Below, piece after piece: positions 1 to 33,350 of a DNA stretch of 33,350 nucleotides. The notes below the pieces were generated by a model, which was given only the letters and a program-made list of their open reading frames with translations, made no database searches and was not told the origin of the DNA. The DNA lies in IMG/VR virus record IMGVR_UViG_3300037189_023468, positions 1-33,350 of that record; one strand, 5' to 3'. How positions within the stretch are numbered: the stretch's first letter is position 1; each line of letters begins with the position of its first letter. The DNA comes from a virus. The position numbers were made by a program, and so were the translations under genes.

Positions 1-222
1 GGTGTTCAGAAGCTGAACTTTGGAATCTGCCTTATTGATTTGGAGGTTATTTGCAAACGATGTGTGCGTGTGCCCTGATGCCCCAAGGGCAACCCAGGAC
101 GTGCCGTTATACACATAAGCGGTATTGGCAACCGTGTCGTAGTAGGCGTCCCCTGCCGCTGGCGACGACGGGGCTGTAGCCAGATTTGGCAGGGTAAGGC
201 GGGTACCAATGAATTTACTCAT
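1..222 (-). CDS. Tail fibre-like structural protein, N-terminal fragment
   Basis: The frame opens with ATG at 222 and stays open for 74 codons to the window edge, so the gene continues outside. Residues about 18-47 carry the pattern PSSPAAGDAYYD...YVYNGTSWVALG, which closely resembles PASPAQGQVYYN...VYDGSAWQVIG in the neighbouring long tail gene; such blocks are common in phage tail fibres and collar-type proteins. There is no clear Shine-Dalgarno site, but TAGAAT (229-234) sits exactly six bases before the start, preceded by TGT as in an extended -10, so a leaderless transcript is possible. A virion tail role is inferred from this similarity and from position. Confidence 0.8.
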   Translation of the reverse strand, partial: MSKFIGTRLTLPNLATAPSSPAAGDAYYDTVANTAYVYNGTSWVALGASGHTHTSFANNLQINKADSKVQLLNT

Positions 223-258
223 AGACCTATTCTAACAGCCCCTAGGCTGCGCCGCTAG

Positions 259-1902
259 TTATCCTACGATTGCGTAGCGGTACGTCCCGGCAAGGCTAAT
301 TGTGATCGTTGCAACGGTTGTGCTTGTGGCGACAACCTCTGCGTAGACGAGCTCGTCGGCTGAGTCATAGATTCCAACTGTAATGTCCTTTGAGCCAAGG
401 CTGTGGGTGATTGCCTTTGCCTCGCCGGCTGTCCAGGTGGCGCTTCCTGCCTTCTTGCGGGCGATGGTAAAGCCGGACTCGGCAAGCGCGTCTCGAGCGC
501 CAGATGCGCTCGTAGCACCAGTACCACCGTTTGCAAGGGCGATTGCGGTGCCGTTCCAAGTGCCAGAAGTGATTGTTCCAACCGAGGTAAGGCTTGAAGC
601 AGTAACTCCGCTTCCAAGGGTTGTCCCGCTAAGAACTTCCGTGCCATTAATTCTGTATACCTTGCCATTGGCAATATTGACATGCTCAGAAAGAGTCCAC
701 GCGTCAGTTGCATCAACCCAGTTGATGGTCTTGTCCGTAGCGCCCTTGAGTGTAATGCCGCCGCCGTCAGCAGTTGCATCGCTTGGCGTGGCGACCGAGC
801 CAAGCTCAATGTTCTTGTCGTCTACGGTTAGCGTGGTTGAGTTAAGCGTGGTAGTTGTTCCGTTGACCGTAAGGTCGCCAGAAAGCACAAGGCTTGTACC
901 AGTTGCTGCGCCAATGTTTGGCGTGACCAGGGTTGGTGTATTGGCAAAGACCAGCGCACCAGTGCCCGTCTCGTCAGAGATTACGCCAGCAAGTTCGCTG
1001 GACGATGTTGCAGCAAACGCGCTAAGCTTGTTATTAGTAAGCGCAATCGTACCGCTTGCATCAGGTAGGGCAATGGTGCGATCCGCTGTTGGATCTGTTG
1101 CTTCAAGTCGTGTTTCGTTGACGTCATCGGTTGCGCCCTCAAACGAAATCCCGTGCGTTGCAGGAAGCTGAATTCCGTGAATAACTGGCGTGCTGGCAGT
1201 AGCGGTAAGCGTTACTCCGTCAAGAGTTGCGCTTGTCCCAAATACCAATGCCCCAGTTCCGGTTTCTCCAGTGACTGCGCTTGCAAGGTTTGCCGAAGAT
1301 GGCGTGGCAAGGAACGTGGCAACGCCAGTTCCAAGGCCAGAAACACCCGTGCTGATTGGCAAGCCAGTTGCATTGGTGAGCGTTGCGCTTGACGGCGTGC
1401 CAAGAACAGGCGTAACCAACGTTGGGCTGGTGGCAAATACCAGCGCTCCAGATCCGGTCTCATCGGAGATGGTGTTCTTAAGTTCAAGGGAGGTCGTTGC
1501 CGCAAAATCGCTCAGCTTGTTGGCAGTGCTTGCCTTGCTGGCAGCAAGGTCGTAAGCGGCCTTGACCGCAGTTGGCGTGGCAGCAAGAATGCTGCTGGTT
1601 GTGCTGGTGGAGTCGCTGAGCTGAACGGCACCGACAACGGACGTTGTGGCGGCGGCAATGGTGATGTTTGGCGTGGTACCACCGGACGAAGAAATCGCGC
1701 CAGAGCCAGTGACGGCAGTAACGGTTCCGCTTCCGGTTCCGATTACCTGCCAGGCGGAACCGTCATAAACCTTAAGGACATCAGTGCTGCTGTTGTAGTA
1801 AACCTGCCCCTGAGCTGGAGAGGCTGGGTCGGAGGGAAGGTTTTGAATAACAGCATTCTGTAGTTCATTTTTCTGGAGGTCAAGAACTGTTAGGAATTTC
1901 AT
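259..1902 (-). CDS. Tail fibre / tail appendage protein with internal repeats (547 aa)
   Basis: This long, Ala/Thr/Ser/Gly-rich protein lacks cysteine and is typical of phage tail fibres. It contains repeated blocks of the form ETGTGALVFATSPTLVTP (near residues 149-166, 214-226 and 312-328), separated by segments such as LGTPSSATLTNATGLPISTG, a composition widespread in tail fibres of marine and freshwater phages. An N-terminal block (PASPAQGQVYYN...GSAWQVIG) is shared with the gene to the left. The C-terminus (HSLGSKDITVGIYDS...YRYAIVG) is a beta-rich tip-like domain resembling the HNLG...VTIVD motif of the gene to the right. The start ATG at 1902 has AAGGA just upstream. It probably binds host surface structures, but the exact receptor role is unknown. 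Confidence 0.88.
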   Translation of the reverse strand: MKFLTVLDLQKNELQNAVIQNLPSDPASPAQGQVYYNSSTDVLKVYDGSAWQVIGTGSGTVTAVTGSGAISSSGGTTPNITIAAATTSVVGAVQLSDSTSTTSSILAATPTAVKAAYDLAASKASTANKLSDFAATTSLELKNTISDETGSGALVFATSPTLVTPVLGTPSSATLTNATGLPISTGVSGLGTGVATFLATPSSANLASAVTGETGTGALVFGTSATLDGVTLTATASTPVIHGIQLPATHGISFEGATDDVNETRLEATDPTADRTIALPDASGTIALTNNKLSAFAATSSSELAGVISDETGTGALVFANTPTLVTPNIGAATGTSLVLSGDLTVNGTTTTLNSTTLTVDDKNIELGSVATPSDATADGGGITLKGATDKTINWVDATDAWTLSEHVNIANGKVYRINGTEVLSGTTLGSGVTASSLTSVGTITSGTWNGTAIALANGGTGATSASGARDALAESGFTIARKKAGSATWTAGEAKAITHSLGSKDITVGIYDSADELVYAEVVATSTTVATITISLAGTYRYAIVG

Positions 1903-1911
1903 TTTTGATCC

Positions 1912-2211
1912 TTAATTTAGATATGCCTTGCCGCCAAAGGGACTCGAGAAGCTCACTATAACTTGATTGCTCGACGCATAGAAGACTTCGCCAATCTGAA
2001 CAGCTCCGGCGCTGTCAACAATTGTTACACTTGGGAACCTTCCAAGGTTGTGGGTAATAGTCCAGGTTGACGAAGAGGAGAGCTGATTGTGCGTGTATGT
2101 TGCGCCACCAATAATTGCGACAGAGGACGTAGTTGTGATGAGGTTGCTTGTGTCGGTAACTGTAATTGAGCCGCTAGACTCGGCGATAATTGCATTAAAG
2201 TCGTCAATCAT
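1912..2211 (-). CDS. Small tail protein (99 aa)
   Basis: The second half reads TWTITHNLGRFPSVTIVDSAG followed by IGEVFYASSNQVIVSFSSPF, a beta-sandwich-like module frequently found at the end of phage fibre and receptor-binding proteins (HNLG...P.V.I.D...G). A related HSLGSKDITVGIYDS segment ends the long fibre gene next to it. Its ATG overlaps the stop of the preceding gene (2208-2211, ATGA), so translation is coupled. It is likely a minor tail or fibre component; the exact part is not identifiable from sequence alone. Confidence 0.78.
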   Translation of the reverse strand: MIDDFNAIIAESSGSITVTDTSNLITTTSSVAIIGGATYTHNQLSSSSTWTITHNLGRFPSVTIVDSAGAVQIGEVFYASSNQVIVSFSSPFGGKAYLN

Positions 2212-2555
2212 CTGGTAATTTCTCCGCTTACAAGAAACTCGCCTTCAACAACCCTGCTGACAATGCCGCTCGAAGAAACAACCTCAAGGTCGTATCGATA
2301 CTTTCCCGCGGGGATAATTGCCGTGGTTGCGGCCGGCACAGTAATCTCTATTTCCCCAGAAGCATTGAGCGTAATTCCAGCACCGCTGGTTGCAAGGGTC
2401 AATTGAACCCCCGGGGCGCCCCGAGAAGAGCGCACCTTCATTCTGGCAGTGTACGTAGAAAGATTCACCACGACGCCGCTTGAGTCTTTGTACGTAATCT
2501 CCCGGACAAGCGTTGCACCCTGTTCGCAGATGATGTCATAAATACTTGCAGGCAT
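2208..2555 (-). CDS. Probable tail-associated protein (115 aa)
   Basis: The protein starts MPASIYDIICEQGATL and has a beta-rich body (VREITYKDSSGVVVNLSTYT, then EIEITVPAATTAIIPAGKYR), ending with YDLEVVSSSGIVSRVVEGEF. This pattern, an EQGATF-like opening followed by a beta-sandwich ending in a 'YDLE...G.V.R...GEF' strand, is known from phage minor tail or baseplate-like proteins encoded beside fibre genes. The frame is open further upstream, but that extension runs into the divergent terminase start at 2632 and has no coding character, so ATG 2555 is preferred. It is the first gene of the leftward tail block. Confidence 0.75.
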   Translation of the reverse strand: MPASIYDIICEQGATLVREITYKDSSGVVVNLSTYTARMKVRSSRGAPGVQLTLATSGAGITLNASGEIEITVPAATTAIIPAGKYRYDLEVVSSSGIVSRVVEGEFLVSGEITR

Positions 2556-2612
2556 GCCGCCATTTTCTGTTAGTTTTTCAGTAAAGTCAATGCTTTGTGG
2601 TTTTACGTTGGG

Positions 2613-2631
2613 TATAGTGTAATATACAAGT
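2613..2631 (+). promoter_or_regulatory. Candidate -10 elements for the terminase genes
   Basis: TATAGT (2613-2618) and TAATAT (2620-2625) lie just upstream of the ATG at 2632. TAATAT is exactly six bases from the start, the spacing expected when transcription begins on the A of the start codon. No Shine-Dalgarno site precedes 2632. No convincing -35 box was found. Confidence 0.45.
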
Positions 2632-3171
2632 ATGGGTAAGCCGGGGCGAAAGCCACAAGCACAGATTGACGCGTTGCGGGAGCAGATTACGCAACTGCTC
2701 CTTAACGGCGTGCCTACGGCACAAATCTCCAAGGCTACCGACCTCTCTGTCCACACTGTTAGGGAGCACATTCGGGCGATTAGAAAGAAGTGGGCAGAGG
2801 ACCAACCCGACCAAATCCTTACAAGGGCAGAACTTGTCCAGCGCGCCAGAATGATTGGCCAGCAAGCTGCGGTTGGCGCCTCTAAGGCTCGTGGCTCGGC
2901 AATGGAGATCCAGTACCTAAAGATTCAAATTGAAATATTAGATAAGGTTGCAAAGTTGACTGGGGCCTACGCGCCAGTTCGCCAAGAGGTTAGCGGTGTT
3001 GATGGTGGGGCAATTGAGATTTCCAAAACCCCCCACGAGATTGACACGCTTACCGCTGGGGAGCTTTCCGGCAGGCTTGCAATATGGGCAAGGCAGTTAG
3101 AGGAGGCGTCAAAGATTGCAGAACACGAAGCAGAAGCAAAGCAAATCAAAGATACCAGCGCCGCCGAGTAA
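2632..3171 (+). CDS. terS: Terminase small subunit (179 aa)
   Basis: The N-terminal third contains a helix-turn-helix (NGVPTAQISKATDLSVHTVR, about residues 25-44) followed by a basic helix (EHIRAIRKKW). The middle is helical, with a KARGSAMEIQYLKIQIEILD stretch typical of small terminase oligomerisation regions, and the tail is charged. In the family, the small subunit recognises the packaging site and regulates the large subunit. The large terminase gene follows and overlaps by 56 bases in another frame, which supports the call. The ATG at 2632 has no Shine-Dalgarno site and may be translated from a leaderless mRNA. Confidence 0.85.
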   Translation: MGKPGRKPQAQIDALREQITQLLLNGVPTAQISKATDLSVHTVREHIRAIRKKWAEDQPDQILTRAELVQRARMIGQQAAVGASKARGSAMEIQYLKIQIEILDKVAKLTGAYAPVRQEVSGVDGGAIEISKTPHEIDTLTAGELSGRLAIWARQLEEASKIAEHEAEAKQIKDTSAAE

Positions 3172-4579
3172 CGAGCAGTACCGCTCATGGCTTCGGGATA
3201 GGGCTGCCTCAGACGATGCCGCATTTGCGGAATATGTAAGCGGCCTAGTCTTCCCAAAGCACCTTAGGGAGATGGAGCACTTCCTCTCGGAAAACCCAAG
3301 GGCGCTTGTTCTAATGCCCAGAGGTCACGCAAAAACCACGCAGTTAATCCATCGCGCGGCCAGATTAGTTGGCGTAACCCAGGGGAAGATTCGAATCGGA
3401 ATTGTTACATCGGTTCTTTCTGACGCGCTTGCGCGATCAAGGGCAATCAAGACAATTGTTGAGTCTGCAAGTTTTGCAGAAATCTTCCCCTGGGCAAGGG
3501 GCGGGGTTGCGGGCGGGAAGTGGACCGACGAAGTCTGGACCATTAAGGGCGTTAACCTTGGCAAGGACGCAACGTGCTTTGCAGATGGATTGACCTCGAT
3601 TAAGCCTGGTCCGCGCCTTGACCTCCTAATTGCAGACGACATTGTTGGACTTAGGGAAAACGCCACCCCAACCCAGCGACAAAAGGCAAGCGAGACCTAC
3701 TGGCAGGTTATCGATCCGATGCTTGTTCCTGGCGCCACAAGGTGGTACATCGGGACAAGATGGCACGAAGACGACTTCTATGCGGAGCTCACCAGCAAGG
3801 GAATTCCAACATATCTAAGAAAATCCCTTGAGGACGCTGGTCCGCTCTGGCCGGAAATGTATACCACCAACGATCTTGAGGTTAAGCGCGAAGAACTCGG
3901 CACGCCAATCTTCAACTTACAATACCAAAACGACGTTACCTCCATGGGCGGAAACATCTTCCGCTATGAATTCTTTCAGTATGTTGATCAGGTGCCACCG
4001 GGGGCAAGGAGGGTAGGTGTAGACCTTGCCGCATCCGAAAGGGAGAGGTCAGACTACACCGCTGCGGTCGAAGTCGTGGAGGATGACGACCATAATCTTT
4101 ACGTCGTTGGAGCGTACAGAACAAGAATTCAGCAGGGTCATCAAAAGTGGCTAACGGGAGTTGACCGAGAGGGGTCAATCGTTGATGACTCGTCTAGCCC
4201 AAAGCTTCTTTGGCCAGCAAAGTTTGTTGGCCTGCGCGGGCAACGAGATACCTGGGGTGACGAGCCAAGAAAGTTCACCGAGGTTAACATTGAGGCCGTC
4301 CAGTACCAGTCAACCTTTGTTCGCGAGTTGGTTAACGAGACTAGGCTTCCGGCCCGAGCCGTAAGGCCGGAAAGAGACAAAGTCTTTAGGTCCAGGTCCC
4401 TTGCCGCACGATACGAAGCGGGTAAGGTGTTTCACCTAAAGAATGGACCAGGGATTAGACAGCTTGAGTCTGAAATGATGTCTTTCCCAAACAGCGAACA
4501 CGACGACCTTATTGACGCCCTTGTGTATGCCGCAGACGTTGGGACAATTGGATTCTACTTTACTGCCGCAAAGCGCTAG
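3116..4579 (+). CDS. terL: Terminase large subunit (ATPase and nuclease, 487 aa)
   Basis: This is the DNA-packaging motor. The Walker A-like loop PRGHAKTT lies at residues 68-75, and Walker B LDLLIADD at 168-175 with its adjacent acidic pair. A coupling-type motif (GATRWYIGTRWHEDD) is at about 206-220. The RNase H-like nuclease domain begins at GVDLAASERERSDYTAAVEV (first catalytic Asp about 303) and ends with HDDLIDALVYAAD (about 466-478). The start is TTG at 3116, chosen because a perfect AGGAGG (3101-3106) lies nine bases upstream and no in-frame ATG is better placed. It overlaps the small subunit gene. Its stop codon shares a CTAG palindrome with the stop of the convergent gene. Length is normal for the family. 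Confidence 0.95.
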   Translation: MQNTKQKQSKSKIPAPPSNEQYRSWLRDRAASDDAAFAEYVSGLVFPKHLREMEHFLSENPRALVLMPRGHAKTTQLIHRAARLVGVTQGKIRIGIVTSVLSDALARSRAIKTIVESASFAEIFPWARGGVAGGKWTDEVWTIKGVNLGKDATCFADGLTSIKPGPRLDLLIADDIVGLRENATPTQRQKASETYWQVIDPMLVPGATRWYIGTRWHEDDFYAELTSKGIPTYLRKSLEDAGPLWPEMYTTNDLEVKREELGTPIFNLQYQNDVTSMGGNIFRYEFFQYVDQVPPGARRVGVDLAASERERSDYTAAVEVVEDDDHNLYVVGAYRTRIQQGHQKWLTGVDREGSIVDDSSSPKLLWPAKFVGLRGQRDTWGDEPRKFTEVNIEAVQYQSTFVRELVNETRLPARAVRPERDKVFRSRSLAARYEAGKVFHLKNGPGIRQLESEMMSFPNSEHDDLIDALVYAADVGTIGFYFTAAKR

Positions 4580-4953
4580 GACTTCCTAAACTGCCAAATT
4601 GTTGATTGCTTCTTGCACTTCCAGCAAGAGGCGGTGATGATCGTTTCCACAATACTCGTCTTAAAGCCTTCGGTTGGCTTTTCTTGAGACCTAGTCCCAC
4701 ACGCAGAGCACTCCCAGAACCCCGACTGAGCAGCCTTAGCGCAGATTCGATACTGCCAAATATCTCGCTTTGGGTCTGGGTGCGCCCTTGCCTCGATCTC
4801 GTACCCGTCCTTCCTGAGCTCCTCAATTCTTGCGCCAAATCGACCGCCACCGCAATCCGGCTGCATGATCACGCTCCCATCAATCCATACATTGAGGTTT
4901 CTTTGGAGGACCTCGAGCACTAGTTGCTTCCTGGTCTTCTTACTGGTATTCAC
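4576..4953 (-). CDS. Winged-helix plus zinc-ribbon protein (125 aa)
   Basis: The N-terminal half (RKQLVLEVLQRNLNVWIDGS, then RFGARIEELRKDGYEIEARA) has the layout of a winged helix-turn-helix, as found in small phage and plasmid regulators. The C-terminal half has four cysteines in two CxxC pairs (ECSACG and CWKC), a probable zinc ribbon. GTG at 4953 is the likely start: AAAGGAG (4962-4968 on the minus strand) is well placed, whereas the upstream ATG at 4995 lies only two bases from a good -10 box. It has its own promoter (4997-5026). A DNA-binding regulatory role is inferred. It converges on the terminase gene with a four-base overlap. Confidence 0.7.
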   Translation of the reverse strand: MNTSKKTRKQLVLEVLQRNLNVWIDGSVIMQPDCGGGRFGARIEELRKDGYEIEARAHPDPKRDIWQYRICAKAAQSGFWECSACGTRSQEKPTEGFKTSIVETIITASCWKCKKQSTIWQFRKS

Positions 4954-4996
4954 GCTCAAACTCCTTTCAGGATGATATGTTTGTTTACCTGCCAAG

Positions 4997-5026
4997 ATGA
5001 TACATCTGTCGCAAGTGTTTTGTCAA
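4997..5026 (-). promoter_or_regulatory. Sigma-70-type promoter for the winged-helix/zinc gene
   Basis: On the minus strand a perfect -35 TTGACA (5021-5026) is followed by 18 bases and a -10 TATCAT (4997-5002). Transcription would start near 4990, giving a short leader before the GTG start at 4953. Confidence 0.75.
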
Positions 5027-5097
5027 TGCTAGGGGAATGCCTAGTTTATGCCTAAAAACGTACCTTGGAATTCAAAGAATATCAAAGAAAACCAGGG

Positions 5098-5319
5098 CTA
5101 ATCTTGATTTTTTGGCTTGGAATCGTTTGTATTAATTTCTTCCATAACGATCTCAAGCGCCCTGCGTAACCCAAGCACGTAGGAAAGCCTAGAAACAGAG
5201 TCAACCTTTCCCGGGAGGTTTGACTTGGACTGCTCGCTAAACGCTGCGGATATGGCTCCGGACAACCTTGAGACAATGCGCTTAGCGGCCAATTTCTGGG
5301 TCTGATCTGAGGATGACAT
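5098..5319 (-). CDS. Hypothetical small protein (73 aa)
   Basis: This is a lysine/serine-rich, mostly helical protein without recognisable motifs. The ATG at 5319 lies inside the end of the upstream gene (38-base overlap) and has a strong AAGGAG five bases before it, which supports expression. The pattern (LAAKRIVSRLSGAISAAFSE, then SYVLGLRRALEIVMEEI) suggests two or three amphipathic helices. Function unknown. Confidence 0.65.
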   Translation of the reverse strand: MSSSDQTQKLAAKRIVSRLSGAISAAFSEQSKSNLPGKVDSVSRLSYVLGLRRALEIVMEEINTNDSKPKNQD

Positions 5320-5674
5320 TGATCTCCTTGTTGAGGCTCTCGGCTATTTCCTTGATGTCCCTTGCGGCAGCCAAAACTTGCGAGCTTTTTCCGTTGATAG
5401 AAAACCTTACATCAAAAGTCCAAATTCCGCCTGTCTCCCTTGGCGGCTGGCACTTTACGGCAATGTTGTCCTGCTCGCCGTCTATCCCATAGACCGAGAT
5501 GATGCCGCTAAGGACGCGGAAGATATGGGCAACAATTTCACTTGCCTGCTCCTCTTCCGTCTCGCTAAAAAACTTCTTTGCAAAGACCTTAAGGGAGGAC
5601 GCGTAGAGGTCGCCTACCGAATCTCGGCTTGGCTTTGACCAGGCAAGGTATCTTTCAAAATCGTCCATTGCCAC
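5282..5674 (-). CDS. Hypothetical protein (130 aa)
   Basis: The N-terminal half is helical and acidic (FFSETEEEQASEIVAHIFRV) and is followed by a beta-rich segment (GIWTFDVRFSINGKSSQVLA) and another helix. No family was recognised. It follows the FkbM-like gene after a gap of 31 bases and overlaps the next gene. The initiator could be ATG 5674 or ATG 5668; neither has a strong ribosome site, so the exact start is uncertain. Confidence 0.65.
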   Translation of the reverse strand: MAMDDFERYLAWSKPSRDSVGDLYASSLKVFAKKFFSETEEEQASEIVAHIFRVLSGIISVYGIDGEQDNIAVKCQPPRETGGIWTFDVRFSINGKSSQVLAAARDIKEIAESLNKEINVILRSDPEIGR

Positions 5675-5705
5675 ATGGTAGCAAGCGCCTTGGTTTTTTC
5701 CAGGG

Positions 5706-6347
5706 TCAACCGTGCTGCGGACGCCGGGAGAGGATGATATTTTCAGTGTTTTTTAGCACGGGCAGGAAGCCAAACTCTAGATATCTCTCAGTAATTTCCC
5801 TGTCCCTCCCGTCGTGCTCAATGCAGATCACACTAGTGCGGAACCGATCTGGGTCAAATTGCAGGGAAAGGTCTGAAGACGTGCCCTCGACATCAATTGA
5901 TACAAAGTCTATGACTGGGTTGATTGAATATGAAAGATCAAGCACTTCTTTCATCGTAACCACGGGGACATAAATCTCAGAAAATTCTGTCCCTGGGATT
6001 GGGATGTTTTTAACATAATCTTTCCATTTTTCGTAGTTTTCCACTTCCATGGTTGAGACGCCAGAATTTGGAGACTCCCACATGAGCCGAATTCTCTCTT
6101 TTGCCTGATGATCGCCTGTGATCATTGCGTTGATAAGGGTCATTTTTTTGTCGCCCCGATAAAGATCAAAAAGCCTTCGGAACGAAAAAGAAGATCCGTC
6201 GACTAAAACCCCCGACCATCCGAGCTCCGCCAGCCTTCTCGTGTTGCTCATATTGACCCCGTCGTATGCGCCAATGTCAAGGAACGAGCCGACAGTGCCC
6301 TCAAATAATTGAAGGATTATCTCTTCTTCGTTATTTTGAGAATACAC
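5706..6347 (-). CDS. FkbM-family SAM-dependent methyltransferase (213 aa)
   Basis: The FLDIGAYDGVNMSNT motif (residues 22-36) is the S-adenosylmethionine-binding glycine loop of FkbM-type methyltransferases; LVDGSSFSFRRL follows as the acidic strand II and VIDFVSIDVEGTSSD as the later core strand. The fold is nearly complete. FkbM enzymes O-methylate sugars or other small hydroxylated substrates, so it may decorate a glycan, but the substrate is unknown. The start is GTG at 6347, directly abutting the TAG of the upstream gene (TAGGTG), so translation is probably coupled; a later start would cut into the SAM motif. Confidence 0.85.
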   Translation of the reverse strand: MYSQNNEEEIILQLFEGTVGSFLDIGAYDGVNMSNTRRLAELGWSGVLVDGSSFSFRRLFDLYRGDKKMTLINAMITGDHQAKERIRLMWESPNSGVSTMEVENYEKWKDYVKNIPIPGTEFSEIYVPVVTMKEVLDLSYSINPVIDFVSIDVEGTSSDLSLQFDPDRFRTSVICIEHDGRDREITERYLEFGFLPVLKNTENIILSRRPQHG

Positions 6348-6512
6348 CTAAAGGGCGGCAATAAGGTCAACTGCGGCGGCAACGACCTCATCCAGACTCT
6401 TGCTGACGGCGCTGCCAACCACACGCTTGTCCCTGCGGTCCCAAATAATGGCAATCCACTCTGCGCCGTGTAGGCCAATGTGAATAACCTCGTAGCGGTC
6501 TTTCTTGCTCAT
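6348..6512 (-). CDS. Hypothetical small protein (54 aa)
   Basis: A short gene with MSKKDRYEVIHIGLHGAEWI, then AIIWDRRDKRVVGSAV and a helical tail KSLDEVVAAAVDLIAAL. Its ATG overlaps the stop of the upstream gene (ATGA, 6509-6512), and its own stop abuts the GTG of the FkbM-like gene, so it is embedded in a translationally coupled chain. The strand-strand-helix pattern suggests a compact fold. Function unknown. Confidence 0.7.
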   Translation of the reverse strand: MSKKDRYEVIHIGLHGAEWIAIIWDRRDKRVVGSAVSKSLDEVVAAAVDLIAAL

Positions 6513-6865
6513 GACTTCACCAGCTTTGTGTCTTTTGCGTCAAATTTCTTACCCCAGACGCCACGCTTTAGGGCAATGGCAATGAGGGCATAGTTGGCGA
6601 TATCAAGAAGGGCATCTTCAAGAAACTCGTCAACGTGCTCCTCTTTTATTGGGTCAAGTAAGACTTTACCATCGACAATCTTGCCATTCAAACTCTTCAT
6701 GACTCGAGACATCTTGTCGTTGGCAACCCTACTAAGGACCCCGTACAATCCTAACTGCTCAATGTTCAAGTTGCCATACTTTGCCTGTCTTTCAACAAGC
6801 AGGGAAAACGCCTCCCCGTAAATCTCTCGAAATGCCTCTTGGAACGTCGGCTCTGCTTTTGTCAT
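6509..6865 (-). CDS. DUF1599 / Nmad1-like protein (118 aa)
   Basis: The protein has the pattern of the DUF1599 family (also called nucleotide modification associated domain 1): FREIYGEAFSLLVERQAKYG, then LYGVLSRVANDKMSRVMKSL and a helical DALLDIANYALIAIAL segment. The family is all-helical, related in layout to MazG-type NTP pyrophosphohydrolases, and is common in phages, where it is thought to act in nucleotide metabolism or base modification. ATG 6865 is chosen over ATG 6886 because AGGAA lies at a proper distance and the ATG overlaps the preceding stop (ATGA). The exact substrate cannot be read from the sequence. Confidence 0.65.
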   Translation of the reverse strand: MTKAEPTFQEAFREIYGEAFSLLVERQAKYGNLNIEQLGLYGVLSRVANDKMSRVMKSLNGKIVDGKVLLDPIKEEHVDEFLEDALLDIANYALIAIALKRGVWGKKFDAKDTKLVKS

Positions 6866-7053
6866 CCGTTGTTCCTCACCATCCAAAGCATTGAGAGCAC
6901 ATTGCCAAATAAAACTGCCCCGGCAACAAAGAGCGCAAGCCCACCTCCGGGTTCATTTGATCTCCTGTAAACCTGAACAAACATCACCGAATGAAATATG
7001 GACAGCAGAAACAGCCAGCCCACAATGATGTTACCGAGTAGTACCTGATCCAT
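6862..7053 (-). CDS. Small membrane protein (63 aa)
   Basis: Two hydrophobic segments are separated by a short polar, glycine-rich loop: IIVGWLFLLSIFHSVMFVQV (about residues 9-28) and GLALFVAGAVLFGNVLSMLW (about 38-57). The loop (YRRSNEPGG) is basic. It is probably an inner-membrane protein. Holins and spanins are sometimes this small, but no lysis gene lies nearby, so no lysis role is claimed. It overlaps genes on both sides (22 bases upstream, ATGA downstream). Confidence 0.7.
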   Translation of the reverse strand: MDQVLLGNIIVGWLFLLSIFHSVMFVQVYRRSNEPGGGLALFVAGAVLFGNVLSMLWMVRNNG

Positions 7054-7225
7054 CTTTCTTCCCCTTTTTGAAAATCATTGGAAAGCACTCTGAGCAAACA
7101 AGTTGATTGCCCCAACCGCTTCCATCGTCGTAGCCAACATTAATACAGGAACTTTTGCGCATGTGGCAAACGCCGCATCGCGGGTTCCTGGGGTTACTTT
7201 CTTCCTGCTTCTGTTCTCTTTGCAT
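7031..7225 (-). CDS. Zinc-ribbon protein (64 aa)
   Basis: Two cysteine pairs, CGVCHMRKSSC (about residues 16-26) and CSECF (about 44-48), frame a short loop, as expected for a zinc-binding treble-clef or ribbon. The end is basic (FKKGKKDGSGTTR). ATG 7225 has AAGGA just upstream. The frame is open further upstream, but that part overlaps the preceding gene and is not needed. Function unknown; proteins of this type often bind nucleic acid or a protein partner. Confidence 0.68.
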   Translation of the reverse strand: MQREQKQEESNPRNPRCGVCHMRKSSCINVGYDDGSGWGNQLVCSECFPMIFKKGKKDGSGTTR

Positions 7226-7403
7226 GTTCCTTGCAAGTATAGCGCATCCTTGAGGATGCTGATGCCCCAGTAAAGACAATCTCTTTGTAGCAAAAAATGC
7301 CGTTGGTCTTAAGTTGCGTACAGCACTCAATGCAGGCACGTGAGGACAGGGCCACCTTTGGGGGTGGTCCAGATTGCTTCTTTGCCGCTATCTTTGCTGC
7401 CAT
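7194..7403 (-). CDS. Cysteine-containing small protein (69 aa)
   Basis: A basic N-terminus (MAAKIAAKKQSGPPPK) is followed by ACIECCTQLKTNGIFCYKE and MRYTCKEHAKRTEAGRK, which could form a small zinc site. No Shine-Dalgarno site is present, but TATGAT (7410-7415) lies exactly six bases before the ATG and is preceded by TGT, so leaderless expression from an extended -10 promoter is likely. It overlaps the next gene by 32 bases. Function unknown. Confidence 0.6.
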   Translation of the reverse strand: MAAKIAAKKQSGPPPKVALSSRACIECCTQLKTNGIFCYKEIVFTGASASSRMRYTCKEHAKRTEAGRK

Positions 7404-7409
7404 GAAAAA

Positions 7410-7418
7410 ATCATAACA
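7410..7418 (-). promoter_or_regulatory. Extended -10 promoter, leaderless start for the gene at 7403
   Basis: On the minus strand TGT-TATGAT is followed by six bases and ATG at 7403. The start site of transcription should coincide with the A of ATG. Confidence 0.5.
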
Positions 7419-7500
7419 CAGAAAAAGTAAATTTATGGCAAAAACGAAAACAATCTGGCATTATTACCAAACCGGCTTATGTCGGTAGGGTCTTTGGCCC

Positions 7501-7540
7501 TGGCCGCCTTGGGGTTTCCTCCTTTTCCCCTTGGCGGCCA
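7501..7540 (-). terminator. Stem-loop downstream of the ParB-like gene
   Basis: The arms 7501-7514 and 7527-7540 are complementary (TGGCCGCC with GGCGGCCA, GGGG with CCCC) with a 2x2 internal loop. It starts five bases after the ParB-like stop. There is no clear U-run on the minus-strand RNA, so it may be a processing or stabilising hairpin rather than a strong terminator. The rest of 7416-7545 holds no gene that I can support. Confidence 0.45.
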
Positions 7541-7545
7541 CTTCT

Positions 7546-8226
7546 TTACGCGGGGATATCCTTCCCCTCAACAAGCCAGAGGAAGAACCCCGTTGCGGTA
7601 CCCTTCTTCTCAACGTATCTGCGATACGCCATGACCAAGGGTTCGGCTTCCTCTCTTGCAAGGCGAAGCTCGATACCGCCAATCTTCACCATCATTGCCA
7701 TGTTTGGGTCAAGTGGCGGAGCGGTTCTTTGGGCGATGCTGCCATCAAGCCCGTCAACAAATTCTGTTCTCATTGCATTCGGGTCTGACATCTGTGGGAT
7801 TTGCGGGATGCTTCCGTTTTGCGCATCACCAGAAAAATCCAAATTTGGCTCGTCTTCGGAGTAGCCAGTTGCCAGAAACAGGTCCTGCTCTTGGATGCTA
7901 TTGATCAACTCTTCGAGCAAGTCCTCATCGTAAAACCCAAGGTCCTGCGTCCGATTGTCAGCAAGGGCAAATGCGGTCGCGGTCTGGTCGTCATCCTGCA
8001 CCCAAACAACAGCAATCTGCTTCCAGCCAAGTTGCTGGGCAGCCTGAAGTGTGTGGTTGCCGGCGATTACCTCGTTAGTGCTTTTGCGCACAACAATTGG
8101 TCGTCGCTGACCAAACTTTGCAAGCGAGCGCGCAATTGCCTCAACGTTTCCTCGGCGCGGATTCTTCCCCCACGGCTTTAGCCCCTCAATGGGTGTCGCA
8201 AGTGGAATAAGGTCATCAATAATCAC
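7546..8226 (-). CDS. ParB-like nuclease-domain (ParB/Srx fold) protein (226 aa)
   Basis: Residues 1-95 have the ParB N-terminal pattern: IPLATPIEGLKPWGKNPRRG, then GNVEAIARSLAKFGQRRPIV, the GNHTLQAAQQLGW box (the GxHR-like catalytic or CTP-binding region, here GNHT) and ADNRTQDLGFYDEDLL. The second half is a phage-specific C-terminus without known motifs. Such proteins occur in phages, often beside modification or terminase genes, and may bind DNA or hydrolyse nucleotides; specific partition is unlikely without ParA. GTG at 8226 overlaps the upstream stop (GTGA). A second ParB-like gene lies at 13548. Confidence 0.82.
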   Translation of the reverse strand: MIIDDLIPLATPIEGLKPWGKNPRRGNVEAIARSLAKFGQRRPIVVRKSTNEVIAGNHTLQAAQQLGWKQIAVVWVQDDDQTATAFALADNRTQDLGFYDEDLLEELINSIQEQDLFLATGYSEDEPNLDFSGDAQNGSIPQIPQMSDPNAMRTEFVDGLDGSIAQRTAPPLDPNMAMMVKIGGIELRLAREEAEPLVMAYRRYVEKKGTATGFFLWLVEGKDIPA

Positions 8227-8591
8227 TTTGAAACTCCAGTCTCTTCTGCAACAGTTTTTCTTAATGCGCGAAGCGTTTCTGCTGAAGATTCAAACGCATT
8301 CGTAATTTCTTCAATGGACTTCAAAAGGTTTTCCTTACTGGCAGAAACCTTGACTACGGTTGACTGCTGGCTTGCCTCGACCTCAGAGAATTCCATCAAA
8401 ATTCTCTTAGCAATTTTAGACTTTCCAGGAACGCCCTTGTGAGCATATGTTCTCATTGTCTCTGGCGTCACGCCGTAGTCTGCGGCCAACGCACGGCAAG
8501 CACCAGAAATGCTTGCCACCCCGATTGGGGATCGATGCATTAACACTTGCTGAACAATAATCTGGTCAACAACTCCTTGTTTTGAGTTCAT
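8223..8591 (-). CDS. Hypothetical protein with possible helix-turn-helix (122 aa)
   Basis: The N-terminal half contains ISGACRALAADYGVTPETMR, which has helix-turn-helix character, followed by TYAHKGVPGKSKIAKR. The C-terminal half is a long heptad-like helix (ENLLKSIEEITNAFESSAET). This resembles a small DNA-binding protein with a dimerising helix. ATG 8591 is chosen because GGAGG lies five bases upstream; the frame is open a further ten codons. It is translationally coupled to the ParB-like gene (GTGA overlap), which suggests that the two act together. Confidence 0.68.
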   Translation of the reverse strand: MNSKQGVVDQIIVQQVLMHRSPIGVASISGACRALAADYGVTPETMRTYAHKGVPGKSKIAKRILMEFSEVEASQQSTVVKVSASKENLLKSIEEITNAFESSAETLRALRKTVAEETGVSK

Positions 8592-8664
8592 TCTTCCTCC
8601 ACTTTTTGCAGGAATAATCACCTGCCTGTGGATAGCCTACAGCATTGGCGCCCGTCGTGCAAAC

Positions 8665-8823
8665 TCAATAATAATCCGAGCACGACGCGTAGTAGCCACA
8701 CTCGCAGATAAGTTTACATTTTCTTTCTTCCATCTTTTTGCCGCAATTTGCACAAGTTAATACAATATCTTCAGCCGACGGTTCTGTATTCTGTGTTTCC
8801 GGGCTTGACAAGTCAATTTCCAA
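8665..8823 (-). CDS. Zinc-ribbon microprotein (52 aa)
   Basis: The C-terminal half is LTCANCGKKMEERKC, then KLICECGYYASCSDYY, with CxxC and CxC pairs in a zinc-ribbon layout; similar C-terminal CGY..SCSDY signatures occur in other small phage zinc proteins. The likely start is TTG 8823, eight bases after AGAGGA; no in-frame ATG gives the complete zinc site. A short hairpin (8653-8660 with 8680-8687) straddles the stop. The gene borders the nested palindrome region and is the first gene of the leftward block. Confidence 0.68.
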   Translation of the reverse strand: MEIDLSSPETQNTEPSAEDIVLTCANCGKKMEERKCKLICECGYYASCSDYY

Positions 8824-8855
8824 GGGTACAATCCTCTCTATTGTTCTCAGGGAAC

Positions 8856-8871
8856 AGAACCATATGGTTCT
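8856..8871. repeat. Perfect 16-bp palindrome
   Basis: AGAACCATATGGTTCT is a perfect inverted repeat without spacer. It lies between the zinc microprotein start and the larger nested inverted repeats and shares the GAAC/GTTC words with them. It could be an operator or part of the same origin-like region. Confidence 0.75.
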
Positions 8872-8923
8872 TAGGTATAACGGTACTCAGGTATTAGGTA
8901 CTCTTAGAAATACCTTTATCTTC

Positions 8924-9057
8924 CGGGTACAGCTATCCCTCTAGTTCCTTCGGTACTACGTACCTCAGGAACTCTCGGGATACTGTACCCGATTACTACG
9001 GTATCTCAAGAACATTCGGTATTTCATACCTCATGTTCTCAAGATACCTTCGTAATC
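8924..9057. repeat. Two nested inverted repeats (origin-like or structured region)
   Basis: Structure A (8924-8991) pairs CGGGTACAG with CTGTACCCG, TATCCC with GGGATA, AGTTCCT with AGGAACT and GGTAC with GTACC around a TAC loop. Structure B (8991-9057) pairs GATTAC with GTAATC, GGTATCT with AGATACC, AGAACAT with ATGTTCT and GGTAT with ATACC around a TTC loop. In both, short helices of 5-9 bp are separated by small symmetric mismatches, often TC/TC or CA/CA. Before them (8872-8917) are the repeated words GGTACTC and AGGTAT. A pyrimidine-rich tract (9057-9091) follows. The region has no gene and lies between divergent gene blocks; a replication origin is the favoured reading. Confidence 0.7.
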
Positions 9058-9131
9058 CTATTTCCCCCTTTATCCCTACCCTTTTTCCCCCGTTGACGCA
9101 TTTTGAGTAAGGACTTACTTTGATAGCCCGC

Positions 9132-9161
9132 TTGACAACCTCATTGTGGGTCGCCTATAGT
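9132..9161 (+). promoter_or_regulatory. Promoter of the rightward middle block
   Basis: TTGACA (9132-9137) is followed by an 18-base spacer and TATAGT (9156-9161). It precedes the helix-turn-helix gene at 9202 and places that gene's start downstream of the promoter. Confidence 0.8.
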
Positions 9162-9201
9162 GATTGTCCAAGCAAAGATGTCTTGGGGAAAGAAGGAGAA
9201 A

Positions 9202-9552
9202 ATGAAAACAGAGCAGGTCTCAATTCTTGAGGCAGCGCAGATCCTTGGAGTTTCCTACTCGGCGGCAGTGCAGGCTGCGCGACGATATGGCTGGAAGAAA
9301 ATTAGCGCGGGTCAGGGGCCGAACGGCGGTCGTCCGCGAATTATGTATCTCCGCCCAGAAGTGGAGGCATACGGAAGTAATCGCAACCGACAAACCTTTA
9401 AGTCCAAAAAGGTTGATGAAAATCTTTTGCGAGAAGTAGAAAAAGCGGCAAGGAATAAAAAGCCTATCGGTCGTATTGCAAAAGAGTTGGGCGTAAGTCA
9501 CTTCCTGATTGGAAGCGCCGCATACGAATTGGTTAGCAAGGGCAAGCGATAA
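9202..9552 (+). CDS. Helix-turn-helix DNA-binding protein (116 aa)
   Basis: The N-terminal part (SILEAAQILGVSYSAAVQAA, then RRYGWKKISAGQGPNGGRPR and YLRPEVEAY) looks like a MerR/excisionase-type winged helix. The C-terminal part (PIGRIAKELGVSHFLIGSAA) is a second helix-turn-helix. ATG 9202 follows AAGGAG (9193-9198). Earlier in-frame starts at 9160 and 9178 are rejected because the first lies inside the -10 box and the second has no ribosome site. It is the first gene after a strong promoter near the origin-like region, so it may regulate transcription there. tRNA-Arg begins five bases after its stop. Confidence 0.75.
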   Translation: MKTEQVSILEAAQILGVSYSAAVQAARRYGWKKISAGQGPNGGRPRIMYLRPEVEAYGSNRNRQTFKSKKVDENLLREVEKAARNKKPIGRIAKELGVSHFLIGSAAYELVSKGKR

Positions 9553-9557
9553 TCTTT

Positions 9558-9633
9558 GCCGCCGTAGCTCAGTGGATAGAGCGACTGCCTTCTAAGCAGT
9601 TGGCCGCAGGTTCGATTCCTGTCGGCGGCGCCA
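9558..9633 (+). tRNA. tRNA-Arg (anticodon TCT)
   Basis: A complete cloverleaf is visible. The acceptor stem is GCCGCCG with CGGCGGC, the D-arm GCTC/GAGC, the anticodon stem ACTGC/GCAGT around CTTCTAA (anticodon TCT), and the T-arm GCAGG/CCTGT around TTCGATT. The 3' CCA is encoded. It reads AGA, a codon often under-served in bacterial hosts. Confidence 0.97.
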
Positions 9634-9640
9634 TGATTTC

Positions 9641-9655
9641 TGCTATACTGCACAC
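9641..9655 (+). promoter_or_regulatory. Extended -10 promoter, leaderless start for the gene at 9656
   Basis: TGC-TATACT (9641-9649) is an extended -10 element. Six bases separate it from the ATG at 9656, and no Shine-Dalgarno site is present, so the transcript probably starts on the ATG. Confidence 0.6.
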
Positions 9656-9994
9656 ATGACCAGGTCGGAAGCGTTGCAAATCATGAGAGAGACCAGTGCG
9701 CAACTAACTGTCGGCGATAACTGGCGAGAGGTTGTTGACCCGTCTTTTTACATCAAGGGCGGATGGCCAAAAGAATTTGTTGACGCGCTTGTTCGCGAGC
9801 ACACATCAGAGCCCGTCGTCTCATACGGCGTATGGCACAAGGAATTTCTTCAGGCGCTTTGTGATGTTTTAGAAGTTGCCCCAGAGGAATACAATCAAAA
9901 GCAGGGAATCGCAGCGCAGTGCAAGGGCATGGCGATTTGCGTGTGGCTTGCTTTTTACGAAGAGGAGGAAAAGCGTGGCAAAGCACAGGCATAA
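9656..9994 (+). CDS. Hypothetical protein (112 aa)
   Basis: The protein has the pattern MTRSEALQIMRETSAQLTVG, then GWPKEFVDALVREHT and GVWHKEFLQALCDVL, two related 'W.KEF..AL' helices, followed by GIAAQCKGMAICVWLAFYEE and a charged tail. No family was recognised. Expression is likely from a leaderless mRNA. Its stop lies inside the next gene, whose GAGGAGG ribosome site sits within this coding region. Confidence 0.7.
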   Translation: MTRSEALQIMRETSAQLTVGDNWREVVDPSFYIKGGWPKEFVDALVREHTSEPVVSYGVWHKEFLQALCDVLEVAPEEYNQKQGIAAQCKGMAICVWLAFYEEEEKRGKAQA

Positions 9995-10193
9995 GCCCCG
10001 AAAAGATTTTTCTAAGATGAGCAACCTAGATCTTCTTGCGGTATCGGAAAGAAGGTCGTTGATGTTTAGCTGGGTGGCGTATCTTGATGACAAGAGCGAT
10101 GAAGATCGGCTTAGGTTTATCACCAGCGCAATGAAAAGCATTGCACTCGTAGACGAGGAGATGTCTCGTCGTGGTATTGGAACTTGCAGCTAA
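9975..10193 (+). CDS. Hypothetical small protein (72 aa)
   Basis: GTG 9975 is preceded by GAGGAGG at a good distance, and the encoded protein has a basic N-terminus (MAKHRHKPRKDFSK) followed by a helical body (SNLDLLAVSERRSLMFSWVA, then DEDRLRFITSAMKSIALVDE). It overlaps the previous gene by 20 bases and the next by 10. No family was recognised. Confidence 0.65.
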   Translation: MAKHRHKPRKDFSKMSNLDLLAVSERRSLMFSWVAYLDDKSDEDRLRFITSAMKSIALVDEEMSRRGIGTCS

Positions 10194-10915
10194 GGCTTTT
10201 TCGCCTCTTAGTTTCCGCAATTGTAATTGCTTCACTGGCCCTTCCGACAACTTTGTTGACGGAGCCTAAGAAGCAATTCGAGTGGATTACTGCCCCTCTT
10301 CCTTGCTCGGAAGAAATAGGGCAACCGTGCTGGTCCCAGTATTCCCCTGAAGTTTTTGATAAGTGGTCAACGGCAATTTTGGTCACCGGATATGCCACAA
10401 CCTACGATGCTTTTTATACAAACAACAGGCAGTCGTGGTACTCGTTGGGCAAGTCTGGTAAGCCAGGAAAGAACGGATACCTTGTTGAAAACAAAGAGAC
10501 ATGCAAGAGAAACCCTGGTTGGAAATGTTTTGCTGTAGATATGGGCACGTGGGTTCAGTATCGAAGAAAGTGGACTGCAACAACTGAAAACTTGTACGCA
10601 GCGCTTGGCCCTTATCTCAGAGGAATTATTGGAAAGCAGATGCCCCGATACCACAGCATTCCAATCCACAAGCTTAGGGTTACATCGCTTCAAACAAACA
10701 TTTCCGTTGAGGTCTGGATTACCGACTACTGCCAGTGCAACGGCTATGTGGTGTCTGGTGGCAAAAAGATTAATCCTCTGGTAGACTTGAGCCCTCAGGC
10801 GTGGGCCGAGATGGGGCGAGAGGAATATTACGTAAACGGCAAGAGATACTACCGAAACGCTGCCACGGGCGGTAAGTGGAGCAGCAACTGGATTACGGTA
10901 GAATATCTTCCATAG
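10184..10915 (+). CDS. Secreted double-psi beta-barrel (RlpA/expansin-like) protein (243 aa)
   Basis: The N-terminus is a signal peptide or membrane anchor (LRLFRLLVSAIVIASLALPT). The mature part begins with TGYATTYDAFYTNNRQSWY, resembling the GxASxYG opening of RlpA-like domains, and has the typical later strands LRVTSLQTNISVEVWITDYC, then NPLVDLSPQAWAEMG, equivalent to the VxVxD...IDLSxxAxxxLG core. Several cysteines suggest disulphides, in keeping with export. RlpA-like domains bind or cleave peptidoglycan; the conserved Asp is present in ITDYC. The start is TTG 10184 with a weak GGA upstream. A role at the host cell wall is inferred. Confidence 0.72.
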   Translation: MQLRLFRLLVSAIVIASLALPTTLLTEPKKQFEWITAPLPCSEEIGQPCWSQYSPEVFDKWSTAILVTGYATTYDAFYTNNRQSWYSLGKSGKPGKNGYLVENKETCKRNPGWKCFAVDMGTWVQYRRKWTATTENLYAALGPYLRGIIGKQMPRYHSIPIHKLRVTSLQTNISVEVWITDYCQCNGYVVSGGKKINPLVDLSPQAWAEMGREEYYVNGKRYYRNAATGGKWSSNWITVEYLP

Positions 10916-10929
10916 GTGGGGTTCGGGAA

Positions 10930-11232
10930 GTGGCTTGGGTTGAAGTAAAGTCGTGCGGTCGGTGTGGTGAGGCGTGGCCAAACTCCGTTGACTTTTATCA
11001 AAACCCTAACGACAAAAATTGCAGGGCTTGCAAGTACGAGGTCAAAAAAGCACAGCACGATCGTGACCCAAGCAGGGCAAAGAGCCCAGAGCAACGGGCA
11101 AAGGCGGCGGAAAAGCAGCGCCGCCGCTGGAAGCGCCTAAAGGGAGACCCGGCGTGGAAGGCAAAAATGGCAGAGCGCCAAAGAAGAAAGCGCTATCAAA
11201 AAAAGGTTCAAAGTACGCTTGGCACAAGCTAA
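10930..11232 (+). CDS. Zinc-finger basic protein (100 aa)
   Basis: Near the start lies CGRCGEAWPNSVDFYQ followed by NCRACKYEVK, the C-x2-C...FY...C-x2-C pattern of small phage zinc proteins that often accompany HNH or endonuclease VII-like domains. The rest is strikingly basic and helical (KAAEKQRRRWKRLKG, then KMAERQRRKRYQKK), so nucleic-acid binding is likely. No nuclease catalytic motif was seen. The start is uncertain; GTG 10930 is preferred to GTG 10876, which lies in the end of the preceding gene. Confidence 0.65.
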   Translation: MAWVEVKSCGRCGEAWPNSVDFYQNPNDKNCRACKYEVKKAQHDRDPSRAKSPEQRAKAAEKQRRRWKRLKGDPAWKAKMAERQRRKRYQKKVQSTLGTS

Positions 11233-11267
11233 AATACAAAGAACCCTGGCAATATAAGAAGTTTGTG

Positions 11268-11279
11268 TATACTCCCCCC
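11268..11279 (+). promoter_or_regulatory. -10 element with leaderless spacing for the epimerase gene
   Basis: TATACT (11268-11273) is followed by six C bases and ATG 11280. No Shine-Dalgarno site is possible in CTCCCCCC. Transcription is expected to begin on the ATG. No convincing -35 was found. Confidence 0.55.
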
Positions 11280-12272
11280 ATGAAGAGCATTCTGGTTACT
11301 GGCGCGGGTGGATTCATTGGCGGCTGGCTTGTTCGTGAGCTTGTCCGACGCGATGAGGGCCAAGTTTTTGCTGTGGACAAGAAGCCCCTTTCGGAGTGGG
11401 AGCAAATTTCCCCGATAGCAAAGTCGTATGGCGAGACAAATCTTGCCATCGCTGAGTACGCCAACATGTCGGCACTTGGCATGGATGAGGTGTACAACCT
11501 TGCGGCGGACATGGGCGGCATGGGCTTCATTGAGCACAACAAGGCCGCGTGCATGCTCTCTGTTCTTACCAGTACCAATATGTTGGTTGCTGCGCGAAAA
11601 TCAAACGTCAAGAGATTCTTTTATTCCTCTAGCGCTTGCGTCTATGCAGCAGACAAGCAAATGGACGCAGACGTCACTGCGCTGAAAGAGGCTGACGCAT
11701 ATCCAGCAATGGCAGAAGATGGCTACGGCTGGGAGAAGCTTTTTTCTGAGCGTATGGCACGACACTTCCGCGAGGACTTTGGGCTTGAGACCCGTGTCGC
11801 GCGATATCACAATGTGTATGGACCAAGTGGCACGTGGACTGGCGGTCGAGAAAAAGCCCCCGCCGCTATTTGCAGAAAAGTTGCCGAAGCAGTTATTGGA
11901 AGAAAGCATGAGATTGAGATTTGGGGCGACGGAGAACAAACCCGGTCGTTCATGTACATTGACGATTGTGTTCAGGGGACAATTAAAATTATGCAGTCCG
12001 ATGTCCATGAACCCCTCAACCTTGGGTCGTCTGAGCTTGTCTCAATCAACCAGCTGGTTTCTATTGTTGAGGACATCGCTGGTGTCAGCCTGGATCGCCG
12101 ATACAACCTTGATGCCCCAAAGGGAGTGCGAGGGAGAAACAGCGACAACACTATGATTCAAGATCGACTTGGTTGGCAGCCGTCAATCTCCCTGCGCAGT
12201 GGTCTTGAGAAAACTTATGAGTGGGTTTTTAAGCAAGTAGAAAAAAAGAAGCAAGAGGGCTCGCAATGGTAA
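11280..12272 (+). CDS. GDP-mannose 3,5-epimerase-like NAD-dependent sugar epimerase (330 aa)
   Basis: This is an extended short-chain dehydrogenase. The NAD-binding TGAGGFIG is at residues 7-14, the conserved NLAADMGGMGFIEHN at 73-87, SSSACVY at 116-122, and the catalytic Y149-G-W-E-K153. YHNVYGPSGTWTGGREKAPA (about 173-192) is a signature of GDP-mannose 3,5-epimerases. Such enzymes convert GDP-mannose to GDP-L-galactose or GDP-gulose. Full length for the family. It begins the sugar cluster and overlaps the next glycosyltransferase gene by seven bases, so it may supply an unusual nucleotide sugar to the following enzymes. Confidence 0.9.
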   Translation: MKSILVTGAGGFIGGWLVRELVRRDEGQVFAVDKKPLSEWEQISPIAKSYGETNLAIAEYANMSALGMDEVYNLAADMGGMGFIEHNKAACMLSVLTSTNMLVAARKSNVKRFFYSSSACVYAADKQMDADVTALKEADAYPAMAEDGYGWEKLFSERMARHFREDFGLETRVARYHNVYGPSGTWTGGREKAPAAICRKVAEAVIGRKHEIEIWGDGEQTRSFMYIDDCVQGTIKIMQSDVHEPLNLGSSELVSINQLVSIVEDIAGVSLDRRYNLDAPKGVRGRNSDNTMIQDRLGWQPSISLRSGLEKTYEWVFKQVEKKKQEGSQW

Positions 12273-12853
12273 AGAAGCGCCTATCCCTGCTAATCCCGAC
12301 CCTGAATGATCGCTCCGCTATTTGCGAGCAGGTTACTTCGGAAATTGTTAATCAATTAACTACCGAGGTTGAAATGTTGGTTCTTCCCGACGACGGAGAA
12401 AGTAGCATTGGCGCAAAGAGGAACATTTTGCTTGAGGGCGCAACGGGAGATTACGTTGCATTCATTGACGACGACGACATGATTAGCAAGGATTACATTG
12501 AAAAGGTTCTTGCTGCCCTTGAGGGTAATCCGGACTGCGCCTCGCTTGATGGGTATGCGTATTGGCGAGACGGAAGCAAACGCCTCTTTAGGCACTCTAT
12601 TGAATACACAAGTTGGTACACCAGCGAGGGTGTTGACTATCGAATGCCTAACCACGTCAATGCCGTTAGGCGGGAATACGCCTTGCGGGTGCGATTTCCT
12701 GAAATTAATCACGCAGAAGATCACCAATACTCAAAAGACCTCCAGCAATACTTAAAGACAGAAGGAAAGATTGAGGGTGTGATTTACCACTACTATCAAT
12801 CTACCGAGTTCCCAAAAGCGCTCCGATCAGAACTGCTAAAGAACATTAAATGA
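12266..12853 (+). CDS. Glycosyltransferase family 2-like (195 aa)
   Basis: The N-terminal LSLLIPTLNDRS strand opens a GT-A fold, SIGAKRNILLEGATGDYVAF follows, and IDDDDMIS is the metal-binding DxD motif (about residues 72-79). The protein is short for GT2 enzymes, but the complete nucleotide-binding half is present. It is presumably an inverting transferase using a nucleotide sugar. ATG 12266 overlaps the epimerase gene, and its end overlaps the next gene by four bases (ATGA). The acceptor, host glycan or phage component, is unknown. Confidence 0.85.
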   Translation: MVKKRLSLLIPTLNDRSAICEQVTSEIVNQLTTEVEMLVLPDDGESSIGAKRNILLEGATGDYVAFIDDDDMISKDYIEKVLAALEGNPDCASLDGYAYWRDGSKRLFRHSIEYTSWYTSEGVDYRMPNHVNAVRREYALRVRFPEINHAEDHQYSKDLQQYLKTEGKIEGVIYHYYQSTEFPKALRSELLKNIK

Positions 12854-13581
12854 AACTTCTGATTAAGTTCCCAACAAGGCAGCGCCCTGAGCTCTTCTTC
12901 AAGACGCTGGAGAAGTACATTGCTATGGCCTCCGGCAGGCATGAGATTGAGATTATTGTCTCCATGGACACCGACGATAAACTCATGAATAACGAGGTGG
13001 TCAGGGAGAAGCTTGAGCGAATTAAGGCCAATGGCAATGACCTTAAGTATTTTTATGGAACCTCTTCTACCAAGATTGAGGCGATCAACGCGGACATGGA
13101 TAAGGCAAGCAGCGACTGGGACATGGTCTTCAACGGGCAGGACGATATGATCCCGCTCTCGTTTGGATACGACGACATGATGCTTTCTCGACTTGTAGAG
13201 CACTACCCGGACACCGACGGCGCGCTCTGGCTTGATGATCACGCTATGGGCGGATTGAATAACTGCACAATCGTTGCCGCTGGTAGAAAATACTATGAGC
13301 GCTTTAATTACATCTATTACCCAGGCTACAAGTCTCTGTATGCGGACAACGAATACACCGCAGTTGGAAAGGGTCTTGGAAGGTTAACCTACATCGCAGA
13401 CGATATCGTCAAGCACGAATGGATTGGGACAAACGAGTTTCGGGACCCACTCCTGGAGAGAAATGAGCAGGAGTGGATGTACACGTATGACCGAATGGTG
13501 TTTGAGGCAAGGGGTAACAAGGGCTTCCCAATCGATGGAGGTGGGGCTTGGAAATCACACAAGAGCGACCCTCAACCCTAA
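12850..13581 (+). CDS. Glycosyltransferase-like protein, GT-A fold (243 aa)
   Basis: MKLLIKFPTRQRPELFFKTL opens a GT-A-type domain seen in many phage glycosyltransferases. EIIVSMDTDDKLMNNEV and DMVFNGQDDMIPLSFGYD follow; QDDM may be the DxD-equivalent metal site. IADDIVKHEWIGTNEFRDPL lies near the C-terminus. It is coupled by ATGA to the GT2 gene. It probably acts on the same glycan as its neighbours. Specificity cannot be assigned from the sequence. Confidence 0.75.
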   Translation: MKLLIKFPTRQRPELFFKTLEKYIAMASGRHEIEIIVSMDTDDKLMNNEVVREKLERIKANGNDLKYFYGTSSTKIEAINADMDKASSDWDMVFNGQDDMIPLSFGYDDMMLSRLVEHYPDTDGALWLDDHAMGGLNNCTIVAAGRKYYERFNYIYYPGYKSLYADNEYTAVGKGLGRLTYIADDIVKHEWIGTNEFRDPLLERNEQEWMYTYDRMVFEARGNKGFPIDGGGAWKSHKSDPQP

Positions 13582-14066
13582 AGCCTCACCCAGACAATCC
13601 TCGCTCTGGGGACGTTGGGGCAATAGTCGATTCGATTAAGAAAAACGGCTGGCACGGCGTGGTGGTCTGCCAAAAGTCCACTCGAAGAATCCTGGTAGGA
13701 AACCATCGCGTTAGGGCTGCGTTGATTCTTGACCTCAAAGAGATTCCGGTGCAGTGGGCTGACGTTGACGATCAGCGCGCACGAGCCATCCTTCTTGCGG
13801 ATAACCGCGCCTCTGACCTTGGCGGGTACGACGACGAAATCCTTGCGCGAGTCGTGTATGAGTCTGCGGTTGACGGGCTTCTTGACTCAACAGGCTACGA
13901 CCTAGAGGATATGGATCGGTTAGTGCGGCAGGCGATGGAGCCAGCGCCAATGGACCTAGATGAGAAGAAGACCGAGTGCCCAATGTGCGGGCACAGGTTT
14001 TACGCTATCGCCTCTGGCGGCAGGCGGTCCAGGCGACCTTCCCATCCTGGCGGGTCAAAGTCCTGA
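13548..14066 (+). CDS. ParB-like nuclease-domain protein with C-terminal zinc motif (172 aa)
   Basis: STLKPHPDNPRSGDVGAIVD opens a ParB/Srx domain, followed by NGWHGVVVCQKSTRRILVGN, the HRVRAALILDL helix (GNHR catalytic or CTP-site box), and ILLADNRASDLGGYDDEILA. The C-terminus has CPMCGHRF, part of a possible zinc site. TTG 13548 is the start: GGAGG is six bases upstream, and the preceding gene overlaps by 34 bases. It is shorter than the other ParB-like protein (7546-8226) but shares its layout, including the ADNR.xDLG.YD box. Its end overlaps a gene on the opposite strand by 67 bases. Confidence 0.8.
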   Translation: MEITQERPSTLKPHPDNPRSGDVGAIVDSIKKNGWHGVVVCQKSTRRILVGNHRVRAALILDLKEIPVQWADVDDQRARAILLADNRASDLGGYDDEILARVVYESAVDGLLDSTGYDLEDMDRLVRQAMEPAPMDLDEKKTECPMCGHRFYAIASGGRRSRRPSHPGGSKS

Positions 14067-14230
14067 GGGACGCCAATCCAGTTCACGCTCACTGACCGAC
14101 CCGTAGCAATCGAGAGCACCGCGTCAAGAGCTTCCTCTGGGGTAAGTGCCAAATGAATCTGACCGTCGGCGTCGACCCTCCACGAGTCAACGTTTCCCCG
14201 GAGCATGGTAATCGTCGCAACGATCTTCAA
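14000..14230 (-). CDS. Hypothetical small protein (76 aa)
   Basis: The protein opens with MKIVATITMLRGNVDSWRVD and has a helix EEALDAVLSIATGR. No family is recognised. Its ATG overlaps the thioredoxin stop (ATGA), so both are coupled. The 3' end lies over the end of the ParB-like gene on the other strand, which is unusual but possible. Function unknown. Confidence 0.6.
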   Translation of the reverse strand: MKIVATITMLRGNVDSWRVDADGQIHLALTPEEALDAVLSIATGRSVSVNWIGVPQDFDPPGWEGRLDRLPPEAIA

Positions 14231-14529
14231 CGATCGACCTTCTTGATCATATCGTCTGCTCGCACGAGGCCAGTAGCAGACGTGGGTGACCCGCCATTGT
14301 GGATAAACAGCAGCGTCGGGACCGACTTGATGTGATATTCTTGTACAAGATTAGGATGGTTGTCCACATTGATCTTAATGATCTTGATGTCTGGTCGTTT
14401 CTGATTGACCTTTTCAAGCTCGGCGTTAATTGCCTTGCACGGGTTGCACCAAGGCGCCCAAAAGTCTACAATGGCACTACTGGTCCCAACGGCTTCTTGG
14501 AGGGTCGTTGACTCAAGGTTGGTAATCAT
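14227..14529 (-). CDS. Thioredoxin-like protein (100 aa)
   Basis: A complete thioredoxin fold is visible: SAIVDFWAPWCNPCKAINAE with the active site W27-C28-N29-P30-C31, IIKINVDNHPNLVQEYHIKS, and the cis-proline in SVPTLLF (Pro71). The active site is WCNPC in place of the usual WCGPC, which may shift its redox potential. ATG 14529 has AGGAG six bases upstream; the frame is open further but that part is not thioredoxin. Phage thioredoxins can serve redox enzymes such as ribonucleotide reductase or act as processivity partners of polymerase; neither is visible here. Confidence 0.92.
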   Translation of the reverse strand: MITNLESTTLQEAVGTSSAIVDFWAPWCNPCKAINAELEKVNQKRPDIKIIKINVDNHPNLVQEYHIKSVPTLLFIHNGGSPTSATGLVRADDMIKKVDR

Positions 14530-14645
14530 GGGGGGCTCCTGTCTACAGTGGTTATGAGCAGCATTATGACAGATTGCGGCGGAATATGCACCACTGCTAT
14601 GCTCTGCCACCACCCCATGTCGGTGCGTAGTATGGAGCGTGTCCT

Positions 14646-15047
14646 ATGAAGATTGATAAGTTTAAGGCGGTTGAAGAGTGGGTCGCTTCGGCTGCAATCG
14701 TCTTCGGTATCTCGCACTGGGAGATCGCAATCTCTAAAGACTTCGCTGACCCAGATGCCGATGCTGACATCGAAGTATCACCTCAGCGCAGCTACGCCGA
14801 GATGCGCTTGCAAAAAGATTTCTTCTCTTATGACCCAGAGAAGCAGCGTGTGACACTCTGCCACGAACTCGGACACATCGTCAACGCCGGAACGGATCGT
14901 GTCGTAGAGAACCTGGAGGAGACGTTGGGGAAGATTGGCTGGGCTACCTTCGAGCCAAACTATCTTGACGCTACTGAGCGCTCCACCGACCACTGGGCTC
15001 GTATCGTATCGCCACTGCTACCACTTCCCCAGTTCCCCAAGAGTTAA
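14646..15047 (+). CDS. HExxH metalloprotease-like protein (133 aa)
   Basis: LCHELGHIVN (residues 71-80) contains the zincin motif H73-E-L-G-H77. The preceding strand (SYAEMRLQKDFFSY) is in the usual edge-strand position, and the layout (about 130 aa) is like small phage metallopeptidase-fold proteins related to ImmA/IrrE or SprT. The third zinc ligand is not certain. GGAG lies eight bases before the ATG. It is followed by a second HExxH gene only three bases downstream. Confidence 0.75.
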   Translation: MKIDKFKAVEEWVASAAIVFGISHWEIAISKDFADPDADADIEVSPQRSYAEMRLQKDFFSYDPEKQRVTLCHELGHIVNAGTDRVVENLEETLGKIGWATFEPNYLDATERSTDHWARIVSPLLPLPQFPKS

Positions 15048-15050
15048 CTC

Positions 15051-15527
15051 GTGTCGTTCTCGGACCTCCCGTTCCTCCTCTCCTTTGGCGACGGTGTCGA
15101 ATACGAACGCCTTGAGGATTGGGATGTGGTTGTCGCCACTCTTAGCAGCGCCTGTACCGCCTATGACATTCCGCTCGCAGAGTTAGTGCTGCACTGCCAT
15201 GGGGACGGGTACCCGCAGGCAGACCACCCGATTGGGGAGACGACATTCTCCGAGCGATCGATCCAGCTCTGCCGACCCGACATCCTGGTTGCGCTGCATG
15301 AGTTATCCCATGTGTGGCTTCAAGAGGCACACTCAAAGGATTGGGCTATGGGCTTCTTTGCGCTCATAAAGCAATACACACCAGACTTATTTGACACCGA
15401 GGTGTGGACTGTGGCAAACTCATACCCACAAGCGATGGTCGCTGTGCGGGAGATGGTGCACGACGGTATCATCCCTGAGAATAGAAAGTTCGGTTGGAAT
15501 AGCGGATATTTCCCAGCAGACACGTGA
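15051..15527 (+). CDS. Second HExxH metalloprotease-like protein (158 aa)
   Basis: DILVALHELSHVWLQEAHSK contains H83-E-L-S-H87 with a nearby H94, typical of a zincin helix. The preceding region (TFSERSIQLCRPD) fits the edge strand. There is no obvious overall identity to the first HExxH gene, so these are probably diverged relatives or two independent zincins. GTG 15051 follows the previous stop by three bases, without a clear ribosome site, so coupling is likely. The substrates are unknown. Confidence 0.72.
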   Translation: MSFSDLPFLLSFGDGVEYERLEDWDVVVATLSSACTAYDIPLAELVLHCHGDGYPQADHPIGETTFSERSIQLCRPDILVALHELSHVWLQEAHSKDWAMGFFALIKQYTPDLFDTEVWTVANSYPQAMVAVREMVHDGIIPENRKFGWNSGYFPADT

Positions 15528-15644
15528 GGGATCGAAGCCCGTAGGGTCAAGACTTGCGACAGCAAGGCTTGACCGTGAGGCGAGAGCCCGACCCGAGCCT
15601 GCGAGGGGCACGCCCACATGGGCACCTAAGGAGAGGAGAAACAC
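15528..15644 (+). promoter_or_regulatory. Structured leader before the sigma region 4 gene
   Basis: This 117-base gap has a coaxial hairpin (15545-15574) with GGTCAAG/CTTGACC and CTTGC/GCAAG around GACA. A second palindrome is GCCCACATGGGC (15612-15623), and GGCG/CGCC and GCCC/GGGC pairs are possible between them. A ribosome site GGAGAGGAG follows. No promoter is evident. It could be a regulatory leader or an intercistronic processing region. Confidence 0.5.
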
Positions 15645-15860
15645 ATGGGACGCAAACGAGTAGCAGTTTCAAACGACGAGCAAGGCACCTACCGAGTAGG
15701 GAAGCAGTTGATCGGCACTGGTCGTCCATGGACACTAGAGGAGATCGCAGCAGAGTTCCGTATCTCCCGTGAACGTGTGCGGCAGATTGAACAGCGAGCA
15801 CTCAAGAAACTCAAGCACCCAGCACGTGCGTGGCTCATCCGCGATTTCCTTGGTGAGTGA
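15645..15860 (+). CDS. Stand-alone sigma-70 region 4 protein (71 aa)
   Basis: Residues 29-69 (WTLEEIAAEFRISRERVRQI, EQRALKKLKHPARAWLIRDF) match the pattern of sigma-70 region 4.2, the helix-turn-helix that recognises the -35 element, and the end HPARAWLIRDFL even resembles the HPSRS..LRSFL end of principal sigma factors. Regions 1-3, which bind the -10 box and core polymerase, are absent. The first 28 residues are unrelated and basic. An AGGAG site lies upstream. It could redirect, replace or block sigma region 4 on host RNA polymerase; this would fit the second promoter class in the right part of the window, but that link is inference. Confidence 0.85.
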   Translation: MGRKRVAVSNDEQGTYRVGKQLIGTGRPWTLEEIAAEFRISRERVRQIEQRALKKLKHPARAWLIRDFLGE

Positions 15861-15861
15861 G

Positions 15862-16221
15862 ATGCAGGGATTGATTGACAACGCACAGGAAGCCCATCTT
15901 GCCGAGACCGTCTCCCTTGAGCGTGCATGGCAGTTATGGAACGAGGGGGTCTTCTCCTATGTCACCGTCATCTCTATCGCGAAGCACAACGATTGCGAGT
16001 GCGGCGGCAATCGCGATGGATTGATCTGCATGAACAGCGATCATATGGATCTTCGGGTTGCAATGATCAAAGGGCTCAAAGGCACCATCGATACCCTACG
16101 TGTGGGGGATTTATACGGGATGCCAACGAACGAGGAGATCTTGGGGTCGTTCCGTGGTTTGAGCACGGAGGATCGTGGTGATGGGGTTGCGGATGGTGAA
16201 AAAGGTGATACTATTGCGTGA
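15862..16221 (+). CDS. Hypothetical protein (119 aa)
   Basis: A mainly helical protein with two cysteines in NDCECGGNRDGLICMNSDHM, possibly a small metal loop, and an acidic tail. The ATG at 15862 follows the previous stop by one base; GTG 15853 in the same frame is an alternative. No family is recognised. It probably belongs to the sigma region 4 transcription unit. Confidence 0.62.
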   Translation: MQGLIDNAQEAHLAETVSLERAWQLWNEGVFSYVTVISIAKHNDCECGGNRDGLICMNSDHMDLRVAMIKGLKGTIDTLRVGDLYGMPTNEEILGSFRGLSTEDRGDGVADGEKGDTIA

Positions 16222-16225
16222 GGTT

Positions 16226-16284
16226 GGGTGGCGGTGAAATACCTGGGCCACCCCCCGGTCGAAAGCCTCCTGAAAAGGTTCAGG
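16226..16284 (+). terminator. Two hairpins between genes
   Basis: GGGTGGC (16226-16232) pairs with GCCACCC (16247-16253), and CCTGAA (16269-16274) pairs perfectly with TTCAGG (16279-16284) around AAGG. They fill the gap before the zinc gene at 16335. There is no U-run, so RNA processing or attenuation is as likely as termination. Confidence 0.45.
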
Positions 16285-16334
16285 CTCACTCATTAGGTTT
16301 TCGCTCGAAGCACGTAGGTATTCCGGGAGCTAAG

Positions 16335-16532
16335 ATGGCGAAATCAGAGCAAAAGATAGGGATGTGCAACTACTGCCAGGAACTAGGCCCTATCTACGAG
16401 CAGGAAGATGACAACAGGGTTATTTTTCTCATCTGTAAGCGCTGCATCACGGATGTCATTAAGCGGTTAGAGATTGATCAAAAACTAAAAAGGTTGCGCG
16501 CCCGTAAGGAATGGGATCGGTACGACACCTAG
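16335..16532 (+). CDS. Zinc-finger protein (65 aa)
   Basis: CNYCQELGPIYEQEDD and FLICKRCITDVIKRLE supply two CxxC pairs for a zinc ribbon, followed by a basic helix (KLKRLRARKEWDR). ATG 16335 has GGGAG seven bases upstream. The frame is open upstream, but that part covers the two hairpins. The final base of its TAG stop is the first base of the tRNA-Ile. Function unknown. Confidence 0.7.
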   Translation: MAKSEQKIGMCNYCQELGPIYEQEDDNRVIFLICKRCITDVIKRLEIDQKLKRLRARKEWDRYDT

Positions 16533-16607
16533 GGGGTGTAGCTCAGTGGTTAGAGCAGTGAGCTTATATCTCACCGGCCCTTGGTTCAATTCCAAGCACC
16601 CCCACCA
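16532..16607 (+). tRNA. tRNA-Ile (anticodon TAT)
   Basis: The acceptor stem GGGGGTG pairs with CACCCCC, the D-arm is GCTC/GAGC, the anticodon stem GTGAG/CTCAC holds the loop CTTATAT (anticodon TAT), the T-arm is CTTGG/CCAAG around TTCAATT, and CCA is encoded. It reads AUA. Most bacteria read AUA with a CAT anticodon modified to lysidine, so a TAT anticodon is unusual. Confidence 0.95.
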
Positions 16608-16625
16608 GTTATTCAGGAGGCCCAT

Positions 16626-16796
16626 ATGCCCACCTACGACTACCAGTGCAAGAAATGCGAGGCAGTTATTGAGCTCCTCCATAAGGCGGACGAACCACCA
16701 GAGTTAGTCCATGAGGACTGCGGGGGTGAGTTAGTGCGCTGCATAAATAGTATCCAGGTTGTATACCGCGGAGAGGGCTGGGCCCGCCGGGGCTAG
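16626..16796 (+). CDS. FmdB-family zinc-ribbon protein (56 aa)
   Basis: MPTYDYQCKKCEAVIELLHK is the hallmark N-terminus of FmdB-type 'regulatory' zinc ribbons (MPxYxYxCxxCxxxFE), followed by EPPELVHEDCGGELVRCINS with the second ligand pair. AGGAGG lies well placed before ATG 16626. FmdB proteins are small putative regulators of unknown mechanism that are common in phages and bacteria. Confidence 0.85.
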   Translation: MPTYDYQCKKCEAVIELLHKADEPPELVHEDCGGELVRCINSIQVVYRGEGWARRG

Positions 16797-16806
16797 GTTA
16801 TTGTCC

Positions 16807-16856
16807 GGGCTGGCGGGATCGAACAGAAGTTATTGCACGGGCTGGCGGGATAGAAC
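16807..16856 (+). repeat. Two copies of a GGGCTGGCGGGATNGAAC element
   Basis: Near-identical 18-base elements at 16807-16824 and 16839-16856 differ by one base (ATCGAAC, ATAGAAC). Both end like the GATAGAAC motif that follows each promoter-cassette hairpin to the right, and each is preceded by TTATTG. No promoter follows them, so they may be remnants of cassettes. Confidence 0.6.
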
Positions 16857-16914
16857 CTAGGGCTGGGGTCTTGAGTTAGAACAACCGCACACCCAGATTT
16901 GCGCCACGCTGAGC

Positions 16915-16997
16915 AACGAAAACCCCCAACCTGGTGTCCCAGGAGGGGGTTTGTCGTTTCCAGGGCTCCTAGCCCCCTAATCGGGGCTATTATTATT
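16915..16997. terminator. Bidirectional terminator pair
   Basis: AAACCCCC (16920-16927) pairs with GGGGGTTT (16945-16952), with an inner CCTGG/CCAGG stem; the outer AACGA and TCGTT continue the pairing loosely. A second hairpin AGCCCC (16971-16976) with GGGGCT (16983-16988) is followed by ATTATTATT. It ends both the rightward FmdB/tRNA unit and the leftward operon. Confidence 0.8.
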
Positions 16998-17166
16998 CAG
17001 AATCGGGAACGTAGCCTCGCTTCTCCAATCCTGCGAAACACTCCTCGCACAAGAAGGCACCCGGCTCGCGCTTCGTTGCGGGGATGATGGTGAAGTACGG
17101 CTTGCCGTGATGGTAGTCCTCGCAGTCGTAGCAGAGGAACCGCTCCGTCTTCTCTTCTGCGATCAC
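16993..17166 (-). CDS. Zinc-ribbon small protein (57 aa)
   Basis: RFLCYDCEDYHHGKPYFT and AFLCEECFAGLEKRGYVPD supply two CxxC pairs in a classic zinc-ribbon arrangement. It starts with GTG 17166 overlapping the stop of the microprotein upstream (GTGA). It is the last gene of the leftward operon, ending in the terminator region. Function unknown. Confidence 0.72.
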   Translation of the reverse strand: MIAEEKTERFLCYDCEDYHHGKPYFTIIPATKREPGAFLCEECFAGLEKRGYVPDSE

Positions 17167-17240
17167 CGCTTCGAACCGATCAGGGCAAAGCCCATCAGGA
17201 AGAAAACGATTAACAATTGGAGCTGGATGGTTTCAATCAC
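17163..17240 (-). CDS. Single-span membrane microprotein (25 aa)
   Basis: The peptide is MIETIQLQLLIVFFLMGFAL followed by IGSKR: one hydrophobic helix with a positive end. GTG 17240 overlaps the previous stop (GTGA), and its own TGA overlaps the next GTG in the same way, so it sits in an unbroken coupling chain. It would be too short to annotate without this context. Another 25-aa membrane peptide is at 26645. Confidence 0.6.
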   Translation of the reverse strand: MIETIQLQLLIVFFLMGFALIGSKR

Positions 17241-17458
17241 TTGAGTACCTCCTTAATTGCGTCAGAGATCAGGTGTCGGGCTTTCGCCACGGTCATCTCT
17301 GCGTCGATGTCGTAGTCCACAATCACTTCAGAACAGTCAAGGCACTCCAACGCAAGGTTGCGAATGTCGCTGATGTCAAAGAGTAACTGATCATTCTTGA
17401 CGAGGTCGGGGCCGTATACCCCAACCTCGATCTCGTGTCCCTTGTGTTCACTTGCCAT
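17237..17458 (-). CDS. Hypothetical small protein (73 aa)
   Basis: A compact acidic protein with strand-rich start (GHEIEVGVYGPDLVKND) and a helical end (EMTVAKARHLISDAIKEVLK); LECLDCSEVIVDYD holds a CxxC. ATG 17458 follows AGGAGG. Member of the leftward operon; no family recognised. Confidence 0.7.
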   Translation of the reverse strand: MASEHKGHEIEVGVYGPDLVKNDQLLFDISDIRNLALECLDCSEVIVDYDIDAEMTVAKARHLISDAIKEVLK

Positions 17459-17468
17459 TGGGCCCCTC

Positions 17469-17729
17469 CTACTTGAACAGGACGACTCGGCTTGCCACGT
17501 CGCAGAACGCCACATGGTCGTAGTCGAGGATCTTATCCGCAATCTCATCGGCGGTCAACTTGGCTACCGCTTCGTAGTCCGCCTCCGTACCGCCACACTC
17601 CTCAGCGAGCCACTCCCGACCCGCCTCTGTCGCCTCGTCCTTGTCGTCGGTCATGAGATAGAAGTTATCCCCATCCGCAAGGATGATGACCGTCTGGTAG
17701 ACCACAAACTCGTTTCCTTCGTATCCCAT
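17469..17729 (-). CDS. Hypothetical acidic protein (86 aa)
   Basis: MGYEGNEFVVYQTVIILADG and NFYLMTDDKDEATEAGREWL suggest a strand-helix fold; DDKDEATEAGREWLAEE is a helical segment. ATG 17729 follows an AGGA site and touches the previous stop (TAATG overlap). Part of the leftward operon. No family recognised. Confidence 0.7.
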   Translation of the reverse strand: MGYEGNEFVVYQTVIILADGDNFYLMTDDKDEATEAGREWLAEECGGTEADYEAVAKLTADEIADKILDYDHVAFCDVASRVVLFK

Positions 17730-18031
17730 TATTCCTCCACCAAGTCATACTGCTCAGCATCGATGTCGAGCACGCGCTCTAACTTATAAGTTTCAATATC
17801 ACCCACAAACTCGTTGATGGTCTTCCCGCAGTCATAGCACTCAATCGAGGTGACGTAGGAACCGCCATCCCCAAGTGAGTAATCATTGGCGATGCCGATC
17901 TGCACGCCACCCATCCCGCTTGGTGTGCCTGTGACCTCAAAAGACATCGACACGCTGCCGAGGAAGTAGACCCCTCGTCGCTTCTCCCCTTCTGGGGCAT
18001 CGGACAGGGGGCACGTCTTATGAACTAACAT
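17729..18031 (-). CDS. Hypothetical protein (100 aa)
   Basis: The sequence has beta-rich segments (GVYFLGSVSMSFEVTGTPSG, then VQIGIANDYSLGDGGSYVTS) and IECYDCGKTINEF with a CxxC. ATG 18031 has GAGGAG just upstream; the frame is open further but that part overlaps the neighbour. Part of the leftward operon. Function unknown. Confidence 0.68.
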   Translation of the reverse strand: MLVHKTCPLSDAPEGEKRRGVYFLGSVSMSFEVTGTPSGMGGVQIGIANDYSLGDGGSYVTSIECYDCGKTINEFVGDIETYKLERVLDIDAEQYDLVEE

Positions 18032-18423
18032 TACTCCTCCTCCTTCTTGTACCCATAGCGGGCGCATGGCTCACAACCATCGCACTCTTCATTGCTCAGC
18101 ATGACCGCCGCTGCATGGAAGATCTCCTCGCAGGTGAAGTCGTGCTCACAGGAGAGTACCTGATGGATGTCTTGGTTGTCAACAACGCGCTCAAGGAACG
18201 CGTCCTTCTCCTCCTTTTCCATCTGGATCACATCCCAGCCGTAGCAGATGACTGCCGCGGGGAACTTCTCATAGATCCCGTCGAATGCTGTGTGGTAATA
18301 GGCAATCTCAAGACCTTGGCTGTTCCTCTCAAAGAGGATCTCCCGCTCGCCGTTGCCGTCCTTCGTCCAGATCGACAGGTTTTCGTTTGCCGTGATGCTC
18401 TCGTCGTGAAGAATGTGCCACAT
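18031..18423 (-). CDS. Hypothetical protein with C-terminal cysteine cluster (130 aa)
   Basis: The N-terminal part (MWHILHDESITANENLSIWT, then REILFERNSQGLEIAYYHTA) is beta-rich. The C-terminus carries SCEHDFTCEEIFHAA and NEECDGCEPCARYGYKKEEE, six cysteines in a compact cluster. ATG 18423 is seven bases from GGAGG; ATG 18429 would be too near. The ribosome site lies in the end of the upstream gene. Function unknown. Confidence 0.68.
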   Translation of the reverse strand: MWHILHDESITANENLSIWTKDGNGEREILFERNSQGLEIAYYHTAFDGIYEKFPAAVICYGWDVIQMEKEEKDAFLERVVDNQDIHQVLSCEHDFTCEEIFHAAAVMLSNEECDGCEPCARYGYKKEEE

Positions 18424-18425
18424 AC

Positions 18426-18668
18426 TCATACCTCCGTATTGATTTCCCATGCCTCACCCTCGGTGCCGTCCTCATTGATTTCGGCTACCGACACCGCGAT
18501 GGTGTTGCCTTCGAGGAAATCCCAGTTGCCAAGCCCCTGCTCGGCTGCATCGTCCGCAACCGCGGTAAGCAACCGATCACCCTCTAAGCCAGCCAAGTCC
18601 TCTCCATCGTAAGAGAGATCAACTGAGAAGTCATCGATCTTCTGAATGTACACTCTGAACCGCTTCAT
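18426..18668 (-). CDS. Hypothetical acidic protein (80 aa)
   Basis: Opening strand MKRFRVYIQKIDDFSVDLSY is followed by an acidic helix-loop (GEDLAGLEGDRLLTAVADDA) and a final strand GNTIAVSVAEINEDG. A well placed AGGAGG precedes ATG 18668, which overlaps the upstream stop (ATGA). Part of the leftward operon. Confidence 0.7.
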   Translation of the reverse strand: MKRFRVYIQKIDDFSVDLSYDGEDLAGLEGDRLLTAVADDAAEQGLGNWDFLEGNTIAVSVAEINEDGTEGEAWEINTEV

Positions 18669-18910
18669 ACAACAATCCTCCTAATCAGCCATAGCGTTAT
18701 CGGCGTAAACACAATCGTCGCCGTGATGCCGCCAACAACTCCAAATAAACCCTGACCGAATCCAACAGCCACAAAGAGCGGGATTACTGACATTTGTAGT
18801 TTCCCGAATCCATCAAGGCTGATCCACAGCCACAGCGCACCAATCCCCAAGAGTGCGATGCTGATGGTGAGTCCGATCGCGTGTCGGGCGATTTCCCAAA
18901 CGATCTCCAT
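18665..18910 (-). CDS. Small membrane protein (81 aa)
   Basis: Three hydrophobic segments: about residues 10-30 (HAIGLTISIALLGIGALWLW), 38-58 (LQMSVIPLFVAVGFGQGLFG) and 60-77 (GGITATIVFTPITLWLI). The C-terminus is basic. AAAGGAG precedes ATG 18910. First gene of the leftward operon. It could be a small inner-membrane protein; holin activity cannot be judged. Confidence 0.68.
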   Translation of the reverse strand: MEIVWEIARHAIGLTISIALLGIGALWLWISLDGFGKLQMSVIPLFVAVGFGQGLFGVVGGITATIVFTPITLWLIRRIVV

Positions 18911-18932
18911 AGTGCTCCTTTCCTATGGGGGC

Positions 18933-18962
18933 ATTGTAAGGCAGGGGATAGCGGTTAGTCAA
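18933..18962 (-). promoter_or_regulatory. Promoter of the leftward eight-gene operon
   Basis: On the minus strand, TTGACT (18957-18962) is followed by 18 bases and TACAAT (18933-18938). It starts transcription about 16 bases before ATG 18910. Confidence 0.82.
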
Positions 18963-19018
18963 GTTTGGGGTGGGGGTGGGGTGGCTTGACAAGACTTATT
19001 ATTTGTGGCAGTCCCGAG

Positions 19019-19076
19019 CTCGCAAGCGAGGGCCGAACCCTATTATTTGACAGACGGTTATTGGCTGACTTATAAT
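19019..19076 (+). promoter_or_regulatory. Promoter cassette for gene 19116
   Basis: A short stem CTCGC (19019-19023) / GCGAG (19026-19030) is followed by GAACC, TTGACA (19047-19052), an 18-base spacer and TATAAT (19071-19076). The leader has the hairpin TAGGC-AGTTA-GCCTA, followed by AAGGAGG. It is the first and least regular of the rightward cassettes. Confidence 0.78.
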
Positions 19077-19115
19077 GCGGTTAGGCAGTTAGCCTATAGG
19101 TGTAAGGAGGAAGTT

Positions 19116-19430
19116 ATGGCTGTCGAAACGATTGAGCAGTTATTTGCGGAACAGAAGTCAGGCAAGTTAATCAACGAGCGCAGGGAGTTGAATCTTAGGC
19201 TCCGCGATGCGCACTACCTTCTAACAGAGATGGTTGAGCCGCTTCTCGGCGCGGTCATCACAGGCGGGGTAGTTATTGGAAACGGCGATGACGAGCCGTT
19301 TGTTCCAGTCTTGTTCGTTATTCAGAACGGCAAGAAGTACAGCGTTATTATTCAGTCTGATGACGAGGGCAATGACGGCGGTCGCCTTATCTTTGATCGC
19401 GGCACGGCTCAGATGGTTCCAACTTTGTAA
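19116..19430 (+). CDS. Hypothetical protein (104 aa)
   Basis: The helical N-terminal half (TIEQLFAEQKSGKLINERRE) is followed by a beta-rich second half (VVIGNGDDEPFVPVLFVIQN, then KKYSVIIQSDDEGNDGGRLI). ATG 19116 has a strong AAGGAGG upstream and its own promoter. No family recognised. Expected to be expressed singly. A weak hairpin (19432-19461) follows. Confidence 0.7.
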   Translation: MAVETIEQLFAEQKSGKLINERRELNLRLRDAHYLLTEMVEPLLGAVITGGVVIGNGDDEPFVPVLFVIQNGKKYSVIIQSDDEGNDGGRLIFDRGTAQMVPTL

Positions 19431-19490
19431 TAAGGAGGAGATGTAGTTATTGTAATCTCCTTCAACCGCTAAAAAAATAATTAGTTCGCC

Positions 19491-19551
19491 CTCAACAAGC
19501 TCCGGCTTGTTGAGGTAGAACTTGACAGGCGGGTAAGTTCTGCCTTACAAT
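19491..19551 (+). promoter_or_regulatory. Promoter cassette for gene 19594
   Basis: Perfect hairpin CTCAACAAGC-TCCG-GCTTGTTGAG (19491-19514), then GTAGAAC, TTGACA (19522-19527), an 18-base spacer and TACAAT (19546-19551). The leader hairpin is GCGGG/CCCGC, followed by AAGGAGG. Confidence 0.88.
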
Positions 19552-19593
19552 CTGATGGTGCGGGGCTTCCCGCGAGGACACAAGGAGGACATA

Positions 19594-20403
19594 ATGCCAA
19601 ACTGGTGCGTGAACCAAGTGGACATTGGCGGCGACGAGGCAGAGGTCGCAAAGTTGATTGAGTTCGTCAAGGGCGAAGAAGATGCCTTTGACTTCTCCAA
19701 CATCGTGCCGACTCCCGACAGCCCACACTACGCAGTAAGCGAAGGTCAGAACGATTTCCTTTGCGGCTGTAAGCCAGAGTTCGTCATCACCAAAGAAATG
19801 GTGAAGGGAGCGGAAGGACACGAGTACGAGAAGGAACACGGCTTTGAGCCGCAGGAAGGCTACTGGGCTGTGGACGGCGTTGCGCTCAGGAAAGTAAATC
19901 TTGATAACGGCACGATTGAGGATTCCGTTGCCCAGATGTTTGGCGGGTCAGAGGTCTGCCCAAAGCACGACCTCCCGAGGATTTCATCGCAGCCAGACTG
20001 GTGGTACAACTGGAATGTTGCCAACTGGGGAACCAAGTGGAACTGCGGAGAAGTGTGGCACGACCGCGCTGACGACGACAAGGTTGATGGAAGGACTTCA
20101 TACAACTTTGAGACGGCGTGGTCGCCAGCCGAGCCTGTGGTCGCTGCGCTTGCCGCAAAGTTTCCAACGCTCTCTATTGTCCATCGCTATTGTGAAGGCG
20201 GTATGGGATTCGCGGGGCAGGTAATCTACAACAACGGCGAAGAGGTGCTGCGCGATGATTACAACGCGACAGAACTTCCCGATGATGCGTGGATTGCCGA
20301 GGAAGATGGCAGCCGCGGATACGAGCGCGACTACGAGAAGGTTCCAATGACGGCAATGGAATCTTTCTGCGACGAGCACTTCGGCGGTATTGTCGGAGGC
20401 TAA
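19594..20403 (+). CDS. Api92/DUF1281-like protein (269 aa)
   Basis: The N-terminus MPNWCVNQVDIGGDEAEVAK is typical of the Api92-like family (MPNWCxNxLxIxG), which has a ferredoxin-like fold. DFSNIVPTPDSP follows, and the C-terminal half has WYNWNVANWGTKWN and the YNFETAWSPAEPVVAALAAK / RYCEGGMGFAGQVIY blocks, the conserved second half of the family. These proteins are common in plasmids and phages; the function is unknown. ATG 19594 follows AAGGAGGACAT. Confidence 0.85.
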   Translation: MPNWCVNQVDIGGDEAEVAKLIEFVKGEEDAFDFSNIVPTPDSPHYAVSEGQNDFLCGCKPEFVITKEMVKGAEGHEYEKEHGFEPQEGYWAVDGVALRKVNLDNGTIEDSVAQMFGGSEVCPKHDLPRISSQPDWWYNWNVANWGTKWNCGEVWHDRADDDKVDGRTSYNFETAWSPAEPVVAALAAKFPTLSIVHRYCEGGMGFAGQVIYNNGEEVLRDDYNATELPDDAWIAEEDGSRGYERDYEKVPMTAMESFCDEHFGGIVGG

Positions 20404-20410
20404 TGACTTC

Positions 20411-20478
20411 GGGGCGTAAGGAGTCCTCCCTGCGCCCCATAAAGTAATAAACCCCCTGATTACTCAGGGGGTTTATTA
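20411..20478 (+). terminator. Terminator pair after gene 20403
   Basis: GGGGCG/CGCCCC forms one hairpin (20411-20438). A perfect 15-bp stem (20445-20459 with 20464-20478), TAATAAACCCCCTGA around TTAC, follows; its A/T-rich base gives U-runs on both strands, so it can terminate in both directions. Confidence 0.88.
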
Positions 20479-20488
20479 TTATGTTCCA

Positions 20489-20548
20489 CTCAAAGGGCTC
20501 CGGCCCTTTGAGGTAGAACTTGACGCGATCTTGTGCTTGTGGGAGAAT
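20489..20548 (+). promoter_or_regulatory. Promoter cassette for gene 20589
   Basis: Perfect hairpin CTCAAAGGGC-TCCG-GCCCTTTGAG (20489-20512), then GTAGAAC, TTGACG (20520-20525), 17 bases and GAGAAT (20543-20548), the weakest -10 of the set. The leader hairpin is ACGGCA-GT-TGCCGT. Confidence 0.8.
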
Positions 20549-20588
20549 CTTCTTACGGCAGTTGCCGTATGTAAAGAAGGAGGACGCA

Positions 20589-21551
20589 ATGGCACACGAA
20601 GTAGAAACGATGGCGTACAACAAGGAGCGAGGTATGCCGTGGCACGGACTTGGCGTAGCAACGAGCGGCTTGACCACAAGCGCAGAAATGATTGTTGCGG
20701 CTGGTCTTGACTGGCGCGTACAGCAGCAGCCAATCTTCACCACGCTTGGCGAGAAGACAATCGCTATTGAGGGCAAGCGCGCAAATGTGCGCTCGACTGA
20801 CGGCGCGGTTCTCGGCGTTGTCGGCGACCGCTACACGCCAATCCAGAACGATGAGATGATGTCGTTCGCTGACGCGCTACTCGACGAGGGCGCACGCTAC
20901 GAAACCGCAGGTTCGCTCAAAGGCGGGCAAGTAATCTTCGCGGCGTTGGAGATTCCTGAAAAGATTTCCATCAAGGGCGACAACGGCGAAACCACAACTT
21001 ACCTTGTGATTGCCAACGGGCACAACGGGCTGTTCCCGCTCAAAGCGATGATTACGCCTGTGCGCGTGGTCTGCCAGAACACGCTCAACGCGGCTCTTGG
21101 CTCTACCAAGATGTCGTTCACTCTCCGCCACACGGCGAAGATTGAGGAGAAAGTCGCAGAAGCGAAACGCGCCCTCGGGTTGGCTTCCGCCGCTGTTGAT
21201 GAGTTCTCGCGCATCGGCTCGCAGATGGTCGTTCAGAAGATTGAGCGTTCGGAAGCGTTCCGCATCATCTCAAAGATCTTCCCGCTGTCGGAGTCGGAGA
21301 AGCGCGACAAGGAAGTAATGTCGGAGCGCGCAAAGGCAACCTTCGCGATTCTGAATAACGCGCAGAATCTTGACGGGCTTCGCGATACGAAGTGGGGTGT
21401 CTACAACGCCATCGCGGAGTATCTCGACCACGGCGTTTCCTATCGTGGCGGCGTTCGCTCAACGGCTCTTGATGCGCGAGCGTCAAGCGTGATGTTGGAT
21501 ACGGGCTTCGCGGCGAAGACAAAGCGCGAGGCGATTCTCGCCCTCGCGTAA
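20589..21551 (+). CDS. DUF932 family phage/plasmid protein (320 aa)
   Basis: Near the start, MAYNKERGMPWHGLG is the hallmark of the DUF932 (TIGR03299) phage/plasmid-like family, followed by DWRVQQQPIFT, VVGDRYTPIQNDEMMSFADA, and AMITPVRVVCQNTLNAAL. The length is normal. The family's molecular role is unknown; related proteins occur on conjugative plasmids and phages, and a role in replication or recombination has been suggested. ATG 20589 follows GGAGGACGCA. Confidence 0.92.
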   Translation: MAHEVETMAYNKERGMPWHGLGVATSGLTTSAEMIVAAGLDWRVQQQPIFTTLGEKTIAIEGKRANVRSTDGAVLGVVGDRYTPIQNDEMMSFADALLDEGARYETAGSLKGGQVIFAALEIPEKISIKGDNGETTTYLVIANGHNGLFPLKAMITPVRVVCQNTLNAALGSTKMSFTLRHTAKIEEKVAEAKRALGLASAAVDEFSRIGSQMVVQKIERSEAFRIISKIFPLSESEKRDKEVMSERAKATFAILNNAQNLDGLRDTKWGVYNAIAEYLDHGVSYRGGVRSTALDARASSVMLDTGFAAKTKREAILALA

Positions 21552-21577
21552 TCTTCACCAGAAGATAAAGCAAGAAT

Positions 21578-21605
21578 CCCGCCCTTCGGGGCGGGGTTTT
21601 TGTTT
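21578..21605 (+). terminator. Intrinsic terminator
   Basis: CCCGCCC-TTCG-GGGCGGG (21578-21595) is followed by GTTTTTGTTTT. It ends the DUF932 transcript. Confidence 0.92.
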
Positions 21606-21608
21606 TAC

Positions 21609-21670
21609 TCCAAGTAGCTCCGGCTACTTGGAATCGAACATTTGACTTGCGCTAGGTTGTGCCTTACAAT
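21609..21670 (+). promoter_or_regulatory. Promoter cassette for genes 21710-22646
   Basis: Perfect hairpin TCCAAGTAGC-TCCG-GCTACTTGGA (21609-21632), then ATCGAAC, TTGACT (21642-21647), 17 bases and TACAAT (21665-21670). The leader hairpin is ACGGCA-GT-TGCCGT, followed by AAGGAGG. Confidence 0.88.
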
Positions 21671-21709
21671 CCTAGTACGGCAGTTGCCGTGAGGACAAAG
21701 GAGGACGAA

Positions 21710-22015
21710 ATGGCAGCGAGTTTCGACAAGGTTGAGGAGTACCTAGAAAATGCGAAGGGTATCGCGTTTGATACCTGCCACAAGATCTATGTCTTGATGG
21801 ACGACGAGCAGATGGAAATGATGAAGGGATACGGCTACGACCCGCTGATTTCCGCAGATGATTCCACCGCAAATGAAATGCTCACGACCATTATGGATTG
21901 GTATGAGGATTCTTGCGGCTTGCGATTTGTTCAGGCGGTTTACACAAACAACGACGACCCAAATGAAGGATTCGTTTCCTTGATTGAGCAGGGCGCGGAG
22001 TGGGAGGCAGAATGA
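21710..22015 (+). CDS. Hypothetical acidic protein (101 aa)
   Basis: Acidic and helical (FDKVEEYLENAKGIAFDTCH, then DDEQMEMMKGYGYDPLIS, then DWYEDSCGLRFVQAVYTNND). No family recognised. The first gene of a three-gene coupled cassette; its stop overlaps the next ATG. Confidence 0.72.
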   Translation: MAASFDKVEEYLENAKGIAFDTCHKIYVLMDDEQMEMMKGYGYDPLISADDSTANEMLTTIMDWYEDSCGLRFVQAVYTNNDDPNEGFVSLIEQGAEWEAE

Positions 22016-22179
22016 GTAAGTGGATTGTCGTATTACAGAACACAGGCTATCGGGAGTTTGAGGTAGAAGCCGATAGCAAAGAGGAGGCAGAGAAGAAGGC
22101 GTGGGCTGCTTCCGAGGAACCCGCTCCGTGGGATACGACCCCAGAAACAATCGTATGGAGTACGGAGGAGTTGGTATGA
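22012..22179 (+). CDS. Hypothetical small protein (55 aa)
   Basis: MSKWIVVLQNTGYREFEVEA is followed by SKEEAEKKAWAASEEP, a strand-strand-helix layout, and WDTTPETIVWSTEELV. It overlaps both neighbours by four bases (ATGA at each end), so it is clearly part of the cassette despite its size. It resembles the small 'EVEADSKEEAEKKA' phage proteins; function unknown. Confidence 0.75.
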   Translation: MSKWIVVLQNTGYREFEVEADSKEEAEKKAWAASEEPAPWDTTPETIVWSTEELV

Positions 22180-22646
22180 GCGGGCAAATGGACAAATGCG
22201 TTCGCTGCTCCACGATGGTCTTCTACGCCGACGAGAAGGTCATCGGCACTTGGAATGGTATGCCGTACACGCGATTCGATACGCTCGACTTTGAGCAGTA
22301 TGATGGGGGCGTGCCAGACGGCTATCTGGTTTACTGCTTGGACTGCGCTCCTTGCGAGTGTGAGTTTCACCCGCCGTTTATGTCGGACAAGGAAGCCGTA
22401 GCCGATGGTTGGTGCTTCCGCGCTGATTGTGAGTTTGCTCTCAATCGCGATGGCGACGCTAACTGGCATCGCCACTACAACGACATTCCGCGTGAGTCCG
22501 CGAGTGAATGTCTGTGCCGAGATGTTGATTATGCGCCGTGCGGGTTATGCGACCCAGACGAGGGCGTGGACACGGGCGACAACCCAGAAGGCTGCTCTGC
22601 TCCTGTCTGTATGGCGTGTGGTTATACAACAAACCAGATTTACTAG
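22176..22646 (+). CDS. Cysteine-rich protein (156 aa)
   Basis: Seventeen cysteines are spread through the protein, including MDKCVRCSTMVFYADEK, YCLDCAPCECEFHPPF, CLCRDVDYAPCGLCDPD and PVCMACGYTTNQIY, so several zinc sites are likely. GGAGG lies before the ATG, which overlaps the previous stop. The last gene of the three-gene cassette. It has no recognised family; the frequent CxxC spacing fits zinc ribbons. Confidence 0.72.
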   Translation: MSGQMDKCVRCSTMVFYADEKVIGTWNGMPYTRFDTLDFEQYDGGVPDGYLVYCLDCAPCECEFHPPFMSDKEAVADGWCFRADCEFALNRDGDANWHRHYNDIPRESASECLCRDVDYAPCGLCDPDEGVDTGDNPEGCSAPVCMACGYTTNQIY

Positions 22647-22665
22647 GCGCATTTATTAGTTCGCC

Positions 22666-22730
22666 TCCAATGAGCTCCGGCTCATTGGACTAGAACCCGC
22701 TTGACGGATTGCCAAGCGTGGTCTTACAAT
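22666..22730 (+). promoter_or_regulatory. Promoter cassette for genes 22774-23795
   Basis: Perfect hairpin TCCAATGAGC-TCCG-GCTCATTGGA (22666-22689), then CTAGAACC, TTGACG (22701-22706), 18 bases and TACAAT (22725-22730). Leader hairpin TCGGG-GCTT-CCCGA. Confidence 0.88.
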
Positions 22731-22773
22731 AAGCAGGTCGGGGCTTCCCGATAAGAGGACATAAGGAGGCTGT

Positions 22774-23322
22774 ATGCCACTAAGTTGGTTCGTGGGAAAC
22801 ATCAAGGACGCGGATGATGTCTGTTGGCTCACCGCAACAAAGAGCAGCGTGATGGATGGACGCGTGCGCGGCGAGGAGTACCTCAGCCCAATCACGAACT
22901 CCTTCATCTGGGCAACGATGACGATTGGACTAAACGAAATCACCGAAGCCAATGTGGATGAGTGGGAGCAGCGACTCGCGCTCGCATACGAAATCGGTTG
23001 GCTCTCAAAGATGACCGTATGGAACGGCAACGAGCCAGATGGCGATAAGAACGCAGATTGCTTTGAGGCTCGCCCCCTGACGCGTGCCGACATCGTTCGG
23101 CACATCGGACTCTCAACAAACGCCTCTTACGAGTCGCCGACGGCTTGGCGCAAGCGCGTTGTTGAGCGTATGACTGAGGAAGGTTTGCGCGAGGCAAAGC
23201 ACGCTGAGAAGCGCAACGCCGAACTTGACGCAATCTGGATGAAGGAAGGCAACGAGTTGCGAGATGAGATTCGCAGCGGCAAGACAACCAAAGAAGAAGC
23301 AGCAAAGGTGGTGGTAGCGTGA
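22774..23322 (+). CDS. Hypothetical protein (182 aa)
   Basis: The N-terminal half (MPLSWFVGNIKDADDVCWLT, then EEYLSPITNSFIWATMTIGL) looks globular; the C-terminal half is strongly helical and charged (RVVERMTEEGLREAKHAEKR). No family recognised. The stop overlaps the GTG of the RadC-like gene (GTGA), so the two are coupled. Confidence 0.72.
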   Translation: MPLSWFVGNIKDADDVCWLTATKSSVMDGRVRGEEYLSPITNSFIWATMTIGLNEITEANVDEWEQRLALAYEIGWLSKMTVWNGNEPDGDKNADCFEARPLTRADIVRHIGLSTNASYESPTAWRKRVVERMTEEGLREAKHAEKRNAELDAIWMKEGNELRDEIRSGKTTKEEAAKVVVA

Positions 23323-23795
23323 AGAACTGGAAAGCATACGAACTAGTCGTCAAGCGAAAGAAGGTTGCTGATCAGTCCGATGAGAGGGTTGAGCAGCCAG
23401 CCGTGGCAGCGAAGATGTTCAGAGATTTCGCAAAGGACTCCAATCAGGAGTCGCTGTTTGTGATGGTGCTTGGGGGAAGAAATAACCTCATTGGGATTGA
23501 GCAGGTCTATGTCGGTACGGCGACAGGCACAAGCGTTCGGGTCAATGAGGTGTTCCGCTCTTGTATCCTGACTGGCGGTCAGGGCATCGTGGTTGTTCAC
23601 AATCACCCAAGCGGCGATCACGCCCCATCTGACGAGGATAAGAAACTGACTGAGGACTTGATTCGCGGAGCGCGACTCTTGGACATTGAGTTCTTGGATC
23701 ATCTTGTTATTTCATCGGAGGGATACACCAGTATCCGCTCTAATGTTCCAAACATCTGGGCGATTGACTTGGAGCAAAGCGAAGTTATCGTGTAG
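23319..23795 (+). CDS. RadC-like JAMM-domain protein (158 aa)
   Basis: VVVHNHPSGDHAPSDEDKKL holds the RadC/JAB (DUF2466) signature H94-N-H96-P-S-G-D100, and LDIEFLDHLVISSEGYTSIR is the conserved end. The N-terminal helix-hairpin-helix of full RadC is missing, as in many phage and plasmid copies. JAMM metalloproteins can act as isopeptidases; the role of RadC-like proteins in phages is unknown. It starts with GTG 23319 coupled to the preceding gene. Confidence 0.9.
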   Translation: MKNWKAYELVVKRKKVADQSDERVEQPAVAAKMFRDFAKDSNQESLFVMVLGGRNNLIGIEQVYVGTATGTSVRVNEVFRSCILTGGQGIVVVHNHPSGDHAPSDEDKKLTEDLIRGARLLDIEFLDHLVISSEGYTSIRSNVPNIWAIDLEQSEVIV

Positions 23796-23817
23796 TCATT
23801 GGGTTATCTAAACAACT

Positions 23818-23840
23818 AACCGCCTTCGGGCGGTTTTTTG
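23818..23840 (+). terminator. Intrinsic terminator
   Basis: AACCGCC-TTCG-GGCGGTT is followed by TTTTGTTG. It ends the RadC-like transcript. Confidence 0.92.
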
Positions 23841-23846
23841 TTGTAC

Positions 23847-23909
23847 CCAAGATAGCTCCGGCTATCTTGGCTAGAACCTATTGACGGGCGGCGAGCAGTA
23901 CCTTACAAT
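23847..23909 (+). promoter_or_regulatory. Promoter cassette for genes 23949-24607
   Basis: Perfect hairpin CCAAGATAGC-TCCG-GCTATCTTGG (23847-23870), then CTAGAACC, TTGACG (23881-23886), 17 bases and TACAAT (23904-23909). Leader hairpin ACCC/GGGT around TGATTG. Confidence 0.88.
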
Positions 23910-23948
23910 GACCTTACCCTGATTGGGGTGTGGAATAAGGAGGACGAA

Positions 23949-24398
23949 ATGGGCTACGACATTTACTCATTGCGAGAGAATCGTGAACTGGCGGCGGCGC
24001 ACGCGAAGAAGCACCGCTCAATGTGGATTGAGGCAGACGGCTCTTACGCGGAGAAAGCACCCAGCGCGGTCTATTTCCGACTGAACATTTGGGGTATGGG
24101 CTACCTGCGCGCTTTCCACGAGGAGATTGGATTCCCAGAGGTCAATGAGAATCTGTACGATAACAGCGGGAACATCATCAAGGACTATGAGTGCGAAGAA
24201 CTACACAATGCCATCTCCGAGTTGAGTGAAGAAAAAATCAAGGAGATTATTACTGGTATTCTTCTTGCCAGCCCTTACACGGACGATAAGACGAAGGCTG
24301 ACCCAGATGAGGAGGCTACGGCTTGGGTTGCGATTGTTGAGGAGTGGCGAGAGTTTCTAGGTCTTTGCCGAACCCTGAAAGGGTGCGAAGTCCTATGA
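23949..24398 (+). CDS. Hypothetical protein (149 aa)
   Basis: Opens MGYDIYSLRENRELAAAHAK and continues AVYFRLNIWGMGYLRAFHEE, then a helical region EELHNAISELSEEKIKEIIT and VAIVEEWREFLGLCRTLKGC. The 'MGYD...YFR.N.WGM..L' layout is shared by other phage and bacterial hypotheticals, but no function is known. ATG 23949 follows AAGGAGGACGAA. Coupled to the next gene. Confidence 0.72.
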   Translation: MGYDIYSLRENRELAAAHAKKHRSMWIEADGSYAEKAPSAVYFRLNIWGMGYLRAFHEEIGFPEVNENLYDNSGNIIKDYECEELHNAISELSEEKIKEIITGILLASPYTDDKTKADPDEEATAWVAIVEEWREFLGLCRTLKGCEVL

Positions 24399-24607
24399 GC
24401 GAATACTTTGAGATTCCGATTGGAGATTCGCAGTTAGTCCGCAAGTGCGACTGCCCAGACAATCTGCGCGAGGCGCATTGGCTCTGGTCTGATTGCGAGA
24501 AGGAAGGGCACGATGAAGGCTGCTTCGTCGTGTGGTGTCGTCATTGCGACCTCTATTCAAGTGATTGCGAAGAAGATTGGAAGTTAGTGCCAGACGACTG
24601 GAAGTAA
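24395..24607 (+). CDS. Cysteine-rich small protein (70 aa)
   Basis: KCDCPDNLREAHWLWSDCEK, then CFVVWCRHCDLYSSDCEEDW: seven cysteines with a CRHC pair, likely a zinc-binding module. ATG 24395 overlaps the previous stop. Function unknown. Confidence 0.7.
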   Translation: MSEYFEIPIGDSQLVRKCDCPDNLREAHWLWSDCEKEGHDEGCFVVWCRHCDLYSSDCEEDWKLVPDDWK

Positions 24608-24623
24608 GTCGTTATGGTTCAGC

Positions 24624-24688
24624 CCCAAGTGGCCGCGGCCACTTGGGCTAGAACCCACTTGACGGCTGGGCAGAGATGACTCTATAAT
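24624..24688 (+). promoter_or_regulatory. Promoter cassette for gene 24730 and the downstream RNA
   Basis: Perfect hairpin with CCCAAGTGGC and GCCACTTGGG around CGCG (24624-24647), then CTAGAACC, TTGACG (24659-24664), 18 bases and TATAAT (24683-24688). The leader hairpin is CCCC-ACTT-GGGG. Confidence 0.88.
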
Positions 24689-24729
24689 GGGCTTGCCCCA
24701 CTTGGGGTGCTGTGAACAAGGAGGACGAA

Positions 24730-25014
24730 ATGGCAAAGAGCATCAAGCGCGCAGAGGCAGCAGAGATGATTCGCCAGAGCAATGGCGCAATCTTCGGCGT
24801 GGACTTCATCAAGCGAACCACAGGAGAACTTCGCAAGATGACGGCGCGTATCGGCGTGAAGAAGCACCTCAAAGGCGGCGTTGCTGCCTATGACGCGGCG
24901 GCGAAAGACCTTATCTTCGTCTACGACATTACCGCCGAGGGCTATCGCTCCATCGCCCTTGACGCAATCACCGCGCTTCGCATCGGCGGCGAGCAGTACG
25001 AGGTGAAGGCGTAA
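24730..25014 (+). CDS. Hypothetical basic protein (94 aa)
   Basis: MAKSIKRAEAAEMIRQSNGA is helical; IFGVDFIKRTTGELRKMTAR and GVAAYDAAAKDLIFVYD follow in a beta-barrel-like pattern often found in small phage proteins of this opening ('G.IF.V.F.KR.dG..R.M..R.GV'). No function is known. It is followed immediately by a long gene-free structured stretch that may be its 3' UTR or a separate RNA. Confidence 0.75.
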   Translation: MAKSIKRAEAAEMIRQSNGAIFGVDFIKRTTGELRKMTARIGVKKHLKGGVAAYDAAAKDLIFVYDITAEGYRSIALDAITALRIGGEQYEVKA

Positions 25015-25230
25015 ATAAATCCGCGCCGTGTAGAGGACGGCTAGTTGGCAGATTGACGAACTGCCCGCGACGATAAGGTCTGGCTCTTGGGCTCCTAACC
25101 AGAGAGGGTAGAGTCAGCAGCAACTAGGCGAGAGCCGAAGGTTGCCTCCGCAAGGGGATAAGCGTCATAGCGGCGATACGCGGGGAGTCGTGCCAGATGT
25201 GGTGTCTGGCACGGCTCCCCTTTATTGTTT
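25015..25230 (+). ncRNA. Candidate structured RNA ending in a strong terminator
   Basis: About 210 bases have no plausible gene. A 7-bp long-range stem, CTAGTTG (25041-25047) with CAACTAG (25121-25127), encloses a branched region. Local stems include GCCGT/ACGGC (25025-25041), GGCAG/CTGCC (25047-25065) and TCTGG/CCAGA (25079-25103). The 3' end is a 15-bp terminator (25182-25220): GGGGAG and CGTGCCAGA pair with their partners, followed by TTTATTGTTT. No separate promoter is seen, so it is probably made by processing of the upstream transcript. I do not recognise the family. Confidence 0.6.
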
Positions 25231-25233
25231 CCG

Positions 25234-25293
25234 CTCAAACAGCCGCGGCTGTTTGAGTTAGAACTTGACGGCTGGTCAATCATCATTTAGACT
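25234..25293 (+). promoter_or_regulatory. Promoter cassette for genes 25335-25887
   Basis: Perfect hairpin CTCAAACAGC / GCTGTTTGAG around CGCG (25234-25257), then TTAGAAC, TTGACG (25265-25270), 17 bases and TAGACT (25288-25293). Leader hairpin CGCC/GGCG around AACTTG. Confidence 0.85.
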
Positions 25294-25334
25294 TGCTCCA
25301 CGCCAACTTGGGCGAGGCTACGAAGGAGGACACG

Positions 25335-25544
25335 ATGGCAAAGAAGCACAGCGCGGACTTTACGCTCACGGACGGCGGCTCGGTCTGCCTACTCACGCCA
25401 ACGACACGCGAGGCACGCGGCTGGCTTGACGAGAACATCGGCGAGGACGCGATGTATCTCGGTCGCGGTCTTGCGATTGAGCGTCAGTATGTTCAGCAGA
25501 TTCTAGATGGGATTCAGGCTGACGGATTTGAGGTGGCAGTCTAA
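25335..25544 (+). CDS. Conserved hypothetical protein (69 aa)
   Basis: The pattern DFTLTDGGSVCLLTPTTREA, then RGWLDENIGEDAMYLGRGLA and IERQYVQQILDGIQADGFEV is a known small conserved family in phages and bacteria ('GGSV.LL.P.T..A..WL.E.......G..L.VE.RYV..I..G...DG'). No function is known. ATG 25335 follows AAGGAGG. Its stop overlaps the next ATG (TAATG). Confidence 0.78.
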   Translation: MAKKHSADFTLTDGGSVCLLTPTTREARGWLDENIGEDAMYLGRGLAIERQYVQQILDGIQADGFEVAV

Positions 25545-25753
25545 TGGACGAGAATAAGGTTTACCTCTGCCAAGTCTGCGAGAACGGAGAGGGCGTTTGG
25601 TGGGCGGACAATAACGCCGACAAGTTTGCGCGGTGGTACTGCGAGAACTGCGAGGAGATTCGCTCCGAGAGGTGGGGCTGCGCGATGCTTATTGCCGAAG
25701 GCGCGACCTGCGAAGACGGCATCTGCGGCTGCGGCGGAACGGGGGTCTACTAA
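25544..25753 (+). CDS. Cysteine-rich small protein (69 aa)
   Basis: YLCQVCENGEGVWWADNNAD, then YCENCEEIRSERWGCAML and CEDGICGCGGTGVY: paired CxxC motifs fit a zinc ribbon, and the final CGCGGTG looks like a fragment of a DnaJ-type cysteine motif. Coupled to both neighbours (TAATG). Function unknown. Confidence 0.72.
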   Translation: MDENKVYLCQVCENGEGVWWADNNADKFARWYCENCEEIRSERWGCAMLIAEGATCEDGICGCGGTGVY

Positions 25754-25887
25754 TGAGTACGATGGTTTGGTGCGACGACTGCGAGCGCAATGAGGTTGTC
25801 TGCGAGTGTGTTGTGAACGACGACAGGGAGAACGGCTGCTACGAGTTTGAGCAGTTTCAGAACTGCGAGCACCCGCAAGAGAGTTAG
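25753..25887 (+). CDS. Cysteine-rich microprotein (44 aa)
   Basis: MVWCDDCERNEVVCECVVND is followed by ENGCYEFEQFQNCEHP, six cysteines in 44 residues. ATG 25753 overlaps the previous stop (TAATGA). Third gene of the cassette. Probably zinc-binding; no family recognised. Confidence 0.68.
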   Translation: MSTMVWCDDCERNEVVCECVVNDDRENGCYEFEQFQNCEHPQES

Positions 25888-25927
25888 TTATTTGGCTCCT
25901 TGTTCTTTGAGTTTATTATTGTGGCAG

Positions 25928-26045
25928 CCCGAAGTGCAGCTGCACTTCGGGATAGAACTGTCAAGGGGGCGGCTGGTGGATAAAAAAGATTCATAAAGAA
26001 TCTTTGGGAAAGTGCTTGACAAGACCCCAGACGAGGTGAGATACT
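25928..26045 (+). promoter_or_regulatory. Atypical promoter cassette for the structured RNA at 26052
   Basis: Perfect 24-bp palindrome CCCGAAGTGC-AGCT-GCACTTCGGG (25928-25951), then GATAGAAC. In place of TTGAC comes TGTCAAG, the reverse complement, and an extra hairpin AAAGATTC-ATAAA-GAATCTTT follows. The real -35 TTGACA is at 26016-26021, with an 18-base spacer to GATACT (26040-26045). Confidence 0.7.
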
Positions 26046-26051
26046 CCCTAT

Positions 26052-26279
26052 GTCGGAAGCGATCCTAGGATAAGCAACCGACTGGGTGAGACTCTGGACG
26101 AGCGAGCAGATGCCGCAGCCAAGAAATGCGGGGATAGAGACGCAAAGGACGATGACCGCTAGGAGCCAATGTATCGGCGGAGCGGAAGGAAAAGGAGTCT
26201 GGGGAAGTGATTAGCCCCAGACAACGAATCCGAGGAAAGACCTCTCAGGGCGACGGCTCTGGGGGGTCTTTCTATTTGT
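26052..26279 (+). ncRNA. Candidate structured non-coding RNA (about 230 nt)
   Basis: No open frame of quality spans this stretch, yet it has its own promoter and ends in a strong terminator, AAAGACCTCTCAG (26236-26248) with CTGGGGGGTCTTT (26259-26271), followed by CTATTTGTT. Inside are GTCGG/CCGAC (26052-26082) with an inner ATCC/GGAT, CCGCA/TGCGG (26113-26131), a long-range AGACTC (26089-26094) with GAGTCT (26195-26200), and GTCTGGGG/CCCCAGAC (26197-26222). The last two are mutually exclusive, so a switch is possible. It does not look like tmRNA, RNase P or 6S RNA, as far as can be judged. Confidence 0.68.
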
Positions 26280-26283
26280 TCGG

Positions 26284-26349
26284 CTCATCTTTGCTCCGGC
26301 AAAGATGAGTAGAACCCGCTTGACGGCTGATGATGTTTGTGCGTACAAT
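26284..26349 (+). promoter_or_regulatory. Promoter cassette for genes 26391-26722
   Basis: Perfect hairpin CTCATCTTTGC / GCAAAGATGAG around TCCG (26284-26309; arms of 11), then TAGAACC, TTGACG (26320-26325), 18 bases and TACAAT (26344-26349). Leader hairpin ACCCC-GATT-GGGGT. Confidence 0.88.
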
Positions 26350-26390
26350 GGTGCTACCCCGATTGGGGTGGCTAGTGAAGGAGGCAAACG

Positions 26391-26648
26391 ATGGGATACC
26401 TACAAGGGTCAATGACGATGTGCGGCAACGGCGACTGCTACTACGACCAATGCGAGTGCGAGATTCACGACCACGAAATGGTTCAGGAGTGCGAGGGCGA
26501 GGAGGCTCTCGGTCTGGACAAGCGTTGTCCGTTTGAGGGCAAGACGCGCTCGTTCGCTTACGGCTGGAACGGCTACGAGAACGCCTACGAGCATAAGCAA
26601 TCGCTATGCGATGATTGCTACGACGCGCTCCAAAGCGTGGTCGTATGA
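26391..26648 (+). CDS. Cysteine-rich protein (85 aa)
   Basis: MTMCGNGDCYYDQCECEIHD and ALGLDKRCPFEGKTRSFAYG, then SLCDDCYDALQSVVV: seven cysteines and two histidines with CxC and CxxC pairs. Probably a zinc protein. AAGGAGG lies before ATG 26391; the stop overlaps the next ATG. Confidence 0.7.
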   Translation: MGYLQGSMTMCGNGDCYYDQCECEIHDHEMVQECEGEEALGLDKRCPFEGKTRSFAYGWNGYENAYEHKQSLCDDCYDALQSVVV

Positions 26649-26722
26649 TTGTTGAGTACGCCATATTCTACGGGCTGCTCCTGCTGCTAACGCTGTACGG
26701 ACTCGCGCTCGTAAGCAAGTAG
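26645..26722 (+). CDS. Single-span membrane microprotein (25 aa)
   Basis: MIVEYAIFYGLLLLLTLYGL, then ALVSK: a single hydrophobic helix with a basic end. ATG 26645 overlaps the previous stop (ATGA), which supports translation by coupling. It has the same size and plan as the microprotein at 17163-17240, though its sequence differs. Confidence 0.62.
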   Translation: MIVEYAIFYGLLLLLTLYGLALVSK

Positions 26723-26737
26723 TCGTTATTGTGGCGG

Positions 26738-26798
26738 CGCAAGGAGCCGAGGCTCCTTGCGGTGGAACTTGACAGGCGCAGAACTTATCGCGTATAAT
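26738..26798 (+). promoter_or_regulatory. Promoter cassette for gene 26841
   Basis: Perfect hairpin CGCAAGGAGC / GCTCCTTGCG around CGAG (26738-26761), then GTGGAAC, TTGACA (26769-26774), 18 bases and TATAAT (26793-26798). It is a near-consensus promoter. Leader hairpin TCGGG-AACT-CCCGA. Confidence 0.9.
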
Positions 26799-26840
26799 CG
26801 TGTAGTCGGGAACTCCCGATAGTTGCGAGTAGGAGGACTT

Positions 26841-27104
26841 ATGGACAGCAAGATTCGGGCGTGGACTTACGAGGGGTCGTTCCATTGCGTAGCGTGCGCC
26901 ACGGCGCGATTCGGCGACGCACTTGACGATGGGCAGACAACTGACCGCGAGGGCAACACCCTCGGTCCTGTCTTTGAGTGGGACGAGGTGAATCTCTGCG
27001 GCGACACTTGCGGCACCTGCCTCAACTGGGCAGTAGAGCCAGAGGCGCACGAGCCAGCCAGTTGTTTATTCGGCGCAGATTGTCGCCAGTTTGAGTTCGC
27101 ATAG
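26841..27104 (+). CDS. Cysteine-rich protein (87 aa)
   Basis: FHCVACATARFGDALDDGQT, then LCGDTCGTCLNWAVEPEAHE and CLFGADCRQFEFA. The FHC..C opening is typical of a small family in which 'Y.Cpdha..' precedes acidic residues, but the family cannot be named with confidence. Probably zinc-binding. AGGAGG precedes ATG 26841. Confidence 0.7.
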   Translation: MDSKIRAWTYEGSFHCVACATARFGDALDDGQTTDREGNTLGPVFEWDEVNLCGDTCGTCLNWAVEPEAHEPASCLFGADCRQFEFA

Positions 27105-27151
27105 CGGACTAATGTCTACGAGGTGGCGGCAGCCTCCACCACCTCTTCCCC

Positions 27152-27190
27152 AAGCGGGCTAGTTGATCGCAGCCAACTAGCCCGCTTTTT
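27152..27190 (+). terminator. Intrinsic terminator
   Basis: AAGCGGGCTAGTTG (27152-27165) pairs with CAACTAGCCCGCTT (27174-27187), followed by TTTGTTA. A hairpin GAGGTGG/CCACCTC precedes it (27120-27146). Confidence 0.9.
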
Positions 27191-27197
27191 GTTATGC

Positions 27198-27262
27198 CCC
27201 AAGTAGCAGCGGCTACTTGGGCTAGAACCCGCTTGACAGGCTGGGAAAGTTCACATTACAAT
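27198..27262 (+). promoter_or_regulatory. Promoter cassette for gene 27302
   Basis: Perfect hairpin CCCAAGTAGC / GCTACTTGGG around AGCG (27198-27221), then CTAGAACC, TTGACA (27233-27238), 18 bases and TACAAT (27257-27262). Leader hairpin AGCCC/GGGTT around AGTT. Confidence 0.88.
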
Positions 27263-27301
27263 GGGCGTAGCCCAGTTGGGTTGAGAAGACAGGAGGCTAG
27301 A

Positions 27302-27643
27302 ATGTTCAGAGCATTTGCAATCTCACTCACGAACAGCGACTTCTACCAGTTCTACTGCTCGCAGGGCGAAGTGTGCAGCAAGTGCCCAGTCTGGTATCTC
27401 CGACCAGAAGTTCGGAGCCGCGTTGAGCCGCACGCCATCAAGATTGAACTCATCTATGGAGATACGATGGACGGCGTTGCGATCCCAGACGAGTCGCACG
27501 AAACCGAACTTGATGGAACTTACGACAGGTTCCAGTACGCGATCGTTCACTGGCGCAATGATGGATTCATTGACTTCGTTGTCTTTGATTCAACTGAAGC
27601 CGCGCAGCGCGAGATGCAAGACATTGTGAGCGTCTTCGCCTAA
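27302..27643 (+). CDS. Hypothetical protein (113 aa)
   Basis: Opens MFRAFAISLTNSDFYQFYCS and contains CSKCPVWYLRPEVRSR and a beta-rich part (IKIELIYGDTMDGVAIPD, then FQYAIVHWRNDGFIDFVVFD). Only one CxxC is seen. ATG 27302 follows AGGAGGCTAGA. No family recognised. Confidence 0.7.
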   Translation: MFRAFAISLTNSDFYQFYCSQGEVCSKCPVWYLRPEVRSRVEPHAIKIELIYGDTMDGVAIPDESHETELDGTYDRFQYAIVHWRNDGFIDFVVFDSTEAAQREMQDIVSVFA

Positions 27644-27665
27644 ACCCGCGATAAATTAGTTCAGC

Positions 27666-27730
27666 CCCTAATGGCTCCGGCCATTAGGGATAGAACGCGC
27701 TTGACAGGCTGGCAGTTTATCCCTTAGTAT
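27666..27730 (+). promoter_or_regulatory. Promoter cassette for gene 27774
   Basis: Perfect hairpin CCCTAATGGC-TCCG-GCCATTAGGG (27666-27689), then ATAGAAC, TTGACA (27701-27706), 18 bases and TAGTAT (27725-27730). Leader hairpin TCGGG-GCTT-CCCGA. Confidence 0.88.
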
Positions 27731-27773
27731 TCAGAGGTCGGGGCTTCCCGATGAAGAAAGAGGAGGCTAGAAA

Positions 27774-28181
27774 ATGGGTAAGGCAATCAAATTCGGAGTC
27801 GGCAAGTTTGAGGACGCAACGCCAAACGGCGCACTCTTCAACTGGGTTGAGGTGGTGGACTTCAACGATGACGGCAGCACGCTCAAAGAGATTTACCGCG
27901 TGGGCGAGTTTGACATCACCGAGGTCGCGGTTTCTGGCAAGTACGGCGCGACGAGTGTGGTGCTCTGGTGCGATGAGGAGGGGCTTTTCAATGAGCCAGT
28001 CGTTCGCAATCAGGCGGCAACATCGCTGCGAAATGAGATTCTCGGCGGGAACTTTGACGGCATCTATGGCAACTGCGTATTGACCGCAGAGGACAAGGAC
28101 GGGCAGACGCTCGCCCTCAATGATGAGCAGGTGGAAGAAATCCGCACGCTGCTAGAACTGGGCGGCTACCCTATCGCGTAA
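27774..28181 (+). CDS. DUF3846-like protein (135 aa)
   Basis: The middle of the protein, VVLWCDEEGLFNEPVVRNQA, then ATSLRNEILGGNFDGIYGNC, follows the DUF3846 plan (DEEG...P.RN..AT.L......D.I.G..v), a small family frequent in phages and mobile elements of unknown function. The ATG at 27774 follows AGGAGGCTAGAAA. Expressed alone; followed by a terminator. Confidence 0.68.
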   Translation: MGKAIKFGVGKFEDATPNGALFNWVEVVDFNDDGSTLKEIYRVGEFDITEVAVSGKYGATSVVLWCDEEGLFNEPVVRNQAATSLRNEILGGNFDGIYGNCVLTAEDKDGQTLALNDEQVEEIRTLLELGGYPIA

Positions 28182-28204
28182 AGTTTCGCAGCTGCGAGAA
28201 CATC

Positions 28205-28229
28205 AACGAGGGGTGCGCCCCTCGTTTTT
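28205..28229 (+). terminator. Intrinsic terminator
   Basis: AACGAGGGG (28205-28213) pairs with CCCCTCGTT (28218-28226) around TGCG and is followed by TTTGTTTG. Confidence 0.92.
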
Positions 28230-28236
28230 GTTTGCC

Positions 28237-28300
28237 TCCAATCTGCCTCGGCAGATTGGACTAGAACCACTTGACGGCAGGCAGAAGATGACTCTATAAT
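28237..28300 (+). promoter_or_regulatory. Promoter cassette for genes 28343-28773
   Basis: Perfect hairpin TCCAATCTGC / GCAGATTGGA around CTCG (28237-28260), then CTAGAACC, TTGACG (28271-28276), 18 bases and TATAAT (28295-28300). Leader hairpin AGCCC-ACTT-GGGCT. Confidence 0.88.
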
Positions 28301-28342
28301 GGCAGCAGCCCACTTGGGCTGGCTAGGAATAGGAGGCTACAA

Positions 28343-28552
28343 ATGGCAACGATGGAAGACTTGGACTACGCCCCCTGCGAGCAGTGCGGCGATGGTATGA
28401 GCGAAACACTCGTCCAGAACGGCAAGCCACTTTGCGAGAGGTGCCACAACAAAATCAACTGCGGGTGCGAAACCTGCACTTGTGAGGAGTGCGGCGAGGT
28501 TCACGAGGCTGACCTAGCAAACGAGAGCGACTATCGGGAGGTAGGGAAATAA
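28343..28552 (+). CDS. Zinc-finger small protein (69 aa)
   Basis: APCEQCGDGMSETLVQNGKP, then LCERCHNKINCGCETCTCEE and CGEVHE: four CxxC-type pairs in 69 residues. The first half has a LIM- or zinc-ribbon-like C-x2-C...C-x2-C spacing. AGGAGG precedes ATG 28343. Coupled to the next gene (TAATG). Confidence 0.74.
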   Translation: MATMEDLDYAPCEQCGDGMSETLVQNGKPLCERCHNKINCGCETCTCEECGEVHEADLANESDYREVGK

Positions 28553-28773
28553 TGAACGAGAACACTTGGATTCAGATTCACACAAATGGCGCAAGCACGA
28601 CCTTTGCCCGTTGGTATGAAGGGCAAGACGCGGAAGGAGATACGGTCTTTGTCTTTGAGAAGATGGCGACCGACTTTGTGAATAGCATCGTTGAGGTGTT
28701 CGGCGTTGAGGAGTTCGGCAGCGCGGAAGGCGCAACTAATCGCCTACAAGAAGCCGTCGCGCTTGCGCGATAA
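28552..28773 (+). CDS. Hypothetical protein (73 aa)
   Basis: Beta-rich start (NTWIQIHTNGASTTFARWYE, then GDTVFVFEKMATDFVNS) and an acidic helical end. No family recognised. Its ATG overlaps the preceding stop; a terminator follows. Confidence 0.7.
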   Translation: MNENTWIQIHTNGASTTFARWYEGQDAEGDTVFVFEKMATDFVNSIVEVFGVEEFGSAEGATNRLQEAVALAR

Positions 28774-28811
28774 CTAGATGCTCACAACGGGGAACTAGCC
28801 CCTCGGAGTGA

Positions 28812-28845
28812 AACAATAAGCCCCGCTTCGGCGGGGTTTATTGTT
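28812..28845. terminator. Bidirectional terminator with UUCG loop
   Basis: AACAATAA-G-CCCCGC pairs with GCGGGG-T-TTATTGTT around TTCG. The A/T base supplies U-runs in either direction. Confidence 0.9.
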
Positions 28846-28849
28846 ATGG

Positions 28850-28912
28850 CTCAAGGAGCCGAGGCTCCTTGAGATAGAACGCTTGACAAGCAGCCAGAAG
28901 TTGGCGTACTAT
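28850..28912 (+). promoter_or_regulatory. Promoter cassette for gene 28953
   Basis: Perfect hairpin CTCAAGGAGC / GCTCCTTGAG around CGAG (28850-28873), then ATAGAAC, TTGACA (28883-28888), 18 bases and TACTAT (28907-28912). Leader hairpin CGGCA/TGCCG. Confidence 0.88.
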
Positions 28913-28952
28913 TGTCTTGCGGCACTTGCCGTGGCGAACGAAGGAGGCAACA

Positions 28953-29225
28953 ATGTTCGGTATCGCAGCGACCTATGTCACGAAGTTCATCAGCACCCCA
29001 GGTCACGGCTACCTCGTGTCTACGAAGGCAATGCTCCGCGAACTCGGCATCGCGGATAAGATTAGCAACTGCTCGTATGAGCGCAACGGCAGCGTCTACC
29101 TTGAGGAAGATGTTGATGCGCCGCTATTCCTCGCCGCAATGGAGAAGGCGGGCTTCACGGTTTCGTACAACTCGGTGAGCGTGAACGACGACTACACCGC
29201 AAAGATGGAGTATTACTCGGCGTAA
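28953..29225 (+). CDS. Hypothetical protein (90 aa)
   Basis: MFGIAATYVTKFISTPGHGY, then LVSTKAMLRELGIADKISNC and FLAAMEKAGFTVSYNSVSVN suggest a small alpha/beta fold. No family recognised. ATG 28953 follows AAGGAGGCAACA. Confidence 0.7.
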   Translation: MFGIAATYVTKFISTPGHGYLVSTKAMLRELGIADKISNCSYERNGSVYLEEDVDAPLFLAAMEKAGFTVSYNSVSVNDDYTAKMEYYSA

Positions 29226-29253
29226 ACTCCTCGCCGCTCAGTATTAGTTCGGC

Positions 29254-29316
29254 TCTAGGTAGCCGCGGCTACCTAGACTAGAACGCTTGACAGCGCGCAG
29301 AATCTCACTCTATAAT
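29254..29316 (+). promoter_or_regulatory. Promoter cassette for gene 29359
   Basis: Perfect hairpin TCTAGGTAGC / GCTACCTAGA around CGCG (29254-29277), then CTAGAAC, TTGACA (29287-29292), 18 bases and TATAAT (29311-29316): full consensus boxes. Leader hairpin GCCC-ACTT-GGGC. Confidence 0.9.
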
Positions 29317-29358
29317 GGCAGCAGCCCACTTGGGCGAGGCTAATAAGGAGGCTAGACA

Positions 29359-29676
29359 ATGAGCGGACAATACAACGGCTGGAGCAACTACGAAACTTGG
29401 TTGGCGGCGTTGTGGATTGGCGAGGGCTACGCGGGGGGCAGTGATTACGTTTCGGAGATTGCCGCCGAGATTCTTACGGACAACGAGGGCGACAGCGACG
29501 AAGCCGCCGACACTCTCGCGGACACCTTGCGCAACGACATTGACGAAACTTGGACAACGAGGGCGGCAGGTCTTGAGGCAGACCTATTGCGTGCCGCGGT
29601 TGAGGCAATCAACTGGCACGAAATCGCACGCACCTATGTAGATGACGCGAAAGCCGAGGCAAAGGCAGAAGCATAA
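29359..29676 (+). CDS. DUF7249-like hypothetical protein (105 aa)
   Basis: The opening NGWSNYETWLAALWIGEG is typical of a widespread small phage family (NGW.NYETWNVALWI), for which no function is known. The rest is acidic and helical (EIAAEILTDNEGDSDEAADT, then AVEAINWHEIARTYVDDAKA). AAGGAGG precedes ATG 29359. The final rightward cassette. Confidence 0.78.
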   Translation: MSGQYNGWSNYETWLAALWIGEGYAGGSDYVSEIAAEILTDNEGDSDEAADTLADTLRNDIDETWTTRAAGLEADLLRAAVEAINWHEIARTYVDDAKAEAKAEA

Positions 29677-29694
29677 ACACACCAGAACAGAAGC

Positions 29695-29820
29695 AAGCCC
29701 CCCCAAGAACCGCCGAGGCTCTTGGGGGGCTTATTATTTGGGCAAGCCCTCCTCGCCGGGCGAGGAGGGATCAAACAGAAAGCCCCCCGCTGCCGCGTGG
29801 CAACGAGGGGCTTCTGGTTT
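29695..29820. terminator. Convergent terminator region
   Basis: AAGCCCCCC...GGGGGGCTT (29695-29732) is followed by ATTATTTG and ends the rightward array. A 10-bp hairpin CCCTCCTCGC/GCGAGGAGGG (29747-29769) with GATCAAACAG resembles the cassette hairpin. AAGCCCC/GGGGCTT (29780-29813 region) ends the leftward gene. Confidence 0.8.
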
Positions 29821-30049
29821 AGTCGCCTCCTGGAAGCGGGTCGGTATCCGTTCCGATAAACCCACGCTCGGGGCTAATCCTGCGCTTGGTGCGCTCCCAA
29901 GCGTCATCTTCTTCCGCAATAGAATCGGCGTATTCCACCGCCCATTTCTCGTAATAGGAATCGCGTCCTTCTACGCACGCAGCGCAGATAGTTGATAGTG
30001 GCTCAAACTCGTTGAAGAAATCAACGCCACAATCTTGGCACGCTACCAT
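29819..30049 (-). CDS. Zinc-ribbon protein (76 aa)
   Basis: MVACQDCGVDFFNEFEPLST, then ICAACVEGRDSYYEKWAVEY: two CxxC pairs form a zinc ribbon at the N-terminus, followed by an acidic helical tail. AAGGAGG precedes the ATG. The last leftward gene before the convergent terminator. Function unknown. Confidence 0.72.
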   Translation of the reverse strand: MVACQDCGVDFFNEFEPLSTICAACVEGRDSYYEKWAVEYADSIAEEDDAWERTKRRISPERGFIGTDTDPLPGGD

Positions 30050-30091
30050 TTTATTGCCTCCTTATCGCAACACGGGAAGCCCCGCACCGAC

Positions 30092-30155
30092 ATAGTGCCT
30101 GAATCGCTGGGTTCATTATAGTTCGTCTGATGCGAGCGGAGCGAGCGGCAGAACC
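30092..30155 (-). promoter_or_regulatory. Class II promoter for gene 30049
   Basis: On the minus strand -35 TATAAT (30115-30120), 17 bases and -10 CACTAT (30092-30097). Upstream GTTC...GAAC arms (30121-30155) are kept, but the inner inverted repeat is replaced by a GCGAGCGGAGCGAGC direct repeat. Leader hairpin CGGGG-CTT-CCCG. Confidence 0.7.
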
Positions 30156-30162
30156 CTAGGCC

Positions 30163-30197
30163 AGTTATCTTAGTTAGTTATGCAGTTAGTTATTAGT
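30163..30197. repeat. GTTA tandem repeat, copy 1
   Basis: A stretch of TTAGTTAGTTA-like tetranucleotide repeats. Copies follow each leftward cassette. Together with the adjacent CGAACGAAGTGAGAGA element (30212-30227) it forms the 3' part of the intergenic module. Confidence 0.7.
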
Positions 30198-30241
30198 CGG
30201 GTTGGCGAGCTCGAACGAAGTGAGAGAGTCGGGATAGACCA

Positions 30242-30271
30242 CCCCACCCACCGCCGAAGCGGTGAGTGGGG
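30242..30271 (-). terminator. Stable UUCG hairpin after gene 30279
   Basis: CCCCAC/GTGGGG and CACCGC/GCGGTG stack around a loop that reads UUCG in the minus-strand RNA. No U-run follows, so it may serve for 3' end stability. Confidence 0.65.
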
Positions 30272-30278
30272 TGATGCG

Positions 30279-30623
30279 CTACGCCTGACCGTAGCAGGTC
30301 TTCTCCATGTCTAGTGTGTGCGTGAGCCTCTTGGACTCTTCGCCGCACTCCTCGCACTCCCAATAGCCGAATAGCGAGAGGTCGTCATCACTCGCGTCAG
30401 CATAAACGCTGGCGAACTCTGCAATCTCCTCGGCGTAGTGGTGTGGCTTCTCCATCACATCAACCGCATGGTCGGCGGTATCAGCGCGGCGAGCGTATGA
30501 TGACGCCCACAACTCTAGCGCGTGCTCATCAGCACCACCAGACGCCTCTACGAATCGCCATGTGTGATAGTCCACGACGCTATCGTTGCGCTCCTCTATT
30601 GCTTGATTCTTCATGACTCCCAT
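30279..30623 (-). CDS. Hypothetical acidic protein with C-terminal CxxC (114 aa)
   Basis: Helical and acidic in the body (AEEIAEFASVYADASDDDLS), with LFGYWECEECGEESKRLTHT near the end, resembling the FG.Y.CE.C module of the genes at 30862 and 32427. ATG 30623 is seven bases from AAGGAG. Function unknown. Confidence 0.7.
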   Translation of the reverse strand: MGVMKNQAIEERNDSVVDYHTWRFVEASGGADEHALELWASSYARRADTADHAVDVMEKPHHYAEEIAEFASVYADASDDDLSLFGYWECEECGEESKRLTHTLDMEKTCYGQA

Positions 30624-30664
30624 TACTAGCCTCCTTATTACTACACGGCATTTGCCGCACCTGA

Positions 30665-30727
30665 ATAATGCCACCGTCGCGTGATTCGTTTAGGTTCCTC
30701 TGATAGGCGCGGAGCGCCGAGTCGAAC
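30665..30727 (-). promoter_or_regulatory. Class II promoter for gene 30623
   Basis: Minus strand: hairpin GGCGC/GCGCC (30706-30718), -35 CTAAAC (30688-30693), 17 bases, -10 CATTAT (30665-30670). Leader hairpin CGGCA-AA-TGCCG. Confidence 0.82.
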
Positions 30728-30779
30728 CAGTTATTAGTCAGTTAGTTATTAGGTTAGTTAGGTCACAGACTGGCGGTCT

Positions 30780-30845
30780 CGAACGAAGTGAGAGACTCGG
30801 GATTGAACCACCACCGCCCAGACCCGATGGTCTGGACGATGGTGG
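30780..30845 (-). repeat. CGAACGAAGTGAGAGA element and 3' hairpin, copy 2
   Basis: The repeat core (30780-30795) precedes a two-part hairpin (30808-30845: CCACCA/TGGTGG and CCAGACC/GGTCTGG). A GTTA-repeat stretch lies at 30729-30761. Together they form the 3' end of the cassette of gene 30862. Confidence 0.7.
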
Positions 30846-30861
30846 AGTGAAGCGGTTGCGA

Positions 30862-31167
30862 CTACTCTTCGTCGCAATCGTCGTCGTATGAACCTAGTTC
30901 AATGTCATCGGCGCCGCAATCCTCGCAATCGTACATGCCGAATTTGCCGATGTCATACAGGAAACTATCATTGCCAAGAGCGATTGCGTAATCCGCAAGA
31001 CGCTCAAGGTGCTCCTCTGGTCGCAGCGTCATGCTCACCACGTCCATGACGTCCAACTTGGCGAACCCTGAACGATTGCGATAGGTGACGAACGACTCAA
31101 CGATGTCTACGAGCGAGCGGGGATCGCCACCGCTGCCCACTGGAGTGAACCGTAAACTATGACCCAT
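30862..31167 (-). CDS. Hypothetical protein with YDIGKFG zinc module (101 aa), paralogue of 32427
   Basis: The C-terminus SFLYDIGKFGMYDCEDCGAD, then DIELGSYDDDCDEE is nearly identical in pattern to the end of the gene at 32427 (YDIGKFGSYHCEKC...DDIEYGSYHDEC). Both have CxxC...C, so a small metal site is likely. The N-terminal halves differ more. GGAGG lies before the ATG. No family recognised. Confidence 0.75.
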   Translation of the reverse strand: MGHSLRFTPVGSGGDPRSLVDIVESFVTYRNRSGFAKLDVMDVVSMTLRPEEHLERLADYAIALGNDSFLYDIGKFGMYDCEDCGADDIELGSYDDDCDEE

Positions 31168-31210
31168 TGCTTTACCCTCCTATTCATAACACGGGAAGCC
31201 CCGCACCTGA

Positions 31211-31274
31211 ATAATGCCACGAGGGGGTGATTCATTTAGGTGGTCTCGTTAGGCGCGGAGCGCCGAGTAGAACG
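31211..31274 (-). promoter_or_regulatory. Class II promoter for gene 31167
   Basis: Minus strand: hairpin GGCGC/GCGCC (31252-31264), -35 CTAAAT (31234-31239), 17 bases, -10 CATTAT (31211-31216). Leader hairpin CGGGG-CTT-CCCG. Confidence 0.82.
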
Positions 31275-31309
31275 GTTAGTTAGTTAGTTATCTTATGGGT
31301 TGTCGGTCT

Positions 31310-31374
31310 CGAACGAAGTGAGAGAGCCGAGATTGAACCACCACCGCCAACCGCCGAAGCGGTTGACGATGGTG
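31310..31374 (-). repeat. CGAACGAAGTGAGAGA element and 3' hairpin, copy 3
   Basis: Repeat core at 31310-31325; hairpin with CACCA/TGGTG and AACCGC/GCGGTT (31339-31374). GTTA repeats at 31274-31290. End of the cassette of gene 31390. Confidence 0.7.
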
Positions 31375-31389
31375 ATTTGCTGTGGCGGT

Positions 31390-31674
31390 CTACTTGAAGG
31401 TCGCGAGTTCAGTATTGTACTGCTCCTCGGTGATGACCTTGGTGCCGCACCCTGGGCACTCTGGGACGTCAGCGTAAACTTCTCTTACGTCCATTTCCTG
31501 AACGACGTTCCACGCCTTCATCGCGCGAACGAAATCAGTGTTGACGACGATTCCCAAATACTTCGGAAGCCCCGCTTCTGCGCAATACTCGCAAACGATT
31601 TCGTCGCCCAAGAAGAACGCAACAACGTCCGCTGCGCCCTCGCCCTTTGCTACAATCTTGATGTACTCCAACAT
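31390..31674 (-). CDS. Hypothetical protein with split CxxC pairs (94 aa)
   Basis: MLEYIKIVAKGEGAADVVAF, then EIVCEYCAEAGLPKYLG and PECPGCGTKVITEEQYN. The CEYC and CPGC pairs probably form one zinc site across the protein. AAGGAGG lies before the ATG. No family recognised. Confidence 0.72.
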   Translation of the reverse strand: MLEYIKIVAKGEGAADVVAFFLGDEIVCEYCAEAGLPKYLGIVVNTDFVRAMKAWNVVQEMDVREVYADVPECPGCGTKVITEEQYNTELATFK

Positions 31675-31716
31675 TGTTTACCTCCTTATGAAACGCACGG
31701 CAACTGCCGCACCAAG

Positions 31717-31780
31717 AGAATGCCACGGACGAGGTTGTTGTTTAGGTTGCCTCGTTAGCCGCGGAGCGGCGAGTCGAACC
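31717..31780 (-). promoter_or_regulatory. Class II promoter for gene 31674
   Basis: Minus strand: hairpin GCCGC/GCGGC (31758-31770), -35 CTAAAC (31740-31745), 17 bases, -10 CATTCT (31717-31722). Leader hairpin CGGCA-GT-TGCCG. Confidence 0.82.
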
Positions 31781-31815
31781 AGTTATTAGTTAGTTATATT
31801 ACGGGGGTTCGGTAT

Positions 31816-31877
31816 CGAACGAAGTGAGAGAGCCTCGGTAGACCACCCCGCCCACCGCCGAAGCGGTGAACGGGGTG
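31816..31877 (-). repeat. CGAACGAAGTGAGAGA element and 3' hairpin, copy 4
   Basis: Repeat core at 31816-31831; hairpin CACCCCG/CGGGGTG with inner CACCGC/GCGGTG (31844-31877). GTTA repeats at 31781-31798. End of the cassette of gene 31884. Confidence 0.7.
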
Positions 31878-31883
31878 ATGCGA

Positions 31884-32207
31884 CTACTCTTGATCCGTCC
31901 AGAAGGCAGCGTCGTCATTGCCCTCCTCGTTCATTCGCGAGTAGAATGCGCTGCGCTCCTCCTCGATTGCGCGCTCCTCTACGCGAAGAAGAGCCGATCC
32001 GTCAAGGCACGCTGCCTCGCACGCTGCGTAGAACTCGTTGCTGATCAATGCCTGACGCTCGCAGCCGTTGCAATAGCCGTACCACTCTTCGCCGCACTGC
32101 TCGTGGTGCATACAATCGTATGGTTCACAGCAGCGCGCACGCTCAATGCGGATCACCGTCAACTCGCGTGCCATCTCCTGAACGCTCATTGTTTCCGTGT
32201 CTGACAT
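31884..32207 (-). CDS. Cysteine-containing acidic protein (107 aa)
   Basis: MSDTETMSVQEMARELTVIR, then RCCEPYDCMHHEQCGEEWYG and YCNGCERQALISNE give a cluster of seven cysteines and two histidines in 32 residues, likely one or two zinc sites. The rest is helical and acidic. ATG 32207 follows AGGAGG. Function unknown. Confidence 0.72.
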   Translation of the reverse strand: MSDTETMSVQEMARELTVIRIERARCCEPYDCMHHEQCGEEWYGYCNGCERQALISNEFYAACEAACLDGSALLRVEERAIEEERSAFYSRMNEEGNDDAAFWTDQE

Positions 32208-32248
32208 CTTGTGCCTCCTATAAACTATACGGCAGGTGCCGCAGAGAG

Positions 32249-32312
32249 ACAATGACATAGACGCCATTATTGTTTAGGTTCTCCTGATAGACGCGGAGCG
32301 TCGGCTCGAACG
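32249..32312 (-). promoter_or_regulatory. Class II promoter for gene 32207
   Basis: Minus strand: hairpin GACGC/GCGTC (32290-32302), -35 CTAAAC (32272-32277), 17 bases, -10 CATTGT (32249-32254). Leader hairpin CGGCA-CC-TGCCG. Confidence 0.82.
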
Positions 32313-32347
32313 GTTAGTTAGTTAGTTATCTTATGGAGTTTCGAGCT

Positions 32348-32413
32348 CGAACGAAGTGAGAGACTTGGGATGGAACCACCACCGCCCACCGCCGAAGCGG
32401 TGAGCGATGGTGG
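32348..32413 (-). repeat. CGAACGAAGTGAGAGA element and 3' hairpin, copy 5
   Basis: Repeat core at 32348-32363; hairpin CCACCA/TGGTGG with inner CACCGC/GCGGTG (32376-32413). GTTA repeats at 32312-32329. End of the cassette of gene 32427. Confidence 0.7.
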
Positions 32414-32426
32414 GGTGAAGCGAGTG

Positions 32427-32723
32427 CTACAACTCTTCTACGCACTCATCGTGGTATGAGCCGTACTCAATGTCATCGTCCTGACACTTCTCGCAATGGT
32501 AAGAGCCGAATTTGCCGATGTCATAAATCCAACTATCTACGCCAGAATCAATCGCGAACTCCGCGAGCGTTGCCAGACGATCCTCGCGGAACGGATCGAA
32601 TAGGAAATCCACCATATCGGAAACGTGAACTTTCCGACACTCAAAGTACGCTCTGATAACAGGACGGAGTACGCTGACGTCCTCCCAGACCCCCATACGC
32701 GTGAACGCTAACTTATGAGCCAT
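32427..32723 (-). CDS. Hypothetical protein with YDIGKFG zinc module (98 aa), paralogue of 30862
   Basis: The end SWIYDIGKFGSYHCEKCQDD, then DIEYGSYHDECVEEL matches that of 30862 almost residue by residue in its conserved positions; both also share the preceding ADYAI/AEFAI.SG.DS helix. The N-terminal halves are only loosely similar. Duplication within the array is the simplest reading. GGAGGGTAAAGCA precedes both starts. Confidence 0.75.
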   Translation of the reverse strand: MAHKLAFTRMGVWEDVSVLRPVIRAYFECRKVHVSDMVDFLFDPFREDRLATLAEFAIDSGVDSWIYDIGKFGSYHCEKCQDDDIEYGSYHDECVEEL

Positions 32724-32766
32724 TGCTTTACCCTCCTATAAACTACACGGCAACTGCCGCACCTGA

Positions 32767-32830
32767 ATAATGTCATGGACAAGTGATTCGTTTATGTGGG
32801 CTCGTTAGGCGCGGAGCGCCGAGTCGAACC
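32767..32830 (-). promoter_or_regulatory. Class II promoter for gene 32723
   Basis: Minus strand: hairpin GGCGC/GCGCC (32808-32820), -35 ATAAAC (32790-32795), 17 bases, -10 CATTAT (32767-32772). Leader hairpin CGGCA-GT-TGCCG. Confidence 0.82.
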
Positions 32831-32877
32831 AGTTATTGGTTAGTTACTTAGTTAGTTATCTTATGGGCTGTCGAGCT

Positions 32878-32943
32878 CGAACAACGTGAGAGAGAGTACC
32901 GACCGACCACCCCACCAACCGCGCGTCCGCGGTTGATGGGGTG
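32878..32943 (-). repeat. Diverged CGAAC...GTGAGAGA element and 3' hairpin, copy 6
   Basis: Core CGAACAACGTGAGAGA (32878-32893) differs in two bases from the others; hairpin CACCCCA/TGGGGTG with AACCGC/GCGGTT (32908-32943). GTTA repeats at 32830-32858. End of the cassette of gene 32964. Confidence 0.68.
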
Positions 32944-32963
32944 ATGTCTGGATTCGGCGATGA

Positions 32964-33221
32964 CTACTTGGCGCTCATCACCGTGAAGGTGCCTGCCGCC
33001 TTCTCCTTGCGGTACGCCTGCATAAGAGCCTTCTCGGACTCTCGGCGAGCCGTTTCCGCGTCGCTCCACACATTGACCAATGAGGCGTAAACCTTATCGG
33101 TCAGGTAGTCTGGCTCTGGCTGCCCGTTGAGTTGCGCGATGTTCTCCCACGATTGAACATTGCGATACGCTTCGCGCTCCGCGATGAATGATAGAGCGAA
33201 CAACTTATAGAGTGCGTCCAT
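32964..33221 (-). CDS. Hypothetical helical protein (85 aa)
   Basis: Helical and charged (MDALYKLFALSFIAEREAYR, then SLVNVWSDAETARRESEKAL); no cysteines, unlike most neighbours. ATG 33221 follows AGGAGG. No family recognised. Confidence 0.7.
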   Translation of the reverse strand: MDALYKLFALSFIAEREAYRNVQSWENIAQLNGQPEPDYLTDKVYASLVNVWSDAETARRESEKALMQAYRKEKAAGTFTVMSAK

Positions 33222-33286
33222 ACTGCCTCCTATTTGATTCTGTTTCGCGTTGCGATTCACAACGCGGCGAGCGTCCTCGCACCAGA

Positions 33287-33350
33287 AGAATGCCACGACC
33301 GAGTGATTCGTTTAGGTTCACCTGTTAGCCGCGGAGCGGCGATTCGAACC
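33287..33350 (-). promoter_or_regulatory. Class II promoter for gene 33221, at the window edge
   Basis: Minus strand: hairpin GCCGC/GCGGC (33328-33340), -35 CTAAAC (33310-33315), 17 bases, -10 CATTCT (33287-33292). The upstream GGTTCGA element runs to the window edge. The leader, about 60 bases, is longer than in its sisters and holds a different hairpin (GTTGTGAATCGCAAC). Confidence 0.8.

Follow-up and report, generated by a model that had tools for sequence, protein, structure and literature searches.

The two facing arms of tiny genes in the stretch of viral DNA analysed here appear to use two classes of promoter that might both be read by the same host sigma factor, the second class either independently of a -35 box or with the aid of a phage factor; we would put the probability of this reading at roughly 0.55. 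The DNA (the "window") is the 33,350 nt of IMG/VR record IMGVR_UViG_3300037189_023468, from an uncultured bacterial virus, and each gene of its two arms has its own start signal, namely class A promoters of the form TTGACR-N17/18-TAYAAT and its variants in the rightward arm and class B promoters in the leftward arm. Under the explanation proposed here, the host housekeeping sigma factor (sigma-A domains 2 and 3) would recognise an extended -10 element, TGn-CAYTMT, at the leftward sites, while the TTGAC -35 contact of the rightward promoters would be absent and a conserved (AC)CTAAAY(RA) box would stand in its place. We infer that sigma-A is the reader of these sites and that initiation either proceeds without the -35 contact or depends on a phage protein that substitutes for it at the box, as can be compared with MotA at the middle promoters of T4. 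Each leftward transcript would begin at a 5'-terminal hairpin and serve a single small gene. The candidate sites, their fixed geometry, the invariance of A2, T4 and T6 in the -10 element, the TGn rule, the confinement to one arm and the recurrence of a non-canonical second arm in five relatives are properties of the sequences themselves.

The rightward arm contains 16 class A promoters recognised in the sequence (19047..29316, plus strand), each with a hairpin and mostly TAGAAC upstream and with a 5' leader hairpin; their spacer is mostly 18 rather than 17 nt. The arms converge at 29699..29814, where strong hairpins look like terminators when read on the minus strand. All leftward genes and elements lie on that strand. 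Leftward genes 1 (76 aa, 29819..30049), 5 (107 aa, 31884..32207), 6 (98 aa, 32427..32723) and 7 (85 aa, 32964..33221) are without a family match, and genes 2 (114 aa, 30279..30623), 3 (101 aa, 30862..31167) and 4 (94 aa, 31390..31674) are without a convincing one. In cassette 2 an upstream hairpin, GGTTC..GGCGCTCCGCGCC..GAAC (30694..30728), abuts the -35 region, and similar hairpins precede the promoter in every leftward cassette. The predicted 5' leader hairpin of the same cassette, GCGGCAAATGCCGT (30645..30658), starts 6 nt after the -10 element, and equivalent folds are found in the other leftward cassettes at 30072-30085, 31191-31204, 31697-31710, 32229-32242, 32747-32760 and 33267-33280. 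The leader hairpins CGGGGCTTCCCG and CGGCAGTTGCCG are common to both arms and begin ~6 nt after the -10 element in class B and ~5-8 nt after it in class A. The common layout of upstream hairpin, 5' leader hairpin and strong SD that the initial annotation had described for the two arms is borne out.

The strict form of the leftward motif, MTAAAY-N17-CAYTNT, has seven matches in the window, six of them in leftward cassettes and one at an unrelated plus-strand site at 2538; the shuffled window is expected to hold 0.15 such sites, and seven were reached in 0/100 shuffles. The six cassette matches are promoters 2 (CTAAAC-N17-CATTAT, preceded by TGG, 30665..30693), 3 (CTAAAT-N17-CATTAT, TGG, 31211..31239), 4 (CTAAAC-N17-CATTCT, TGG, 31717..31745), 5 (CTAAAC-N17-CATTGT, TGT, 32249..32277), 6 (ATAAAC-N17-CATTAT, TGA, 32767..32795) and 7 (CTAAAC-N17-CATTCT, TGG, 33287..33315). 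The initial annotation had assigned the motif to all seven leftward cassettes, and this holds for six; the promoter-like element of cassette 1 (30092..30120) is deviant and reads TATAAT-N17-CACTAT, its upstream hexamer agreeing with CTAAAC at 2/6 positions. The spacing of exactly 17 bases described at the same time is kept in all seven, cassette 1 included. A trinucleotide TGn (TGG, TGT or TGA) directly before CAYTNT, which was overlooked in that first description, is present at 6/6 strict sites and is missing among the seven leftward sites only at the deviant one (30120). The lack of both CTAAAC and TGn in cassette 1 counts against the explanation proposed above.

A complete relative of 82.9 kb, G001, which is 80-90% identical to the window where the two align, adds 12 class B sites for a total of 19. 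The 29-mers of the cassette 1 element and of promoter 5 recur unchanged in G001 (at 35012 and 33369), promoter 6 differs there in its spacer only (32819), and promoter 7 corresponds to CTAAAT-N17-CATTAT (32299). The G001 orthologue of promoter 2 (34439), ATAAAT-N17-TACTCT, has lost the TG and is the sole class B site in the two genomes with a T at -12, T(-12). A search for the motif over the remainder of the window and G001, as the initial annotation had proposed, placed 19/19 sites in the leftward arm; no site elsewhere in the 116 kb scored as high as the weakest of the 19. At the unique class B sites of the two genomes, whose counts are not independent because the cassettes share ancestry, A2, T4 and T6 of the -10 element are each present in 17/17, the T and G of TGn in 14/17 and 16/17, and the bases of TAAA in 15-16/17. 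The mean pairwise difference among class B sites is 0.56 in mid-spacer, 0.15 in TAAA and 0.06 in the key -10 columns. The conserved box, ACCTAAAYRA, extends from ~-37 to -27 and does not occur beyond the leftward arm; class B sites match TTGACA at a mean of 1.9/6 positions. Since the CTAAA box is conserved, unlike a -35 element that is merely degenerate, something may read it; this, too, counts against the explanation proposed above. An inverted repeat or hairpin around the CTAAAY box was also considered and is unsupported (at best 4/17 full stems, against a shuffled mean of 1.9).

The -10 elements of the two classes are linked by a trade-off between T(-12) and TGn. Of 73 class A promoters from six genomes, 14 are without T(-12), and 13/14 of these carry TGn; of the 59 with T(-12), none does (0/59; p=1.6e-13). 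For both classes together in the window and G001 the figures are 16/18 and 0/25 (p=6e-10). T(-12) is exchanged for TGn in these phages, and the leftward class obeys the same rule. Judged by its sequence, the class B -10 element looks like the ordinary sigma-A type in its extended, TGn-bearing form. The shared rule suggests that domains 2 and 3 of sigma-A serve both classes, and it confines the difference between them to the -35 region, where TTGACR is replaced by (AC)CTAAAY. Promoters of the sigma28/WhiG type have the form TAAA-N14-16-GCCGATAA; no match to this pattern was found in the window, and the leftward -10 region reads GGCATTMT.

Six genomes were compared, namely the window, G001, G003, G004, G007 and G009. 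The class A and class B DNA patterns retrieved only G001 from IMG/VR, and the other members of the clade were reached through the portal protein; protein searches with one leftward protein returned no relatives. A non-canonical second arm recurs in G001 and the four further relatives. In 6/6 genomes the best TTGACA/TATAAT scores of arm B equal those of shuffled DNA, as against 10.6-12.5 in arm A, and no canonical class A promoter (TTGAC -35, TATAAT-like -10) rises above the shuffled level upstream of the arm B genes. The second-arm motif is uniform inside one genome and differs by lineage (CTAAAY; CTGAAC/CTGACTAAAC; AAAARAAYC), while TTGACR/TAYAAT stays constant. The boxes of G003 and G004 are loose, TGn is found at 4/11 of their second-arm sites without T(-12), and A2 and T6 of their -10 elements were demanded by the search itself and hence are not independent evidence. 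The second arm of G009 and G007 has GATGAT without TGn. From these two observations, the extended -10 element is not a clade-wide rule for the second arm. The arm-specific difference in putative promoter class is real and recurs in the five relatives, and it supports different regulation of the two arms.

Sigma appropriation proper, in which a phage protein would bind the CTAAAY box near -32 while host RNA polymerase engages the -10 element and the leftward arm is activated, is a possible but tentative alternative. It would account for the lineage differences if the factor co-evolves with its box, and it agrees with the conservation of the box well above the spacer, its absence outside the arm, and the uniformity of second-arm motifs within genomes beside a fixed TTGACR/TAYAAT. 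The geometry also resembles that of T4 middle promoters, in which AsiA and MotA appropriate the sigma factor and the MotA box, (a/t)(a/t)TGCTT(t/c)a, covers -35 to -26 with its centre at -30 (PMC2988021). As in T4, a sigma70-type -10 element is kept and the -35 element is replaced by another conserved box at ~-30; the box here is ACCTAAAYRA rather than the MotA box, and whereas a very good -10 element is required at the T4 middle promoters, class B has CAYTMT. TGn occurs in about half of the T4 middle promoters (PMC2988021). Pfam/PHROG scans that covered part of the proteins returned neither the name AsiA nor the name MotA. Against this alternative, no candidate factor was identified; some HTH matches do occur among the G001 proteins (bulk scans). 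Moreover, uniformity within a genome could come from the copying of cassettes, the genes of the arm turn over too, and the G003/G004 boxes are loose. It is rather doubtful that this is a new system akin to sigma appropriation in which a fast-evolving phage factor and host RNA polymerase read a lineage-specific -35 box, with promoters of host consensus type retained in the other arm.

An unlikely alternative is that class B sites are ordinary weak sigma-A promoters, alike through recent cassette copying and functionally distinct only in their lower strength. Entire upstream regions are indeed homologous among cassettes, and the gene content of arm B is variable (34/66 genes with a homologue in another lineage, vs 87/97 in arm A). 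However, the box and -10 columns are far more conserved than their neighbours in the same copied cassette, and neutral copying does not predict that canonical promoters would be absent from the second arm in three lineages with different sequences.

The initial annotation had attributed the two arms to different forms of RNA polymerase. The arm-specific promoter class agrees with this, but the leftward -10 element keeps the T(-12)/TGn rule of class A, and it is quite improbable that the phage encodes an alternative sigma factor or polymerase of its own that transcribes the leftward arm. The sole sigma-like gene found encodes a 71-aa mini-protein (15645..15860, plus strand) that corresponds to sigma-A region 4.2 and could be taken in favour of such a factor. 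It has no region 2, and its recognition helix, SRERVRQIE, matches that of sigma-A and therefore should not prefer CTAAAC; it is also missing from G003, G004, G007 and G009, which also have a second class, and was rejected as a class B specificity factor. Searches of the window and G001 gave no match to sigma region 2 (PF04542; positive control detected) or to a T7-type single-subunit polymerase (positive control silent), and no WhiB gene. That the motif is an operator, recombination site or RNA element is highly improbable, for although intergenic repeats can be recombination substrates and the window and G001 cassettes differ, there is one motif per gene in fixed register to leader hairpin and SD, with invariant -10 positions, no better promoter nearby and no copies away from gene starts.

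The reading that we prefer, a host sigma factor serving both classes, also draws support from known extended -10 promoters, which do without the contact between sigma4 and the -35 element and escape phage factors such as gp39 and AsiA (PMC7403470, PMC2988021). In Thermus phage P23-45, extended -10 middle and late promoters are selected once gp39 displaces sigma region 4 (PMC7403470), and there too host sigma-A reads two classes, -10/-35 and extended -10 without -35. The window phage differs in that no gp39-like factor was identified, and in that its second class distinguishes one of two arms built of single-gene cassettes and has the additional conserved CTAAAY box. The archaeal virus SIRV2 and its relatives have a shared early regulatory sequence before single accessory or anti-defence genes (PMC11065993). 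They likewise have many small, variable, singly transcribed genes with a lineage-specific regulatory sequence, and other promoters for other genes; their promoters are archaeal TATA/BRE, and in them it is the strong early class that is shared, whereas here it is the non-canonical one. Cluster K mycobacteriophages, too, have intergenic elements that are repeated in a single orientation immediately ahead of numerous small non-structural genes, the start-associated sequences SAS/ESAS (13-bp GGGATAGGAGCCC, overlapping the ribosome-binding site; PMC3203893). The element in the window lies at -35/-10 and not over the RBS, and the near matches to GGGATAGGAGCCC number only four, scattered and all outside the leftward arm and its leaders.

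These observations suggest that the two rows of genes are switched on differently. The likely use of the second class would be to set the strength or timing of the leftward arm apart from that of the strong rightward arm, for example by keeping the leftward arm active while -35 recognition is blocked. Across several related genomes, dozens of similar single-gene units share their hairpins and leaders but fall into two promoter classes. This amounts to a naturally replicated comparison, which allows a direct test of whether a change of the -35 region alone is how phages assign small genes to expression programmes. The variable second arm might be a good place to search for host-takeover or counter-defence genes, and the trade-off over 73 promoters is an unusually clean natural record of a bacterial sigma factor balancing its contacts.

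The window, 33,350 bases long, is part of a tailed phage genome, with a tail fibre at 259-1902 (minus strand) and a terminase at 3116-4579 (plus strand). Two arrays of small genes run towards each other and meet near 29.7 kb, and each arm has its own class of promoter. Cultured-phage matches of the terminase and portal fall below 30% identity among those listed, and one tRNA is similar to tRNAs of Streptomyces phages. The rightward arm (plus strand, about 19.0-29.7 kb) encodes DUF1281_C (Api92-like), DUF932, RadC, DUF3846 and DUF7249 proteins (19555-20403, 20520-21551, 23319-23795, 27774-28181 and 29359-29676, all plus strand), a set known from early-expressed regions of plasmids and phages; for the seven proteins of the leftward arm (minus strand, 33.3 to 29.8 kb) no family match is convincing. 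Two stretches of the rightward arm, 25015-25220 and 26016-26273 (plus strand), are without a convincing gene, end in a strong terminator-like hairpin and are likely to specify phage non-coding RNAs; the second is preceded by TTGACA-N18-GATACT, identical in the related viral genome G001 (38664). The sole Rfam match, ctRNA_pGA1 at 25162-25230, is sub-threshold.

The initial annotation assigned a second promoter class to all seven leftward cassettes; this observation is correct except at cassette 1. The pattern (C/A)TAAA(C/T)-N17-CAYTNT (class B) is found in six of them and at one site elsewhere, with 0.15 expected in shuffled DNA, while cassette 1 (30120-30092) has TATAAT-N17-CACTAT, in which the spacing is right and the upstream hexamer is different. 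Alignment of the leftward cassettes bears out the proposed layout of upstream hairpin, leader hairpin and AGGAGG, the full order being an upstream hairpin with a CTCCGC loop, AAC or CAC, CTAAAY, a variable spacer, an extended -10 motif (TGn), CAYTNT, a 5' hairpin that begins 6 nt after CAYTNT, and AGGAGG. Directly 3' of each leftward gene lie long hairpins, rich in GC, lacking a U-run and often having a TTCG loop (minus strand, about 30240-30275, 30810-30845, 31340-31375, 31840-31880, 32378-32415 and 32908-32945), which are probably terminators of a U-poor type and are followed by CTCTCTCACTTCGTTCGAG. Between the terminator-like and upstream hairpins of each cassette are TAACTAAC-type repeats with stops in all frames (minus strand, about 30150-30210, 30720-30765, 31275-31295, 31785-31805, 32315-32335 and 32835-32865); related TAA-rich tracts occur in the second arms of relatives.

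G001 (IMGVR_UViG_3300032245_001466, 82,937 bases), the single relative retrieved by DNA pattern, is probably complete, since it has a terminal direct repeat of 123 bases. Its sequence runs colinear with the window, the two being about 80-90% identical over most of its length, and there are 12 cassettes in its corresponding arm. Among the 17 unique sites of the two genomes, A2, T4 and T6 of the -10 box never vary and TGn hardly does; 15-16 of the sites keep TAAA, while the mid-spacer is not conserved. By weight matrix all 19 sites score at least 14.9 and the best off-arm site over 116 kb (window and G001) 14.1, and class B is therefore specific to the leftward arm.

The class A sites of these two genomes take the form TTGACR-N18(17)-TAYAAT and variants. 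When both classes are pooled over the window and G001, 16 of the 18 unique promoters that lack T at the first position of the -10 box (T-12) carry TGn, against 0 of 25 that have T-12. The rule was examined on more material with class A alone, and among 73 canonical promoters of six genomes TGn occurs in 13/14 without T-12 versus 0/59 with it. Evidently the polymerase serving these phages tolerates the loss of T-12 only with compensation by TGn, as is expected of domains 2 and 3 of the sigma70 family. The class B sites of the window and G001 obey the same rule, and the single one with T-12 (TACTCT, G001 34439) is without TG. It is chiefly for this reason that we think both classes are read by one sigma and differ in the -35 region. 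The initial proposal of different RNA polymerase forms for the two arms thus becomes less likely for the -10 box, the TGn rule being common to both classes, but it is plausible that the arms are served differently. We suggest that the class B -10 box is read by the host sigma-A, that the -35 contact is either not needed or taken over by a phage protein at the CTAAAY box, and that the arms differ in strength or timing. Precedents are known: gp39, which displaces sigma region 4, has less effect on the extended -10 middle and late promoters of P23-45 (PMC7403470), and at T4 middle promoters the -35 contact is replaced by MotA with AsiA (PMC2988021).

Searches of the window and G001 for candidate specificity factors found no sigma region 2 (the control was positive), no WhiB and no T7-type polymerase (here the positive control was silent too). 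There is a gene for a 71-aa stand-alone mini-protein comprising little beyond sigma-A region 4.2 (window 15645-15860, plus strand; L005:3520-3735, minus strand), of which the last 49 residues are identical in G001 at a genome identity of 80-90%. The recognition helix of the mini-protein, RERVRQIE, matches the sigma-A one, so that, by the DNA-contacting residues known from the sigma70 literature, it should prefer TTGAC. We rejected it as the cause of class B because of this helix and because relatives that likewise possess a second arm lack the protein; more speculatively, it could affect class A, possibly as a competitor for TTGAC boxes.

Further relatives, complete or long, were fetched starting from the portal protein: IMGVR_UViG_3300032270_001445 (G003), 3300016263_001265 (G004), 3300034071_003115 (G009) and 3300012017_001157 (G007). 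All four keep the class A arm and have a convergent second arm. In all six genomes the best TTGACA/TATAAT match upstream of second-arm genes is at the level of shuffled DNA (medians of 10.6-12.5 for the first arm, 3.3-5.6 for the second and about 4 for shuffled DNA; 103 versus 65 starts, p=6e-17), the yardstick matrix consisting of textbook E. coli values, so that only the contrast between arms is meaningful. The second-arm motif itself differs among lineages, being CTRAAC, CTGACTAAAC and similar with TATTCT, TACTCT or GATTAT in G003 and G004, and AAAARAAYC-N17-GATGATG in G009 (43500-50750) and G007 (43450-50200). TG is absent from all 17 of the G003/G004 second-arm sites with T-12 and present in only 4/11 without it; the TGn solution thus belongs to the window lineage and does not hold as a rule across the clade. 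The second arm is also the more variable in gene content, 34 of its 66 genes having a homologue in another lineage versus 87 of 97 first-arm genes, and the layout, many small variable genes under one shared regulatory sequence, resembles that of the early accessory genes of SIRV2 (PMC11065993). The innermost second-arm genes of G009 and G007 have a leader-type hairpin only, without the AAAARAAYC-N17-GATGATG site, and may be co-transcribed.
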